The notes under the pieces are model-generated. The model ran no database searches. It saw only the letters and a list, made by a program, of their open reading frames with translations, and was not told where the DNA came from. Source: Coriobacteriia bacterium (lineage in GTDB: Bacteria; Actinomycetota; Coriobacteriia; Anaerosomatales; SLCP01). Taken from it: a stretch of 64,000 nucleotides of DNA. Positions 1 to 64,000 of the stretch are shown piece after piece. The position numbers were made by a program, and so were the translations under genes. The stretch spans positions 1 to 64,000 of the forward strand of contig SKMN01000020.1 in the NCBI GenBank assembly GCA_007121015.1, given 5' to 3'. The stretch's first letter is position 1, and the number at the start of each line of letters is the position of its first letter.

Positions 1-19
1 CCTTCCGGGCGTCTACGAA

Positions 20-96
20 TGGTCGGGATGGCGGGATTCGAACCCACGACCTCTGCGTCCCGAACGCAGCGCTCTACCAAGCTGAGCCACATCCCG
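20..96 (-). tRNA. tRNA-Pro (anticodon CGG), CCA encoded
   Basis: Reverse complement CGGGATGTGGCTCAGCTTGGTAGAGCGCTGCGTTCGGGACGCAGAGGTCGTGGGTTCGAATCCCGCCATCCCGACCA: 7-bp acceptor stem, D arm, anticodon loop TTCGGGA, T loop TTCGAAT, 3' CCA. Confidence 0.96.
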
Positions 97-165
97 ACGA
101 GGCGGTATGATACACGCTCCGTCGCAGGAGGGCAAAGTACGCGCACGGTAACCTTCCTGAATGAA

Positions 166-191
166 GAGGCCCCCTCCGCGGAGGGGGCCTC
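166..191 (-). terminator. Strong GC-rich hairpin downstream of the 24-heme cytochrome gene
   Basis: Perfect inverted repeat GAGGCCCCCTCCGCGGAGGGGGCCTC just 3' of the stop at 227; no long T tract. Confidence 0.5.
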
Positions 192-226
192 TCGACGTTC
201 CCGAAAACGTTCCGTGGATCTGTGCG

Positions 227-2314
227 CTACTCGCGCCCTAGTCTCACGTGGCACGCCGCACAGAATGTGGGTGCGTGACACTCGAAGCATGGTTCGGCAC
301 CGCTATCCCTCACGATCTGCGGGTGCTCGAGTTCCCACGGTCGGGCACCGGTGGCACCCTCGTGGTGGCATCTGTCGCAGAACAGCTGCACGTGGCAGTT
401 GTCACACACAGGCCTCGCGAACTCGTTCTCGCGGAAGCTCGGTGCATGCGTCTCCCTGAAGTCGGCCGGGTGCGGCATCTCGAGCCGGTGGCACGCATTA
501 CAGAACGTCGCCGCCGCTCCACCTTCTCCGTGGCAGTACGTGCAGTTCTCGGGCTGGCTCTCGTAGGCCGGCGGATGGAGTGCGGGGGTGTCGATCTCGA
601 CACGACGCGTCCAGCCCGCCTGCTCGTGACTCGTGGGCAGCACGGTCATGTCGTTGTGGCAATCGATACAGAACTGCTTACTGTGACACTTGACGAAGCA
701 TCCGTCGGCACCGATGTCGTTCACCGTGTTGGCGTGGACCCTCAGCCACGGCTGCCCGTCGATCGCACCCTCGTGGTGGCAGTCGCTGCACAGCTCGACG
801 TAGGTGTGACAGTTCGCGCAGGCCTCCGGATTGTTCCGTCCGGTGGTGGCGTGGAACTCCGTGAACTCCTGCGGGTGAGGCATGTCGAACACGTGACAGT
901 TCTTGCAGAAGGCGGCGTTCGGCCCACCCTCTCCATGACAGACCTCACACGCCGTGATCTCACTATGCGCCTCGACGGCATGCTGGCCGAGCTCCTCGGC
1001 AGGTCTGCGGAGCCAGTCGCCCGCCTGGTGAGAGGTCGGGATCGGGTTCAGCGCCGTGTGGCAGTCCTGGCAGTAGGAGACCTCATGGCACACGCCGAGG
1101 CATCCCGGCACGCCATTCGTGCGCACGGCCTCCGCATGCTGCTCGCCTCCCCAGAACACGTCGGTCTGGAACTCCCAGTCAGACATGGTCCCGTGGTGGC
1201 AGCGGTCACAGAAGTGCGGGTCTGCGGCCGTGTGGCACATCTCGCACTTCTCCGGCTGGGCGACGAAGAACTCGGCGTGCGTCTGAGTCCTGAACTCGAT
1301 GGGGTGCGGCATCGCCATGCCGTGGCAATCCATGCAGAACCGGTCGATGACGTGGCATGTCGAGCAGTATCCGACAGCCGCTACCGGGGGTAGGTGCTCG
1401 AGCCTGTCGGGCATCGGGGCGTCGGCCCCCGGGGCTTCTCCCTCGGCAGCGTACGCACGGGCGATACCCCTGCTCGACTCCTCGGTGCCCTCTCCGGTGG
1501 GTGTTTCCTCTTCGCTGGCGGGCACATCGTGATCAGCCTCACCTGCTGCGGCCGACATCGCCTCGAGATCGACGAGAGCAAGGTCGGCATGGCCGCGCGG
1601 AAGGAAACCGTCATCGAAGTGGCTATCGGGCGTCAGGACGAAGTCCGGCGTGTGGCATGCGGAGCATGCGCCGGGAGCCATGATGCCGCTGGGCGATTCG
1701 CTCGTGAGTGTGTGACACCGGAAGCACGCGGTCATCAGCATGAAGTCCTCGTGCGGCTGGTTGGGCTCGCCCGTCACCGGGTGCACCAGCGTCAACTCGA
1801 AGTCCTCAGGGTGAGCCACGCGATTATGACACACGGTACAGTGGATCTCCGCTTCAGTGTGCACGTCGTGATCGATGATGATGCCGGGACTCGGGGTCAC
1901 CGGGCGATTGGCGAGGTTGTGACATTGCGTACACTGTTCCGATCCCATGTGGCTGGCGTCGAGCGCAAGGTGCGAACCCGGGTTGAGCGGCAGTTCGAAT
2001 CTGTTCGTGGCCGTCAAGTAGAGTTCGCCGAGCGCCTCGGCCTTGTGGAGCATGAACGTGATGGGGCCTGCGTTCACAGGCATGTGGCACGCCATACATG
2101 AGACGTTCGAGTGAGACGAGCGGTCGTACGCGATGATGGTGTCGTCCTGGACCTTGTGGCACCCGTTCGCGCAGAACCAGTACGTGGATGTCACCCCCAG
2201 CGCCGTGATCATGACCGCTGCAAGCACCAGGACTGCGGCACCCGTCCAGATGATATAGCGCGGCCTGCGGACCGGATCCTTGAATCCGGCGAGGGAGATC
2301 TTTGCCATAGACAT
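227..2314 (-). CDS. NapC/NrfH-like N-terminus multiheme cytochrome c, 24 heme-binding motifs (21 CX2CH + 3 CX3CH)
   Basis: 695 aa; N-terminal TM anchor; manual count of CxxCH motifs plus CANGCH, CLGVCH and CFVKCH. Confidence 0.93.
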   Translation of the reverse strand: MSMAKISLAGFKDPVRRPRYIIWTGAAVLVLAAVMITALGVTSTYWFCANGCHKVQDDTIIAYDRSSHSNVSCMACHMPVNAGPITFMLHKAEALGELYLTATNRFELPLNPGSHLALDASHMGSEQCTQCHNLANRPVTPSPGIIIDHDVHTEAEIHCTVCHNRVAHPEDFELTLVHPVTGEPNQPHEDFMLMTACFRCHTLTSESPSGIMAPGACSACHTPDFVLTPDSHFDDGFLPRGHADLALVDLEAMSAAAGEADHDVPASEEETPTGEGTEESSRGIARAYAAEGEAPGADAPMPDRLEHLPPVAAVGYCSTCHVIDRFCMDCHGMAMPHPIEFRTQTHAEFFVAQPEKCEMCHTAADPHFCDRCHHGTMSDWEFQTDVFWGGEQHAEAVRTNGVPGCLGVCHEVSYCQDCHTALNPIPTSHQAGDWLRRPAEELGQHAVEAHSEITACEVCHGEGGPNAAFCKNCHVFDMPHPQEFTEFHATTGRNNPEACANCHTYVELCSDCHHEGAIDGQPWLRVHANTVNDIGADGCFVKCHSKQFCIDCHNDMTVLPTSHEQAGWTRRVEIDTPALHPPAYESQPENCTYCHGEGGAAATFCNACHRLEMPHPADFRETHAPSFRENEFARPVCDNCHVQLFCDRCHHEGATGARPWELEHPQIVRDSGAEPCFECHAPTFCAACHVRLGRE

Positions 2315-2534
2315 TCTCCTTACCCCAACACGGACGAATGGTGTACGAAAGTGGCGGCACTGGCTGCCCTCGAACCCGTAACGCTCTTACGATACCGGAA
2401 CGGACGCTCGTCCAGCAACTGAAAAGCTCGCCCGTGAAGGCTCGCAGGAGTCCCACGAACTCCCTTATGTCGAGTTCGAGAGCGAGGGGCCCTCTCCTGC
2501 CGACCGGACGGCGCGAAAGACACCTGCGCAACCA

Positions 2535-2996
2535 CTACCGACCGACCTCGAGCACGATCGATATCTCGACCGGGGCGCGGCGGGGCAGTTCGGTCACTCC
2601 CACGGCCTCGCGCGCATGCCTCCCCGCTTCACCGTACGCAGCGATGAGCACGTCGCTCGCGCAGTCGACCACCGACGGCTGCTCGGTGAAACCGGGTGCC
2701 GACGCCACGTATCCGACGAGCTTGACGGCCCTGGAGACGTCGTCCAGGTCGCACGCGACCGAAGCTGCTGCGAGCGCGTTAAGGACGCATGCCCGCGCGC
2801 ACTCGCCTGCCACCTCCACCGAGACGCCCGCACCGACCGATCCTGTGGCGACGAGTTCGCCATCGCGCATCGGCAATTGCCCGGCCGTGAACACCAGTCC
2901 ACCGCTGCGGACGGCTGGCAGGTACGCACCGAGGACGTTGGGGGGGCCTGGCAGGGTGAGGCCGGCGGCGGCAAGACGATCGACGACTGTGGACAC
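2535..2996 (-). CDS. RidA/YjgF-family protein
   Basis: VLGAYLPAVRSGGLVFTAGQLP...; ends RRAPVEISIVLEV, typical RidA. Confidence 0.85.
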   Translation of the reverse strand: MSTVVDRLAAAGLTLPGPPNVLGAYLPAVRSGGLVFTAGQLPMRDGELVATGSVGAGVSVEVAGECARACVLNALAAASVACDLDDVSRAVKLVGYVASAPGFTEQPSVVDCASDVLIAAYGEAGRHAREAVGVTELPRRAPVEISIVLEVGR

Positions 2997-2997
2997 G

Positions 2998-4212
2998 TCA
3001 GCGCACCGTCTTCAGCGAGTCGGCGAGCGAATCGAGCCGCATGATGGCCCCCGAGATCTGCCGGGAGGTCTCCGCCGATTGCTGGGAGACGCTCGACACT
3101 TCACGCATCGAAACCACGACCTGGTCGGAAGCAGTACGTTGCTGCTGGGTCGCGATCGAGATCTGTTTCGCCGCATCGGTCGTCTCCTCGACCTGGGCGA
3201 CGATGCGTTCGAGCGCCTCGGCGGTGCGCTGCGCAAGCGTCTTGCCTTCGTCGACCTTGTTCGCCGCTCGCTCGGTCGACATGATGAGCGCCGAGGTCGA
3301 AGCCTGGATCTCCCGGACGACGCGTCCGATCTCCTGGGTCGATTCGGTCACCGAGTCCGCCAGCTTGCGGATCTCCTCGGCAACGACGGCGAATCCCTTC
3401 CCCGCATCTCCCGCGCGCGCAGCTTCGATGGCCGCGTTGAGCGCGAGGATCTTCGTCTGCTCGGCGATCTCGTCGATGATGGTCAGTACTCGCCCGATCT
3501 CCTGGCTGCGATCGCCGAGGGCGAGGATGCGGTCGGACGCCGCGTTGGTCGTCGAGCGGATCTCCTCGATCCCCAGTGCGGTGTCGGACACGGACTGCAT
3601 ACCCTCTTCGGCGCTGGCCAGCGTGCGCTCGGCGACCGAGACGACCGACGCCGAGTTCTCGGCGATCTGCTTGGAGGTCTGCGCGAGTTCCTCGACGGTG
3701 GCCGAGGTCTGCGAGACAGCAGCAGCCTGCTCCGCGGCACCCGACGCCTGCTGCTCGGTCGCGGCGAGCACCTCGGCGCTGAGCGACCTCACGTCGCTGC
3801 TGACGGACTGGATGCGCGAGAGCACACGGCCGAGTTCCTCGGCTTCGCGAAGCAGTTCAGTCCTGATGCCCACGATACCCTTCTTGTGGGCGACCGGCAC
3901 GTTGAGGAGTCCGGCCATCTCGACGAGCACGTCGGCGAATAGCTTTTCGGCGGCCCGCACGGACAGCTTGTAACAGAGCGCCCCCAGAATCACCCCGGCG
4001 GCCAGCGCGATCCCCCAGAACGCCGCATGAGCCGCTGGACTCTTGGGCTCCACGAACAACCCTGCGATCACGGGAAAGAGCGCCCCTATCGCAAGACCCG
4101 CGCCGACCATCACGACAAGCAGGTTTCGTGCACCGACACCACGAGTCCGATCGCTCACGGCAGCTCCCGTCATCAGACCATCCGGTCGCATCAATGGTAC
4201 CAGCAGGTCCAT
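2998..4212 (-). CDS. Methyl-accepting chemotaxis protein with two TM helices and no evident large sensor domain
   Basis: Conserved MCP hairpin [38 protein letters not shown]. Confidence 0.93.
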
Positions 4213-4235
4213 CGGCTAGATACTGTTGCATTGTT

Positions 4236-4251
4236 ATACCCTATGGGGTAT
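4236..4251. promoter_or_regulatory. CsoR/CstR-type palindromic operator candidate
   Basis: ATACCC-TATG-GGGTAT inverted repeat in the intergenic region upstream of the ferredoxin/selenoprotein pair. Confidence 0.45.
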
Positions 4252-4305
4252 CCTTCTCCGTGAACGTGCGCACGGATTGGGGCAGATACTGTGTAGGAGA
4301 GCAAC

Positions 4306-4509
4306 ATGTCACGTATTCGCATCGAGGACGCCTCGTGCGACCGGTCGGCAGCATGTCCCGCACGGCGGGTGTGCCCGAAGGGTGCTATAGTCCCCCTCGG
4401 CGGTGGATCGTACCCGGGGGCGAACGGATACGTTGTCCTGCAGGAGCGTTGCGCGGGATGCGGCGTATGTGTGCGGGTGTGCCCCAGTGGAGCGGTCACC
4501 CTCGGATGA
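4306..4509 (+). CDS. Small ferredoxin-like 4Fe-4S protein
   Basis: CAGCGVCVRVCPSGAV cluster motif plus a degenerate N-terminal Cys set CDRSAACPARRVCPKGA. Confidence 0.8.
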   Translation: MSRIRIEDASCDRSAACPARRVCPKGAIVPLGGGSYPGANGYVVLQERCAGCGVCVRVCPSGAVTLG

Positions 4510-4520
4510 TGGAGAAGAAG

Positions 4521-4859
4521 ATGGCGAACGATGTAGTGGTCGTCGAAGTGTTCGATCTGCCGGCTCAGACCTCGTGCTACTCGGGAGGTTGAGGACCCTC
4601 GTGGTCTCCGGAGGAGATCACCGCGCTCATACGCGACGAGATCGAGCGCCGGTTCGGCGACGCCGCGACCATCACGTACCTGGACGTGACGGACCCTGCG
4701 GTGAAAGCGGAGCGTGCCGACGTCGTTCGCGAGATCGACACGCGCGGCCTGCTCTATCCCGTCACGGTGGTAGACGGCGTGCCCACGTACGATGGCGCGG
4801 TGTCATACCCGGGCATCATGCGTTCGGTCCGAAACGCGCTGGAGCGAGCCGCCTCGTAG
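4521..4859 (+). CDS. Selenocysteine-containing small thioredoxin-like protein (YuzD/DUF1462-like), CYSGGU motif
   Basis: ORF MANDVVVVEVFDLPAQTSCYSGG-UGA(4590-4592)-GPSWSPEEITALIRDEIERRFGDAATITYLDVTDPAVKAERADVVREIDTRGLLYPVTVVDGVPTYDGAVSYPGIMRSVRNALERAAS stays in frame through the UGA to TAG; RBS ggag at 4511; candidate SECIS follows. Confidence 0.82.
4590..4621 (+). promoter_or_regulatory. Candidate bacterial SECIS element (UGA plus hairpin)
   Basis: UGA at 4590-4592, 8-nt spacer, stem GTGGTCTC(4601-4608)/GAGATCAC(4614-4621) with one G-U pair, loop CGGAG; apical loop begins 16 nt after UGA. Confidence 0.72.
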
Positions 4860-4901
4860 GCCACGCAGTGCGAGGACCGACGTGCGCGGCGCGCGGACGC
4901 G

Positions 4902-5198
4902 TCAGCGTCCGGGCGTCACCCGCTCGAGGAACATGCCGACGAGCCCTTTCGACATGAAGGTGTCCCACGCGTTCGCCTCCGATGCCGGACCGAGCGCCCG
5001 GTCGTAGCGGACTCGCAGCTCGGGGTCGCTGAGGACCCGGTATGCCTCGTTGATGCGCTGCATCTTCCGGGTGGCGGCTTCCTGGCGAGACTCCGGGGTG
5101 ACGTCCGGGTGGTACTTCAGGCAGAGCGCCTTGTAAGCCTTCTCGATCACCTCGGGCTCGGCATTCCTGGCCACCTGCAGGGTCTTGTAGTAGTCCAC
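4902..5198 (-). CDS. Small J-domain (DnaJ-like) protein
   Basis: YYKTLQVARNAEPEVIEKAYKALCLKYHPDV...INEAYRVLSDPELRVRYDR; HPD motif; GTG start. Confidence 0.88.
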   Translation of the reverse strand: MDYYKTLQVARNAEPEVIEKAYKALCLKYHPDVTPESRQEAATRKMQRINEAYRVLSDPELRVRYDRALGPASEANAWDTFMSKGLVGMFLERVTPGR

Positions 5199-5317
5199 GC
5201 GCTCCCTCTCCGAAGACGCCCGGGGCCGGCTGCACGTCCTGCGTCGTCCGGTCAGTGTATCCGGTGCCGCTCCGCCGAGTCCAGGTCGGCTTGCGGGCCG
5301 GCAAGCGGTGCGATCGG

Positions 5318-6220
5318 TCACACGAGGGCGACTTCTTCGACCTCGCGGACCCGTCGTTCGGCCGTGACGACTCCCGCAAGCACCAAGGCTGCTCCCACCA
5401 ACTGCAGCCACCCCAGACGCTCGCCGAGCACCAGGGCGGCAAGCACTATCGTCACGAGGGGCTCGATGGTCGAGGTGATCGAGGTCTGTGCCGGACCGAG
5501 GTGACTCATGGCCTTGAGATAGAGCAGGACTGCAGCGAACGTCGGGACGAACACGATCGCAACCAACAGGATCCACGTCGCGAGATCCCAGCCTACCGGG
5601 GCTACACGCGCCCCTACCAGGAGCGCCACAAGCGCTATCGCGAGCGCGTTGAACCCGAACGTGTACGTCATCAGTACCCCTCGGGAACGTCCAGGCAACC
5701 ATCGGTAGGAGAGTACGTTGAACGACGCGTACCCAGCAGCTGCACCAAGCCCGAGCAGCACACCCGCAAGCGAGACGCCTTTCTCGATGCCGAAAGGGTC
5801 GACGACGAGGGCACAGCCGAGGAACGTGATCGCAACCGCCCCGATGCGTGCGCGGTCGAGTCTGTCCCCGCTCACCACGCGTAACACGATCGTGACAAGC
5901 GCAGGGTACGTGTAGAACAATACAGCGACGATCGCGGCATCCGTGTAGACCAGCGCGAAGAAGAAGCACAGCGACGCCGCACCGTACCCCGCCACCGCCA
6001 GGACGAGGTAGCGGACGAGATCGCCTCGCGGCACCCTGAGCATGCCCGGCCGAGTGACCAGAAGGTAACCTCCGAGCAGGAGCGACGCCATCCCGAACCG
6101 CCACACGAGCAACTGGAGCGGTTCGGCGCCGTGCCGGTATGCCATGCTCGTGAACACAGCAAGTGTGCCGAAGCACGCAGCCGATACCGTTACCGCGATC
6201 AGAGCGGTCCGTCGTTTCAC
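5318..6220 (-). CDS. EamA/DMT-superfamily transporter
   Basis: About ten hydrophobic segments, SITSTIEPLVTIVLAALVLGE motif typical of EamA; GTG start at KRRTALIAVT. Confidence 0.85.
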   Translation of the reverse strand: MKRRTALIAVTVSAACFGTLAVFTSMAYRHGAEPLQLLVWRFGMASLLLGGYLLVTRPGMLRVPRGDLVRYLVLAVAGYGAASLCFFFALVYTDAAIVAVLFYTYPALVTIVLRVVSGDRLDRARIGAVAITFLGCALVVDPFGIEKGVSLAGVLLGLGAAAGYASFNVLSYRWLPGRSRGVLMTYTFGFNALAIALVALLVGARVAPVGWDLATWILLVAIVFVPTFAAVLLYLKAMSHLGPAQTSITSTIEPLVTIVLAALVLGERLGWLQLVGAALVLAGVVTAERRVREVEEVALV

Positions 6221-6250
6221 AGGCGGTTCGACCCTTCGTCCGCACCATCG

Positions 6251-6272
6251 AAGAAGAAGAAGAAGAAGAAGA
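6251..6272. repeat. Short (GAA)n trinucleotide tract
   Basis: gaagaagaagaagaagaagaag immediately upstream of the EamA transporter start. Confidence 0.7.
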
Positions 6273-6375
6273 CAACCCTGCCACGCACTTCGGCCCAGGT
6301 CAATCGGGTGTTCAGCGAACGTTCTGGTAGACTCTCTATCCCGACGGACACGTGCCCGCGAAGGAGGTGCCCCTG

Positions 6376-6753
6376 ATGTTGCCGAAACGGTTCGCGACAC
6401 GCCGCGCGACATGGACCGTCGCCATATCCTGGATGGCGTTCATCTTCGCCCTTTCGTCGCTACCCTCCTCGCACGTGCCGAGCACCGGGAGCTCCTTCGG
6501 GCACTTCGGCGTCTACTTCGTGCTCGGTGTCATCCTGTTCCACGCATTCTCCTACGAGACGCCCGCTAGAGACCGCGCGTTCGCGCTCGCGGTGATCGCG
6601 GCCTCGCTCTACGGGGTCACCGATGAGTTGCACCAGGCATTCGTGCCCGGGCGAGTGCCCGACGTCGTCGATTGGGCCGTGGACACCCTCGGGGCGCTCG
6701 CCGGCGCGAGTGTCGCCCTCGTGCTCGCGCCGCGACGGATCTCCGCTAGCTGA
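6376..6753 (+). CDS. VanZ-family membrane protein
   Basis: GVTDELHQAFVPGRVPDVVDWAVDTLGALAG motif; RBS aaggaggtg. Confidence 0.88.
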   Translation: MLPKRFATRRATWTVAISWMAFIFALSSLPSSHVPSTGSSFGHFGVYFVLGVILFHAFSYETPARDRAFALAVIAASLYGVTDELHQAFVPGRVPDVVDWAVDTLGALAGASVALVLAPRRISAS

Positions 6754-7174
6754 CCTCCTCGACCGACCCGGTCTCCAAGTCGAGGTAGTACGCGTGGACG
6801 AGAAGTGCCGGAGCGCTTTCCGCGAGTCGCCTCGCTGTAGTGCGCAAGTCATCGATCTGACGCCTCTTGACCCGTTCGGCTTCGCCCCCCACAGCCGCGA
6901 TGTAGCCGCCGCACTCGCTGTGGGCGGTGAGTACCACGCGCGCCGCGCCGCCGCCGAACAGCGTGCCGAGGAGTGAGGCGTCGTGAACGAGCCTGGGCGC
7001 GGCTGCGCCGGTGAACGAGAGCAGTCCTCCCACGTTCGAGACGTAGGCCTCATCGAGCGGCTCGCGCACCGGGACGAGCCCCATGAGTGCACGCGTCTGC
7101 GGCTCGGAGAAGAAGTGCTCGAGGCGCGGGTCGGCACAGCGCACCACGACGGTGAACGTCGGACCCCCCGACAT
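6746..7174 (-). CDS. Beta-carbonic-anhydrase-like fold protein
   Basis: CADPR (CxDxR) and HSECGG (HxxC) motifs spaced as in beta-CA. Confidence 0.6.
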   Translation of the reverse strand: MSGGPTFTVVVRCADPRLEHFFSEPQTRALMGLVPVREPLDEAYVSNVGGLLSFTGAAAPRLVHDASLLGTLFGGGAARVVLTAHSECGGYIAAVGGEAERVKRRQIDDLRTTARRLAESAPALLVHAYYLDLETGSVEEVS

Positions 7175-8277
7175 CAGTAGATACCGCTCTCGGCGGCCTG
7201 CTGGGGGTCGACGCCAAGGTGGCGCACCTTGATCTTGAAGTCGTGTGCGTTGGCCGCCATAGCGATAGCGTCGTCGAGTGTGATCATGCGGTCCTGGTAG
7301 AGGCGGAGTAGGCTCTGATCGAATGTCTGCATCCCGTAGTACTCTCCCTCTTCCATCGCGTCACGGATCAAGTGCGTCTTGTCGGGGTCGTTGATGTACT
7401 CGCGGATCGTCCCGGTCATGACCATGATCTCGACCGCGGGCACGAGGCCCCCGTTGATCGTGGGGATGAGACGTAGGCTGACGATGCCCTTGAGCGTCGA
7501 GGCGAGCATGAGGCGGATCTGTTTCTGCTGATACGGCGGGAAGAAATCGATGATACGGCTGATCGTCTCGGTCGCATCGATGGTGTGCAGGGTCGAGAAC
7601 ACGAGGTTACCGATCTCGGCCGCCGTGAGTGCGGCATTTACCGTCTCGTGGTCGCGCATCTCGCCGATGAGTATGATGTCGGGGTCCTGACGCACCACGT
7701 GCCTGAGCGCATCGGCGTAGGAGTCGGTGTCGATGCCGATCTCACGCTGGTTGATGATGCACTTCTTGTCGGCGTGCAACACCTCGATCGGATCCTCGAT
7801 CGTCACGATGTGGCCTTCACGCGTATCGTTGATGTGGTCGATCATCGCGGCGAGGGTCGTCGTCTTGCCCGAACCGGCGGTACCGGTGACGAGCACGAGC
7901 CCACGGGGCTCATCGGCAAGCCGGCGCACGACGGAAGGTAGCCCGAGCTCTTCGATAGCGGCCCGCTCGGTCGCGACCCGACGCAGCGTGATGCCGACGC
8001 TGCCGCGCTGGCGGAAGACGTTCACCCGGAACCGCCCGACCCCGGGCACCGAGTAGGCGAAGTCGATCTCGCGGTGATTCTCGAAGGACGCCTGCTGGCG
8101 TTCGTCCATCATGCCAAGGGCAAGGACCCTGGTCGTGTTGGTGTCGAGCGGCTGCATCTCGCGCATGACCACGAGCCTGCCGTTAAGTCGTACCGCAGGC
8201 GGGCTACCGACCTTGATGTGTAGATCCGAGGAGCCCTGCTGGCTCATGAGCTTCAGGAGCCCGTCGATCTCAGCCAT
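7174..8277 (-). CDS. pilT: Type IV pilus retraction ATPase PilT
   Basis: GSDLHIKVGSPPAVRLNG, Walker A GTAGSGKTTTLAAMIDHIN, IEDPIEVLH, GEMRDHETV, AIRQLI-region equivalents. Confidence 0.95.
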   Translation of the reverse strand: MAEIDGLLKLMSQQGSSDLHIKVGSPPAVRLNGRLVVMREMQPLDTNTTRVLALGMMDERQQASFENHREIDFAYSVPGVGRFRVNVFRQRGSVGITLRRVATERAAIEELGLPSVVRRLADEPRGLVLVTGTAGSGKTTTLAAMIDHINDTREGHIVTIEDPIEVLHADKKCIINQREIGIDTDSYADALRHVVRQDPDIILIGEMRDHETVNAALTAAEIGNLVFSTLHTIDATETISRIIDFFPPYQQKQIRLMLASTLKGIVSLRLIPTINGGLVPAVEIMVMTGTIREYINDPDKTHLIRDAMEEGEYYGMQTFDQSLLRLYQDRMITLDDAIAMAANAHDFKIKVRHLGVDPQQAAESGIY

Positions 8278-8357
8278 CGCACCTCACCCTCGCGCGCAGT
8301 GTTGCGGGTACGGGAGACAGCATACCGCATCGGCACGCGAGTGGTCAGGAGCGCGTC

Positions 8358-9437
8358 CTACGGGCGCACGGCTCCGACGTAGTCCCTGCGGCCGGAGAGC
8401 GAGTTGATCCTGACGACATCGCCGGTGCGGGGAGCGTGGATGTAGTTCCCGCCGCCCACGTAGATGCCGACGTGCCGGATGGGCGAGCCGAAGAACACGA
8501 GATCGCCGGGTTGCAGATCGGAGCGCGATACCTTCTCGCCGACTCCGTACTGCGCTCGAGAGGAGTGCGGAAGCGAGACGCCGACCTGGCGGTAGACGAA
8601 CAGCGTGAAGCCGCTGCAGTCGAAACGGTCGGGGCCTGACGCCGCCCACTGGTACGGCGCACCAAGGTACCGTTTGGCGATGTTGACGACCTCGCTGCGC
8701 GGTGCGCGTGTCGGCGGCGGGAAGGACCGCTGACTCGATGATGCAGCAGCATTGCTTCGCGAGACCGCGGCACGCGCGGCCGCCTCGGCCCTCGCCCGCT
8801 CGGCCTCTTCGATCGCGGCTATCTCAGCCTCGAGACCGGCAAGCATGCGCTTTCGGTCCGCAAGCCGCCGCTCGATCGCCGCCTTGCTCTCGGCCATACG
8901 CTCGACGACTGCTTTGGCTGCCACTTCCTGTTCTTCGAGACGCTTCTCTGCAGCCTCGAGCTCGACGCGAGCCGCCGCAAGCTCTGCCACATCGATGGCG
9001 TCGCGATCGTTCATGTCACGCAACACGCTCCACACCGTCGCGAACTGGTCGAAATCACGCGCCCCTAGGAGCACCTCGAGGAAACTGAGGGGTCCGTTGC
9101 GGTACATCGACTCGGCACGGGCTCCCAGGCGACCTTGCAGGTCATCGATGACCGCGGTGGTCGCGGCGATGCGCGCCGAGGTAGCTTCGATATCGGCGAC
9201 GAGCGCCTCGTGCTTGATGCGGGCTTCGTTGTACTCTTCGGCCGCAAGCTCGACTTCGACGTCGAGGGCATCGATCTGCTGTTTGACCTGGCGGGCCTCC
9301 TCACGCTTCGACGCAGCCGGACTCCCGAATGCGGGCACGGTCGAAAGCACGAAGACGATTATGAGAAGGATCGCGACAGGTGTGCGTCTGCGAGAGATCA
9401 GAGCGCTACCTCCCTGTGGCTCAGTCGGTGAATACAC
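8358..9437 (-). CDS. Secreted NlpC/P60 peptidoglycan hydrolase with N-terminal coiled coil
   Basis: YLGAPYQWAASGPDRFDCSGFTLFVYRQVG...HVGIYVGGGNYIHAP; signal peptide. Confidence 0.93.
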   Translation of the reverse strand: MYSPTEPQGGSALISRRRTPVAILLIIVFVLSTVPAFGSPAASKREEARQVKQQIDALDVEVELAAEEYNEARIKHEALVADIEATSARIAATTAVIDDLQGRLGARAESMYRNGPLSFLEVLLGARDFDQFATVWSVLRDMNDRDAIDVAELAAARVELEAAEKRLEEQEVAAKAVVERMAESKAAIERRLADRKRMLAGLEAEIAAIEEAERARAEAAARAAVSRSNAAASSSQRSFPPPTRAPRSEVVNIAKRYLGAPYQWAASGPDRFDCSGFTLFVYRQVGVSLPHSSRAQYGVGEKVSRSDLQPGDLVFFGSPIRHVGIYVGGGNYIHAPRTGDVVRINSLSGRRDYVGAVRP

Positions 9438-9465
9438 AACCGCCAGATTCTAGCACGTCCTATGC

Positions 9466-10347
9466 CTACCGTGCCAGGGCACGACAGATCGCGTCGAACA
9501 TGCGTACGGCCGTCCGCTGGAGTGCCTGGTCCGACCCGTCGGTAACCTCGACGTCGATAGCGATCCTCCGCTGCCCGGGATCCGCCGCCGCAAGGGCGGT
9601 GATGATGCGTCCTGCGAGCGAATCGACGTCGTCGCCCCCCGCGACTACCACCGGTACGCCCGAGGCGTCCTCACCCTCGGTCACGACGCGGATGGTCACC
9701 TCGGCTCCATCGACGTCCTCGAGCAGCGCGATACGCGCTGTGGGCTCGGACGCCAGTGCGACGTTCACGATACGATTCGCGATGTCGCGTGCCGTCACAT
9801 CGTCGCCCGCGACCGCGACGGAGGTGCGTGTCAGGACCGCGATCGGGTCGGGCCGAGCGCTCCCCGAACGCGGGTGCAGACTCGCACTACGGCCCTCCCA
9901 CACGTGCCTGAGACGCTCGACGAGGCGCACGGTCTCCGTCCCCACGATACCGTCGACCGGCTGGCCGCTGTTGCGCTGGAACTCGCGAACGGCCCGCTCG
10001 GTGTTCGGCCCGAATATCCCGTCCGGCTCGACCGCCATGAAACCGAGTGCACCCAACGCTTCCTGGAGCGCACGCACGTCGCGGCCGTGGAAGTGCGGCA
10101 GCCTCAAGTAGAGGACCCGGTCGCCAAGGGTGAACGTCGCATCGACCAGCGCCGACCACGTCTCTTCTCCGACGATGCCGTCCTCGGACAGCTCGTTCTC
10201 CCGCTGGAACGCCACGATCGCATCGTGGGTCATGCCGAGGAACACGCCGTCGATGCCGGTGGGCCCCAGATCGTATCCAAGCGCGTGCAGCCGCCGCTGC
10301 ACGTCCTCGACCGCCGGACCACGCCCTCCGGGCAGTATGGGTTTCAT
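9466..10347 (-). CDS. Double peptidoglycan-binding-domain protein (spore-lytic/CwlM-like N-terminus)
   Basis: Two PG_binding_1 repeats: VEDVQRRLHALGYDLGPTGIDGVFLGMT and VRALQEALGALGFMAVEPDGIFGPNTERAVREFQ. Confidence 0.8.
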   Translation of the reverse strand: MKPILPGGRGPAVEDVQRRLHALGYDLGPTGIDGVFLGMTHDAIVAFQRENELSEDGIVGEETWSALVDATFTLGDRVLYLRLPHFHGRDVRALQEALGALGFMAVEPDGIFGPNTERAVREFQRNSGQPVDGIVGTETVRLVERLRHVWEGRSASLHPRSGSARPDPIAVLTRTSVAVAGDDVTARDIANRIVNVALASEPTARIALLEDVDGAEVTIRVVTEGEDASGVPVVVAGGDDVDSLAGRIITALAAADPGQRRIAIDVEVTDGSDQALQRTAVRMFDAICRALAR

Positions 10348-11855
10348 TCGGCCACCTCAGTACGGTTCTTGCCGGTGCGCTTCGCTTCGTACAGCGCCCG
10401 GTCCGCAACATCGATGAGGCCTGCATGTGTCTCGGCATGGATCGGATACGTCGCGACGCCGAGCGACACGGAGACGCGGACCTCCTCTTCTGCACCGGGT
10501 ATCGGAAGGATCTCATCCCCCACACGGTTTCGTACCCGCTCGGCGACGGAGCGGGCACCGTCCGGGCCGGTCTCGGGCAACAGCAGCACGAACTCCTCAC
10601 CCCCATAGCGTGCGGCGATGTCGATATCGCGCAAGTTGTCTCGGATTATCGAGGAGACGACCTTGAGGACCAAGTCGCCACGCGGGTGGCCGTACGTGTC
10701 GTTGAGCGCCTTGAAATCGTCGATGTCGAGCATGACGAGTGAGAGGGGGTGGTCGAACCGGGTAGCCCTCCTGATCTCGGCGTCGAGTCGTTGCTGGAAG
10801 TAGCCGTGGTTGAACAGGTCGGTCAGCTGGTCTGTCACGGAGAGCCTCTCGAGCTCCCCGTGAAGCAGGGCGTTCTGGAGTGCGAGTGAGGACTGGTTGG
10901 CGATCACCTGCAGGCGCTCGAGCTCCGCCGGCGACAGCTCCCTGGGCGTCGCCGACGCCACGACCATCACACCAAGGACCTGCTCGCCCGAGCGCAACAC
11001 CACCGCCACGTGGGACCTGATGTCTTCCGTGTCGACCATCCAGGCGACCGAGTCGGAATGCGGCGTGACCACGTGTTCTTGCACAAGTCCGTCACGGAAC
11101 GCTGCGCCGAGCAACGTCTCGGCCACCGGGACCACAGGCACGAACGAGCCGGGCGGACGACCCTGGGAAGCCTGGAGTCGTAGTGTCCAGTCTTCGCGCT
11201 CGAACAGGTAGACACAGCTGATCTCGGCACCGAGTATCCCGTTGGCCCCGTCGACGATGAGGCTGCAGACCTCATCGACGCTCGTGAACCTGGTGAGCGC
11301 CTTGAAGAACTCGTGAGTGAAGAAGATCTCGGCCAGCCTCGACTCCAGTTCGCTGTTGGCCCGCTCGAGGGCTTCTTTGCTCGCCTGAAGGCGACGTTCG
11401 TGGCTGCGGATCTTGTCGTAGGCCACCTGAAGCTCGACGAAGAGCCTCTCCTGCTCCTCGCCACGCTTCTTTGCGACGAGCAGGTCCCACACGAGTTCGG
11501 AGCCGACGGTCCCGATCATCTCGACGTCTGTCGGCTTCTCGGAGTCGAGCAGCGCGTGCACGTCTTCGTCCTCGGACATATCGACGATGAGGTCGAGGTC
11601 TCTGACCCGGAATACCTCCGTGACGTCCGGCATGACGTGGACCCCGAGGTCCTCGGCAAGGCGGGCCGCAGGAGCGGTGGGTGTAGGACACGCGACGGCG
11701 GCCACGCGGACGTTGTCGACCTCGGAGAGCAGGCGCAGGATCGAAGCCGCCCGTAGGCTGCCTCCTACGATCGCTATGGTCGGTCCCTTGGTTCGTCCGC
11801 CTCTCGAGGAGACGGCTGAGTCCGCGGATCGGTCCATCACGTCTCTCCTCGTCAC
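10344..11855 (-). CDS. GAF-GGDEF diguanylate cyclase
   Basis: YGGEEFVLLLPET GGDEF-type site; GAF-like region; N-terminal NAD-binding-like region (IAIVGGSLRAASILRLL). Confidence 0.88.
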   Translation of the reverse strand: MTRRDVMDRSADSAVSSRGGRTKGPTIAIVGGSLRAASILRLLSEVDNVRVAAVACPTPTAPAARLAEDLGVHVMPDVTEVFRVRDLDLIVDMSEDEDVHALLDSEKPTDVEMIGTVGSELVWDLLVAKKRGEEQERLFVELQVAYDKIRSHERRLQASKEALERANSELESRLAEIFFTHEFFKALTRFTSVDEVCSLIVDGANGILGAEISCVYLFEREDWTLRLQASQGRPPGSFVPVVPVAETLLGAAFRDGLVQEHVVTPHSDSVAWMVDTEDIRSHVAVVLRSGEQVLGVMVVASATPRELSPAELERLQVIANQSSLALQNALLHGELERLSVTDQLTDLFNHGYFQQRLDAEIRRATRFDHPLSLVMLDIDDFKALNDTYGHPRGDLVLKVVSSIIRDNLRDIDIAARYGGEEFVLLLPETGPDGARSVAERVRNRVGDEILPIPGAEEEVRVSVSLGVATYPIHAETHAGLIDVADRALYEAKRTGKNRTEVAE

Positions 11856-11941
11856 GTGCTCGCTGGAACGGTCTCACACTATATCGGCACGAGGGCAGCG
11901 TATCCACATCGCTCCCAGCTCGGGCATCCACCGTCGTAGCA

Positions 11942-13243
11942 TCACACGCCTAGTCGATCGAAAAGGGCGGCGAGCCCGACAACGTCCGGTATGAACACGA
12001 GTGCGACATCCATCGCCTGCCCCTCGATAGAGAGGGTCGTGCGCACGAACGCCGCCCACGGCACATCGTGAGCGATGTCTGCACGCGCCTGCTCGAGGAT
12101 CGCCGATACGCGATCGAGGTGGAATCGGGAGAGCGACACGTCGATGGGAAGGCCGGTCAGATGCGACACGGCATCGACGTAGGCGTCTGCGAGCGCCGTA
12201 CCGACTTTCAGTGCAAGCTCCTCTTCTGCCGGGCCGAGGGCCGACGTGGTGTCCGTGGGCCTTCCGTTCGTGAGGTCTACCAGGTTCAACAGCGCCTCAC
12301 ACGTGGCGATCGCGAGGATGCCGCCACCCACGCTGCCGGACAGGTGGGCGAAAGTCGCCGCCACGAGCGTGTTCTCGAGACCGAACGCGTACGGCACCTC
12401 GGTGGCCGGCACGACCAGTAGTTCGGGCTGAGAGAGCGCCACGCGCTTCCCTAGCAACCCCGAGAGGGCCGTGGCGGCGTGACCCGCTCCGATGTTCCCC
12501 ACCTCACCGAGCGCATCCTTGCGCATCTCGCTGAGCGTGGGAAGGACGCTCTCCGGCTCGCAGACGACGAGCTGCTCGGCGCTCGCCTCCTCGACCTCGA
12601 CCACGTTGGTCGCTGCCGCGACGAGGTCCTCCAGGCTCGCTCCCGTTCGCAGCGTGACCGCAAAGGTCCGGTCGAACCGCTCTTCGTGCAGGTGTGTGGC
12701 GGTAGGTTCGCTCCCGGTGACCTCTCCCATAAGCGAGAGGCGCTTGATTACCACGTGTGCACGGACCGCCTTCAAGGAGCACTCCTCGGCGAGAGTGACC
12801 GATACACGCACGAGTCGCCGCTCATCCGGTCCGGCTGCGGGCGAGAGGCGCGCACCGAACGCGCCCGGATCGAGATCGATCGAGGGGACCTCGGCGGTGG
12901 TATCTCCGGCGATGTCGGCTTCCACGAGACGCTCGAGTGCCGAGGCGGCACGCCCGATGGCCACAAGCACCTCCGGTGTGAGCCGTATCCTGCGGTCGCG
13001 CGCGTGCCCCATGAGGTCTTCCATGCGGCCCGCCAGATCGGCCGAGCGGACGTAGCCCATTGCCGCAGACATACCCTTCAGGCTATGGGCGCCGCGGAAC
13101 ACGGCCTCGATCTGCGTAACATCCTCAGGGTCACGCTCGAGCCCGCGCAGGCCATCGAAGACCATCGCGAGGAACTCGCCGCTCTCCTCGGCGAACACCT
13201 GATCGTATGCCGCATGCTCACTCATCGCACAACTCCCGTGCAC
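11942..13243 (-). CDS. Hpt - CheA-P2-like - CheC/CheX phosphatase fusion protein
   Basis: Hpt motif FRGAHSLKGMSAAMGY and CheC motif DALGEVGNIGAGHAATALSGLLGKRV in one 433-aa ORF; no HATPase domain. Confidence 0.85.
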   Translation of the reverse strand: MHGSCAMSEHAAYDQVFAEESGEFLAMVFDGLRGLERDPEDVTQIEAVFRGAHSLKGMSAAMGYVRSADLAGRMEDLMGHARDRRIRLTPEVLVAIGRAASALERLVEADIAGDTTAEVPSIDLDPGAFGARLSPAAGPDERRLVRVSVTLAEECSLKAVRAHVVIKRLSLMGEVTGSEPTATHLHEERFDRTFAVTLRTGASLEDLVAAATNVVEVEEASAEQLVVCEPESVLPTLSEMRKDALGEVGNIGAGHAATALSGLLGKRVALSQPELLVVPATEVPYAFGLENTLVAATFAHLSGSVGGGILAIATCEALLNLVDLTNGRPTDTTSALGPAEEELALKVGTALADAYVDAVSHLTGLPIDVSLSRFHLDRVSAILEQARADIAHDVPWAAFVRTTLSIEGQAMDVALVFIPDVVGLAALFDRLGV

Positions 13244-14363
13244 GTACGGCGCGCCTGATCTCGGCAGGTATGTTCCCTATCGGAACGGCGCGGTTCGTCG
13301 CCTTCTCGCGAAGGGCCGCGCCAGGCATCCCCCACACCACGCTCGTCTCCTCGTCCTGGACGACCGTCGCGCCACCTGCCTCCCTCATGAGGCGTAGGCT
13401 CTTCGCTCCGTCAGTGCCCATCCCGGTGAGCACGACACCGACCGCCATCTCGCCGAACACGTCGACGACGCTCTCGAAGAGTACGTCGGCTGCAGGCCGC
13501 ACGCCGTGCATGGGCCCCAGACGGTGATCGAACGTGATGTGCGGTCCGGAACCGTCGATCTCCACGCACATGTGCGCCCCATGAGGCGCAAGGTAACCGC
13601 ACCCGTTGCGCAGGACCATCCCCTCCTCGGCTTCGACGACCGGGATGCTCCCGGCGCGTGAGAGCCGGCGAGCGAGCGATGCCGAGAAACCCTTTGGGAG
13701 GTGCTGCACGACGAGTACTGCCGCAGGCAGCGACGACGAGAGTCCTGCGAACACCCGCTCGAGGGCGGGCGGTCCGCCGGTCGAGGCTGCGATCGCCACG
13801 GCGGTCTTCGAGATCGCCCCGGGAGACGATTCGAAAGGTGGCTCCTCCCCGGAAGACGCCGAACGCTCGAGGATCGCCGTCATCGTTCGGGCGATGGTGT
13901 CGCCGTCGATGGCGATCGCGCCGGGCGAAACACGGTACGCGGTCCTGATCGTCTTCTGAAGCTGCTCGCACAACTCGCCCATCGACATCGTGAGCCGACC
14001 CTTGGGCTTGGGCACGAAGTCGACCGCACCGAGGGCGAGTGCCTGGTACATGGTGTCCGAGTCATCGATCGACGACAGCACGATCACGCGCGCATCGGTC
14101 ACCGTGCGCAGATGCGGCAGCGCTTCGAGCCCGGTGAGTTCAGGCATCTCGATGTCGAGAGTGATGACGTCGGGGTCCAGCTCTCGCGCGGCCTCGATCG
14201 CCTGCACGCCGTTCCGCGCGACACCGACGACCTCGATCCGCGGATCGAGCGACAGCACGTCGAGCAGGATCTGCCTCACGAGAGCGGAGTCGTCGACGAC
14301 GAGGACCCGTATCGTCGCGCGTCGCCTGCCCACCCGGTCGCTGGGCCCTACGCGCTCAAACAC
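13218..14363 (-). CDS. cheB: Chemotaxis response regulator protein-glutamate methylesterase
   Basis: Receiver domain (VLVVDDSALVRQIL, DVITLDIEMPELTG) plus CheB catalytic domain (AASTGGPPALERV, QHLPKGFSASLARRL, GMGTDGAKSLRLM). Confidence 0.95.
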   Translation of the reverse strand: MFERVGPSDRVGRRRATIRVLVVDDSALVRQILLDVLSLDPRIEVVGVARNGVQAIEAARELDPDVITLDIEMPELTGLEALPHLRTVTDARVIVLSSIDDSDTMYQALALGAVDFVPKPKGRLTMSMGELCEQLQKTIRTAYRVSPGAIAIDGDTIARTMTAILERSASSGEEPPFESSPGAISKTAVAIAASTGGPPALERVFAGLSSSLPAAVLVVQHLPKGFSASLARRLSRAGSIPVVEAEEGMVLRNGCGYLAPHGAHMCVEIDGSGPHITFDHRLGPMHGVRPAADVLFESVVDVFGEMAVGVVLTGMGTDGAKSLRLMREAGGATVVQDEETSVVWGMPGAALREKATNRAVPIGNIPAEIRRAVRARELCDE

Positions 14364-14710
14364 TTCTTGACCAGCTCCAGCACCTTGGCGGGCTGGAACG
14401 GCTTGACCACGAACTCCATGGCTCCCGCCTCGAGCGCCTCGGCGATCATCGACTCCTGCCCCATCGCGCTCACCATGAGTACCCGGGCCGACGGATCGAT
14501 CTCGCGGATAGCCTTCACGGCCTCGACGCCGCTGACCTCCGGCATCGTGATATCCATGGTGACGAGGTCCGGGGAGACCTGCTCGTAGACTTCGACGGCC
14601 CGAGAAGCCGATTCGGCCTCGTGGACCTCGTAGCCCTCGCTTTCGAGGATGTCGCGGAGCATCATGCGCATGAATGCCGCATCGTCGACAACGAGGATGG
14701 TGGTGCGCAT
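14348..14710 (-). CDS. cheY: CheY-like response regulator
   Basis: MRTTILVVDDAAFMRMMLRDIL...DLVTMDITMPEVSGVEAV...KPFQPAKVLE. Confidence 0.93.
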   Translation of the reverse strand: MRTTILVVDDAAFMRMMLRDILESEGYEVHEAESASRAVEVYEQVSPDLVTMDITMPEVSGVEAVKAIREIDPSARVLMVSAMGQESMIAEALEAGAMEFVVKPFQPAKVLELVKKCLSA

Positions 14711-14791
14711 AGACGACGTCCTTTCGCCCTGCCGGGGGCCTCCCTGGAACCTTCCCCGTATCTTACCCGAAGCACGGCGCACGCATGGGGA

Positions 14792-16126
14792 CTACTTGCC
14801 CGCTGCTTTGTGCCCGCGCTTCCCGTCGTCCTTCACGCTGTACATCGCGTCGTCGGACCGGCCGAGGAGCGCGTCCGCGTCATCGCCCTCCCGGTAGACC
14901 GCGACTCCGACACTCGCCCACACGTGGAGGACGTGAGGAGGACTCTCGACGGGCTCGGACAGGACACCGAGGAGTTTCTCGGCGACCGAGACCGCATCGG
15001 CCTCATCGTCCACATCGGCGAGGAGGACGACGAACTCGTCGCCCCCGAGGCGCGCTACGGTATCGCTTTCCCGGACCACGGACGCGATACGCTGACCCAC
15101 GGTCCTGAGGACGCTGTCGCCGACAGCGTGACCGTACGTGTCGTTGACGACCTTGAAGTCGTCGAGGTCACAGTAGAGCAGCGCCGGTTGCGTGTGCTCC
15201 CTGCGCGCACGTGCAAGGGCGACCTCGAGCCGGTCGTTGAAGAGTAGCCTGTTCGGAAGTCCGGTGAGCGCGTCATGGGTGGCGAGGTGCTCGGCCAGTT
15301 CCTCGGCCCGCTTGCGCTCCGTGATGTCGCGGAACGACTCGACGATGCCCACGGCCTTACCGTCCACGACGAACGGTTGGACCGTGAGCAGACACGTCAC
15401 CGGCTCGCCACTCGGGCGCACCTTCCGGACCTCGGACGTCATCCGGCCCTCACCGGACAGAACCCGGGTCAGCGGACATCTGTCGGTATGACAGTTCTCG
15501 CCGGCGAACGTCTCGTAGCACGCGGAGCCGAGCACGTCCTCCCGGGTGAGACCCGTCATATCGAGTAGCGTGCGGTTGACACGCGTGACGTTGAACTCCC
15601 GGTCGACGACGCGCATGCCGTCCCCCGCCGTCTCGAAGACCTGTTCGATCTCCTGGTACGCGCGCGTAAGGGCGGTCTCAGTCTCTTTCCTCTGGGTGAT
15701 GTCACGGATGACCGCGATGATCATCGCGTCTTCACCGAGGTGGACGAGGCGCGCGCTGACCTCCACGGGTACCTCGCTCCCGTCGAGACGCGTGTGGACC
15801 GCTTCAAAGAGCGTCCCCTCGGTCGTTATGCTTCCGCCACGCGTCGCGTCTTCTGGTTCTACCGGCGTGTCATCGGACGAGACCACCAGGTCGTAGACTC
15901 GCATCCTGAGCAATTCGGAGCGCGTGTACCCGTAGAGCGCCTCGGCGGCGTGGTTCGCAATGACGATGCGCCCATCCTCGACACGCACGAAGAACACCGC
16001 ATCGCTGAGGTGTTCGAGAAGTATCCGGCACTCCTCGCTGACATGCTCGAGTGCCGGCACGTTGTCGCCGAGAGCGGCCATCGTCTCGTGCGCTCCATCC
16101 GATACGTGACAAGCCAAAGGTCCCAT
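14792..16126 (-). CDS. PAS-PAS-GGDEF diguanylate cyclase
   Basis: Two PAS/PAC regions (IIAVIRDITQRKE; IVESFRDITERKRAEE) and RLGGDEFVVLLADV. Confidence 0.92.
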   Translation of the reverse strand: MGPLACHVSDGAHETMAALGDNVPALEHVSEECRILLEHLSDAVFFVRVEDGRIVIANHAAEALYGYTRSELLRMRVYDLVVSSDDTPVEPEDATRGGSITTEGTLFEAVHTRLDGSEVPVEVSARLVHLGEDAMIIAVIRDITQRKETETALTRAYQEIEQVFETAGDGMRVVDREFNVTRVNRTLLDMTGLTREDVLGSACYETFAGENCHTDRCPLTRVLSGEGRMTSEVRKVRPSGEPVTCLLTVQPFVVDGKAVGIVESFRDITERKRAEELAEHLATHDALTGLPNRLLFNDRLEVALARARREHTQPALLYCDLDDFKVVNDTYGHAVGDSVLRTVGQRIASVVRESDTVARLGGDEFVVLLADVDDEADAVSVAEKLLGVLSEPVESPPHVLHVWASVGVAVYREGDDADALLGRSDDAMYSVKDDGKRGHKAAGK

Positions 16127-16185
16127 CGGGGTCGTGCTACACTTTTTTATATCGTCACCACGCCCTCTCACCTGGAGGATCAATC

Positions 16186-17226
16186 GTGTGTCTTCGTGCC
16201 ATCGCACCCAGGGCGGCAGGGCTCCTCGTCGCACTCGCACTCTTCGCCACCTCCGGCGCACTGGCATGGGCGGTCGCCGACGACTACGCGACCCGCATGT
16301 TCATCCCGGCCGGCGTCACGTTGACCGGAGGCCACGACCTCGGAGGCTTGACGGCCGAGGAGGCGCGAGAGGTCATGGCCGAGGAGGTCGTCGCGCCGCT
16401 CCACGCGCCCGTCGACGTGTCGTTCGATGATCTGGCGTTCACGCTCGACCCAGCCGAATACCTCTCCGTCGACGTCGATGCCGCCGTCACGGAAGCGTTC
16501 GAGCCGGTCCGCGACTCCACCATCAACGAGCGGGTATGGCGCACCCTGGCCGAGGTGCCCGTCTACCACGACGTCGTCCCCGCGCTCGGGCTCGACGAGG
16601 AGGGTCTGGTGGTGGCGGTGAGGATAATGGCGTCCGCGATCGACACCCCCGCGATCGATGCTTCGATCTCGATCGAGGCAGGCGCGGTAACGATCCAGGA
16701 GTCGCAGCCCGGGCGTGCTACCGAGGTCACCGCTGCCGTCTCCGCCATAAGCGCGGCGATGCTCGCCGGCGAGAAGCAGGTCTCGCTACCCGTCGCCGAC
16801 GTGCCACCCGCCGTGAGCGAGGCCGATCTGGGCAAGACGATCGTCGTGTCGCTCGGGTCGCGGCGCCTCGAACTCTACGAGGGGGTCGAGGTCGACCGCA
16901 CGTACCGCGTCGCGGTAGGCAAGCCTGGCTACTCCACGCCGCGCGGCGAGTGGGAGATCACGCTGAGGCGCTACATGCCGACATGGGGCAATCCCGGCAG
17001 CGCCTGGGCGGCCGATATGCCCAAGACCATCCCCCCGGGGCCGAACAACCCCCTCGGCACGCGGGCACTCAACCTCAACGCCCGCGGTATCCGCATACAC
17101 GGGACGCCGGACGTGAGATCGATCGGCACTGCAGCGAGTCACGGTTGCATCCGCATGGTGCGCAGAGACGTAGAGGAGCTCTACGATCTGGTGGAGGTCG
17201 GCACGCCGGTGCTCATCGTCCGGTAG
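16186..17226 (+). CDS. L,D-transpeptidase (YkuD) with PG_binding_4-like N-terminal region
   Basis: IRIHGTPDVRSIGTAASHGCIRMVRRDVEELYDLV catalytic motif; RBS ggagg at 16174; GTG start. Confidence 0.92.
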   Translation: MCLRAIAPRAAGLLVALALFATSGALAWAVADDYATRMFIPAGVTLTGGHDLGGLTAEEAREVMAEEVVAPLHAPVDVSFDDLAFTLDPAEYLSVDVDAAVTEAFEPVRDSTINERVWRTLAEVPVYHDVVPALGLDEEGLVVAVRIMASAIDTPAIDASISIEAGAVTIQESQPGRATEVTAAVSAISAAMLAGEKQVSLPVADVPPAVSEADLGKTIVVSLGSRRLELYEGVEVDRTYRVAVGKPGYSTPRGEWEITLRRYMPTWGNPGSAWAADMPKTIPPGPNNPLGTRALNLNARGIRIHGTPDVRSIGTAASHGCIRMVRRDVEELYDLVEVGTPVLIVR

Positions 17227-17242
17227 GCAGGACGGCTGGCCG

Positions 17243-20200
17243 TCAGTATTGCAGCCAGACCGTGTCGAGGTAGAGGGCGTGGTCCTCGTGTCCGCCGCTC
17301 GTATGATCGATGCGGATGCGGAGCTCTTGTCCACCGGAGACGAACGAATCATCGGCCAGCGGGTACGTGTACATCCCATCGATCGACGCTGTGGGCAGCA
17401 TGCCGAGGACGACCCACCCAGGCGCGTCGTAGTCCCACGCCTCGACGTTCACGTTGTGGCCGAGGCCTACGCCCGCAGGGTCGTAGCGGCCCCAGATCCG
17501 AAAGCCGACAGGTGTCGACGTGACGCTCTCGAAACCGACTTCCACGCGCATGGCGTTGCTGCCCTGCTTCTCGTACGCGATGAAGTACTCGCCGTCCGGC
17601 GTCTCGGGTTCGCCCTCACCCGTCAGCTCCTCGATGCCACCGGACGTGCCCGCCCCGAATCCGTCCACTGCGGTGACGGATGTCGGCAGCAGCGTCCCGA
17701 CGACGCGACTGTACGCATTAGCGGTACTCCCAAGATGGCACGACGTGAAGCACGCTCCACCGTTGGCGGCGTCGACCCAGTCGACGTCGGTCCGGATGAG
17801 GTAGCGGTTCACGCTGCCGTGGTTGGTGTGACACGTCTGGCAGCTGAGCCCGAAGTCGCTCACGTGACGCGAGTGAAGCTGCGCGCCGGTAGTGGCGTCG
17901 TAGAACTCGCTGCCTTCCGCGTCATCGTGGTAGACGCCGTAGTCGTGACAGCCGTAGCACAGCATACCCCCGTCACCGGGCAAGATGCCGAGGATCGCCG
18001 AGGAGAGCAGCGGCGACGCCGGACTCACGTGCGGCCCGCGCGGAGCGGCCGGTGGAACTGCTTCCGCTTCCGCGTTGCCGTGACAGTCGACGCAGTGGAT
18101 CTGGGCTTCGGTGACGTCGTGCTCGCTCATCACGGGGTGCGCCGAACTGCTCGGCTCGGTCGAGTCGAACTCCGCCGCCACGTCACGCGGCGACCCGCCC
18201 CACGATGCCGGACCGTGACACTTGAAGCACGTCTCGTACTCGTAGTCGACTCCCCGCTTCAGAGTGTCACCCGCCGGGTCGTAGCCCCACGAACCCTTGA
18301 GGACGCCATAGACCTCGGGGGCCGGAGCGGTCGAAGCGTCGGCGACGTGCACGTTGTGACAATCGACGCACTCGGCGTGACGCGGGAATGAGCCTTGCTC
18401 CGTCGAATCGTGCGCTCCAGGGATCGCACTCGCCGGGTGACGGCTACGCCCCACCGGACCGAGGTCGGCAACCGCGATGCCGGGTGTTTCGCCGGCCAAC
18501 TCGACGCCGCCGGCCCAAAGATCCTCGTCGCGCACGAACGCGCTACCGTTCCAGTGCAACGACTGGACCGACGGTGAGACCGACTGGTCGACATCGCGCG
18601 AGAACAGGCCCGCGTTGGCAACGGCGACCTGGAGAAGCCCATCACCGTTCACGTCACCTGCCGCGAGGGAGGAGGTAGAGACCCGCTCCCCGGTCACCAC
18701 GTCGCTACGGTCGCCGAGCGTCCCGCCAGAGACCCCGAAGATACTCACGGCACTGTCGCCTGCTTCGTTACGGACGGCCACTGCAACGCCGAAGCCGCCG
18801 CCCGGCATGAACCCGTCGACGAGGGTGTCCCACGCGCGCGGCGAGCCAGCGGGAGCGGCAACCTCGTAGGTGTCGTCGAGCACGCCCTCGGCCGAGTAGA
18901 CGGAGATCGTAGGCGGAGCAACGTCCGCCTCCGCGATGACGATCCCGGGCCCGGTGTCAACGCCATCGCTGACGAGGTCAGGTCCGATCGACGGTCCACG
19001 CGCCCCGTCGGCAACGGGGAAGGTATCGGTCGCGAGCGTGGCCGCGTCGGGCTGTCTCATCACGTGTGCTTCCCAGGGGCTCGTAAGCTCCTCGGCGGAG
19101 CGCGCGGTCACCACGAGCTGCGCGTCGGAGATCCCGAGGCCGAGATCGCCCGTGGCGATACCGCTCGCGTCGTACCCGACATCGAACGGGCCACCGAGCG
19201 GCGCATCGACGCGCACGAGCCCGGAACCTTCCTGGTAGCGGTAGATGCGCAGCGTGCTCGAGCCGTCCCAATCCGCGCTTACGACCGCGATCTCCGGAAG
19301 ACCGCTGCCGTCGAGGACGAAGTCTCCCACCGCCACCAGCGACGCGGTCGCCTCGAGCGAGTAGGGCGTGGATGCGAGTCCCGCGAGCACGTCGTACCGG
19401 TAGACGTGGAGTCGTCCGGGATCACCCGGATCCGCGACCACCAGGTCCGTGCCGCCGTTGCCGTCGATACCTCCGTACGCGACCGCCACAGAACCGCTCC
19501 GCGCCTCAGGAGCTGTAGGCGCGTACCGGCGTGGCCCTTCGAGCGAGCGTGGCGCGTCCTCGTCGACACCCGTATACACGTGCAGCGAACCGTACGCGTG
19601 CGGCAGGTTCTCCGGGTCGTAGACGACCACGACCTCCTCGCCTGACAGGTCGGGTCCCACGGCCATCGATGCGAAGTCGGTCGCAGCAGGCCCGGTGTCG
19701 TTGTGACACCCGTAGCACAGGTCGCGACCCTCGACCTCCGCGAGCGCGTCGATCACGCCTCCTCGGCCGTCTTCGCGTCCCATGGGGTTGTGGCACGACT
19801 GGCACTCGCCGGCGAGACGTGTGGCGTCCTCGGAGGCCCACTCGCCCAGCGGCGCGACGGTGGCCACGGTCGAACCGTGCGAAGACGCCGAGTACACCGG
19901 CTTCCCGTCCCACGTCGTCACGGTGTCGGCTTCCTCGTGGCAGACGTAGCACAGCGTGCGGTCGTTCGCCTCGATGATTGCGACTGCAGGTGCAGCGGGG
20001 GTGGTGAACTCGCTTCTGATGAGCGGCGCGATCGCGGAGCCATGCGACTCGTGGCAGATCGAGCACGTGATGTCGGTCCCGAGAGCAGAGATATCGAGCC
20101 TGTAGTGCGCGGTGTCGCTGTAGACGCCGAGCCCTCGGAAGCGGTTGTCCTCGCGCGCCTCGAAATGGCACGTGGCGCAGTACTCCTCGGCGGCGTGGAA

Positions 20201-20767
20201 CTCGACACCGTCCGCGGTACGCGAACGCAGGAGCGCGGTGTAGGGCTCCTCGGACTCAGTGCGCGCCGTCCCGTGCGTGTCGTGACAGCTGCTGCACTGC
20301 TTGGGCGAGGGTCCGTACGCCGAGGATCCAGGGGCGATCAGGTGCGTAGAGTCTTTCGTGAACGCGGACTGTACGTCGGTGCCGGACCCGAGGGCGTCGA
20401 CGCCGTGGCACGTGAAGCACAGAGCGGTGTCCCCGCCGTTCGGCTCTCCGTCAGCCGGCGGAGCGGCGATGACGAGCGCCGAACCGGTCGTGTCCCACGA
20501 CCCTGCTTCAGCGCGCTCGACGACACCCGGGGCGCTGTGGCCGCGGTGACACATCGCGCACGCTTCGGGCGTGTCGCCATAGACGACGTGGGGGGCTGTC
20601 GACGCGTACGCCGGCACAGCAGCCAGCGCTACGAAGGCTGCTGTGATGAGCACGCCCTCGAGCACCTTGCCCCATGTCCCCACAGCGGTGCTCTCGCTCC
20701 ACTCGCGGGCACCGTGACCATGCGTCATCGGCCACATCCGTCCTGGAATCGTCTCGACGAGGGCCAT
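17243..20767 (-). CDS. Giant secreted multiheme cytochrome c with central FG-GAP/VCBS-type beta-propeller (14 heme motifs)
   Basis: 1174 aa; 8 CxxCH at N-terminus, propeller repeats (e.g. LAAGDVNGDGLLQVAVANAG), then 5 CxxCH + 1 CX3CH and a C-terminal beta-sandwich-like tail. Confidence 0.92.
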   Translation of the reverse strand: MALVETIPGRMWPMTHGHGAREWSESTAVGTWGKVLEGVLITAAFVALAAVPAYASTAPHVVYGDTPEACAMCHRGHSAPGVVERAEAGSWDTTGSALVIAAPPADGEPNGGDTALCFTCHGVDALGSGTDVQSAFTKDSTHLIAPGSSAYGPSPKQCSSCHDTHGTARTESEEPYTALLRSRTADGVEFHAAEEYCATCHFEAREDNRFRGLGVYSDTAHYRLDISALGTDITCSICHESHGSAIAPLIRSEFTTPAAPAVAIIEANDRTLCYVCHEEADTVTTWDGKPVYSASSHGSTVATVAPLGEWASEDATRLAGECQSCHNPMGREDGRGGVIDALAEVEGRDLCYGCHNDTGPAATDFASMAVGPDLSGEEVVVVYDPENLPHAYGSLHVYTGVDEDAPRSLEGPRRYAPTAPEARSGSVAVAYGGIDGNGGTDLVVADPGDPGRLHVYRYDVLAGLASTPYSLEATASLVAVGDFVLDGSGLPEIAVVSADWDGSSTLRIYRYQEGSGLVRVDAPLGGPFDVGYDASGIATGDLGLGISDAQLVVTARSAEELTSPWEAHVMRQPDAATLATDTFPVADGARGPSIGPDLVSDGVDTGPGIVIAEADVAPPTISVYSAEGVLDDTYEVAAPAGSPRAWDTLVDGFMPGGGFGVAVAVRNEAGDSAVSIFGVSGGTLGDRSDVVTGERVSTSSLAAGDVNGDGLLQVAVANAGLFSRDVDQSVSPSVQSLHWNGSAFVRDEDLWAGGVELAGETPGIAVADLGPVGRSRHPASAIPGAHDSTEQGSFPRHAECVDCHNVHVADASTAPAPEVYGVLKGSWGYDPAGDTLKRGVDYEYETCFKCHGPASWGGSPRDVAAEFDSTEPSSSAHPVMSEHDVTEAQIHCVDCHGNAEAEAVPPAAPRGPHVSPASPLLSSAILGILPGDGGMLCYGCHDYGVYHDDAEGSEFYDATTGAQLHSRHVSDFGLSCQTCHTNHGSVNRYLIRTDVDWVDAANGGACFTSCHLGSTANAYSRVVGTLLPTSVTAVDGFGAGTSGGIEELTGEGEPETPDGEYFIAYEKQGSNAMRVEVGFESVTSTPVGFRIWGRYDPAGVGLGHNVNVEAWDYDAPGWVVLGMLPTASIDGMYTYPLADDSFVSGGQELRIRIDHTSGGHEDHALYLDTVWLQY

Positions 20768-20805
20768 GCCGGGACCCCCGGAAATCCACCCGACCAGTAT
20801 ACCTG

Positions 20806-22392
20806 TTACCGTCGCGTGCCGCGACTGCCGCTACCCGACCGGCGAGCCCTCCGCTCCATCTGGTCCGATCCGTGCTTCTTCGGCGGGAGCGCGAACTCCT
20901 CCACGAAGCCGGCGACGTCGAGCAACTCCACTCCGCGAGCACCGGCGACAGTCGCCAGCATCGGGTCGCCGGTAAGCAGGACGTGGTGCCTGAGCGCGAG
21001 CGACAGCGTCTCGGAGTTCGCGTCTCCAAGCTCGTAGTCGCGTGCGATCTCCACGACGTCAGGGTGCGAGAACTCCGAGACCTCCGCGCGTGGCCCGGGT
21101 CGCCGGGGAGCATTCCTGGCGACCGTCGGAGTGAGGACGAGACGGACGCGGCGCCACTCCCATGCGGGATCGACAGATGCACGCAGCTCCTCGAGCGCCT
21201 CCCGCGAAACCACCACCCGGACCGGGCGGACGAACCACACGAGTGCCAGGGGCGCAAGCAGAAGGGGACCCGAGAGAAGACCGAGCCAGCTTGGACCGCC
21301 CTCCCACACGAGTGCGGCCAGACCACGCGCGTCGGGCCACTCGTACACCTGGATGCGAGCGTTGCCGGTGTCGGCGACGAATAGCGCAGTCTCGGTGACT
21401 GCCACATCGTTGGGGAACTGCAGCATGCCGCCCCCGCTCCCCGGCCCACCTACCCTACCCACCTCGGACCCGATGTCGCTCACGAGCACCACCTCGTGTG
21501 AGAACGCATCGATGAGCGCGAAGTGCGGTCGGGAGCCGGGTTCGCCTATCTCGAGCCTCGCAAGCCCCCGCACGAGCCGGCCGAGGGGCACCGAGCGCAC
21601 CACCTCGCCCGCACTACCGAGCTCGACGAGGCGGCGATTGTTGCTGTCGGCCACCCAGACCCGCCCCTCCGAGGCGACGACGGCGTTGGGGAAGTCGAAC
21701 GCGACCGACGGGGTCGTCTCCTCGGCCGCCTCCACGGAGGGAACCACGCCGAGCACCTCGCCCCCACGGCTCATGTGCCAGACCCGGTGTTCGTCTGCGA
21801 CGTCCGTTACGTAGATACTGCCGTCGTCGGCGCGAGCGACTGCGATCGGAGCCCAGGCCTCGACCGCAGCCGACTCCTCGGCAAAGCGGCCGACCGGGGT
21901 CACGGTCTCGACGAACGAGCCGTCGAACCCGAACACGAGGAGTGCGCGAAGCGAACGATCGGTCACGAGCAGCTCGCGGGCGTCCTCATCCCCGGCGAGA
22001 TAGAGGGGGACCTCGAGGCGGTCGTCGCCGATGACGCCCTCGAACGCGCCCCCCTCCCGGAAGACGGCCACGTGACCGGCGAGCGAATCGGCGACGTACA
22101 CCGTGCCGGCGATGACAGAGACGCCGACCGGCCGGCGCAGAGCGCTCTCGCCGGTGCCGGCGAACCCGTACGCGAACACGGGAGCCGATACGGCGGGTGT
22201 CGTTTCGGGCGCCGGTGCGCCCTCGGCACGTCCTCCCAGGATGCGCCTGGCGTCACTCGAGACGCCGAGGACACCGATGGCGAACAGGACACACACTGCG
22301 GTCACGAGCACGCGCCTGCGTCGACGCAGCCCCGGTAGCCGGGTAGCCGGCCCTGTCCGAGAAGCGCCGGGCGCGGGAGCGTGACCGCTCAC
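20806..22392 (-). CDS. NHL-repeat beta-propeller membrane protein with cytoplasmic PIN-like C-terminal domain
   Basis: NHL repeats (RRPVGVSVIAGTVYVADSLAGHVAVF; LQFPNDVAVTETALFVADTGNARIQVY), TM LLSGPLLLAPLALVWFV, tail with SETLSLALRHHVLLTGDPMLATVAGARGVELLD. Confidence 0.78.
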   Translation of the reverse strand: MSGHAPAPGASRTGPATRLPGLRRRRRVLVTAVCVLFAIGVLGVSSDARRILGGRAEGAPAPETTPAVSAPVFAYGFAGTGESALRRPVGVSVIAGTVYVADSLAGHVAVFREGGAFEGVIGDDRLEVPLYLAGDEDARELLVTDRSLRALLVFGFDGSFVETVTPVGRFAEESAAVEAWAPIAVARADDGSIYVTDVADEHRVWHMSRGGEVLGVVPSVEAAEETTPSVAFDFPNAVVASEGRVWVADSNNRRLVELGSAGEVVRSVPLGRLVRGLARLEIGEPGSRPHFALIDAFSHEVVLVSDIGSEVGRVGGPGSGGGMLQFPNDVAVTETALFVADTGNARIQVYEWPDARGLAALVWEGGPSWLGLLSGPLLLAPLALVWFVRPVRVVVSREALEELRASVDPAWEWRRVRLVLTPTVARNAPRRPGPRAEVSEFSHPDVVEIARDYELGDANSETLSLALRHHVLLTGDPMLATVAGARGVELLDVAGFVEEFALPPKKHGSDQMERRARRSGSGSRGTRR

Positions 22393-22396
22393 GTCG

Positions 22397-23290
22397 TCAC
22401 TGTCCCGCGATCGCTCTCGCAGCCGCGATCATCGCGTCCTTGTGTTCGGCGGGGTTGTCCGAGGTCGTGTAGAACTCCAGCGAGACCATGATGCCACGGT
22501 CGAGCATGCCGAGGCGGACGTAGTTGGGGCGCGTGCCGATATAGCCCTCCAGGCTGCCGATGGAGATATCCTCTCCCGCCGTGGGGAAAGGTCGCCGGAC
22601 ACGCTCGTCGAGCATCCGCCGTGCGTGTGCGATGTCCCCGAACTGCTCGACCTCGACAGAGAGCTGGACGATCGAGCCCTGCTGCTCCGGAAGGTAGTCG
22701 CGGAAGAGCACGAACGGATCGGACGTGACCGACTGGCCGACGAAGCCGGGGATGCGGTCGGGGATGTAGTGAGTGAGGTTGGCGATGGGCCCTACCGGGT
22801 CTTGCCCACCCGTGTCGCCACCTGGCGTCTGGTCGCCCGATCCGCCGGGCGAACCGCCGCCGGCAGACCCGCCGGGAGTGCCGTTACCGGGTGCCGTCGC
22901 CGCGTCCCCTGACGAGCCGTCCCCGCCTGCGCGCAGACTGGCGAGCCGCGAACTCGTGTTCCTGAACGAGGGGTCTTCCTCGGCGATCTCCTCGAACGCG
23001 CGCTTCGCGGCCTCGAGGTCGCCAGCGGCGAGCGATCGCTCGGCCTCCTCATAGAGGGCCGCGAGTTTCTCGTGGAAGTCGCACGTGATCACGCGGGTGG
23101 TCACGCCGTGGTCGGCGACCTCGTCGGCGGGCACCTCCCGCAACTCGACCGTGTCGGAGACGACATGCCCCTCCGTGCAGAGGACGATCTCGCCGGTCTC
23201 GACCTGTACCATCTGCTTGCTGCACCCTGGCGCGACGAGCATGACGGCGACGAGCGCCGCGGCCATCGTCGTGGTGATCAAGTGCCTCAT
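22397..23290 (-). CDS. Predicted lipoprotein with TPR-like segment and Gly/Pro-rich linker
   Basis: Lipobox-like VMLVAPGC; linker GNGTPGGSAGGGSPGGSGDQTPGGDTGG. Confidence 0.75.
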   Translation of the reverse strand: MRHLITTTMAAALVAVMLVAPGCSKQMVQVETGEIVLCTEGHVVSDTVELREVPADEVADHGVTTRVITCDFHEKLAALYEEAERSLAAGDLEAAKRAFEEIAEEDPSFRNTSSRLASLRAGGDGSSGDAATAPGNGTPGGSAGGGSPGGSGDQTPGGDTGGQDPVGPIANLTHYIPDRIPGFVGQSVTSDPFVLFRDYLPEQQGSIVQLSVEVEQFGDIAHARRMLDERVRRPFPTAGEDISIGSLEGYIGTRPNYVRLGMLDRGIMVSLEFYTTSDNPAEHKDAMIAAARAIAGQ

Positions 23291-24744
23291 CGTGTTCGAC
23301 CTCCTGGTGACCTCACGGCTATCCCGCGCGAACCTCTGTCCCGCACCGTCCGGTACACCGCTTGCGCGACCAGGGCCGCACTCGCGATGCCGAGCGCCGC
23401 GACCTGCGCGTCGACAGGTACGGGCTCGAACACGATGTTCGCATACTCCGTGCCGTAATCGTGCTGTACCTCCGAAGGAATCCACGATATCCACGTTTGT
23501 AGGGGCGTGAATCGCACCCACGCGTACGCGAGGGCGCCCGTCGCGCCACCCGCCACCGCCGCCCACGCACCTGCGAGCGACATGCGTTCGGCCCACGAAG
23601 CCAGCGCGAGCAGGGCGACCGCGAGGACGACCCACCCGCCGACCGTGCGATACCCATCGAGCGTGAAGTTCGCGAGGAACGCCGCTCCGTCCTGCGTGGT
23701 CCCGGTGGAGGTGCCGGCGACACCGGGAGAGCCCATAGCGAACAGCGCCACCGCGACCGACGCCGCAGCGACGACGATGCCCGCCCTGCGGAGCCAGCCG
23801 GCAACATCGCCTGATCGCCGGGTGGGTGCCGGCTGGAGAGCCTGCGTGACCGGAGTCCGCGACGACGCGAGTGCCACGAGGACCGCACCACCTACAGTGA
23901 AGGTCGCCCATCCAGCCGCGTCGAGCAGTATCGGCCGAGGACCGAACACGCCGGTAGCTTCTTCGACGAAGAGCAGCGCCGTGATAGCCGAAGGTGTGAG
24001 CAGGTATGCCGCGCCGGCCGCGTGAGTCCCGACGCGTCGTGCGACCTCTACCGTCAACGCGAACGTGAGCCCTCCGGCGGCGAAGTACGGGAGCGCCTTC
24101 GACGGGGCCGCGAGAGACGCGACGTCACCTCCGGTCTGCGCGAGCGACCACACGAGCGCTCCGAGGAATGCCGCTCCCGCGGCAGGCAGGTAGACCGGAC
24201 GTCTTCCGTGTGTCATCGCCATGCGGGCGATCACCATCACCGCCACCGCGAGCAGTACGCCGGCTGCGATCATCGCTGCCTCGCGATCCGGGTACCTGAC
24301 GAGAAGCGAGAACGAGCTCGGCCGCTCCCAGTTGCCGAGGACCCCCATCGCTCCCGCCGCGCCGAGCACCGCGGCGGCGACCCACACCGGCCTACGCGAC
24401 ACGACCGCAGCGGCGATCATGAGCAACCCGCCTGTGACCGCAGTCGTCCAGAACACGACGACAGCGCCCGGTGGTACGTCCGTAGCGCGGTTCGCGAGCA
24501 CGAAGGCGGGTGCGACCGCGCTTCCAAGGATGCCCGCCGCCGCTACGAGGAGTCCGTCCCGCGCGCCGAGGGCCTTCAGGTCTGCCCGCCGAGGAACCCC
24601 GCCAAGGACCCCGAGGAACACTGCAGCGGCGAATGTGACACCCAGGAGAAGCGACGGGGTGGTCGTGAGAGCTACGACCGCCGTCTGGAAGACGAATGCG
24701 GCAGCCACGGACAGTCCCAGCAGGAGCCACAACACGGCGCTCAC
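23287..24744 (-). CDS. Polytopic membrane protein of unknown function
   Basis: Many hydrophobic segments; overlaps the lipoprotein start (ATGA-type coupling). Confidence 0.7.
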   Translation of the reverse strand: MSAVLWLLLGLSVAAAFVFQTAVVALTTTPSLLLGVTFAAAVFLGVLGGVPRRADLKALGARDGLLVAAAGILGSAVAPAFVLANRATDVPPGAVVVFWTTAVTGGLLMIAAAVVSRRPVWVAAAVLGAAGAMGVLGNWERPSSFSLLVRYPDREAAMIAAGVLLAVAVMVIARMAMTHGRRPVYLPAAGAAFLGALVWSLAQTGGDVASLAAPSKALPYFAAGGLTFALTVEVARRVGTHAAGAAYLLTPSAITALLFVEEATGVFGPRPILLDAAGWATFTVGGAVLVALASSRTPVTQALQPAPTRRSGDVAGWLRRAGIVVAAASVAVALFAMGSPGVAGTSTGTTQDGAAFLANFTLDGYRTVGGWVVLAVALLALASWAERMSLAGAWAAVAGGATGALAYAWVRFTPLQTWISWIPSEVQHDYGTEYANIVFEPVPVDAQVAALGIASAALVAQAVYRTVRDRGSRGIAVRSPGGRTR

Positions 24745-24783
24745 GGCTATGTCTCCCGTTCGTGAGGGAACCGTAGCAGAAGA

Positions 24784-24812
24784 GGGAGGGCCGGGCTCAG
24801 CCCGACCCTCCC
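24784..24812 (-). terminator. Strong intercistronic hairpin
   Basis: Minus strand GGGAGGGTCGGGCTGAGCCCGGCCCTCCC, ~12-bp stem, between the 6-heme cytochrome stop and the next gene start; no T tract. Confidence 0.45.
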
Positions 24813-24851
24813 CTCGAGTGCGCTCAGAGCGCTCCCGATAGTCGTGCGATG

Positions 24852-26003
24852 CTACTTGTTGTGGCACTGCTGGCAGACACCACGGTTGTCGAGCCTCAAG
24901 AACGCGTTCTTGTTGCCCGGGTCCACGCCGCCGACGCCACTGTCGGGCTCGGGGTCGGTGGAGTCGAATACGTTCGCATAGCCTTCCATCACAGCGTCGG
25001 AACCGTGCGCACGGTGACAGGTCAGACAATCGATCCAGTCGGTTTCGCTACCGGTGGTCGAGAAGCTGTCCTGCGCGAGCGGCAGCACCTGGTCGGTGAT
25101 GATGAGCGAACGGGGGCCCTTGTAGTTCGCGAGCTCCACGTTCACCGGGTGACGGTAGCGCATGGTGTAGCCGAAACCGTCGTTGGCATCGTAGACGCTC
25201 GAGATAGCAAGGTCATCACGGTGGTACTGCGTGTGGCATGCCGCACACCAGGCGCTGATGCCGCGGGTCGGATCCTGAGCAGGAGCCTTCGCGTACATGG
25301 GCATGGTGTAGTTCGGCTCGTAGCCCGCCATCTGGGCAGCGCCAGGCTCGTGGAGGAGCCAGCCGTCCTCAGGATATCCGGGCTCGTTGGAGATCACGTA
25401 CGGATCCGGCACGAAATCGCCAGGCGTAGGCTCGGTGTAGCCACCGACAGTCACGCCGTTGACGATGTCCTTGAGCAGGCGGTAGTTCGAGCTACCGTGC
25501 ACGTCGTGGCACGAACCGCAGCTCATCGCGATCAAGCCGCCGTGACCAGTGGAGATGATGCCGTCGCGACCAGTGTCGCCGCCACCCCACGCGCCCCACG
25601 AGCTACCGTTGAAGGTGTGCTTGTTCTGCCCGACGACATGGTCGCCGAATGCACCGCTGTTGAGCATCATGCCCGTCGTGCCGTAATCAGTACCTTCGTA
25701 GATACCGTCGACGACGTTGGTGTCAGCACCTGCAGCCGCCTGACCGTGACACGTGAAGCAGAACTCGTAAAGCTCTGTCGCGGTCGACAGCAGCAGCGCG
25801 CTACGCTGCTCGCCGTCGTTGTTGGTCCACGTGATCGGGCTTGCCGCAGTATGTGCCCTGTGGCAGCCGGCGCACGCATCGGTATCCATGGAGTAGCCGC
25901 CATGAGGCCCGAAGTTCGCGAGCGCGATACCAGGGGTGAGGAGCAGCACAGACGCGACTACGGCGACTGCGAGCATGATTGAAAGCTTCCGCATACCGAT
26001 CAC
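24852..26003 (-). CDS. Hexaheme c-type cytochrome (CxxCH family) coupled to formate dehydrogenase
   Basis: 383 aa, signal peptide, 6 CxxCH: CAGCH, CFTCH, CGSCH, CAACH, CLTCH, CQQCH; start overlaps stop of the FDH beta gene. Confidence 0.92.
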   Translation of the reverse strand: MIGMRKLSIMLAVAVVASVLLLTPGIALANFGPHGGYSMDTDACAGCHRAHTAASPITWTNNDGEQRSALLLSTATELYEFCFTCHGQAAAGADTNVVDGIYEGTDYGTTGMMLNSGAFGDHVVGQNKHTFNGSSWGAWGGGDTGRDGIISTGHGGLIAMSCGSCHDVHGSSNYRLLKDIVNGVTVGGYTEPTPGDFVPDPYVISNEPGYPEDGWLLHEPGAAQMAGYEPNYTMPMYAKAPAQDPTRGISAWCAACHTQYHRDDLAISSVYDANDGFGYTMRYRHPVNVELANYKGPRSLIITDQVLPLAQDSFSTTGSETDWIDCLTCHRAHGSDAVMEGYANVFDSTDPEPDSGVGGVDPGNKNAFLRLDNRGVCQQCHNK

Positions 26004-26863
26004 CCCTCTCTCATTCCGACGGACTCTTCCATGTTCGCCTGACGGCGAGCGATCACCGCGAGCAGTCCGCCCGCAAGGAGCGTCGGCACGAGTGCCGCCT
26101 TGGCGAACGGGCCTGTGAGCAGATTCGACATCATCGGCGTCACGTGATCCTCGATGTAGGGATCCGCCTTGGGCTGGATGATGATCGCCCTTCTGCTCGC
26201 CCAGAACACACTACCATCACCCTGCGCGGAGATGAACTCGTTCGCAGGATCGTTGATGTAGGCATGCACGTTCTCGCGCGTGTCCCACTTCATGGCATTG
26301 GCCGGGCACGTGTACACGCAGCTCGGCTCGTGGTCCATCTCAGCGACGTGAGCAGAGTCCGGTAGGTTGTTGGAGTTCATCGGCAACGGGGTACCGTAGG
26401 TCGAATCGAGATCGGCGTCGGCTCCGGCGCGACCCCAGCACAGGGTGCACTTCCACGACTTGGCGGTGGGGAACTTGTCGCTTCCCTCTCCGATCTTCGG
26501 GTAACCGGAACGGTTACAGTCGAGCTGGCACTGATGGACACACGTGACGCCAGCCGCGTTCGTTCCTCCGGGATTGCAGAGGTTCGGGTCGATCGACACC
26601 GCACCGTTGCCCTCCTTGGCAAGCGCGTCGAAGGGACAGCGCTTCACGCAGGGCGGATCGGGGCAGTGCCAACAGCTGAACCTGATGAACGGACCGTTGT
26701 CCACGCGCTTCTGAGACTTGATGATGATCCGCACGTCCGGGGCCACCTTGTGCACACCCGGGTTCTCGGCCTTCATCATCCACGTACGCTTGCAGCTGAT
26801 GACGCACCCGTTGCACCTGACGCACCTGTCGACGTCCTGGAAAATCGCCATAAGGTTACTCAT
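26000..26863 (-). CDS. Formate dehydrogenase beta (4Fe-4S) subunit with C-terminal TM
   Basis: CVRCNGCVISCKRTW, CWHCPDPPCVKRCPFDAL, CTLCWGRAG, CVYTCPANAM clusters. Confidence 0.9.
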   Translation of the reverse strand: MSNLMAIFQDVDRCVRCNGCVISCKRTWMMKAENPGVHKVAPDVRIIIKSQKRVDNGPFIRFSCWHCPDPPCVKRCPFDALAKEGNGAVSIDPNLCNPGGTNAAGVTCVHQCQLDCNRSGYPKIGEGSDKFPTAKSWKCTLCWGRAGADADLDSTYGTPLPMNSNNLPDSAHVAEMDHEPSCVYTCPANAMKWDTRENVHAYINDPANEFISAQGDGSVFWASRRAIIIQPKADPYIEDHVTPMMSNLLTGPFAKAALVPTLLAGGLLAVIARRQANMEESVGMREG

Positions 26864-26877
26864 CGTTCACCACCTCC

Positions 26878-29800
26878 TTACATCTTCTCGATTCGGCAGA
26901 GACAGGCCTTGTACTCGGGGATCCGAGTGTTCGCATCGAACGAGTCGATGCACAGGTCGTTCGCACGCGAGCCAGTGGAGAGGCCCTTGTCACCCCAGTG
27001 CCATGGAATCGCTACGACGCCGACTCCGACGCGCTGGTTGGACTCGGTACCGACGCCCACGCGGGCGATGAAGCCCTGCGAGAAGCCGGAGTCCGTGTGA
27101 GGCGAGGCGGGATCCAAGAGATCTCCCTGATTAGCCGTGTCGGCACGTGCGGTGATCACGTTGATCATGTCGCCGGACTGGATGCCGAGTGCGTTCGCGT
27201 CGACCGAGTTGATCTCGATCCACGGGATCGGCTCACGCTCGACGTTCCACGCGTTGTTCCGCGTGATAGGTCCACCCTGGAAGTGCTCGACGCACCGGAT
27301 GGTGGTGAGCACGAGCGGGTAGTCCGACGGATCCTTGCGGTGGGTCGCAGGATAGTCCGCGTCGTTCGTTGCGACATAGCTGGGCTCGTAGGCTGCTCCG
27401 GTGGCAGCGGTACCCGTGTGGATCAAGTCCCACTTGGCAACGCCGCGAGTGTTGCGGCCAAAAATGGTCAGCATATCCGGGTTCTTGACCTCGAGCGGCG
27501 TCTCGTAGGGCTCCACGTGCGCAGGGAAGCGGCCGGGGAGTCCGACCGAGTGCACCGGGCTCGTGCCTGCGTTGTCCGGCATGTCTGAGAGACCGTGCAC
27601 CAGTCGCCAGTTGTTGTTGGCGTAGCTGATGGTACCGGGCTGCTGGCAGACGAAGAGGCGCGCGCACCTGTCGGGACCCTGATAGCCGTCGCCGACATCG
27701 CCAGGGACGTCGCCGTTGTTGTAGAGCACGCGACGGTTGACGAGCCACGAGTAGCCCCAGCCGGGATAGGCGTAGGTGCCGTTCGGGTCGGCCGTCGCAC
27801 GCTGCTTGGACCGGTTGGCACACAGCCACGGATCCTGACCGGTATGCAGGCGAGCCGTCTGTGTCAGGTCTGTGTTGTACGCATCGAGATACAGCCACAT
27901 CGTACCGCCGGCTGCAGGCACGGGACAGCACTGCTTGTAGATGTTCTCCGCGACGACCTCCGAGCCGTACACGGTATCCATCTCGGGTGCGTCCTTGTTC
28001 GCGTACCACATCTCCGTGACCGCGCTGACCTCCTCGAAGGCGGCAGCGTCAGCCGGGCTCCAGCCGTACTGGTCCCTGTAGAGCTTGTTGTAGACGACAC
28101 GCGCGTCGGTGACGTCCCAGCCCAGGCCGTCCCAGACGTCCTTGATGTGGCTGAATCCATCAGCGAGATCGACCGCGTACGCGAAGCGCAGCAGGAGTTC
28201 GAGATCGGACCTGCTGTTGCCCTTGGGCGGACACGCACGCTCGCGCCACTGCAGGACACGGCCGGAGTTCGCAACGCTGCCTGCTTCCTCGGCGTGCGAG
28301 CATGCCGGGAAGAGGTACGTGACGCCGCCCGCCTTGCGGTCGACCGCGGCGGTCTCCGTCTCGAACATGTCGGTAACCACGAGGACGTCGAGTTCCCTGA
28401 AACCGTCACGGATAGCCGACTGGTTGGGCTCGGTGACCGCAGGGTTCTGGCCCCAGACGACCATGCCGGTGATATCGCCTGTAGACGCTTTGCGGAACAT
28501 GGTGATGTGATCATCGCCGTTGTTCTTGGGCCACAGGCTGTAGATCGCGTCGACGACCGCACGCTTGGCGTCGTTGGCGTCCCGCTCGGCCTGGTTCGTG
28601 GCACGAGCGTAATACGTCATGTCGTTCACGGTGGCCCAGTCGCCGAACCAGTTGAGCGTCATGTTGTAGAAGCCGTCGGCCTGAAGTGCGAGTCCGCCCT
28701 TGATGCGATAGGCGTCGTCGTACGCCAAGGCATACGTGTCGGGCGCCTGGAAGTCCGCGAACCGAGTGGCCTGACCCCACAGCTTGTCGGTGTACTGACC
28801 GAAGGTGACTCCTTGTCCCGGGTTACCGGAGTAACCGGGGATGAGGTGCTGGAGCACGCCCATGTCGGTCGAGCCCTGCACGTTGTGGATACCGCGGAGA
28901 GCGTTGATGGCTCCGCCTGCACGACCGACGTTGCCGGTCAGGATCTGGAGGTTGGCGAAGGTCTTCACGTTCTGGGAACCGTGAGTGTGCTGCGTGAGGC
29001 CCATCGCGTACATCATCTGCGTAGCGCGATAGTTCTCGAAGTCCCGCGGGTCTTGGGACCCGACGACCGAGTCACCCGTGAGAGCCGAGCTCGTCATTCG
29101 GCTGTGGTCCACGAACGCCTGCGCGACGAACGCGATCTCCTCTTCCGTGACGCCACATATCTCGGCAGCCACATCGAGAGTATACGGCTCGATGTGCTCC
29201 TTGAACTTACTGAAAACGGTCCCCGGGTCCCTGAAGTCCGCCGCCTTCGCGGGCAGGTACTCGAAGTCGGTGGGATCGGTGCTCATATCGCGCTCGTAGT
29301 CCGTGCCACCAGCGTTCACGATGAAACGAGCATCGGTGTACCGGGAGCCCTGGATGCCTGCAGGCGTGGCGACTTCACCGTCGTTGCGGCGGAAGGCCTG
29401 GTCCTCCGTCTGGTTCATGAAGGCTACCCAGTTGTCCCTGACCGCCTGCGGCACGTTGCCCTCGACACCCTCGAAAAGACGGATGATCTGACGGGCGACC
29501 GCGTTGTTGAACGCGATGTCGGTGCCCGGACGGTGCCGGATGAACCGGCCGCCGTAGTTCTCCGCGAGCAGTGCGGTGCGCGACTTGCGAGGATCGATGA
29601 CGATCATGGTCGCAGCGGGACGCGTGTCGTGCGCCCGCATCACGTGCGCGGTCGCTGCAGGATGGTTCTCGACGAAGTTCGAACCCATGGCCACGAACAG
29701 CGTCGAGTTCGCCATGTCGGCCCAGTTGTTCGTCATAGCGCCTCGTCCGAATGCGGAGGCCAGACCGGCCACCGTGGACGAGTGTCAAATACGGGCCTGG

Positions 29801-30417
29801 TGCTCGATGTTGCTCGTACCGAAGTTCGCGATGACCTTACGGTACAGGTAGTTCTGATCGTTGTTCATGTGCGATGAGCCGAAGAACGCGACCGACTTGG
29901 AGTTGTTCTCCGTCGGAGCAAGAGATAGGTCGCCACGTGCGGTAAGCATCGCCGCGGCCGCCTCGTTCATCGCGGTCTGGAGATCCATCTTCGTCCACGC
30001 GCCGTTGCCGGTGCGCTTGTACCCTACACCGTTCGGGAACGCGGGATCGTAGTCGAACGTCGAATTCTCCGGATGGTTCGAGAATGCTCCGAGACGGCGA
30101 TCGTTGTTCACGAGCTGGAAGGTCCCGGCGCCCTTGGAGCACAGGCCGCCCGCGTTCCAGGGGGCCATGTGGTCGCCGTAGATATCCAACACGTTGCCAT
30201 CGGAGTCCACGTCGACGAGCTGACCACAGCTCGCCGAACAGTACGGACATGTGGTGTGGTAGGTCGCTTCAACCGTTGCGGCGTTGGCGGTCGACGGCTT
30301 GGCGGCGAAATCAATGCCCGCGGCGCCGACGGCAGCTGTGGCCGCTCCCGCTTTCAGGAAATCCCTACGCGAGAGTTGCAGCTTCCTCCCATCCATGTCC
30401 TTGTCAAGTTTACCCAT
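26878..30417 (-). CDS. Selenocysteine-containing formate dehydrogenase catalytic (alpha) subunit, Tat-exported
   Basis: RRDFLKAGAATAAVGAAG Tat motif; CPYCSASCG 4Fe-4S motif; [30 protein letters not shown]: in-frame UGA (29785-29787) at the FDH Sec position; reading frame continues 968 codons. Confidence 0.95.
29755..29787 (-). promoter_or_regulatory. SECIS element of the formate dehydrogenase gene
   Basis: UGA followed by 11-nt spacer, stem GGTGGCC/GGCCTCC with a T-T mismatch/bulge, apical loop GGTCT; same GGUCU loop as recalled for E. coli fdhF SECIS. Confidence 0.85.
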
Positions 30418-30556
30418 GCGTCTTCCCTCTCTGTTCGTCCGCGGTTCTCCTCGCGGAGACCATGCGAATCGTCATGCGGACGGTTCTCCGCCCGCACTAC
30501 ACGTTGTCGCGGTAGACCTCCTTCCCCGTGCGTCCTGGGGGTGAGAGTTGAGAACG

Positions 30557-30605
30557 AAAAAACCGGCCAGCAGTAGGGCGCATGGGCGCCGAACCGATAA
30601 CCGGT
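30557..30605 (-). terminator. Candidate intrinsic terminator/expression platform inside the FDH leader
   Basis: Minus strand GACCGGTTATCGGTTCGGCGCCCATGCGCCCTACTGCTGGCCGGTTTTTT: ACCGG/CCGGT stem enclosing GGCGC-CCAT-GCGCC hairpin, followed by T6; lies 140 nt upstream of the FDH start. Confidence 0.45.
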
Positions 30606-30685
30606 CTTCATCTCATCTCTGCTCCCTTACCCCGCGTACCGATGCCGACGGACCCCTTTGCCGGAGGATCCGCCTCACTACATCA

Positions 30686-30772
30686 GTCCCCTTTCCAAAC
30701 GGGAGGCCCCGCAGTTTCCTGTGGAACCCTATCGGCCCAACCACCATGACCATCCCGGTTGTAGGTGTGTGG
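30686..30772 (-). ncRNA. Candidate Moco/Tuco-type riboswitch aptamer in the FDH leader
   Basis: Minus strand AACCGGGATGGTCATGGTGGTTGGGCCGATAGGGTTCCACAGGAAACTGCGGGGCCTCCCGTTTGGAAAGGGGAC aligns with the leader upstream of tupA. Confidence 0.6.
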
Positions 30773-30836
30773 GGCTCGGGAACGATGATCCTGTTGTCAT
30801 CCCGATCCACGGCGTTCGCCCTGGATACAGGGGGCG

Positions 30837-30854
30837 TTGTAACAATTGTTACAA
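30837..30854. promoter_or_regulatory. Perfect 18-bp palindrome, CRP/FNR- or Rex-like operator candidate
   Basis: TTGTAACAATTGTTACAA just upstream of the FDH leader RNA. Confidence 0.55.
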
Positions 30855-30957
30855 ACGCCATGTACATAGACTACCACACCGCTGCCACGTGTCAATACGT
30901 ACCCGTAACCGCCCACGCTCATCCGCGTCTACGTGCGGCTCCGCAGTGGAAGGTCGC

Positions 30958-32490
30958 TTACCTGCCACCGCCCTCGCGTGTCTTGAGGAACTTCTCCGCG
31001 AACAGGCGCGCATCGTAGACATCGATACCGAGCGCGCGTCCGGCGACCGCGAGTCCCCGGTCCTGCGTGCAGAGGGTCTTGGCACGCTTGGCCACGACCA
31101 GCAGGACTGCCGTACGGTGTTCGACACCGATCCGGTCCATGAGGTCCCTCGCGTCGGACTCGGAGTGCGCCTCGGGTGTAAGGAGCTCGTCGAGGGACAC
31201 GCCACCGAGCTCCCGGCCTTCGTAGCGCGAATACTCGTCGGCGGGCACGATCCACTTCCACCGCTTCTTCCCGGCCATCGCGACGATGAGGTCGGCAGCG
31301 GCCATCTCCTCGAGGAAGTCCTCGGTGACCGCGAAGCGGCGCCTACGCAAGAGCAAGAGTAACGGCAGCAGAAGGAGAGGTGCCAGACAGAGGGCCCATT
31401 GCGTCGGGGTCTCGGGAACGGGCGGGACCACAGGGATCGGCTCCGGCCAACCCCACACCTGGACCTGGTGGTTGACGCGGTCAGTGAGGAAGATGCGTGT
31501 ACGCTGATCGAGCGCGAGATCGTTGGTGTATCGGAACTGCCCGGGACCTACCCCTGGCCCACCGAAGCCAGCGATCCGCTCTCCGGTCGCACGGTAGACG
31601 TCGGCCTGGTGAGCCAGTGCGTCAGCCACGTAGAGACGTGCCTCCTCGTCCATGTCGATCCCGCGCGGCGTACCGGAGGTCCGGATGAAGTACTCGAACT
31701 GCCCCTCCTGGGTGAAGACCTGGATACGCCGGTTGTTGCTGTCCGAGACGTAGACCACCCCGTCACGCACGTGGATGCCGTTGGGGAAATCGAACAGGCC
31801 CGGAGAGTCCGTGACCTGCTCCACGCGCCCGAAGCGCCCGAAACGCCGGATCTCGTTGCCCTGGGGATCGAAAGCGATGACCTGGTGGAGGTCGGTCCGG
31901 CCCACATCGGTGACCCACAAGTTCCCGTCCTCGTCGAAAGCCATCGCGAGCGGGCCCCACACCGCCGCCTCCTCGGGATCGGCGGGAACGATCTTGCGCA
32001 GGTAGTCCCCATCGGCCGTGAATACGTAGACCGCGCGGTGGCGCCGGTCGGAGACGTGCACTTCGCCAAGCGTGTTGACCTGCACGTATACCGGCGTGCC
32101 GAGCTCGGTGCGCTCTCCGTCGCTTATCGCGGAGATGCTGAACTGGTAGTCGCCGTCGACGTTGTATACGCGCACGACGTTGGCGACCCCGTCGGTGACG
32201 TAGACGAGGTCATCGGCGGACACGCTGACACCCCACGGCTCCGCGAGCGCGTCGGGACTCCCCTGCGGTCCGCTTATCGAGTAGAGGTACTGCGGCGGTG
32301 CGACGACGTCCTCGGCGGTGCGCACGATCCCCGGCACGGGAAGGCGCCGGTGGACGTTGTAGTAGTACACCGAGTAGAGCGCGGCCGCCAGCAGCGCGAG
32401 CAAGACGAGCAGCGCGACGATCTTCTTCCACGGCGTACCGGAGTCGGCCTTGCCGAACGGTTCGCGTTCCCGCTGTACATCGTGTGCCAT
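30958..32490 (-). CDS. NHL-repeat beta-propeller membrane protein with PIN-like C-terminal domain (paralog of 20806..22392)
   Basis: N-terminal TM, NHL repeats (LFDFPNGIHVRDGVVYVSDSNNRRIQVF), second TM WALCLAPLLLLPLLLLL, tail SESDARDLMDRIGVEHRTAVLLVVAKRAKTLCTQDRGLAVAGRALGIDVYD. Confidence 0.78.
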   Translation of the reverse strand: MAHDVQREREPFGKADSGTPWKKIVALLVLLALLAAALYSVYYYNVHRRLPVPGIVRTAEDVVAPPQYLYSISGPQGSPDALAEPWGVSVSADDLVYVTDGVANVVRVYNVDGDYQFSISAISDGERTELGTPVYVQVNTLGEVHVSDRRHRAVYVFTADGDYLRKIVPADPEEAAVWGPLAMAFDEDGNLWVTDVGRTDLHQVIAFDPQGNEIRRFGRFGRVEQVTDSPGLFDFPNGIHVRDGVVYVSDSNNRRIQVFTQEGQFEYFIRTSGTPRGIDMDEEARLYVADALAHQADVYRATGERIAGFGGPGVGPGQFRYTNDLALDQRTRIFLTDRVNHQVQVWGWPEPIPVVPPVPETPTQWALCLAPLLLLPLLLLLRRRRFAVTEDFLEEMAAADLIVAMAGKKRWKWIVPADEYSRYEGRELGGVSLDELLTPEAHSESDARDLMDRIGVEHRTAVLLVVAKRAKTLCTQDRGLAVAGRALGIDVYDARLFAEKFLKTREGGGR

Positions 32491-32502
32491 GGGGGCTCCT
32501 CG

Positions 32503-33510
32503 CTAGTCCTGCTGTCCGAGTCGTTCGACCGCGGATGCGGCATCGGCATCGCCCGGTGCTATGTCCAACACGGCTTGCCACGCATCCATCGCGTCCCGGG
32601 TCTCCCCGACACGCTCGTACAGGATCGCGACGAGCTTGGCCGCCTCGAGGTCGGCGGGCTCGAGCGCATGCGCGATGCGCGCCTCGTAGAGTGCCGCCGA
32701 CGGCTCGCCGTCGGCGAGGCGCCGGGCCTCCGAGATGCGATCCTCGAACGGACCGAGCTTCGCGAGCTCATCGTGGGGCTCGCGCCGGTTGGGCGGAGCG
32801 TTCTCTGCCGAAGTACGGAAATGCTCCGCCGCCGCGGCGACGTCACCGTCAGCGAGCATGAGGAGACCGTAGTCGTAATTCGCCTCCGGCATCCCCGGGT
32901 CGAACATGAGCGCGTTCTCGAGGAACGTACGCTGGTTGCCCTCCGAGCCGATCTCGCGATAGGCCACCGAGAGTGCGTAGTGGGTATCGGATGCCGAGCG
33001 CCTGATGCGCAGCGCCTCGTGCAGGTACTGCGCGGCCTCCTCGTAGCGACGCTGCTCGAGGAGGGTCATGCCCATCTGGTGGAACGCAACAGCGAGACGC
33101 TGGTCGAGACCGGAGAACTGTCCGCCGGAAAGAGCCTCGATCGCCTCGTGCCAGTAGTCCTCGGCCACCTGCCACTCGCCCTGGAACATCGCAATCAGCC
33201 CGAGTCCGCTCAGTGCGTCGGGGTTGTTCTCGTCGAGTTCGAGCACCACATTGTACTGCTCGATGGCTTCCCGGGGCTGACCCGCGGCTGCATAGGCCTC
33301 GGCGAGCGCGAGTCGTAGTCCGATGTCGTCGGGGTTCTGCTCGATGGCGACGATGAGGTTGTCGATCGCGCGCGAGGCGGGTGCCCCGCGACGTTCCTGG
33401 GACTGCACCGACACGACGCTGTACGCCAGATAGCCGATGGTGAGCACCAGGATGAGCGCGACCCCTTTAAGGGCCACATCGAGCCATCGTACGTCTTGCA
33501 GGAAGTTCAC
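32503..33510 (-). CDS. Membrane-anchored TPR-repeat protein
   Basis: N-terminal TM then TPR units (AIEQYNVVLELDENNPDALSGLGLIAMFQGEW etc.); GTG start. Confidence 0.85.
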   Translation of the reverse strand: MNFLQDVRWLDVALKGVALILVLTIGYLAYSVVSVQSQERRGAPASRAIDNLIVAIEQNPDDIGLRLALAEAYAAAGQPREAIEQYNVVLELDENNPDALSGLGLIAMFQGEWQVAEDYWHEAIEALSGGQFSGLDQRLAVAFHQMGMTLLEQRRYEEAAQYLHEALRIRRSASDTHYALSVAYREIGSEGNQRTFLENALMFDPGMPEANYDYGLLMLADGDVAAAAEHFRTSAENAPPNRREPHDELAKLGPFEDRISEARRLADGEPSAALYEARIAHALEPADLEAAKLVAILYERVGETRDAMDAWQAVLDIAPGDADAASAVERLGQQD

Positions 33511-33554
33511 GCGCCTCTCACCTCGATACGGTGTCCGCCTCACGCACAGGCGGG

Positions 33555-35150
33555 TCAGATGTTCAGGTCATCGTGGCACCTGCGGCAGAGCTGGGAGCCC
33601 GGCCACGGTGCGATCAGGACGTTGCGGAAGTCGAGATTGCCGTGACAGTCATAACAGATACGCAAGTCGTGTGCCTGAGTTTCGAACGCATGCTGTCCGA
33701 CACCGCGTACACGCGCCACCGTAAGCCCGATGTGGCAGTCGTCGCAGCGGTACGGTCTACCGACGCGTTCCTCGACGTCGAAGTGTACCGCGTGCTCGAC
33801 GAGTCCCATCACCTGGATGTCTGTCGCTGGCTCGGTCGCCATCTCGGGATGGCAGCCGACGCAGTTCTCGGCGAGCAGTTCGACGTCACGCACCGCGTCG
33901 TGGTGGCACTCCTGACACGTGGTGCGATCCTGGTGGCACACCTTGCAGTCATCACGCGAATACCCGTTCGACGTGTGGGTGGCCAGCCACACCGTGGGAT
34001 GCGGCATCGGGGTCTCGTGGCAGCGGGCACACGACTCATCGGTATGACAAATCGAGCACCCTCCCTGTCCGCCGAGGAACAAGCCGCCGTGTTCGGCCAT
34101 CCACTCCACGCGGCGGTGATCGTCTGGGATCACCTCGGGGCTCATCGTGCCATCGGGAAGCTCCCTCTCGCCGCGGTGGCACTCGGCGCAGAAGTCCGAG
34201 GCGTGGCACATTACGCACTCGACGAGGTTCTCCTCGGCGGGTTCACGATGGTCGCGCTCGATGAACACGACCGTGTGGTCGGCCGGCACGAGCTCGAAGT
34301 CAGCGGGGTGGCACGCCAGGCACTCCTCGGTGGCGACCTCACCCCTGTCGGCGTGCTCGAGGCTATGGCACCGGTAACACGAGAGCATGTCCGTGCGCTC
34401 GATGTGATCCGGCCGGTGAGGGAACGTCTCGTGGCAGGTGGCGCACCGGTAGTCGCGTGCGATGTGGACATCGTGCGTGAAGATGACGCCGTTCCACTCG
34501 CCCCGTTCGATGTCGGGATGGCAGAAGACGCACTGGCCCATCGTCACGGGGCCCTCGGTGTCGATCACGACCGACGGCCGAGACTCGACCACCGGGATAG
34601 TACGCAGGAAGATCGGTGGCACGCGGGGCGTCTCGATCTCCTGCTCGCGGTGGCACGTATCGCAGTCGGCACGGGCGTCGTGACACATGATGCACTCGTT
34701 GGAGCCGGCTCGCTCGACTGCGTCGGCGTGTGGGGTCTCCACCCAGTCGTCCGTGTGAGTGGCCGGACGCAGTTCGAACACCTCGGTGTGGCAGTGATCG
34801 CACGAATCGGCGGCGATGACGCCTCCAGCACCGTGCACGAGGCCATGACATGCGAAACACGTCACCATCGGCGGGCTGTGCGTCTGACCGGCCTCGTGAG
34901 CCGTGCGGATATGGCACGCGGTGCAATCGACCATGATGTGCGTGCCGTGGTTGAACACGAGGCCCGGGTCGCGTGACTCGGCTATGCGAGCATGACACGC
35001 CGAGCACGTGGTAGCGCTGACCGGGGCCGTGAGGTCGATCTCGGTCGGCACCATGGTGCCGACCCCCTGATTGGAGCCGGTCATGGCGAAGACGGTCGCC
35101 ATGATCACGACCGCCACTGCCACGTACACGTATCGACGGCTCAGGTCCAT
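33555..35150 (-). CDS. Multiheme cytochrome c, 20 CxxCH motifs
   Basis: 531 aa, N-terminal TM/signal; 20 CxxCH counted manually. Confidence 0.94.
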   Translation of the reverse strand: MDLSRRYVYVAVAVVIMATVFAMTGSNQGVGTMVPTEIDLTAPVSATTCSACHARIAESRDPGLVFNHGTHIMVDCTACHIRTAHEAGQTHSPPMVTCFACHGLVHGAGGVIAADSCDHCHTEVFELRPATHTDDWVETPHADAVERAGSNECIMCHDARADCDTCHREQEIETPRVPPIFLRTIPVVESRPSVVIDTEGPVTMGQCVFCHPDIERGEWNGVIFTHDVHIARDYRCATCHETFPHRPDHIERTDMLSCYRCHSLEHADRGEVATEECLACHPADFELVPADHTVVFIERDHREPAEENLVECVMCHASDFCAECHRGERELPDGTMSPEVIPDDHRRVEWMAEHGGLFLGGQGGCSICHTDESCARCHETPMPHPTVWLATHTSNGYSRDDCKVCHQDRTTCQECHHDAVRDVELLAENCVGCHPEMATEPATDIQVMGLVEHAVHFDVEERVGRPYRCDDCHIGLTVARVRGVGQHAFETQAHDLRICYDCHGNLDFRNVLIAPWPGSQLCRRCHDDLNI

Positions 35151-35159
35151 GCGTCCAGA

Positions 35160-36398
35160 CTACCCCCGACCACGCATCGAGCGCCACCATCGCAAGACCG
35201 GATTGCCGTCCCGCGCGGCGCTCCGTCCGTGGATCAAGTCGGCTGACTGCTCGATGAACGACTCGTCAGAGCCGGGATGACAGTCGCCGCAGACGGCGAT
35301 CGCATTGGTGACGTACATCATCGAATCGGGATCCGCGACCTCGCGGACCTCATGCGACCCGTGGCAGTCCCAGCATGCCGGAGCGTCGGGCGCACCACGC
35401 TTGTAAGCTCTGCCATGGTAGTAATCGTCGTACGTGTCCCACTCCACGCGGTGGCACTCGGCACACATCTCCTCGGAAGCGAAGTGGAGGTCGCGCCGCG
35501 CACGATCCGTGTCGAGACGCGAGATGTCGTGACCCCCGTGACACGAGGAGCACGTGGCCGAGGTGTAGTCGCCCTCGGCGATGAGTCTGCCGTGCAACGA
35601 CTCGTCGTACTCGGCGACGATGTCGGCGTGGTCCTCGAGGTGACACGCGGCACACGCGAACCCGACGTTGATGCGCCACAGCGGGGTCGCAGGCTGCGTG
35701 TCGGTGTAGTTGAAGTCGACGTGACACTCACCACAGGTGTTGTCCCGGTGTGCCGAGTGCTCGATGCCGGTCACGTAGAGGGACTCGGTCCCGTTGCGGG
35801 ACGCCTTGGCGAGATCCGGGTTGCCGTGACACGAGAGGCACCCGTTGCCCACGTCGAAGGTGAACGACATCGAGCGCCACTGGACTCCGAGTTCGTCGTG
35901 GCACACGTCACACTGCGCGTGCGTGTGACACATCGCGCACTCGGTGCGCAGGCGCTCCTCGGCAGGCTCGACGTGCGGCGTCTCGGCCCAGTCGGGCGTG
36001 TGCGATTCGGGACGCAGCCCGGTGCGGTCGGCGTGACACTTCTCGCATGCCTCGCCGGCGATGAGCCCCATCGGACCGTGGCGCAGACCGTGGCAGGCCC
36101 AGCATTCGAGCATGTCGGGCGTCTCGGTGCCGGCAGGGGTGTGCGGGAAGCGGACGTGGCAACTCGAGCATGCCGCCCACATGTGCGTGGCGTGACGGAA
36201 GTCGACGATATCGCTGTCCACCTCGGCGATGCGTCCGTGACACACCTTGCACGTACTCGCGAAGACGGGAGCGCCCGCCTGTATCGCGTTTTCCTCGGCA
36301 CCGACGGAAGACGGACTCGTGAGCACCAGCACCAGGACGCCTGTGAGCGCCGCGGCGAAGGCGAGGATGCCGGTCCACGCCCCGAACCTGTAGGTCAT
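35160..36398 (-). CDS. Multiheme cytochrome c, 13 CxxCH motifs
   Basis: 412 aa; 13 CxxCH counted, includes CWDCHGSHEV. Confidence 0.94.
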   Translation of the reverse strand: MTYRFGAWTGILAFAAALTGVLVLVLTSPSSVGAEENAIQAGAPVFASTCKVCHGRIAEVDSDIVDFRHATHMWAACSSCHVRFPHTPAGTETPDMLECWACHGLRHGPMGLIAGEACEKCHADRTGLRPESHTPDWAETPHVEPAEERLRTECAMCHTHAQCDVCHDELGVQWRSMSFTFDVGNGCLSCHGNPDLAKASRNGTESLYVTGIEHSAHRDNTCGECHVDFNYTDTQPATPLWRINVGFACAACHLEDHADIVAEYDESLHGRLIAEGDYTSATCSSCHGGHDISRLDTDRARRDLHFASEEMCAECHRVEWDTYDDYYHGRAYKRGAPDAPACWDCHGSHEVREVADPDSMMYVTNAIAVCGDCHPGSDESFIEQSADLIHGRSAARDGNPVLRWWRSMRGRG

Positions 36399-36459
36399 CG
36401 TCCCCTACCCTTCCACACCGTGTCAGATGCGAGACTCGACGGATGCGGTCTCGCGCGAT

Positions 36460-37344
36460 CTACCTGCCGAACACGCCCGTGACCGCCGAGCTTACCCGCT
36501 GGATGAGCGAGTAGAGCGGGTTCGCCTGCAGCACGTCACGCTGCCCATGGATGAGCTCCGCGTACTGGAGGTAGCCCTCGTTCACGTCGCCGAGGTGACA
36601 TGCGCCACACGTTGCGGCGAGGTTGTCCGGGTGCACCATCGAGCGGCGGTCCGACGAGGGATAGACGTCGTGGTAGCCGTGACAGTCCCAGCACGCTGGC
36701 GCGTCGGGCGCTCCACGATGATACGCACGTCCATGGTAGTAGTCGTAGTAGCTGTCCCAGTAGTCCTCGTGGCACCGACCGCACACCGTCCAGCCGTCCG
36801 CATGCATGGCCCGCTGACCCTCGGGGTCGTCGGTGATGGTCACGATGTCGTGACCGCCGTGACAGTCGCCGCACAGCGGCACGTCGATGGCGTCCGGTTC
36901 CGCAACGCGATCGCCGTTGTCGATATCGCCACGGTGCACACCGGCACCGTACGCACGGTTCTGATCCTGGTGACAGTTCTTGCACGCTGAGCGAGCGACG
37001 TTCTCCCAGTCCTCCGACTCACGCGTGTGCGGCGCCGTGAACGCGAAGTCGATGTGACAACCCGCGCACTGGACACCTGCGTGCGGACCGGCATCGAGTT
37101 CCTCGGCGTCGACGTAGTAACTCACGATGCGATCCTCGCGCAGCCTGATGAGGTTCTCGTCGCCGTGACACACGAGACAGCCGGCCTTCGCCGCGGTGGG
37201 AAGCGTGAAGTCGACATCGTAGCCGTTCACGTCAGCGACATGCGTGCGCGGGTCGTCGATCTGCGCGAACGCTGCTGGCACGAACGCGAGTGCGATGACG
37301 CACGCGAGCATCAAGGGCAACCGTGTCTGCTGTAGCATGCTCAT
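36460..37344 (-). CDS. Multiheme cytochrome c, 7 CxxCH motifs
   Basis: 294 aa; CLVCH, CAGCH, CKNCH, CGDCH, CGRCH, CWDCH, CGACH. Confidence 0.94.
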   Translation of the reverse strand: MSMLQQTRLPLMLACVIALAFVPAAFAQIDDPRTHVADVNGYDVDFTLPTAAKAGCLVCHGDENLIRLREDRIVSYYVDAEELDAGPHAGVQCAGCHIDFAFTAPHTRESEDWENVARSACKNCHQDQNRAYGAGVHRGDIDNGDRVAEPDAIDVPLCGDCHGGHDIVTITDDPEGQRAMHADGWTVCGRCHEDYWDSYYDYYHGRAYHRGAPDAPACWDCHGYHDVYPSSDRRSMVHPDNLAATCGACHLGDVNEGYLQYAELIHGQRDVLQANPLYSLIQRVSSAVTGVFGR

Positions 37345-38204
37345 TCAGCCTTGCTTGCCGACGGGTTCAGGGCGGGCGCTCCATGCGGCTCGGTGTCGTG
37401 CCCGTGAGCATCGTCGTGTGCGCCGTGACTATCGTGGTCGCTCGGCAAGCCGAAGAAGCTCTGGAACGCCGGGAAGTCCTCGGTCATCGAGAGGTACGCG
37501 TGGATCGTCGTCAGGATGATGAAGAGCCACGTGATGACGTAGTGCGCCGTACGCGCGTACCAGCCGGCGAGATCGGTCGAGCCAACGAGGGCCCCGAGCC
37601 ACCAACCCAACAGCAGGTCGCGCGGACTGTAGCCGAAGATGAACTGATCGGCGACGAGAGCGAACCCGGTGTAGGCCTGCAAGATCAGAAGCGGCACGAA
37701 CAGCGTGTACGTGCCTTTCTGCATGACGTTGTACTTGCCGAGGTGCGGCTTGGAGTTCTTCACGAAGGTGTAGTAGAGGATGACCTTGGGCGCGGTCACG
37801 ATGTCTTCCTTGGTGATCGCGAACTCCTTGTAGTCGCGCTGCTTGGCGTAGAACGCGTACCACAGGCGCCAGATAAGGTTGATCGTGACGATGATCATGA
37901 ACACGTAGTGGACCCAGCGCATCGCCGTGCGGCCCCCGTCGAAGAACGGGAACCGGATGTAGAGACCCGAGAACGCGAGAGCGAACATCGAGAATACGTG
38001 CTGGAAGTGGAGGAACTTAGGGAGGAACGGCACGGGTGGACCCTCGTGATGAGGCCACTGCTTGTGCACGAAGCGCTTCTTGATCCGTCCGGTGAGGACG
38101 TTACCGATGAAGTGACCGACCAGCGCCACGACCAAGACCACGTACAGGATCGTGAACCCTACATCGAGCCACACGTTCAGTTCGGTCAGCGTAATCTCCG
38201 CCAC
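37341..38204 (-). CDS. Cytochrome b (di-heme, FdnI/HyaC/b561-like) membrane subunit with His-rich C-terminus
   Basis: FLHFQHVFSMFALAFSGLYIRFP..RWVHYVFMIIV..., ..ARTAHYVITWLFIILTTIHAYLSM; overlaps the 7-heme gene start. Confidence 0.85.
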   Translation of the reverse strand: MAEITLTELNVWLDVGFTILYVVLVVALVGHFIGNVLTGRIKKRFVHKQWPHHEGPPVPFLPKFLHFQHVFSMFALAFSGLYIRFPFFDGGRTAMRWVHYVFMIIVTINLIWRLWYAFYAKQRDYKEFAITKEDIVTAPKVILYYTFVKNSKPHLGKYNVMQKGTYTLFVPLLILQAYTGFALVADQFIFGYSPRDLLLGWWLGALVGSTDLAGWYARTAHYVITWLFIILTTIHAYLSMTEDFPAFQSFFGLPSDHDSHGAHDDAHGHDTEPHGAPALNPSASKAE

Positions 38205-38335
38205 CCCCTACTCCCTGCCACGCTGAGCGCGCGACGGGTATCGCACGCTCCGCTCGGACAAAACCCCGCCTCCCACCGCGAGACCACGCCGATGCGGCAG
38301 CACGGACGAAAGCCGGACGCCCGTGAGGGGAGTTC

Positions 38336-38349
38336 GTAACAACAGTTAC
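38336..38349. promoter_or_regulatory. GTAAC-N4-GTTAC inverted repeat upstream of the cytochrome b/multiheme operon
   Basis: GTAACAACAGTTAC; same half-sites as the 30837..30854 palindrome. Confidence 0.5.
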
Positions 38350-38402
38350 ATTTCACCATAGCACTCTGGCGAGGGCAAGCGTCGGGTGAAACCGCGGTCG
38401 GC

Positions 38403-38648
38403 TCACACGTCGGTCATCGTCGTGCGGGCCTTTGGGGCGATGTCGGCGTTGGCGAGCGCCCCCTCGGCGCGCACGGCGTCTGCCGGAGCCAACCTCAATG
38501 CGATGCCGCAGAGCTGTCCGAGGCCTTTGGGCGCGGGTATCGGCGTCACCGGCACCCCGATATCGAGCAGAAGGCGCTCGGCCGCGAGTGCGGCGTGCGT
38601 GGTCGCAAAACCCAGCACCACGAACGACTCCGGCGTGCGCCGGCTCAC
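38403..38648 (-). CDS. DUF3343-family small protein
   Basis: ESFVVLGFATTHAALAAERLLLDIGVPVTPIPAPKGLGQLCGIALRL; GTG start overlapping the preceding stop. Confidence 0.75.
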   Translation of the reverse strand: MSRRTPESFVVLGFATTHAALAAERLLLDIGVPVTPIPAPKGLGQLCGIALRLAPADAVRAEGALANADIAPKARTTMTDV

Positions 38649-39832
38649 GTCACGATCTCCGCGATCGCCGCGAGGGCGGTCTCGACGTGCTCGACGGTCA
38701 CGCCCCACCCTACGCCGAAGCGCACGGCTCCGCACTCGAGTGTCCCCACCGTCTCGTGGGCCCATGGCGCACAGTGGAGTCCACCGCGGACCGCGATGTC
38801 GTACCGGCGGTCGAGCTCAAACGCGATGCGGTCCGCATCGACCGTGTCGTGCACGGCGCTCACCACCGGCACGCGTGGCGCGCCGGGAGGTGGACCGAGG
38901 ACCCGGAAGCCATCGATCTCGAGCAGCCCTTCGTGGAGACGGCGTACGAGTTCGGCCTCCATCCTGCGGAAGGCGCCGCCCTCCGCGGCAAGGAGCTGGG
39001 CTGCCGCGCCGAGGCCGATGATGCCGGGCGTATTGAGCGTGCCCGCCTCGTAGCGGTCCGGACGCTCGGTGGGCATCGTGAGCGTCTCCGATGCACCCGC
39101 GCCCGTGCCGCCCTCTGCCTGTTCTTCGAGGTCGAGGCCGGACGCCACGTACAGGAGGCCGATGCCCTGTGGGCCAAGGAGCCCCTTATGGCCAGAGGTC
39201 GCGTACGCATCGGCACCGAGCGCAGCGAGGTCTACGTCGAGGTGTCCGGCGCCCTGCGCGCCATCGACGAGGAGGAGCGAACCGTACTCGTGGGCGATGT
39301 CGGCGAGGTCGCCGAGCGGCTGGATGGTACCCGTGAGGTTGGAGGCGTGCTGACAGATGACGGCCTTCGTGGGCGCGGCGCGCACCTCGCGTTCGACGTC
39401 GCCGGGATCGACGAGCCCCGCGGGGTCCGCCTGCACCACGACCACCTCGACTCCCGCCTCGGCGAGCCTGGCGAGCGGGCGAGCGACGGCATTGTGCTCC
39501 ATCGAGCCGACGACCACGCGGTCCCCAGGTCGCAGGCTCCCCTTGAGCATAAGGTTGCACGCATAGGTGCAGCTTGGCTGGAAGAGCAGGTCACACGAGT
39601 CGGGCACGCCGAGGAGCCCGGCGAGCGAGCGGCGTGCGTCGAAGATCGCGCGCGAGGCCGCGAGCGCCATCGCGTACGCGCCGCGACCCGGATTCCCGCC
39701 GAGTTCGGTGAGCGAGCGGGAGACCGCGTCGACGACCTGCGACGGTTTGGGCCACGATGTCGCGGCGTGATCGAGGTAGACGGCAGGCCGGGGATCGGAC
39801 GCGGTCTGCAAACCAGAGGCGGGCGATCTCAC
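38645..39832 (-). CDS. Cysteine desulfurase / selenocysteine-lyase-like family protein
   Basis: YLDHAATSWPKP, NPGRGAYAMALAASR, ATSGHKGLLGPQGIGLLYV (PLP-lysine), RGGLHCAPWAHETVGT. Confidence 0.9.
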   Translation of the reverse strand: MRSPASGLQTASDPRPAVYLDHAATSWPKPSQVVDAVSRSLTELGGNPGRGAYAMALAASRAIFDARRSLAGLLGVPDSCDLLFQPSCTYACNLMLKGSLRPGDRVVVGSMEHNAVARPLARLAEAGVEVVVVQADPAGLVDPGDVEREVRAAPTKAVICQHASNLTGTIQPLGDLADIAHEYGSLLLVDGAQGAGHLDVDLAALGADAYATSGHKGLLGPQGIGLLYVASGLDLEEQAEGGTGAGASETLTMPTERPDRYEAGTLNTPGIIGLGAAAQLLAAEGGAFRRMEAELVRRLHEGLLEIDGFRVLGPPPGAPRVPVVSAVHDTVDADRIAFELDRRYDIAVRGGLHCAPWAHETVGTLECGAVRFGVGWGVTVEHVETALAAIAEIVT

Positions 39833-40326
39833 GGGTGGCCTCCCCCCGCCATCATCTCGACGGCGTGCTCGAGCTGGTCGGCGACGAGGCCGAACGTCTC
39901 GCGTGCGGCCTTCTCGCTACCTGGCATGTTGATCACGAGTGTGCGCCCACGCAACCCCGCGCTCCCACGCGAGAGCATCGCGCGGCGCGTGATAGCCATG
40001 CTGCCTGCACGCATCGCCTCGGCGATGCCTGAAGCGAGGCGGTCGCACACGTCGTGCGTGGCCTCCGGCGTGACGTCCCGCGGGCTGAACCCGGTGCCTC
40101 CGCATGTGAGCACGACGTCGGCAGCGATGCGGTCAGCGAGTTCGACGAGGGCCGCACCGATCACCTCGCGGTCGTCGGGCACGATACGGTAGTCGGCGAT
40201 CTCCCACCCGCACTCCTCGGCAAGCGACGTGAGCGCCAGGCCCGCGGTGTCCTCGGCGTCCCCGGCGAAGCGAGAGTCCGAGCACGTCACGACCGCGATC
40301 CGAAGCATGCGCTCGAGGGCGGTCAT
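39829..40326 (-). CDS. MogA/MoaB-family molybdopterin adenylyltransferase
   Basis: RIAVVTCSDSRFAGDAEDTAGLAL..., DVVLTCGGTGFSPRDVTPEATHDVCDR. Confidence 0.93.
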   Translation of the reverse strand: MTALERMLRIAVVTCSDSRFAGDAEDTAGLALTSLAEECGWEIADYRIVPDDREVIGAALVELADRIAADVVLTCGGTGFSPRDVTPEATHDVCDRLASGIAEAMRAGSMAITRRAMLSRGSAGLRGRTLVINMPGSEKAARETFGLVADQLEHAVEMMAGGGHP

Positions 40327-40327
40327 G

Positions 40328-40873
40328 TCAGGCCCCGGATCCACGGCTGGCGGACTCGGGGTCGCTGGGACACTCCGCCTCGGGCACGCGGTCGCACGTC
40401 CCATCGCCGAGGGACACGACGGTCACCGCGTCGCCGACGACGACGTCGCCAGGCTCGCGCACGACGACGAAGATGCCCTCCTTGGGCATGACGCAATCGC
40501 CGGCCTGGTAATAGATGGCGCACTTCGTGTGGCACACCTTGCCGATCTGACTCACCTCGACCACCGCCGACTCGCCGATGGCGAGCACGGTGCCGATGGG
40601 CAGCGCGAGCAGGTCGATGCCGGTGGTCGTGATGTTCTCGGCGAAGTCGCCCGCACCCACATCGAGGCCCTTTTCGACCATCTTGTCGATCGACTCCTGC
40701 GCGAGCAGCGATACCTGCCGGTGCCAGTCGCCCGCATGCGCGTCGGTGTCGAAACCGCGGTCGTAGACGAGAGTGCCGCTCTCGCGGGGGGTCTTGCGGA
40801 CGGTCTTCTTCTCGGAGAGGTTCACCGAGGCGACCCGGCCGGGGCCGGGAAGAGCGGTCGCGTCGTTGCTCAT
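40328..40873 (-). CDS. MOSC-domain protein
   Basis: [47 protein letters not shown]. Confidence 0.9.
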
Positions 40874-41469
40874 AGCTCCTCCTCACGGATCCAGCGGCCG
40901 GACGCGCCGCCCGTCTTCTCGTGCAGCTTGACCTCACCGACGACCATGCCCCGGTCGATGGCCTTGCACATGTCGTAGAGCGTCAGCCCCGCCACGGCGG
41001 CGGCGGTGAGCGCCTCCATCTCCACGCCGGTCGGGCCGGTGGTCTCGCAGACCGCCGTGATACGCACGGTGGCTGCGGGGTGCACCGCGTCCGTGGCGTC
41101 GGCGAGGGCCGGTCCGCCGACCCCGGCCTCTAGAGGCTCGAGCTCCACGCTCGCGTGCGTGAGCGCGATGGGGTGGCACATCGGGACGAGGTCGGCGGTG
41201 CGCTTCGCGGCCATGATGCCGGCTATGCGCGCGGTCGCGAACACGTCGCCTTTGGGCGCGCGGCCCTCGACGATCATCGCGAGCGTCTCGGAACGCATCG
41301 TGACGAGCGCGCCGGCGATCGCGCGGCGGCGCGTGTCGGGCTTGGCGCCCACGTCGACCATGCGGGCCTCGCCGCGCTCGTCGAGGTGCGTCAGGCGGTC
41401 GTGGCGGCCGGTCGCGGCATCGTGCGACGGCGCGGCGGCGCCTGTGCCCGCGGGTTCCTCGGCAGTCAT
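40870..41469 (-). CDS. moaC: Cyclic pyranopterin monophosphate synthase MoaC
   Basis: [27 protein letters not shown]..., [28 protein letters not shown]. Confidence 0.96.
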
Positions 41470-41475
41470 GCGCGT

Positions 41476-42495
41476 CTAGCCTCCTATCTGGGACATGCCG
41501 CGCGTGGTGCCCACGCGCATGCTGTGGCTCTCGGGCTTCGATTCGAGCGCGCTGCGGATCGTGGCGCGCACGTCCTCGTCGGTGCCGCCGCGCAGTACCG
41601 AGCGCACGTCGATCTCCTCGTCGGAGAAGAGACACGCGCGCAGGCGTCCGTCGGCCGTCAGGCGCAGCCGATTACACTCGCCGCAGAAGTGGTGCGAGAG
41701 CGGGGTGATGACGCCGACGGTGCCGGGGGCGTCGCCGAAGCGGTAGTAGCGCGCCGGGCCCCATCCACCGGGCGCCTTGTCGCGCTGGACCGGGGTAAGC
41801 GCACCCAGGCCGGCGGCTGCGCCTTCGGCGGCGAGACGCTCGAGGATCTCGTCTGCCGTGACGTGGTCGGCGCGCGTCCAGCCCTCGGCGCCCGGCTCAC
41901 ACTCCCCCTCGGCGGTGCCTCCCACCGGCATGTACTCGATAAAGCGCACGTGCACGGGCCGGTCGAGCGTCAGTCGCGCGAAGCCGAGGAGGTCCTGCTC
42001 GAGGCTGCGTACGACGACCGCGTTGAGCTTGACTGGCCCCATGCCCGCAGCGAACGCCGCGTCGATCCCCGCGAGTGCGTCCTCGATGCGACCGCACCGC
42101 GTGATGCGTGCGAACACTTCGGGGTCGAGCGAGTCAAGCGAGACGTTGACGCGCGTGAGCCCGGCGTCCACGAGTTGCTCGGCGTAGCGAGCGAGCAGCG
42201 TGCCGTTGGTGGTGAGCGCGATGGCCTCGAGCCCGGTGAACGACTTGAGGCGTCGCACGTGGCCGATGATGCCCTTGCGCACGAGTGGCTCGCCACCGGT
42301 CAGCCGGATCTTCGAGATGCCCTCCTCGACGGCGATGGCCGCGAACCGCTCGATCTCTTCTAACGTGAGGATCTCGTCGTGCGGCTTCCACACCACGCCC
42401 TTCGCGGGCATGCAGTAGACGCACCGCAGGTTACACCGGTCGGTGAGCGAGATGCGAAGGTAGTCGATGCGGCGCCCGTACGTGTCGGTAGCCAT
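41476..42495 (-). CDS. moaA: GTP 3',8-cyclase MoaA
   Basis: RIDYLRISLTDRCNLRCVYCMPAKGV radical-SAM motif; C-terminal HHFCGECNRLRLTADGRLRACLFSDEEIDVR. Confidence 0.97.
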   Translation of the reverse strand: MATDTYGRRIDYLRISLTDRCNLRCVYCMPAKGVVWKPHDEILTLEEIERFAAIAVEEGISKIRLTGGEPLVRKGIIGHVRRLKSFTGLEAIALTTNGTLLARYAEQLVDAGLTRVNVSLDSLDPEVFARITRCGRIEDALAGIDAAFAAGMGPVKLNAVVVRSLEQDLLGFARLTLDRPVHVRFIEYMPVGGTAEGECEPGAEGWTRADHVTADEILERLAAEGAAAGLGALTPVQRDKAPGGWGPARYYRFGDAPGTVGVITPLSHHFCGECNRLRLTADGRLRACLFSDEEIDVRSVLRGGTDEDVRATIRSALESKPESHSMRVGTTRGMSQIGG

Positions 42496-42499
42496 GGCG

Positions 42500-42718
42500 C
42501 TAGAAGCAACCGAGGTCGCAGTTGTGGACGCGCACGCCGGCGAGATCGGCGGCGGCACCGGCGACCTTGTTCGGCACCCCGTGGTCCTCGGCGAGCTTGC
42601 GGAGCACCGGGCACGTGACTTTGCCGTCGACGGCCTTGGCCTCGACCGCGGCGGTCAGCTCGGGCGTGACCTGCCCGGCCCACTTCGGGTCGACCTGCTT
42701 GGGTGTGGAGCTGCTCAT
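42500..42718 (-). CDS. Small conserved-looking protein ending CDLGCF, in Moco operon
   Basis: 72 aa MSSSTPKQVDPKWAGQVTPELTAAVEAKAVDGKVTCPVLRKLAEDHGVPNKVAGAAADLAGVRVHNCDLGCF; tightly packed between moeA and moaA. Confidence 0.75.
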   Translation of the reverse strand: MSSSTPKQVDPKWAGQVTPELTAAVEAKAVDGKVTCPVLRKLAEDHGVPNKVAGAAADLAGVRVHNCDLGCF

Positions 42719-43968
42719 TCGATCCCTTCTTCCATGTCAAGCCTGACGACCTGTACGTCGCTGCCAGCGGCGAAGGACCCTTCGCCCTCGGGCAGCACGA
42801 GGAGGCAGTTGCCCCGGTGCGCCGCGGTGAGCAGCGCCGAGGACTGACTGCCGGAGAGCGCGACCTCGTAGACGCCATCGCCGGTGCGCGTTACGCGGGC
42901 GCGCAGGAAGTAGCGGCGGTCCTGCTTCTTCTTGACGTCGTGCGCCAGTCGGGCAGGGTGCCGCGGACGATCGAGAGCGGTATGACCCTGCATGTAACGC
43001 AGTGCGGGCCGCACGAAGATCTCGAAACCCACGTACGTCGAGGTGGGATTGCCCGGCAGGCCGAAGAAAGGCACGCCCTCGACCGAACCGAGCGTCTGCG
43101 GGTTGCCCGGACGCATCGCCACCTTGCAGAACTCGAGTTCGCCCATCTCCTCGAGCACGGGCTTGACGTAGTCGAAGTCGCCCACGCTCACACCGCCGCT
43201 CGTCACGATGAAGTCGCTCTCCGCAGCTGCTCGGGTGAACGCCTCGCGGGTCGCATCGAGGTCGTCCCCGACGATCGGATAGCGGAGTGGCACCCCGCCT
43301 GCGGCAATGACCTGCGCGGCGATCGAGTAACTGTTCGAGTTGCGGATCTTGCCAGGTCCGGGCAGCTCGGCGACCTCGACGAGCTCGTCGCCGGTCGAGA
43401 TCACCGCGACACGCGGGCGGCGGTGGACGGTGACGCTCGCATGACCGGTCGATGCGAGTAGCCCCACGCCCGCGGCCCCGATGACCTCGCCCTTCGCGAG
43501 CACCACGTCGCCGGCGACAACCTCCTCGCCGCGACGGCGGATGTGCTCGCCGAGCATCGGCTCGCGCATGATGCGCACAGTGCCACCTGCGCCGCCATCG
43601 GCCTCTCCGGCCTCGGTGAACTCGACCATCACGACGGAGTCCGCGCCCGGGGGCATCGCGGCGCCCGTCATGATGCGTGCCGCCTGACCGGGTGCGACCT
43701 CGAGTTCCGAGTGATCGCCGGCCCCGATATGCGAAACGACGTCGAGCGTGACCGGCGCGTCTGGCGAGGCGCCAGCAAGGTCGGCCGCGTGCAGCGCGTA
43801 CCCGTCCATCGCCGAGTTGTCGAACGGTGCGACGTCGATGTCGGAGACCGCGTCATGAGCGAGCACGCGCCCGAGCGACTCGAGCAGCGGCACCTCCTCG
43901 GTCTCGAGTACGCGGCAGCGAGCGAAGACCCTCTCGCGCGCCTCCTCGACGGACATGACGTTACTCAT
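42715..43968 (-). CDS. moeA: Molybdopterin molybdenumtransferase MoeA
   Basis: PFDNSAMDGYAL, IMTGAAMPPGADSVVMVE, SNSYSIAAQV, VTSGGVSVGDFDYVK, FGLPGNPTSTYVGFE. Confidence 0.96.
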   Translation of the reverse strand: MSNVMSVEEARERVFARCRVLETEEVPLLESLGRVLAHDAVSDIDVAPFDNSAMDGYALHAADLAGASPDAPVTLDVVSHIGAGDHSELEVAPGQAARIMTGAAMPPGADSVVMVEFTEAGEADGGAGGTVRIMREPMLGEHIRRRGEEVVAGDVVLAKGEVIGAAGVGLLASTGHASVTVHRRPRVAVISTGDELVEVAELPGPGKIRNSNSYSIAAQVIAAGGVPLRYPIVGDDLDATREAFTRAAAESDFIVTSGGVSVGDFDYVKPVLEEMGELEFCKVAMRPGNPQTLGSVEGVPFFGLPGNPTSTYVGFEIFVRPALRYMQGHTALDRPRHPARLAHDVKKKQDRRYFLRARVTRTGDGVYEVALSGSQSSALLTAAHRGNCLLVLPEGEGSFAAGSDVQVVRLDMEEGIE

Positions 43969-45407
43969 CGGCGGTCCTCCTCGTCCGGGATCGGTGACGC
44001 GATCACCCGCTCGGGGTGCGTGTACACGGTCATCTTTCCACCGCGGGCGTACCCCGCCATCGTGATGCCGAGCTCACCGGCGATCTCCGCGGCGAGGTCG
44101 GTGACTGCGGTCCGGGACACCACGACCGGCACGCGCGCCTTGGCGGCCTTCACCGCCATCTCGTACGAGACGCGTCCGGTGGTCACCAGTACCGCATCGC
44201 GAACGGGGATCCGGTCGATCCACGCTCGGCCGAGGAGCTTGTCGAGCGCGTTGTGGCGCCCGACGTCCTCACGCACGATCACGAGCTCGCCGTCACGCCC
44301 GAGCCCGCACGCGTGCATGCCTCCCGTCTCGCGGTACGCGCTCGCGGCACGCGCCAGTTGCCCCACGAGATCGTAGAGCTGGCTGCTTGCGACCCGCACG
44401 TCGCTCTCTATCCTCTCAAGTCCCTTGGCGTGTCCTACCGAGGAGAACGTCACGCCTTTACCGCACCCGCTCGTGACGTAGCGTGTCTTGTACACCATGT
44501 CGTCGGGGACTTCTTCAGCGGTCGTCACGTAGACGAGACCGCGCTTGTGGTCCACATCGGCCGAGCGGAACGCCTCGCGGTCGGCAAGCAGACCCTCGGC
44601 GACCATGAACCCGACCGCCATCTCCTCGAGGTCGTCGGGAGTGGCCTGCACGGTGGCGACCTCGACGTCGTTCATGTAGAGGGTGACGGGACGCTCCGAC
44701 GGCATCCCGCGCGGGCGGCGCGTGCCGACCTCGACCACCGACACGTGCACCCGATCGACGTCGGGACGCTCCTCGGGTGTCGCGAGAGCAGCGGGCGCGG
44801 CGCCTTCGCGCACCTCGGCGAGCTCCTCGGGGGTGTTGACGTTCACGAAACTCGCGAGATCGGGGTCGACATCGCGAAGTGAACCGAGAGGCACCTCGAC
44901 GACATCGACCTCCGAGAAGAGCGCGACTAGGCGGCGGCGGCCGGTCTCGAGCACCTTGCGTGCGGCGGGCAACACGCTCGTCGAGTACAGCGCGAGCAGC
45001 GGCTCGGGCCCTTTATCACCCACCGGCACGACGACCTGTGCCTGATCGCGCGCCTCCCACAGCGCGCGGACGACGGCGGGCGAGAGGTGCGGCATGTCCG
45101 CCGCGACGGCGAGCACCCACTCGTCAGGCGCCTCGGCGAGCGCGGTCACGAGACCGCCGAGCGGGCCCTGGTACGGCACCTCGTCGGTGACGACGCGCAC
45201 CGTCGCCGGCAGTCCGGCGTCCTCGAGTGCCTCGGGGCGATTGGTCACGACCATCGTATGGGCGCAGACCTCACCGACCGCCGAGACGACGCGGGCGACG
45301 AGCGTCTCACCGTCCACCGGCAGCAACGTCTTGTCGATGCCCATCCGCATCGAGCGCCCGCCCGCAAGCACTGCTGCGGTTATCGGCAGACCATCGGTCA
45401 TCCTCAT
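43965..45407 (-). CDS. MobA-FdhD fusion (molybdenum cofactor guanylyltransferase + formate dehydrogenase sulfurtransferase)
   Basis: MobA: AAVLAGGRSMRMGIDKTLLPVDG...PYQGPLGGLVTAL...AADMPHLSP; FdhD: MAVGFMVAEGLL...TSGCGKG...GGMHACGL...REDVGRHNALDKLLG...TTGRVSYEMAVKAA in one ORF. Confidence 0.92.
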   Translation of the reverse strand: MRMTDGLPITAAVLAGGRSMRMGIDKTLLPVDGETLVARVVSAVGEVCAHTMVVTNRPEALEDAGLPATVRVVTDEVPYQGPLGGLVTALAEAPDEWVLAVAADMPHLSPAVVRALWEARDQAQVVVPVGDKGPEPLLALYSTSVLPAARKVLETGRRRLVALFSEVDVVEVPLGSLRDVDPDLASFVNVNTPEELAEVREGAAPAALATPEERPDVDRVHVSVVEVGTRRPRGMPSERPVTLYMNDVEVATVQATPDDLEEMAVGFMVAEGLLADREAFRSADVDHKRGLVYVTTAEEVPDDMVYKTRYVTSGCGKGVTFSSVGHAKGLERIESDVRVASSQLYDLVGQLARAASAYRETGGMHACGLGRDGELVIVREDVGRHNALDKLLGRAWIDRIPVRDAVLVTTGRVSYEMAVKAAKARVPVVVSRTAVTDLAAEIAGELGITMAGYARGGKMTVYTHPERVIASPIPDEEDRR

Positions 45408-46534
45408 GCCTCCATCATCCCACTTCCGGCGACATCCGGCCTCACGCGGACCGCCGTCGCCTTGAAGACGACCTGTACGGAGGAGCCTTCCGCGATCTCC
45501 ATCTCGCGCACCGAGGAACGCGACACGTGCGAAGCGACCCGTGCCCCGCCGATGTCGAGCACGAGGTGGTACATCACGCCCCAGAGTCGCAGGGCGACGA
45601 CGGTGCCGTCGAAGCGGTTGCGCGCAGAGGAGCGCGGTATCTCGGTGCCGGCCTCGAAGAGCAGCACGTCTTCCGGACGTACCCCCGCGATCACGTGCGT
45701 TCCAGGCGCCAGTTCGCCGGTCGAGTAGACGACCGGGCCGCCCAGGTCCACCCCGAGCAAGCCCTCGGCCGATGTGGTCACGACACCGCGCAGAGGCGCC
45801 TCGGAGCCGAGGAAGGTCGCCGTCCACTCGTCGGGGGGCAGGCCCATGACGTCCTCGACGTGGCCGGAGGCGGCCGCGCGGCCGTCGCGCATCACGATCA
45901 TGCTGTCGGCCACCGCCATCGCCTCGTTCTGATCATGCGTGACGTAGACGGTGGTCATCTTGTCCTCGTGGATGATGCGCGCGAAGTCCTGCGACAGCCG
46001 ACTCTTGATGAGCGGGTCGAGCGAGGAAAGCGGCTCGTCGAGCAGAAGCACGCGCGGCTTGAGCACGAGCGCGCGAGCGAGCGCCACCCGCTGCGCCTCG
46101 CCGCCGGAAAGCGTGAGCGCCGAGCGGCCCTCCCACCCACCGAGGCCCACGCGCTCGAGCACCTCGGCCACCGCCGCGGAGCGCTTCGCGCGCGACACGC
46201 CTCTCAGCTTGAGTCCGTACGCCACGTTCTCGGCGATGGTGCCCTTGAACAGGTACGGGCTCTGGAACGCCGCGGCCATCTGCATGCGCGCACCGCGGTC
46301 CCGGGCACTCACCGGACGGCCGTCGAGGAATACCTGCCCGCTGTCGGGCTTCTCGAGCAGGCCGAGGATCGCGAGTAGCGTCGACTTACCCGCCCCCGAC
46401 GGGCCGAGGAGCGCGAGCGTCTCGCCTGGACTCAGCTCGACGTGGTCTATGTCGAGGACGACCCGCTTGCCGTAGCTCTTGCTGACGTTCTCGGCCCTCA
46501 ATGCGAGGCCTGCAGTGGAGGTGTAGGCCGTCAT
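45404..46534 (-). CDS. tupC: Tungstate/molybdate ABC transporter ATP-binding protein with TOBE-like tail
   Basis: Walker A LGPSGAGKSTLL, LSGGEAQRVALARAL, LLLDEPLSSLDP; adjacent to TupB/TupA-like genes. Confidence 0.88.
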   Translation of the reverse strand: MTAYTSTAGLALRAENVSKSYGKRVVLDIDHVELSPGETLALLGPSGAGKSTLLAILGLLEKPDSGQVFLDGRPVSARDRGARMQMAAAFQSPYLFKGTIAENVAYGLKLRGVSRAKRSAAVAEVLERVGLGGWEGRSALTLSGGEAQRVALARALVLKPRVLLLDEPLSSLDPLIKSRLSQDFARIIHEDKMTTVYVTHDQNEAMAVADSMIVMRDGRAAASGHVEDVMGLPPDEWTATFLGSEAPLRGVVTTSAEGLLGVDLGGPVVYSTGELAPGTHVIAGVRPEDVLLFEAGTEIPRSSARNRFDGTVVALRLWGVMYHLVLDIGGARVASHVSRSSVREMEIAEGSSVQVVFKATAVRVRPDVAGSGMMEA

Positions 46535-47247
46535 GCGTTCGCACCCCGCTCCCACCGCTCGCCGGCGTGCTGGTACCACGTGATGAGGCCGTTCAGGCCG
46601 AACGTGATCGTCATGAGGATGACGCCGAGAGCGAGCGCGAGTCCGAAGTCCCCGCGGCGCGCCTCCTGCACGATCGCCGTGGTGAGCACGCGGGTCTGGC
46701 CCTCGATGTTGCCGCCCACCATCAGCACGGCACCCACACCGCGCACGACCGCACCGAACCCGGCCGCCACGGCGGCGACGACTCCGAGGCGCGCTTCCTT
46801 GAGGGTCAGGAACGCCTCGTGTACGCGCGACGCGCCGAGCGAGCGCGCCTGTAGGCGAAGTTTGTACGGCACCGATGCGACCGCGGCGGACGTGAGGCCC
46901 GCGATGATCGGCGCCGCGATGAGCGTCTGGGCGATCGACATCGCGTCGACCGTGTAGAGCAAGCCGAGCGGCCCGAGCGGGCCCTGGCGGGAGAGGACCA
47001 TCATGACGACGAGGCCGATGACGACGGGGGGCACGGCCATGGCGGTGTTCGTGAGCGCGATGAGGACGCTCCTGCCGCGGAAGCGGGACGCGCCCATCAC
47101 GAACCCCATGGGCGCACCGAGGACGATCCCGAACGTGGTGGACACGAGGGCGACGTGGAACGTGACGCCGATGATGTTCCAGAGCTCCGGAGAGCCCTCG
47201 GCCATCAGCCTCACCGCCGTCACGATCGCCTCGATGAACACCGCCAC
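46531..47247 (-). CDS. tupB: Tungstate ABC transporter permease
   Basis: Polytopic permease, EAFLTLKEARLGVVAAVAAGFGAVVRGVGAVLMVGGNI. Confidence 0.88.
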   Translation of the reverse strand: MAVFIEAIVTAVRLMAEGSPELWNIIGVTFHVALVSTTFGIVLGAPMGFVMGASRFRGRSVLIALTNTAMAVPPVVIGLVVMMVLSRQGPLGPLGLLYTVDAMSIAQTLIAAPIIAGLTSAAVASVPYKLRLQARSLGASRVHEAFLTLKEARLGVVAAVAAGFGAVVRGVGAVLMVGGNIEGQTRVLTTAIVQEARRGDFGLALALGVILMTITFGLNGLITWYQHAGERWERGANA

Positions 47248-47264
47248 GGTCCGCGTCCCTCCGG

Positions 47265-48146
47265 CTACTCGGCGTCAGGCACGAACAGCGGTTCGCCGTA
47301 GGCGTCCACACCAAAGGTCCGGATGATCTCCTGGGCCTCGGCTGAGACGATCCACGCCGCGAATGCTCGGGCGCCATCGAGGTTCGAGGCATCCGTCACG
47401 ACTATGACGCCGTAGGGGTTGAAGAGGCGCTCGTCGCCCTCGACGTGCACGGCGAGTTCGAGCCTCTCGCGCATGGCGAGGTACGTGCCACGGTCGGCGA
47501 GCGTGTACGCCTCGACCTCCGAGGCCATCGTCAACACGTCTCCCATCCCCTGCCCCACCGAGAGGTACCAGGGGCCGGACGCGCCGATTCCCGTCGCGTC
47601 CCAGATGCTCATCTCTTTCTTGTGCGTGCCCGAATCGTCACCGCGGGAGACGAACGCGTGCTCGCCGGCGGCGATGGTCGAGAAGGCTGCGGCAGCGTCG
47701 GTGCGGCCGGCGATCCCCGCCGGGTCGGCTGGGGGCCCGACAAGCACGAAGTCGTTGTACATGACGTCGAGACGCTCCTCGCCGTAGCCCTCGGCGACGA
47801 ACGTCTCCTCGTCGGCCTTGGCATGCACGAGCACGACGTCGGCGTCCTTGTTGCGACCGATCTCGAGCGCCTGACCCGTGCCGACCGCGACCACGCTCAC
47901 GCGATACTGCGGGTGTGCGTCCTCGAACGCCGGGACGAGCGCACCGAACAGGCCTGAGTCCTCCGTCGACGTGGTCGAGGCTATGACGACGTTGGTGACC
48001 TCGACCGGTTCGGGAGCCGCGGCGTCGTCAGGCGTGGGTCGCGGCTCGCCGTCGGCGCACGCGACAAGCAGCAGCGCGACGACACTGACCAGAAGAACGG
48101 GGACGGCCCGCCGGAAGACGGCGGACCCAAAGCGATACTCGAGCAT
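47265..48146 (-). CDS. tupA: Tungstate ABC transporter substrate-binding lipoprotein
   Basis: Lipobox LLLVAC; VIASTTSTEDSGLFGALVPAFE..., DVVLVHAKADEETFVAEGYGEERLDVMYNDFVLVGP typical of TupA. Confidence 0.9.
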   Translation of the reverse strand: MLEYRFGSAVFRRAVPVLLVSVVALLLVACADGEPRPTPDDAAAPEPVEVTNVVIASTTSTEDSGLFGALVPAFEDAHPQYRVSVVAVGTGQALEIGRNKDADVVLVHAKADEETFVAEGYGEERLDVMYNDFVLVGPPADPAGIAGRTDAAAAFSTIAAGEHAFVSRGDDSGTHKKEMSIWDATGIGASGPWYLSVGQGMGDVLTMASEVEAYTLADRGTYLAMRERLELAVHVEGDERLFNPYGVIVVTDASNLDGARAFAAWIVSAEAQEIIRTFGVDAYGEPLFVPDAE

Positions 48147-48148
48147 AG

Positions 48149-48239
48149 TGCGTCTCCTTTCCACCGGGAGGCGAGGAGGTTTCCCGTCCTCACCCTATCG
48201 GTCCGGCATCCGTGGCCCGCTCGGTTGGGCTGTAGGACG
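48149..48239 (-). ncRNA. Candidate Moco/Tuco-type riboswitch in the tupABC-cofactor operon leader
   Basis: Minus strand CCAACCGAGCGGGCCACGGATGCCGGACCGATAGGGTGAGGACGGGAAACCTCCTCGCCTCCCGGTGGAAAGGAGACGC; aligns with the FDH leader (30686..30772). Confidence 0.6.
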
Positions 48240-48327
48240 TCCGGACTCGGAGATATATGGGGCCGCCTCATCTGCAGCCGTATGCAAGACCATACCGTAC
48301 AGCGGGCGTCTCGCTCAAGCCCGCCGC

Positions 48328-49074
48328 CTACCGTGCGGCCGCGGTGACCGGCCACGAACGTGCCGGCTCTCCCACGGTGATACTCATCGGTGTCTGCCCC
48401 CTCGCCGCGCAGGTGTGTGCGAGCGTCTTCATGTCGCACGGCATCCTGAGGTGGCGGACGGACATCCCATCGGGCACCGCAAGCCTGACCTTGGGCGTGA
48501 GCACGAACGCTCCGGTGATGCCCGCTTCGAGCAGAAGTTCGAGCACAGGTTCGAGCCACGTCTTGGAGCACGCGACGAGGGCGATCTGCGCGTCCAGGTC
48601 AGGGTCGAGGTTCGGCAGTTCGGTCACGTGGGCCACCTGACGCTCGCCAACGACGATACCCACTTCTTCGGGGAGCTCGGAGAAGTAAGCGACCGAACTC
48701 ACGCCATACGAATCCGCCGGGATGAGCATCTCGAGTGCTTGAAGCATGGTGGCCGTACCGATGCGTACCACCGGGTAGTCCTCACGCAAGCCGAGGCACT
48801 CCTGGATCGCGGAGTGAAGCCCGTAGAGCCGGTACCCGATGCCGCGCCTGCCGTTCCCGGCCACGTATGACAGGTCCCTGCGTACGGTCGTTTCTCGGAT
48901 ACCGAGATCCCCCGCGATGTCCGACGACGTCAGCAGGCGGTCCTCCTCGCCAGAACGGATCGTCTCGCCGAGGTGGCAATCGTAGAGTGCAAGCCGGTAG
49001 AGGGTCGCCTCCGGAGGTCTGATGTACGGTGCCATGGGTATCCCGCCCCCCATCGTGATGAACTGTTTCACCAT
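48328..49074 (-). CDS. Rex-like winged-helix redox regulator with divergent C-terminal domain
   Basis: EATLYRLALYDCHLGE...LLTSSDIAGDLGIRETTVRRDLSYVAGNGRRGIGYRLYGLHSAIQECLG resembles Rex N-terminus. Confidence 0.65.
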   Translation of the reverse strand: MVKQFITMGGGIPMAPYIRPPEATLYRLALYDCHLGETIRSGEEDRLLTSSDIAGDLGIRETTVRRDLSYVAGNGRRGIGYRLYGLHSAIQECLGLREDYPVVRIGTATMLQALEMLIPADSYGVSSVAYFSELPEEVGIVVGERQVAHVTELPNLDPDLDAQIALVACSKTWLEPVLELLLEAGITGAFVLTPKVRLAVPDGMSVRHLRMPCDMKTLAHTCAARGQTPMSITVGEPARSWPVTAAAR

Positions 49075-49147
49075 CACGATGGCGCCGCGGAAGCTCCGTG
49101 CGCGACGGGGATACCCCGCGGGTGTCCGTGGGGGAATCCCCCGCCCA

Positions 49148-50041
49148 CTACCTGCCGACGTGCTCGCGCAGGTAGGTGACGAACTCCTCGGATGCGCGCG
49201 TCGGGGTCGCGCGGGACATGACGAGGTACAGTGGCCGAGAGGCCGGGAACCCCGCAAGCGGCACCGTGGCGACCGTCCCCAGCTCGAGCGCCTTCTCCGC
49301 CACCCACGAACTCACCATTCCCAGCCCCATGCCGCCCTCGACGGCGTTCAGTATCGCCTCTCCCGTTCCGAGTTCGGTCAACACGCGCAACTCGGCGGGG
49401 TCGATCCCTACATCGCGCAGGGCCTGCTCCGCCACCTGCCGGGTACCCGAGCCTTCTTCGCGCATGACGAACGGTTCGCGGACGACGTCATCGGCAGCGA
49501 CCGAGTCTGCAGTGGCGAACGGGTGGTCCTTCGGGCAGAGCATCACGATGCTATCGGTACCGAGCTTCTCGAACTCGACCCGCGCACCTTTCACCACGGC
49601 GCCGGCCATACCGAGGTGCACCTCGCCCGAGGCGACGGCGGCGACGATCTCGGTAGTGTCGGCGACCGCGAGCGAAACGCTCACCTCGGGATACTGCTTC
49701 AGGAACGAGCCGAGGAGGCGTGGCAGCACGTACTGCCCGGGAGTGGTGCTCGCAGCGATGGAAAGCCTGCCGGTGACGGTCTCCGAGAGACGCGAGATGT
49801 CCTCCCTCGCCGCCTCGAGGTCCACGAGCACGCGGCGTGCGTGCGGAAGGAGCGTCCGTCCGGACTCGGTGAGTTCGACCTTGCGATAGGAGCGGTCGAA
49901 GAGTGTCACGCCGAGGTCGGCCTCAAGGCCTTGCACCTGCATGGTCACCGCAGGCTGCGACACGCCCAGGTCACGCGCGGCCGCTGAGAACGAGCCGTTC
50001 TCGACGACCTTGACGAACGCAGTGATCTGTCCGAGGTTCAC
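49148..50041 (-). CDS. LysR-family transcriptional regulator
   Basis: ITAFVKVVENGSFSAAARDLGVSQPAVTMQVQGLEADLGVTLFDR. Confidence 0.94.
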   Translation of the reverse strand: MNLGQITAFVKVVENGSFSAAARDLGVSQPAVTMQVQGLEADLGVTLFDRSYRKVELTESGRTLLPHARRVLVDLEAAREDISRLSETVTGRLSIAASTTPGQYVLPRLLGSFLKQYPEVSVSLAVADTTEIVAAVASGEVHLGMAGAVVKGARVEFEKLGTDSIVMLCPKDHPFATADSVAADDVVREPFVMREEGSGTRQVAEQALRDVGIDPAELRVLTELGTGEAILNAVEGGMGLGMVSSWVAEKALELGTVATVPLAGFPASRPLYLVMSRATPTRASEEFVTYLREHVGR

Positions 50042-50146
50042 CGGTGCATCCTCCCCATCGTCCGAGACACGGGCTAGACATCATCGTACCCGATTGCATC
50101 GCGATCGTGCCGTTTGAGCGGCGCTCTGCGGTGGTACCATGCACAC

Positions 50147-50590
50147 ATGAGCACAAGTGATAATCATTCTCACTATGGACGCGGACGCGTGACCGCTCCT
50201 CGGCGGGTCATCGCCTCGGCGGTCGACCGGTTAGGACGCGCGTTCACGATCGACGACCTCGTGGCCGAGGTCCGTGCGCTCGCGCCGAGCGTCGGCATCG
50301 CGACCGTATACCGGGCCGTCGCCGCCATGGAGGCGGCGCACGCCGTGGAGCGCGTGGGCACCCGGGACGAGAGCGCATTGTACGTGAGGTGCACCGCGGA
50401 CGGCCACCACCACCACCTCGTATGTACGGGGTGTGGCCTCGTCGCCCACGCGACCTGTCCGCTCGATGACGTGCCGCCTCTTCACGGCACCGAAGGATTC
50501 GTCGTGACCGCCCACGAGCTGACGTTGTACGGATTGTGCGCCGGATGCGCCACGGAGGTCTCGCCCGCCAGCGAACTGCCAAGGAGCTGA
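50147..50590 (+). CDS. Fur-family metal-responsive regulator
   Basis: Winged helix plus HHHHLVCTGCGLVAHATCP metal site and C-terminal CAGCATE. Confidence 0.88.
   Translation: MSTSDNHSHYGRGRVTAPRRVIASAVDRLGRAFTIDDLVAEVRALAPSVGIATVYRAVAAMEAAHAVERVGTRDESALYVRCTADGHHHHLVCTGCGLVAHATCPLDDVPPLHGTEGFVVTAHELTLYGLCAGCATEVSPASELPRS
50158..50172. promoter_or_regulatory. Fur/Zur-box-like palindrome overlapping the Fur-family gene start
   Basis: TGATAAT-C-ATTCTCA, one mismatch from 7-1-7 TGATAAT-N-ATTATCA. Confidence 0.45.
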
Positions 50591-50597
50591 TCTGCCC

Positions 50598-51503
50598 ATG
50601 TCTCACATTCACATTCCCGACGGCGTCCTCCCCGTCTGGCTCTGGGTCGCCGGCTGGGCCGTGGCCCTCGCCATGGTAGGCGCAGCAGGCGTGCTCGCAT
50701 CGCGCTCGGGCGCTCGGCGCAAGGTGCCCTTGGTAGGCGTGGTTGCCGCGCTCATGATCGTAGGCATGTCATCGGAGATCGTACCTATCGCCTATCACAT
50801 CAACCTCTCGGTGATCGGCGGGATACTGCTCGGTCCCGCTCTGTCGGTCGTCACGGCGTTCATCGTGGGCCTCATCCTCGCTATGCTCGGTCACGGTGGC
50901 GTGACCGTCCTCGGACTGAACACGATGGTGATAGGCGCCGAGATGGTGATCGGCTGGGCGCTCTTCCACGCCGTGCTCCGCGCCATCGGACGCCCTCGCG
51001 CAGCTCTCGGCGCCGGGCTTGCGACCGTCGTGACGCTCGCCATCACGACGACGTTCGTCGTGGGGATCGTGTGGATCGGCGGAGCGGTCGATGCGGCGGC
51101 GCACGAGACCGGCGCGCTCGACCCGGCGACGCTGCGGTTCGAGGACCCATTCGAGCACGGCGTGTTCGAGATCGGCTTGTTCGGGGGTGGACACGACCAC
51201 GATCACGACCACGATCACGATCACGACGACGGGCACGACCACGACAACGACTACGAAGCCCACCACTACGACGACGAAGACCACCACGACGACGAGGTTG
51301 CGGCCGACTCCGAGCGCTACCTGTCGGTAGGCCGCTTCGCCGCCGTCGTCTACACGCTCGGACCCATCGGCTGGCTTATCGAGGCGCTCGTGACAGCGGG
51401 TATCATCGGCTATGTCGCCGGCGTACGTCCCCGCATGGTGTTCGAAGGCGCGCTCGCCGAGGACAAGTCCCCCATACCCGGGGATGAGTCGGGAGGTCAC
51501 TAG
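50598..51503 (+). CDS. CbiM/NikM-like ECF transporter substrate-binding membrane component with Asp/His-rich loop
   Basis: N-terminal HIHIPDGVLPVWLW; loop GGGHDHDHDHDHDHDDGHDHDNDYEAHHYDDEDHHDDE. Confidence 0.88.
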   Translation: MSHIHIPDGVLPVWLWVAGWAVALAMVGAAGVLASRSGARRKVPLVGVVAALMIVGMSSEIVPIAYHINLSVIGGILLGPALSVVTAFIVGLILAMLGHGGVTVLGLNTMVIGAEMVIGWALFHAVLRAIGRPRAALGAGLATVVTLAITTTFVVGIVWIGGAVDAAAHETGALDPATLRFEDPFEHGVFEIGLFGGGHDHDHDHDHDHDDGHDHDNDYEAHHYDDEDHHDDEVAADSERYLSVGRFAAVVYTLGPIGWLIEALVTAGIIGYVAGVRPRMVFEGALAEDKSPIPGDESGGH

Positions 51504-52303
51504 TGCACATCGGCCGGATCGACAGCTCGGCCACACTCGGCGATTCGTGGCTCCACCGCGTCTCGCCCAAGAGCAAGCTGCTGGCGTTCGCCACGGTGCT
51601 CGCCGCGGTCATCGTGAGCTGGAACGTCCTCGTGGTCGGATCGCTGACAATAGCTCTCGTCGCGGTCGCGGTGTCCGCTCGCCTCGACAGCAGACTCGCA
51701 GCATCGCTCGCGATATATCCGGCCATGTTCGCGCTCATCTTCGCGTTCAGCGCCGCTACGAGCCTCCTTGGGGGCGTGGTCATCGTCCTCAAGGCGACGA
51801 CCGCTGCGCTCGGAGCCGTGATAGTGGTGCTGACCACCCCGTACCCGTACATCTTCGCTCCCCTGCAGCGCATCGTTCCCGGTATCGTCGGCGATGCCCT
51901 CCTCATGACGTACCGGTCGCTCTTCTTGCTTCTGGAGAAGTTCGGCAACCTGCTCACAGCGGCCCGGCTCCGCTCGGGGATCAGAGCAGGACACCCGGTA
52001 CGTGCGGCCCGGGCCACGACCCGCGCGCTCGGCGGACTGCTCCTCTACGCATTCGACCTCTCGCAGCGCTCCTACGACATCATGCGGATGCGCGGCTACG
52101 AAGGCCGCTTGCGCGTCACCTTGCCGAGGAGTGCGTCGCTTCCGACCGACGCCGCATTGCTGACAGGCGCACTCACGCTCCTCGCCGTCTCGATCACATG
52201 GCGCGTCGAGTGGCAGACGCTCAACCCGTTCAGCTGGGTCGTGCCAGTCGTGCCCGTGCTCGGGCTCGCGCTCGCCCTGATCGCCCGCAGGCGCAGCGCA
52301 TGA
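51503..52303 (+). CDS. CbiQ/EcfT-type transmembrane component
   Basis: WLHRVSPKSKLLAFATVLAAVIV; C-terminal ALGGLLLYAFDLSQRSYDIMRMRGYEGRL (Ala-Arg-Gly-like motif). Confidence 0.88.
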   Translation: MHIGRIDSSATLGDSWLHRVSPKSKLLAFATVLAAVIVSWNVLVVGSLTIALVAVAVSARLDSRLAASLAIYPAMFALIFAFSAATSLLGGVVIVLKATTAALGAVIVVLTTPYPYIFAPLQRIVPGIVGDALLMTYRSLFLLLEKFGNLLTAARLRSGIRAGHPVRAARATTRALGGLLLYAFDLSQRSYDIMRMRGYEGRLRVTLPRSASLPTDAALLTGALTLLAVSITWRVEWQTLNPFSWVVPVVPVLGLALALIARRRSA

Positions 52304-53181
52304 ACGGGTTCCGTCCGACATCGCGCCCCACCACGAACGACTCGCCGGTCGTGCACGTGAGCTGCGTGCGCCACTCCTACGAGGACGGCACCACGGTGCA
52401 CCTCTGCGGGCTCGACTTCGTGGTAGAGCGCGGCACCCGCGTCGCGGTGCTCGGCCCGAACGGTTCGGGCAAGACCACCCTCATCTACCACCTCCTCGGC
52501 CTGCTCAAGAGCCATGAGGGCGAGGTGCGCGTGTTCGGCGAGGACCCGGCGCGGGCGTGGCCCAAGATCCGCAAGCGCATAGGCGTCGTGTTGCAGAACG
52601 TCGACGAGCAGCTCCTCGCGCCCACCGTCGCCGACGACGTCGCGTTCTCGCCCCGCCAGTACGGCATGGCCGAGGAGGTGGTGGCCGGGCGTGTCGACGA
52701 GACGCTCGAACTCCTCGGCATACCTCATCTGCGCGACCGCGTGCCGCACAACCTTTCCGGGGGAGAGAAGCGCAAAGTCGCGCTTGCCGGCGCGCTCGTT
52801 ATGGAACCCGAGCTCCTCGTGCTCGACGAACCGTTCGAGGGACTCGATCCCACGTCGAGAGCAGCCTTCATCGGCCTGATCGAGCGGATATCTGCCGAGC
52901 GAGGTACCACGGTGGTCATGTCGACACACGACATCGACTCGGTGCCCGAGATGGCCGAGTACGCCTACGTCCTCGCGCCGGGCGGCGCGATCGTGTTCTC
53001 GGGTACGCCCGAGCAGGTCTTCAGCCAGGCGGACCTGTTGGCCGCCGGCAACATCAAGCCACCGATACTCGCCGAGCTGTTCACCGAACTCAAGCGCGCG
53101 GAGCCCGACGCGCCGGCGCCGGCGCTCTCGATCGAAGGCGCGGTCGAGGCGCTCGTGCAGTGGAGGCGTGGAGAGGCGTAG
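52300..53181 (+). CDS. CbiO/EcfA-type ATP-binding component
   Basis: GPNGSGKTTLIYHLLGLL, Q-loop, LSGGEKRKVALAGALVMEPELLVLDEPFEGLDP. Confidence 0.93.
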   Translation: MNGFRPTSRPTTNDSPVVHVSCVRHSYEDGTTVHLCGLDFVVERGTRVAVLGPNGSGKTTLIYHLLGLLKSHEGEVRVFGEDPARAWPKIRKRIGVVLQNVDEQLLAPTVADDVAFSPRQYGMAEEVVAGRVDETLELLGIPHLRDRVPHNLSGGEKRKVALAGALVMEPELLVLDEPFEGLDPTSRAAFIGLIERISAERGTTVVMSTHDIDSVPEMAEYAYVLAPGGAIVFSGTPEQVFSQADLLAAGNIKPPILAELFTELKRAEPDAPAPALSIEGAVEALVQWRRGEA

Positions 53182-53197
53182 AGGGCGAGTGCCCGCG

Positions 53198-54883
53198 CTA
53201 GCCGACCGGGCCGTCGCCGCCCGGGCGGTCCTTTTCGGCGATCGGTGCGTCAGTTGTACTCGCATCCGGGTACCGAAGCGGGATACGCAGCGTGAAGGTC
53301 GAACCTGCGCCCACGACGCTCTCAACGGTTATGTCTCCGCCGAGGAGGCGTGCGTGGGCGCGCGATATCGCCAGGCCGAGCCCCGTCCCGGTCGGCTTCG
53401 CGACATCGCCCGTGCGCACCTGCGTGAACTCCTCGAACACGGCGTCAAGGCGGTCGGGCGGGATGCCGGGTCCCGCATCCGCGACGTCGATGCGCAACAC
53501 GTCCCCCTCCAGCGATGGAGAGACGGTGACCGTGCCGTGCTCCGCGAACTTGACCGCGTTACCCACCAGGTTGATGAGTATCTGCTCGACTTTGGACCGG
53601 TCGGTGTGCGCTTCGTGATCGTGGACGCACGGACCGGCCTCGAGCTCGAGTCCCCTCTCCGCAGCGGCCGGCTGGAACAGCCCCACGACGCCCACGACCG
53701 TCTCGCACGGCTTGAACCGGCTGACCGTGACCCGCTCGACCCCGGCATCGAGCGCAGAGTACTCGAGCAGCTCCTCGACGAGGCCGAGGAGATGACGTCC
53801 GGAGTTCGCGATCATGTCGAGCTGTGTCCGCTGCTCTGCGGTGAGAGGGCCTGCCAACTCTTGCTTCATCGTTCCGGCGAACCCGATGACCGAGTTGAGC
53901 GGCGTGCGCAATTCGTGACTCAGGTTGGCGAGGAACCTGTCCCGGGCAGCGTTGGCGGCCACTACCTGCGCGTTCGCTGCCTCGAGTTCCGTGATGCGCC
54001 GGTCGATCTCGAGTGCGAGTTCATCGATCGTCCCGGCCAACTCCCGTATCTCGCTGGGCCCGCTCGCCCGGACTCCGTCCCTGAGCGGCCGGGTCCCGGA
54101 CGCGATCTCGCGCGCGCTCGCCCCCACCAGTGCGAGCGGACGGATGACCTCTCTGCGGGCGAAGGCGAACATGACCGCAAGCGTCACGAGGAGAAGGCCG
54201 AGGAGCATACCGGAGAGGCGGATCGCGACCCCGTCAGCACCAGCGTAAGCCACCTCGAGCGGTATGCGTATCGAGAGGGCCGAGGCCACCTCGCCCACCT
54301 CGCGTCCGAAGCTGCGGTCAGGACCGTAGTAGGCGACGAGCTCCGCAGGAGCTACGTCAGGCGTGCTGTGACACAGGAGGCACTGCTCTTCCATCACCTC
54401 GCCACGCTTGAGCAGGTAGAAGACCTGCTCCCCGTCGACCGCCCGAACGCCCGCGCGTTCCTCGAGTACCGGGTCCGCGTTCAGCGCCCGCAGGAACTCG
54501 GCCTCGTACGTGTCGGCTTCGTTCTCCGGACTGCGCGCATCGATCGCGCACTCCTTGTAGTAGTAGGCTCCCGAACCGGTGTCCGCGTAGCTGGCGATCC
54601 TGCGGACAGCGTACGTCGACGACATCCACGAGGGCTCGAACGAGCCGTCGTCGAGGACGGGGTCCGTCAGCCCGAACAGCTCGGGCTTGAGCTCATGGTT
54701 GAAGTAGCTGTGTATCGCCAGGTTCCGGGTGATCAGCAGGTCGGCCCTGTCGCGCGCGTCAGCCAGGACGTGCTCACGCAGCTGGTCCCTGACGAGCGCA
54801 ACGAGCGCTACCGAACTCGCCACGTAGACGATGACGATCAGCAGCACGAGGCGACCGGTGATGCTCCGAGCCCGATTGCGCAC
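53198..54883 (-). CDS. Membrane sensor histidine kinase with DUF3365/Tll0287-like c-heme (CLLCH) sensor domain
   Basis: EEQCLLCHSTPDVAPAELVAYYG; HAMP; FLANLSHELRTPLNSVIGF; NLVGNAVKFAEHG...GTGLGLAISRAHARLLGG. Confidence 0.9.
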   Translation of the reverse strand: MRNRARSITGRLVLLIVIVYVASSVALVALVRDQLREHVLADARDRADLLITRNLAIHSYFNHELKPELFGLTDPVLDDGSFEPSWMSSTYAVRRIASYADTGSGAYYYKECAIDARSPENEADTYEAEFLRALNADPVLEERAGVRAVDGEQVFYLLKRGEVMEEQCLLCHSTPDVAPAELVAYYGPDRSFGREVGEVASALSIRIPLEVAYAGADGVAIRLSGMLLGLLLVTLAVMFAFARREVIRPLALVGASAREIASGTRPLRDGVRASGPSEIRELAGTIDELALEIDRRITELEAANAQVVAANAARDRFLANLSHELRTPLNSVIGFAGTMKQELAGPLTAEQRTQLDMIANSGRHLLGLVEELLEYSALDAGVERVTVSRFKPCETVVGVVGLFQPAAAERGLELEAGPCVHDHEAHTDRSKVEQILINLVGNAVKFAEHGTVTVSPSLEGDVLRIDVADAGPGIPPDRLDAVFEEFTQVRTGDVAKPTGTGLGLAISRAHARLLGGDITVESVVGAGSTFTLRIPLRYPDASTTDAPIAEKDRPGGDGPVG

Positions 54884-55075
54884 GCTACCGCCTCTCCACG
54901 ATCGGCGCCGAACTGCGAGGTAGACCCTCACACACGATATCACGCGCATCTCGCCGGCCGATTGAAGAGGCAGCGAACTGGCGATACACATCATGAGGAG
55001 CGCTGTCGAGGTGCGTGCGCGGGCAACCCGTGACGATGGGCATCGCCTGCTGTGCGCGCACGAGGAGGAACGAGG

Positions 55076-57109
55076 GTGCACGACGACCATACGGGCGAAG
55101 CGGGGCATAAGGAACAGTCCGGGCAGGCGTCACACGACCGCCACGAGGGGCACTCGACCGAGATGTTCCGGCGCAAGTTCTGGCTCTCGCTCGCGCTCAC
55201 CGTGCCGGTCGTCTACTGGTCGACACACATCCAGGAGCTCCTCGGCTATCGCGCCCCCGTGTTCGCGGGGTCGGAATGGATTCCGCTCGTAGGCGGGACG
55301 GTGGTGTTCCTCTATGGCGGTCGCGTGTTCATCCAGGGCGCAGCACGCGAGCTTCGCGACCGCGCACCCGGGATGATGACGCTCATCTCGCTCGCCATCA
55401 TCGTCGCGTTCGTCTTCTCCTGGGTGGTGGACCTGGGCATCATCGTGGCCGAGTCCCTCTGGTGGGAACTCGCCACACTCGTCACGGTCATGCTCCTCGG
55501 CCACTGGATCGAGATGCGCTCGATCACCCAGGCCCAGGGTGCGCTCGACGAGCTGGCGAAGCTCCTGCCCGACACCGCGACCCGCATCACCGATGACGGC
55601 GAGGAGCGTATCGCCGTGAGCGAGTTGCGCGACGGCGACACGGTGCTCGTGCGCCCGGGCGAGAGCGTCCCCGTCGACGGCACCGTCACGTCCGGCGAGA
55701 GCGACGTGAACGAGGCGATGGTCACCGGCGAATCGCGTCCCGTCGACAAGGGTCCGGGCGACGAGGCCATCGCGGGCACCATCAACGGTGCGGGTTCGCT
55801 CCGCATCGAAGTGAGCAGGACCGGCGACGAAACGAAACTCTCCGGCATCATGCGACTCGTCGCAGACGCGCAGTCCTCCAAGTCACGCACCCAGCACCTC
55901 GCCGATCGCGCCGCACGACTGCTCACCGGCGTCGCTATCGCTGCTGGACTCGTGACGTTCGCTTCCTGGCGCATTATCGGTGCCGCGGTCGACTTCGCGG
56001 TCGTCAGGACGGTCACGGTGCTCGTCATCGCCTGTCCCCATGCGCTCGGCCTCGCGGTGCCGCTCGTCGTCGCGATCTCCACCACGCTCGGCGCACGCAA
56101 CGGGCTGCTCGTCCGGGACCGCCGGGGGCTGGAGGCGGCCCGGACCATCGACGTGGTGGTGTTCGACAAGACGGGCACGCTCACGATGGGCGAGTTCCGC
56201 GTCGTGAGCATGACGACCGCCGACGGCGTGTCCGAGGAAGAAGCGCTCGCCATCGCCGCCGCCGTCGAATCCGACTCCCAGCACCCCATCGCCCGGGGAA
56301 TCGTGAAGTCCGCCGAGGAACGCGACGTCGAGGTTCCCCGGGCCGAGGACTTCCGCTCGCTTCCCGGGCGTGGCGTCACCGCAACAGTCCGCGGGAACGC
56401 GTACCGCCTCGGCGGATCCGCGCTGCTGGAAGACGAAGATGGCGCCTCCCGCGACGCCGGTCTGCGCGAGGCCGCCGAACAAGCGGCGCAACGCGGCCAG
56501 GCTGCCATCTACCTGCTCGACGCGGACGGGACCGCACGTGCCGTGTTCGCGGTGGCGGACGCCGTACGCGAGGAGAGCCGTGCCGCAGTGGAAGCACTGC
56601 ACGACCGCGACATCGAGGTCGCGATGCTCACCGGTGATGCGCAGGCTGTAGCCGATGCGGTCGCAGAGGAGCTCGGGATCGACACGGTCTTCGCGGAGGT
56701 CCTGCCGGAAGACAAGGCTGCTGCGATCATGCGGCTGCAGCAGGAGGGCAAGCGCGTGGCGATGGTGGGCGATGGCGTGAACGACGCACCCGCGCTCGCG
56801 ACAGCCGACGTCGGCATCGCGATCGGGGCGGGCACCGACGTGGCCGTGGAAGCCGGTGACATCGTCCTCGTGCGCTCCGATCCCCGCGACATCCCGCGGA
56901 TCGTGACTCTTTCGCGCGCGACATATCGCAAGATGTTGCAGAACCTGTGGTGGGCTGCCGGCTACAACATCTTCGCGATACCGTTGGCGGCGGGCGCGCT
57001 CGCAGCATGGGGCGTCGTGCTCACGCCAGCGCTGGGAGCGGTCTTCATGTCGGCGAGCACCGTGATCGTCGCCGCGAACGCCCAGTTACTCAGGCGGTGG
57101 GACGGGTAG
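55076..57109 (+). CDS. CPH-type (CopB-like) heavy-metal P1B ATPase
   Basis: TM motif VIACPHALGLAVPLVVAIS, DKTGTLTMGEF, GDGVNDAPALATADVGIAIG; His-rich N-terminus; RBS gaggagg. Confidence 0.93.
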   Translation: MHDDHTGEAGHKEQSGQASHDRHEGHSTEMFRRKFWLSLALTVPVVYWSTHIQELLGYRAPVFAGSEWIPLVGGTVVFLYGGRVFIQGAARELRDRAPGMMTLISLAIIVAFVFSWVVDLGIIVAESLWWELATLVTVMLLGHWIEMRSITQAQGALDELAKLLPDTATRITDDGEERIAVSELRDGDTVLVRPGESVPVDGTVTSGESDVNEAMVTGESRPVDKGPGDEAIAGTINGAGSLRIEVSRTGDETKLSGIMRLVADAQSSKSRTQHLADRAARLLTGVAIAAGLVTFASWRIIGAAVDFAVVRTVTVLVIACPHALGLAVPLVVAISTTLGARNGLLVRDRRGLEAARTIDVVVFDKTGTLTMGEFRVVSMTTADGVSEEEALAIAAAVESDSQHPIARGIVKSAEERDVEVPRAEDFRSLPGRGVTATVRGNAYRLGGSALLEDEDGASRDAGLREAAEQAAQRGQAAIYLLDADGTARAVFAVADAVREESRAAVEALHDRDIEVAMLTGDAQAVADAVAEELGIDTVFAEVLPEDKAAAIMRLQQEGKRVAMVGDGVNDAPALATADVGIAIGAGTDVAVEAGDIVLVRSDPRDIPRIVTLSRATYRKMLQNLWWAAGYNIFAIPLAAGALAAWGVVLTPALGAVFMSASTVIVAANAQLLRRWDG

Positions 57110-57214
57110 CGCGGCAGAGCGTAACCAGCCACCGTGGCGACAGCGCCCGCAGTGCGCCGACAGACTCGATCGCGACCGCTGCGCGTACGAACGGTGGCAC
57201 CTCGCCCTCAACGG

Positions 57215-57790
57215 CTACCGTTCCCCGCGAGCGCCGGAGCGGCCGATCCGCTCCTGAAGCTCTCCCGCACTCGGCCACGCGTATCGGATTCCACGGGCCT
57301 CACCGCCCCCAGGCACGACACGCATCTCCTGCTCTACCGATACTCCGCCGATGCTCTCATAGAAGCTGACTGCTGAGCGATTCTCAGCGTAGACCCACAA
57401 CCACACACCGTGGACGCTGCTGGTGGCCGCGATCCATTCGCAGGCGTGCCAGATCAGTTCCTTTGCCACGCCCCGTCCCCGCGCGTGTCGAGCTACATGC
57501 AGATTGTGGATCCTCGTGCCCCACAGCGGGTGCGCATCTCCGAGGACGTAGACGAAGCCGACGGGATGGTCGCCGATCGAGGCGATCCATCCCTGCTCAT
57601 CGGTGTGAGGCGACGCGAGTCTCTTGTTCCAGAACCGCAGCCGATCAGATTCCAGGTCTTCAGTGAGGTAGTCATCACTCGCGATGCCAGTGTAGATCTC
57701 GCGCCAACTAGCCGCGTGCAAGCCGGCAACCTCGTATGAATCAGCGGTTCCCATGATGCGGACATCAACGTGTGGCACGCTTCCGGTCAC
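57215..57790 (-). CDS. GNAT-family N-acetyltransferase
   Basis: IHNLHVARHARGRGVAKELIWHACEWI...VYAENRSAVSFYESIGG. Confidence 0.9.
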   Translation of the reverse strand: MTGSVPHVDVRIMGTADSYEVAGLHAASWREIYTGIASDDYLTEDLESDRLRFWNKRLASPHTDEQGWIASIGDHPVGFVYVLGDAHPLWGTRIHNLHVARHARGRGVAKELIWHACEWIAATSSVHGVWLWVYAENRSAVSFYESIGGVSVEQEMRVVPGGGEARGIRYAWPSAGELQERIGRSGARGER

Positions 57791-57808
57791 CGGAGAATCA
57801 CCCGACGC

Positions 57809-58264
57809 TCACGCCAGAAGCGCCAACACGGCAAGCGAAGACCATCCCGCCGCCATGAGGTACGGTGTCAGGCGCAACAACATCGACGTAGGCGACGTGC
57901 GCAAACCGCCTCCGTCCCCACTCCGGGGCGTCACCACCCAGCAGTTGCGGTCGTCCGTGAGGCACCTCTCGAGCCGCATGACAGCCTCCTTCCGAGTGCC
58001 GAGGTATTTGACACCGTAATGCAGCGCCACCCCGAACACGAAGCACGTGAGGAGACCACCGGCTGAGACCGCGAGAACCAGGACCGCGTCGCTCGAAGTG
58101 AGCGGGAACAGCCCGCCTTCGAGGTCCAACGTGAACCCGAGGATCGCGAGCAGACCGCCGGAGACGTAGAAGAGGTTGTTCAGCTTGACCCAGTTGAGCT
58201 TGTCTTCATGCAAGTAGAGGTCTACCGCGCGGTCGTAGAGATGGACCTTCATGTCATCTTCCAC
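57809..58264 (-). CDS. Small membrane protein of unknown function
   Basis: 151 aa, three hydrophobic segments. Confidence 0.6.
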   Translation of the reverse strand: MEDDMKVHLYDRAVDLYLHEDKLNWVKLNNLFYVSGGLLAILGFTLDLEGGLFPLTSSDAVLVLAVSAGGLLTCFVFGVALHYGVKYLGTRKEAVMRLERCLTDDRNCWVVTPRSGDGGGLRTSPTSMLLRLTPYLMAAGWSSLAVLALLA

Positions 58265-58910
58265 GCGCCACTCCTCCCCTCCCAGGAGATCCCCGCGGTC
58301 GCCGTTCCGTGAGCGCGCTGGGGAGATCCGCCATCGTCAGGACGCCCTTCCGGCTGTAGGAGCTCGCCCGCCACGCGCCTTCGTTGCCGACACCCCGGAG
58401 GCCAGGTCGCTAATGATAACAAAGTCGACCGCGCATACTGTCAGGAGAGGGGGGCAAGCATGCTCGCACCTGGAGCACCTCATGCGAGAGAGATCGCTCG
58501 CACCACATCATGGGGTACGAACTCACGGAGGGCACGCTCGCCGTCGCCCAACCGTCAGACACGGAGGTCATAACCATCGCTACCCGTCCCACCCGAACCG
58601 TGGTCCTCCCTGGCGTGGCCGCTTCTGTCCCCTTCTCTGGCTTTCCGTCGCGCAGATGGCCGAGGCGGATCACCTCGCCACGCGTCGCAACACCACGCTG
58701 CCTCACTCGACCTGCCATCCGGGTTGGGTTTCGAAGGCGCCGTCGAGCCTTTCGCGACGCTCACATTTGCGCTTCCCAAAGCAAGCCTTTTCCGCTGTGC
58801 GGCCGCTGTACCTGGCCGACATCGGGCTGCCAGAAGCCTTATGGCGCCGCATGGGTATCGAGAGTGGAACGCCGTTTCGTAGCGGACACATCGTCGAGGT
58901 GACGTGAGGG

Positions 58911-59483
58911 ATGACCGAAGCGGGTACACGGGGAGACAAGTCGGTGACGGTCGCGATCTCACGACACGTGGCGCCGGGGCGCGACGCGGAGTTCGCGGAG
59001 TGGGTGCACGGCATCACAGCGGAGGCCGCCCGGTTCCCGGGACACCTCGGCGCAGGCTACATACGCCCGGCGAGTCCAAACGGCGCACACACGATCGTCT
59101 ACCGATTCGACACGCGCGAGCACTTCGATGCGTGGCAACAGTCACCCGAACGCCAGCGCTGGACCGATGCGGCGCACCATCTGGTCGCCGGTGACCCCAA
59201 CGTCCAGATGGCAACAGGACTCGAGTACTGGTTCGACGACCCGTCATGCGCCGGCGGAGCTCCGCCAAAGGTCTGGAAGCAGGCGCTGCTCACCTGGCTC
59301 GGCCTCTATCCGACGGTACTTGCCGTCGCCTACACGATCGGAGTGCCGGTCGAAGGGTGGCCAGTGCCGCTGCGCACTGCCGTCACCACAGCGCTCACAG
59401 TGGCGCTCATGACGTGGATCGTCATGCCGGTCGTCACCCGCGCCTTCCGGGGATTCCTTCGTCCCGGCGCAAAGAGCCGGTGA
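58911..59483 (+). CDS. Antibiotic-biosynthesis-monooxygenase (ABM)-like domain membrane protein
   Basis: VTVAISRHVAPGRDAEFAEWVHGITAEAARFPGHLGAGYIRP...; C-terminal TM helices. Confidence 0.85.
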   Translation: MTEAGTRGDKSVTVAISRHVAPGRDAEFAEWVHGITAEAARFPGHLGAGYIRPASPNGAHTIVYRFDTREHFDAWQQSPERQRWTDAAHHLVAGDPNVQMATGLEYWFDDPSCAGGAPPKVWKQALLTWLGLYPTVLAVAYTIGVPVEGWPVPLRTAVTTALTVALMTWIVMPVVTRAFRGFLRPGAKSR

Positions 59484-59533
59484 TCGGGGTCGGTTTTCGA
59501 CGCACACCGATACGTCCGCCCGCTCAGAGTCGC

Positions 59534-60589
59534 TCACTCGCGGGGCTCTACTCCTAACTCCCACAACTCGCCATTCTCGCCGTGCTGCGTGACGAAGGAG
59601 AACCACATCTCGAGATAGACGGGTTTCTCGGCTCCGTCGACCATCACGGACGTGCGCACCCCATCGTGCTCGAGCACGACATCCGCGCCCTCGATCTCGG
59701 TAGAGTGCACACCGCTCGGTAGCCCGTCTCGCTCCACCGCGACCGCAGGGCCGTCGGGGATACGGAAGACGTACATGATCGTCTTGGCCGGGAGTCGTGC
59801 GTCGCTGCGGGTGACGGGTGCTATGAGCCGTTCGGTCTCCTCGTAGCCAGCGTATGGGTTTCGCCGGTAATCGCGCGCGTAGCCGGTCTCCTCGGAAAGG
59901 ATGATGGCATCGGGCACGACCTCTCTGACCTCGCCGACCGTCATGAACTGCGCGCTCACCAGGTCGAGTTCGACACCTACGTAGTCGCCGACGAGCGCCT
60001 TGCCGAGGGATTGCGACCACAGCGACTCGGTCTGCCGGTCGTACATCACCAGGTTCGATTCGTGGAGCAGCCCGCTCACACCGAACTCGAGCACTTCGTC
60101 GTCGACGGTGCGGTCGAAGACGAGCGCCGAGCCGCAGAGCGGTCAAAACGTCACTGCGATCGCTCTGCCGCCCACTACCTCGTTAACGATCTCGTGCCAC
60201 ACCAAGACGTTGTAGGGGTAGAAGCGGACATCATCGTCGATCTCGACGAGCACCCCGAAGACATCGTCGGGGATCGTGGACTCGTCGAGCGCGTCGAAGA
60301 GCGGGTCGGTGAGCGCAGGAATCCCGTCCTTGGGCGGTCCACCGGAGATGAACTCATCGAGTTCGACGATGCGCTTGGACGTGTCGGTTGCCAGGTCGAA
60401 CCTCTCGAACTCGCGGGCCTCTTCTTCGGCCTCGGTCCGCTCCTCGGGGGCATCCGAGACGCCGCACCCTCCGAGAAGCACGACGGCACCCATCAGCATC
60501 GCAGCGACCCCCCAGGCCCTCCAGACCTCCGTCCGCGTGCGGCTTATCGCTCGTGGATGGCTCACCGGTCCTCCTCCAGTCGGACCCAT
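59534..60589 (-). CDS. DUF3179-family lipoprotein, predicted selenoprotein (U-P-L-C replacing C-P-L-C)
   Basis: VVGGRAIAVTF-UGA(60143-60145)-PLCGSALVFDRTVDDEVLEFGVSGLLHESNLVMYDRQTESLWSQSLGKALVGDYVGVEL...; frame continuous across UGA; lipobox LLGGC. Confidence 0.85.
60110..60145 (-). promoter_or_regulatory. Candidate SECIS of the DUF3179 selenoprotein
   Basis: UGA then 7 nt, stem GCGG-(bulge C)-TCGG / TCGA-CCGC, 9-nt loop CGCTCGTCT beginning 16 nt after UGA; an alternative CCGC-TCT-GCGG hairpin is also possible. Confidence 0.5.
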
Positions 60590-60598
60590 CAGCCCGGG

Positions 60599-61249
60599 TC
60601 AGCGGCTGACAGCGCGTGCCTCGGCATCGAGGGCAGAGAGATCGGTCCCGATCGGGTTCGCCCTGATCGCCTGCACACCCCATAGCAGGTTGTGAGCCAT
60701 ATAGCGTGCGGTACGGTTCGTGTAGAGGTGCGCATCCCCACCCGCCTCGATGTAGCTCGGTCCGGGACCGGCGTCGCCCACCCAATAGCAATCGACGTTG
60801 GGAGGCACGAGGCAACCGAGGTGCGACAGGTTGAAGAGCGTGTTCGCACAGCAGTCGTGCGCTCCGTCTTCGTTGCCGGTGACGATGACGCCGGCGACCT
60901 TCCCGTACAGCGGGTACTGGCCGGTTCCAGGATCGCTCTCGGCGTACGTGCCGTCGAGGCGCTCGAGCACGAGTTGCGCGACCGATGAGCGCACGCCGAA
61001 CCAGATCGGCATGGCGATCACGAGGATGTCGGCGGCCTTGATACGACGCAGGATGGCCGGCCACTCGTCGCCCGCGCCCTCGTCTGACGACACCCCGAAC
61101 CTCACGTGGTGATCGACGACGCGGACCGTCTCCGATGCGACGCCAAGCTCGCCGAGGAGCCCCGCCACCTTGTCGATGAGCGCCTGAGTGTTCGACGTCT
61201 GCGGTGAGGGCTTGAGCGTACAGTTAAGGAAGAGCGCCTTGATGCTCAC
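60599..61249 (-). CDS. Flavodoxin-like NAD(P)H-dependent FMN reductase family protein
   Basis: KALFLNCTLKPSPQTSNTQALIDKV...DILVIAMPIWFGVRSSVAQLVLERLDG. Confidence 0.88.
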   Translation of the reverse strand: MSIKALFLNCTLKPSPQTSNTQALIDKVAGLLGELGVASETVRVVDHHVRFGVSSDEGAGDEWPAILRRIKAADILVIAMPIWFGVRSSVAQLVLERLDGTYAESDPGTGQYPLYGKVAGVIVTGNEDGAHDCCANTLFNLSHLGCLVPPNVDCYWVGDAGPGPSYIEAGGDAHLYTNRTARYMAHNLLWGVQAIRANPIGTDLSALDAEARAVSR

Positions 61250-61299
61250 GAGGCGTCCATTCAAGGAAGACACTGGCGATGCGACCGACACGCACGACC

Positions 61300-62493
61300 C
61301 TACCCCATCTCGCGCACGGCGCGCGCGTACTGCGCTCCCCACTCGCGCGCCGCGGCGATCTCCTCCGCAGAGGGCCGGTACTTCTGTGTGTACGGCTCGA
61401 AGGGCAGTTCGAAGCCGATTGCCTCGAGCCGTCCGATAATCTGCTTGCACGCGCCGCTCGACCACCCGTAACTGCCGAACGCGCCGCCGATCTTGCCCGT
61501 GGGCTTGAGGCCGGCCAGGTACTGCAGGTAGCCCGCCACCCGGTAGAGCATGCCGTGGTGGAGCGTGGGCGAGCCCACGAGCAGCGCCCGAGCGTCGAGC
61601 AGGTGTCGCGTCACGCCCGCGACCGGGCTCGCCGCCAGGTCGAACACGGCCACCTCGACACCTTGCGCAGCCACCCCGTCAGCCACCGCGCGGGCGAGGA
61701 TGTCGGTCGAGCCCCACATCGTCGAGAACGCGACGACAACCTTCTCGCGCGTCTCACCGACGGTCAGACGGCCGTATGCGTCGAGAACGGCGCCGAGCGC
61801 CTCCCCGCGCCAGATGACCCCGTGGCTCGGCGCGATAGTCTCGATCTCCCACCCGGTCGCCACGACCTTCTCCACCGCTTTGGCCACCTGTTTGCCGAGC
61901 GGCATGAGGATGTTCGCGTAGTAGACGGTGAGTTCCTCGAGTGCGAGATCGAGGCCGACCTCGTCGGCGAAGCGTTCGGCCGAGGCCATGTGCTGCCCGA
62001 ACGCATCGTTGGGCATGAGTACGCGTTCCTCGGCGCAGTACGTGAACATCGAGTCGGGCCAGTGCACCATGGGCATCGGCAGGAAGCGCAGTGTGCAGCC
62101 GCCGAGATCGATGACGTCGTCGGCGCCGGCGGCCTCGACCTGGAGGCCGTCGTGGTACTCGGCCACACCCGCCACGCCCGATCGCGACGCGACCACGCGA
62201 GCGTTGGGCATCGCAGCCATGACGTCACGCAAGCCCCCGTTGTGGTCGGGCTCGACGTGGTTGACGACGATCAGGTCGATCTCAGCAGGGTCGATGACCG
62301 AGGCCACGCGCGCGAGGAGCTCGCCCACGAACGGGCCCTTGACGGTATCGATGAGCGCAGTCTTGTCTTCGCCGCGCACGAGGTAGGCGTTGTAGGTGCT
62401 GCCGCGCGGCGTCTCGTAGCCGTGGAAGTCGCGCAGGTTCCAATCGATGACGCCGACCCAGTCGATCCGGTCGGACACGCGTACTGATCGCAT
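61300..62493 (-). CDS. FprA-type flavodiiron protein
   Basis: Diiron ligands in VVNHVEPDHNGG, PMVHWPDSM, LMPNDAFGQH, PSHGVIWR; C-terminal flavodoxin domain VVVAFSTMWGSTDILARAV. Confidence 0.92.
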   Translation of the reverse strand: MRSVRVSDRIDWVGVIDWNLRDFHGYETPRGSTYNAYLVRGEDKTALIDTVKGPFVGELLARVASVIDPAEIDLIVVNHVEPDHNGGLRDVMAAMPNARVVASRSGVAGVAEYHDGLQVEAAGADDVIDLGGCTLRFLPMPMVHWPDSMFTYCAEERVLMPNDAFGQHMASAERFADEVGLDLALEELTVYYANILMPLGKQVAKAVEKVVATGWEIETIAPSHGVIWRGEALGAVLDAYGRLTVGETREKVVVAFSTMWGSTDILARAVADGVAAQGVEVAVFDLAASPVAGVTRHLLDARALLVGSPTLHHGMLYRVAGYLQYLAGLKPTGKIGGAFGSYGWSSGACKQIIGRLEAIGFELPFEPYTQKYRPSAEEIAAAREWGAQYARAVREMG

Positions 62494-62590
62494 ATCGCAC
62501 TCCTCGGTGACTTCGCGCGAACGGTCCCTCTCTAGATACCCGAACCGTGCGCCGATCGCATCACGGACGCCGTCTTGCCATCCGCGCGCC

Positions 62591-64000
62591 CTACCGGCGC
62601 GGGAGGAACTCGAGGTAGGCGTCGGAGAGGCGTTGCAACTCGACGACGCGCGCAACGGCGTCCCGGCGCCCGTGGTACTCGGGATCCGGGAGCGGGTCGC
62701 GCGTCACCGGATGCCATGCCGCCGTCGGCCGGTCGGGCGCATCGCCCGGGCGGAAGATCGCCTCGTCGTCTATGTAGGTACCGAGCGGCTCGTAGTACCT
62801 GATGCCGAGGAGCTGGGCGGTGGGGTTCAGGAGGTCCTGGCCGAAGTGCACGTGGTCGACGAGGGGCACCCCGAGCAGGTTCGCGAGCGTGGGCATGATG
62901 TCGACGTGACCGCTCGGCTGGTCGAAGACGCGAGCGTCGGTGATGCCAGGGGCCACGACGAGCATCGGGACGGTGAGACGGTCGGGCCACTCGTGCGGAC
63001 GGCCGAGGATGGCGTCCATCAGCTCCCGCTCGGGCGCTGTCATGTGCCGGTACTGCGGTCCGAGGTGATCCCCCACGATGACGAGCACGCTCTCCTCGAG
63101 GACCCCGGCCTCCTCGAGCGACGCGACGAAGCGTCCGAGTGCACGGTCCGCGTAGCCAACCGACTCCAGGTAGCGCCCGAAGCCGGTATCGTCCAGCTCG
63201 GCCGACAGCTCGAAGGGGATGCGGTTCTCGGGCATCTCGAACGGCGTGTGACTCGTAAGCGTGAGGACCGATGCGTACAGCAGCTCGCCGGCGGCATGCC
63301 GCTCGGCGAGGACCTCGGCGGTCGTCTCGTAGAGCATGTCGTCCGACGGTCCCATCATGATGATCTCGGAGTCGTCGAAGTGATCGAGGTCGTAGATGAC
63401 GTCGAAGCCGAGCGCCGGGTAGAGGTCGTCCCGGTTCCAGAACGTCACGTCGTTCGCGTGGAACGTGAGCGTCGTGTAACCGTGCTCGCCGAGCAGCCTC
63501 GGCATACTCGGGATCTTCCGGTCCCCGAAGGCGGCGGACACCGCCTGGAACTCGAGCGGGTAAAGCGAGGTGTGGATGATGTACTCGGCGTCCGACGTGT
63601 TGCCCGGCCCCATCTGGAAGTACATGTTCGGCCAGTAGAACGCCTCTTCGAGGAGCGTGTCGAGGGCGGGCGTCACCTGAGCGTCCCCCATCGTCGCACC
63701 TATCGCGAAGGGCTGGAGCGACTCGAAGAGCACGACGATGACGTGGCGGCCCTCGGCCACCCCGAAGAGCTCCGGTACCCCGTCCGCGTCTGACGGGACC
63801 GGCGCGACACCTTTGAGGTCCGCGATGAGCGCCTGTACGGCCTCGGGGTCGGCGATGTCGATGTCGTCCACGCTAGCGGTACGCGAGCCGGCTACCCCCT
63901 CGACGACCTGCTGCGCGAAGAGTCCCCTCTTCGCGCCGAGCATCGCCCGGGCCGTCGGCTCATCGGCCAACCCGACACCGACGTGCACCCCGAAGAACGC
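62591..64000 (-). CDS. LTA-synthase-like sulfatase/phosphatidylglycerol transferase family protein (5' end probably beyond the window)
   Basis: HVIVVLFESLQPFAIGATMGDAQVTPALDTLLEEAFYWPNMYFQMGPGNTSDAEYIIHTSLYP; SVLTLTSHTPFEMP; VIVGDHLGPQY. Confidence 0.88.
   Translation of the reverse strand, partial: AFFGVHVGVGLADEPTARAMLGAKRGLFAQQVVEGVAGSRTASVDDIDIADPEAVQALIADLKGVAPVPSDADGVPELFGVAEGRHVIVVLFESLQPFAIGATMGDAQVTPALDTLLEEAFYWPNMYFQMGPGNTSDAEYIIHTSLYPLEFQAVSAAFGDRKIPSMPRLLGEHGYTTLTFHANDVTFWNRDDLYPALGFDVIYDLDHFDDSEIIMMGPSDDMLYETTAEVLAERHAAGELLYASVLTLTSHTPFEMPENRIPFELSAELDDTGFGRYLESVGYADRALGRFVASLEEAGVLEESVLVIVGDHLGPQYRHMTAPERELMDAILGRPHEWPDRLTVPMLVVAPGITDARVFDQPSGHVDIMPTLANLLGVPLVDHVHFGQDLLNPTAQLLGIRYYEPLGTYIDDEAIFRPGDAPDRPTAAWHPVTRDPLPDPEYHGRRDAVARVVELQRLSDAYLEFLPRR

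Follow-up and report, generated by a model that had tools for sequence, protein, structure and literature searches.

In Mycobacterium, the protein PknD joins an NHL propeller lying outside the cell to a cytoplasmic protein kinase domain by way of a transmembrane (TM) segment, while the YacL-type PIN-TRAM proteins are integral membrane proteins that bear a PIN-like domain. Excerpts of several published reports also place genes for NHL propellers within clusters of multiheme cytochromes, namely those of UetH/UetI (PMC10734462), DFE_0451 and DFE_0463 of Desulfovibrio ferrophilus (PMC9769857), and a locus of Geoalkalibacter ferrihydriticus (PMC12016550). Geobacter GSU2505, encoded beside omcS, was considered as a further NHL protein and was dropped, as it is listed as hypothetical in a table of PMC10599522. 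Among the Anaerosomatales, Parvivirga hydrogeniphila encodes a cluster of multiheme cytochromes and a molybdopterin oxidoreductase (MCL4079376-90) that has been proposed to serve Fe(III) reduction (PMC9686372). Little is known of how multiheme cytochromes for electron export are constructed and placed in monoderm bacteria, and the genes described here lie among such cytochromes.

The Q1 gene and its operon

The window, which is the whole 64,000-nucleotide stretch of DNA that was analysed, contains an open reading frame with a GTG start codon, here termed Q1, together with a paralogue, Q2. The relevant features are as follows.

17243-20767, minus strand: multiheme cytochrome downstream of Q1, 13 CXXCH motifs, FG-GAP propeller repeats (Pfam, motif count)
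20806-22392, minus strand: Q1, 528 aa, TM segment, NHL propeller, TM segment, PIN-like tail (ORF call, Pfam, hydropathy)
20893-21222, minus strand: modelled PIN-like domain of Q1, about residues 391-500 (AlphaFold2, Foldseek against the PDB, alignment)
21223-21291, minus strand: second TM segment of Q1, about residues 368-390 (hydropathy)
21343-22179, minus strand: NHL beta-propeller of Q1, about residues 72-350 (Pfam NHL, PDB sequence matches)
22255-22311, minus strand: first TM segment of Q1, residues 28-46 (hydropathy)
22397-23290, minus strand: putative lipoprotein upstream of Q1, weak TPR match (Pfam, sequence)
23287-25029, minus strand: multi-TM membrane protein, start codon uncertain (overlap with the adjacent gene) (Pfam, hydropathy)
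24852-26003, minus strand: hexaheme c-type cytochrome, 6 CXXCH (Pfam, motif count)
26000-26863, minus strand: 4Fe-4S electron-transfer subunit (Pfam)
26878-30417, minus strand: molybdopterin oxidoreductase, formate-dehydrogenase-like, TAT signal (read with TGA as U, sequence context)
30958-32490, minus strand: Q2, paralogue of Q1 with the same architecture, 510 aa (search, AlphaFold2 tail model, Foldseek)
32503-33543, minus strand: TPR protein with a membrane anchor, encoded immediately upstream of Q2 (Pfam, hydropathy)
33555-38204, minus strand: three multiheme cytochromes, with 20, 13 and 7 CXXCH motifs, plus a membrane protein of the cytochrome b561 type (Pfam, motif count)
L154, 3902-5404 (G000:C10, same genome): third paralogue with the NHL - TM - PIN-like order, preceded by a TPR gene, with a 7-CXXCH protein close by

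From 17243 to 38204, adjacent genes overlap or lie no more than 61 bp apart, with the single exception of a 540 bp gap. Q1 itself begins 4 bp downstream of the putative lipoprotein gene and ends 38 bp upstream of the cytochrome gene on the same strand. The first-pass annotation had placed a 14-heme propeller cytochrome next to Q1; the next gene of the operon is indeed a cytochrome with FG-GAP repeats, while 13 CXXCH motifs were counted in it, and a CX3CH in the translated sequence may account for the 14th. Several other observations concern the neighboring genes. The one long gap of the run, at 30418-30957, separates Q2 from the formate-dehydrogenase-like gene, and the latter contains an in-frame TGA (29785-29787), probably a selenocysteine codon; the next residues are His-Ser-Ser, a context shared with selenocysteine formate dehydrogenases. 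The multi-TM protein matches no Pfam family and occupies the same operon position in many relatives, and the hexaheme cytochrome has a single PDB sequence match (9yuq, E 3.7e-8). The 20-CXXCH cytochrome (33555-35150) retains about 20 motifs in most relatives with a complete gene. Outside the studied operon, an ORF on the minus strand at 227-2314 encodes 21 CXXCH motifs.

Within Q1, the NHL repeats are recognized by Pfam (PF01436, E 3.6e-16, 58.7 bits against a cut-off of 20), and the propeller, searched as 300 residues against PDB sequences, aligns from end to end with NHL propellers of solved structure (TRIM71, E 2.4e-18). The hydrophobic stretches lie at residues 28-46 and about 370-388. Basic residues precede the first TM segment and follow the second, and both termini are therefore predicted to be cytoplasmic and the propeller extracytoplasmic. 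The external NHL propeller, TM segment and cytoplasmic tail that had been read from the sequence initially are thus borne out by Pfam, PDB matches and hydropathy, and the tail string quoted at the time is present in the translation. Some 30 low-complexity residues follow the PIN-like core.

Fold and active site of the cytoplasmic tail

The C-terminal domain of Q1 (~110 aa) was modelled by AlphaFold2 with a pLDDT of 88.9 and the Q2 tail with a pLDDT of 94.7, both from a 46-row alignment whose rows came from the window plus the named genome scan; sharing input sequences, the two models are not independent. When compared with the PDB by Foldseek, nearly all leading matches of both models were PIN domains, including SSO1118, PAE2754, HARP RNase P and VapC4, with best E-values of 5.0e-4 (Q1) and 3.7e-4 (Q2), a probability of 1.00 and TM-scores of about 0.5-0.65. 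Since PIN domains lead the matches for both, the tail as modelled is a PIN-like fold of the three-layer alpha/beta kind, and the PIN-like character proposed for it in the first-pass annotation stands at the level of predicted structure. In Pfam, the tail matched no family above cut-off, PIN models included, and the best sub-threshold PIN matches (PIN_4, E 0.0084; PIN, E 0.087) concerned at most 3 of 43 members. A PDB profile search gave a weak match to HARP RNase P (E 0.74), and hhalign, run with nine PIN proteins, covered just the C-terminal half of the tail in local mode, with a low probability of 12.7% (P about 0.002), and found nothing meaningful in global mode. The Pfam scan of Q1 detected neither a TRAM domain after the PIN-like domain nor a protein kinase domain.

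The acidic residues of the canonical PIN active site are largely missing from the alignment. At the first position, located at the end of strand 1 and assigned from the secondary structure of the models, 38 of the 46 rows have Thr, 3 have Ser and a single row has Asp; Q1 has Ser396 here. The second position could be placed only to within one residue, and the neighboring column is acidic in 27/46. The third and fourth positions were assigned by the low-probability hhalign match, which agrees with the models: the third is acidic in 11/46 rows (Asp in 3, Glu in 8), and the fourth is Asp in 37/46, including Asp476 of Q1, and is lost as well in divergent members. Because so little of the acidic set remains, canonical nuclease activity is unlikely, a verdict drawn from the alignment rather than from superposed coordinates, and the tail is not supported as a functioning PIN nuclease.

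Paralogues, relatives and gene order

At least three copies of the TM-NHL-TM-PIN-like gene are encoded in the genome, namely Q1, Q2 and the third paralogue. Among 100 genomes searched, 76 contained Q1 matches, many of them propeller-only, and 56 contained tail matches, one of which (G086) is the SRP protein Ffh, a false positive left out of the counts. A scan of species genomes with Q1 alone gave no match. The species-genome scan used here had a Q2-type full-length alignment as seed, with the best 80 matches kept; these comprise 73 loci and do not form an unbiased census. Within them, the tail profile finds a match at every one of L081-L131, whose titles name Actinomycetota lineages, and at none of L132-L153, which are mostly Chloroflexota; L134 and L144 break off within the propeller. 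A phylum-wide draw added other tail-bearing families, with ORF lengths of 487-554 aa, two marginal matches aside, and the tail was seen only in ORFs of propeller-protein length, barring contig-end fragments and chance matches. When the tail is mapped as a label on the propeller tree, it accounts for four changes, the root being arbitrary. In family f12, the tail is missing from most homologues at the Q1 position, L028 being the one that retains it; this points to loss of the tail in most of them, subject to the same arbitrary root. An N-terminal extension of the L008 homologue was considered as a TPR fusion and dropped, as it did not resemble the TPR reference.

Across Anaerosomatales and other Actinomycetota, the architecture recurs almost always among multiheme cytochromes, and such neighbors are likewise found in the third paralogue group and beside tail-less relatives, so that the association with cytochromes is not peculiar to this locus. 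Tail-positive genomes are nearly nested within PF09699-positive ones (53/55; Fisher p 2e-6 over all 100 genomes, which are related), whereas within the order alone no significant association between tail and PF09699 presence was found (p 0.12).

Gene order is conserved as well, and in a group of subsurface bacteria the gene is found time and again next to those for a TPR protein and multiheme cytochromes. Q2-type loci recur, whole or in part, as cytochrome b, multiheme cytochromes, TPR and NHL genes, followed by a formate-dehydrogenase-like gene, an FeS subunit, a hexaheme cytochrome, a membrane protein, a lipoprotein and a second NHL gene. Members of the third group, G000:C10 included, lie directly after a TPR gene and near multiheme cytochromes; at one of them, L159, the sole cytochrome-type neighbor has three CXXCH. 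The tail-less relatives (L132-L153) have a TPR gene upstream of the NHL gene in 22/22 loci, usually with a cytochrome of 6-7 CXXCH after the NHL gene where the contig goes on. This tail-less order, TPR, NHL and hexaheme or heptaheme cytochrome, occurs in Chloroflexota and some Actinomycetota, and it could point to a cytochrome assembly module of wider occurrence. In Pfam, the TPR model of CcmH/CycH cytochrome c biogenesis proteins finds the TPR genes, with scores below or above cut-off. CcmH/CycH bind apocytochromes.

Possible roles and comparison with known systems

Based upon these features, we tentatively read Q1 and its paralogues as membrane-anchored accessory proteins of multiheme-cytochrome (electron-export) clusters, forming an assembly or scaffold module with the TPR protein and bearing a non-catalytic tail, a reading to which we give somewhat less than an even chance. 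It draws, by sequence and structure prediction, upon the propeller, the two TM segments, the PIN-like fold, the degenerate site, the recurrent cytochrome neighborhood and the membrane-anchored TPR gene that immediately precedes copies of the Q2 and third types. Working together on the outer side of the membrane, the TPR protein and the NHL propeller would keep in place, mature or assemble the neighboring cytochromes, and the cytoplasmic PIN-like domain, an actinobacterial variant, would act as a non-catalytic docking or regulatory platform. At Q1, the role of the TPR protein would fall to the upstream putative lipoprotein; its TPR match is weak, and the case is therefore stronger for Q2 than for Q1. 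Between the signalling and assembly roles suggested in the first-pass annotation, gene order leans towards assembly or scaffolding, and the presence of one NHL copy per cytochrome cluster suits a dedicated partner. Against this, TPR is a generic repeat, of which CcmH/CycH is one match among many, gene proximity would suit a structural subunit or a sensor equally, and the tail shows no significant association with PF09699 inside the order. A more ambitious form of the proposal, in which an undescribed transmembrane family and its dedicated TPR partner would connect the assembly or redox state of extracytoplasmic cytochromes with the cytoplasm by means of a PIN-like pseudoenzyme, is doubtful at present.

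The rival explanations assign the same parts differently. Were Q1 a transmembrane sensor similar to PknD, its propeller would bind either a cytochrome or some ligand, with the PIN-like domain signalling to a cytoplasmic partner. An external NHL propeller, a TM segment and a cytoplasmic domain fit such a sensor, the propeller matches the PknD sensor domain in sequence (1rwi, E 5e-5), and polar residues conserved in the tail (Thr12, Asp14, Ser66 and Asp69 in A5 numbering) hint at a binding surface. However, a recognized signalling output domain is absent, the propeller is kept without the tail in the Chloroflexota relatives and in the majority of f12 homologues that occupy the Q1 position, and a single copy per cytochrome cluster fits a local partner better than a regulator, so that we consider a sensor rather unlikely. 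Much the same low likelihood attaches to a structural subunit of a membrane-bound electron-transfer complex, whose propeller would hold the cytochromes permanently while the tail merely served as an anchor. Operons shared with cytochromes, an Fe-S subunit and a molybdopterin enzyme are consistent with this, as are the two TM segments, but the conserved fold and polar residues of the tail exceed what an anchor needs. By far the least probable is an active PIN ribonuclease tethered to the membrane, whose cleavage of RNA would be triggered by the propeller: the PIN fold and the fourth acidic position (37/46) would accord with it, yet Asp occupies the first position in only 1/46 rows, the third is acidic in 11/46, and the fourth is gone in divergent members.

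The conserved TPR and NHL pair, which Actinomycetota and Chloroflexota repeatedly encode in their cytochrome clusters, provides named candidates for a role in constructing these cytochromes, and a cytoplasmic domain of PIN-like fold suggests a route by which the cell interior could participate. A membrane protein of receptor-like build with a PIN fold stripped of its catalytic residues would, if true, put the domain to an unusual use.

When compared with known systems, PknD shares the propeller and differs in its kinase, in place of which Q1 has the PIN-like tail. The YacL-type PIN-TRAM proteins, to which we take 3ix7, a Foldseek match of the Q2 tail, to belong, have no propeller, whereas no TRAM domain was recognized in Q1. 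SSO1118, PAE2754, HARP RNase P and VapC4 resemble the Q1 and Q2 tails in fold, but they are soluble and mostly possess the acidic quartet, whereas the Q1 tail is fused to a membrane protein and has largely lost it. For UetH/UetI, DFE_0451/DFE_0463 and the Geoalkalibacter locus, compared by description only, the excerpted reports mention neither a PIN-like tail nor a TPR partner. The Parvivirga hydrogeniphila cluster, compared by its content, is similar to that of Q1/Q2, and the paper mentions neither NHL nor PIN (PMC9686372). In the open-access literature, no published description of the TM-NHL-TM-PIN-like architecture was found, which is a weak sign of novelty. The known kind to which Q1 comes closest is that of the NHL accessory proteins of cytochrome clusters, and the new part is its PIN-like cytoplasmic domain.

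Follow-up and report, generated by a model that had tools for sequence, protein, structure and literature searches.

The window analysed here, a stretch of 64,000 nucleotides, comes from the genome of an uncultured Coriobacteriia bacterium (1.94 Mb, 98% complete) and contains a tungsten/FDH gene cluster in which two operons are each preceded by a copy of the same leader RNA. These two leaders, the fdh copy and the tup copy, lie on the same strand, 17.5 kb apart within the one cluster, and the description of their operons as unlinked in the first-pass annotation does not hold. The genes concerned are the following.

26000..26863, minus strand: fdhB-like iron-sulphur subunit (family search)
26878..30417, minus strand: fdhA, formate dehydrogenase alpha with selenocysteine, UGA codon 211 at 29787..29785
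39829..43968, minus strand: moeA, moaA, moaC, MOSC and mogA-like genes, in an operon shared with tupA
43965..47247, minus strand: tupB, tupC and a MobA-FdhD fusion, in an operon shared with tupA
47265..48146, minus strand: tupA, tungstate-binding protein, start ATG 48146..48144

The UGA at codon 211 bears out the earlier prediction of a selenocysteine formate dehydrogenase. TupA was assigned by a match to NF041772 (2.3e-55) that falls below the strict cut-off of this model; MoeA, MoaA, MOSC and the MogA-like protein were named by family search, and moaC from its sequence and gene order. MobA and FdhD form a single fused protein (window 43968-45404), an arrangement kept in tup operons across the order. 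Family searches of the whole genome found one tungstate transporter (TupABC) and no ModA; the sole PF00384 molybdopterin oxidoreductase is the selenocysteine FDH, whose nearest named relatives belong to uncultured Coriobacteriia genomes, and there is one aldehyde ferredoxin oxidoreductase (AOR). We infer that the window's FDH contains tungsten. A Rex-like protein adjoins the tup operon (window 48331-49140); its NAD-binding glycine motif appears degenerate, and judging from its sequence it is possibly a second, non-NADH-sensing paralogue.

The repeated leader is a member of the RF01055 Moco/Tuco riboswitch aptamer class. In a covariance-model scan both copies scored above the RF01055 gathering score of 36; the fdh copy matched the family over its full length and obtained 101 bits with our own model, R1. 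The elements of the two leaders are listed below.

30557..30606, minus strand: intrinsic-terminator-like hairpin followed by U6, -26.8 kcal/mol
30621..30633, minus strand: second copy of the P1 3' strand (decoy or anti-aptamer), GGGGUAAGGGAGC, covarying with the P1 5' strand
30638..30687, minus strand: stem A hairpin, ACUGAUG..CAUCGGU, from folds and partner tests
30672..30793, minus strand: RF01055 Moco/Tuco aptamer, fdh copy (P1, P2, P4 and P5; no P3), 67.3 bits, E 4.9e-14
30686..30696, minus strand: canonical aptamer 3' strand, GGAAAGGGGAC (P5 3' side and P1 3' strand)
30778..30783, minus strand: P1 5' strand GUUCCC, able to pair with either of two 3' strands
30837..30854, no strand assigned: palindrome TTGTAACAATTGTTACAA, probable Rex operator, between promoter and aptamer
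30868..30895, minus strand: predicted promoter TTGACA-N16-TAGTCT, upstream of the fdh aptamer
48138..48264, minus strand: RF01055 aptamer, tup copy (no P3), 57.7 bits
48160..48154, minus strand: Shine-Dalgarno AAAGGAG inside the 3' strand of the tup copy, with the ATG at 48146

The core motifs of the class account for the conserved blocks of the leader: CCUCCCG forms P4/P5, GGAAAGG forms P5 and the P1 3' strand, GGAAAC, which is invariant in the aptamer alignment, supplies the GAAA tetraloop of P4, and CCGAUAGGG is the P2/P4 junction without P3. The first-pass annotation was right that the leader is present twice and that the copies are homologous. The interval it gave, 30686..30772, covers most of the first aptamer, although it was read on the plus strand and the element lies on the minus strand. 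It had also attached weight to an exactly conserved 20-nt spacing between CCGATAGGGT and AACCG; this is a coincidence, as the lengths vary among relatives, and in the RF01055 alignment AACCG falls in a stem in the first copy and in a loop in the second. The membership of a known Rfam class, the presence of two platforms, the repressor operator and the second P1 3' strand of the fdh leader go beyond what had been noted.

The similarity extends well past these two sites, as RF01055 is present in 68 of 400 genomes of the class, nearly all of them in the same order. Nearly all the class matches were taken with their surroundings, a covariance model was built and 128 aptamers were recovered. Structural covariation was strong over 65 aptamers, with double changes at 21 of the 27 pairs; double-changed cells numbered 266, and shuffles gave 78.5 (0/500 as many). 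Paired cells reached 93.7% over P1, P2, P4 and P5, a count that is biased towards the model to which the alignment was fitted. Several other loci were recorded in this survey. At least two Moco-type aptamers stand in series before one operon at L079, L117, L113 and L155. High-scoring P3-less aptamers at L081, L066 and L059 are followed by an hrcA-dnaJ-like operon, a racemase-like gene and no clear gene, respectively, and these aptamers are possibly misplaced, orphan or directed at new targets. At six loci (L146, L127, L090, L092, L111 and L110) a P3-less aptamer precedes a ferredoxin-like gene and a large oxidoreductase; of these oxidoreductases, family search confirmed only those of L146 and L110 as aldehyde ferredoxin oxidoreductases.

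Within its own genome the aptamer occurs exactly twice, and both copies precede pterin-cofactor genes and carry an expression platform. This agrees with the earlier proposal that one RNA regulator is common to the FDH and the tungstate/cofactor operons. It had further been suggested that the regulon is of the tungsten type, and the P3-less aptamer in a genome with TupABC and without ModA fits this well. Regulski et al. (2008) found that P3-less Moco RNAs accompany tungsten-using bacteria and assigned this subtype to Tuco (PMC2408646); in the available part of that report no direct ligand binding is demonstrated for the class, and open-access full text yielded no experiments pursuing the Tuco subtype, the other papers found there mentioning it once each. 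In both window copies the P2-P4 junction consists of CGAUAG only, at the place of P3, and the genome has TupABC and an AOR and lacks ModA, the features by which the subtype was recognised. Judged by these features, the window aptamers are probably the tungsten (Tuco) version.

The same trend is seen in the class at large. P3 is absent in about 124 of the 128 aptamers, present as a hairpin in three and unclear in one. All three hairpins belong to a single genome, G023, which has ModA and lacks TupA; they stand before modABC-moa and other genes (L063, L064 and L065), one of them directly before modABC-moa, and a fourth RF01055 match in G023 was missed by our own model. G088, a relative of G023 in the same family, has TupA and P3-less aptamers. 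Among the 68 riboswitch genomes, TupA is found in 59 and ModA in 11. The association between P3 and the metal is not an absolute rule, since ten genomes with P3-less aptamers have ModA and one such aptamer (L061) precedes a ModA gene. These exceptions could also be taken to mean that the aptamer senses Moco, or both cofactors indiscriminately, and that the loss of P3 is a trait of the lineage rather than a switch of ligand. Indeed, P3 loss is nearly fixed in the order, and the association with TupA could therefore reflect shared ancestry. We consider this reading unlikely, given that the window's genome has no ModA and places its tungstate transporter under the same aptamer, and that P3 goes with ModA and without TupA in G023, the one genome that has it, while G088 from the same family combines TupA with P3-less aptamers. 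Until now the ligand identity of the P3-less RNAs has rested on the 2008 correlation over 19 organisms; the correlation between P3 and tungsten is here repeated with 128 aptamers in 68 genomes, and the repeat adds a family whose relatives differ in both P3 and TupA, and a genome without ModA.

The genes downstream of the aptamers fall into two main groups, with 58 aptamers before tupABC-mobA/fdhD-moeA and 42 before fdhAB, and the expression platforms separate cleanly by gene, both being repeated across the order. The start codon of the tup group falls at or within the end of the aptamer match, and the P1 3' strand itself is the Shine-Dalgarno sequence. The bound aptamer would hide this sequence inside P1, and cofactor would therefore shut down both the uptake of tungstate and the synthesis of the pterin. 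In the fdh group the start codon comes about 205-280 nt later, and the leader follows the order promoter, Rex-type operator, aptamer, stem A hairpin, second P1 3' strand GGGGUAAGGGAG and hairpin-plus-U terminator. The tup copy of the window has neither the second strand nor the terminator nor the operator.

At the upstream end of the fdh leaders, a promoter-like TTGAC(A)-N-TAnnnT sits about 100 nt before the aptamer, and a match is found at most 150 nt upstream of it in 40 of the 42 leaders (0.22 in shuffled sequences). In the window, transcription is predicted from the promoter sequence to start near 30860, upstream of the aptamer and not downstream of 30686, where a start would have told against the first-pass annotation. 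At 47-79 nt before the aptamer, 32 of the 42 fdh leaders have the palindrome TTGTAACNNNNGTTACAA (0.005 when shuffled), compared with 2 of the 58 tup leaders. In the window's genome, nine sites match the palindrome with up to two mismatches, compared with one for the reversed pattern; it is also found at the bona fide rex gene, before two nuo operons, and at 38334..38351, 130 nt before the window's cytochrome b/multihaem operon. By its sequence and location the palindrome is probably the Rex operator of this lineage, and Rex, which senses NADH/NAD+, probably gates the same fdh promoter. The sites at 30837-30854 and 38334-38351 of the window, together with L005, L006 and L166, outline a probable Rex regulon that includes the FDH-linked cytochrome operon.

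Between the aptamer and the terminator, the fdh leader alignment conserves a hairpin after P1 with a CCGGCA loop, followed by GGGGUAAGGGAG(G)C. RNAalifold on plain MAFFT alignments of the leaders returned mostly the terminator and a doubtful helix, and for this reason matched partners were compared with permuted ones; as such permutations keep composition and not relatedness, the tests were repeated with one leader per genus and one per family. The hairpin, stem A, has an upper stem GGCGGAUCC/GGGGUCCGUC and a loop containing CCGGCA; its matched arms pair better than permuted arms (z -12, 0/2000; with one leader per genus, z 9.5, 0/2000), and in most leaders examined it contests two to five of the outer pairs at the base of P1. 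The motif that follows nearly repeats the 3' strand of the aptamer itself (GGAAAGGAGAC). It too has the P1 5' strand as its pairing partner, and it tracks the changes of that strand: GUUCCC/GGGAGC in the window's family, GCCUCC/GGAGGC elsewhere, and AUCUCC/GGGAGAU in L073. This covariation was significant in the full set (z 4.1, 0/5000 permutations as good), with one leader for each of 26 genera (z 4.7) and with one for each of 13 families (median fraction of permutations as good, 0.007). All six pairs of the helix can form in 21 of the 26 genera and four or five of the six in the other five, and a complement of the P1 5' strand at +25..+100 is present in 32 of 42 fdh leaders against 3 of 44 tup leaders. 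In four leaders outside the fdh group (L059, L079, L094 and L118), a P1 complement stands about equally far along in a different sequence context. When leaders were folded up to the decoy strand, the structure with the alternative P1 and the complete stem A beat the aptamer fold by a median of 7.1 kcal/mol without ligand (range -17.9 to +4.2), energies that leave out tertiary contacts and the ligand. The module after the aptamer has the anatomy of an anti-aptamer, and ligand would therefore be needed to hold the canonical strand.

Other pairings considered for this region fared less well. A pairing of the decoy GGGGU to P2 and a third strand copy (AAGGAGG, about 75-110 nt before fdhA) were both rejected, as they showed no covariation, and an extension of P1 through the 5' flank was weak (z -1.9). 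A conserved AAGGAGGUG-like stretch is present at that same distance before fdhA, with no ORF behind it.

The conserved element of stem A, GGGGUAAGGGAG, a small hairpin and the terminator might instead be a regulator in its own right, for example an RNA that binds a protein or a second ligand. GGGGUAA is kept beyond the needs of the P1 pairing, its pairing on the P2 side does not covary, no pairing connects the element to the terminator, and a search of the post-aptamer leader against Rfam at a lax threshold gave one chance match only and no family. This possibility nevertheless seems to us rather unlikely, since across families the strand changes along with the P1 5' strand, as expected of an alternative P1, and since the four non-fdh leaders mentioned above have a P1 complement about equally far along in otherwise different sequence. 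In a very improbable reading, GGGGUAAGGGAG recruits ribosomes to a leader ORF overlapping the terminator, and translation of this ORF would then bring about attenuation. The motif contains the Shine-Dalgarno-like AAGGGAGG, inspection by eye shows an ATG no more than about 20 nt downstream in roughly half of the leaders, and in some leaders there is a start-stop, AUG AGA UGA in that of the window. However, many leaders have no start codon at all, no frame is conserved before or after the motif, and the frame ended by UAA has no consistent start; on these grounds we rejected a leader ORF, whether it closed at the conserved UAA or opened after the Shine-Dalgarno-like motif. Start-stop ORFs (AUG AGA UGA, AUG UGA, AUG UAG) are seen between decoy and terminator in several genera, at 30606-30640 in the window, and are not conserved overall.

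The terminator itself had been anticipated as a hairpin plus T6 (30606..30557), and it is confirmed as terminator-like. In a first scan, a strong hairpin with a U tract was found in 31 of 42 fdh leaders and in none of 58 tup leaders; a wider hairpin search placed it in 37 of 38 typical fdh leaders, starting 49-76 nt after the aptamer, and its arms covary (z -12.9). A generic terminator scanner reported none on the window. A SECIS-like reading of this hairpin was discarded because its apical loop lacks GGUCU, which is present in the hairpin after the UGA codon. With regard to the link between aptamer and terminator, the computed terminator probability at equilibrium was the same in both states (0.90 vs 0.89), no upstream segment covarying with the 5' arm of the terminator was found in the fdh leaders, and candidate antiterminators from the aptamer, stem A or the decoy matched no better than permuted ones (z -1.0 to +1.5). 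The leader in the window does have a CCGAUA/UAUCGG complement. The sequence thus yields an aptamer switch and a terminator at a fixed place with no connecting pairing found, and kinetic folding, pausing or a protein factor may provide the link.

Taken together, the best explanation of the fdh leader, to which we give a probability of about 0.7, is a P3-less riboswitch of the Moco family that senses Tuco and controls the operon of the tungsten/selenocysteine formate dehydrogenase. In the mechanism proposed, the P1 5' strand would choose between two 3' strands. With cofactor bound it would pair with the canonical strand and the aptamer would stand; without cofactor the duplicate strand would capture it, the canonical strand would fold into stem A, and the aptamer would be dismantled before the polymerase leaves the terminator region.

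As for the direction of control, we lean towards the fdh leader being ON with cofactor, which appears somewhat likelier than OFF, because it would make little sense to repress the sole tungsten oxidoreductase of its type when its cofactor is plentiful. We state this as a leaning since the terminator is equal in both states and nothing upstream covaries with its 5' arm. The same riboswitch could exert ordinary feedback, with cofactor promoting termination as in other coenzyme riboswitches: the Moco RNA of E. coli is known as an OFF switch (PMC2408646), some Moco RNAs are followed by terminators (PMC2408646), and termination in the moaA Moco leader of E. coli has been reported from RNA-seq (PMC12121620). 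We regard this sign as doubtful, though of some weight, because the regulated gene uses the cofactor and does not make it, because the simpler tup design could have served for an OFF switch, and because the separate platform with the duplicate P1 strand, very rare in tup leaders, is maintained in those of fdh and in a few others. With an ON sign at fdh, the two copies would act in opposite senses in one cell, tup-moa being turned off by occlusion of the Shine-Dalgarno and the tungsten/selenocysteine FDH being turned on through the duplicated P1 strand under a Rex gate; we propose this combination tentatively, at rather less than even odds. If the copies for supply and demand do have opposite signs, their leaders, 17 kb apart, offer a paired in vivo test of both ligand and direction. 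The duplicate P1 strand is a concrete mechanism open to mutation, and the fdh-type platform, conserved through the order, makes the questions of ligand and direction testable.

The aptamer adds a member to a class already known, and to our knowledge of the open-access literature the fdh platform has not been described before; we found no description of the decoy strand in open-access full text. With the RF01055 class (PMC2408646) the window shares the sequence and structure of the aptamer, the GAAA tetraloop, a Shine-Dalgarno in P1 (tup copy), a terminator after the aptamer (fdh copy) and the absence of P3 in tungsten users. The available part of that report gives platforms in general terms, without stem A, a duplicate P1 3' strand or a Rex-type operator. 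In the moaABCDE leader of E. coli, P1 hides the Shine-Dalgarno, like in the tup copy (PMC2408646), and upstream protein factors give dual control, as in the fdh leader, these being FNR and ModE in E. coli and probably Rex here; unlike the window's leaders, it has P3 and responds to Moco but not to Tuco. With respect to Rex, the operator in Staphylococcus aureus is TTGTGAAW4TTCACAA (PMC2883068), and our sites share its palindrome geometry and, as in the known Rex regulon, their location at rex itself and at nuo operons. They differ at two positions per half-site (TTGTAAC vs TTGTGAA), and what sets the window apart from the known Rex regulon is fdh as a target, with the operator stacked on a riboswitch.
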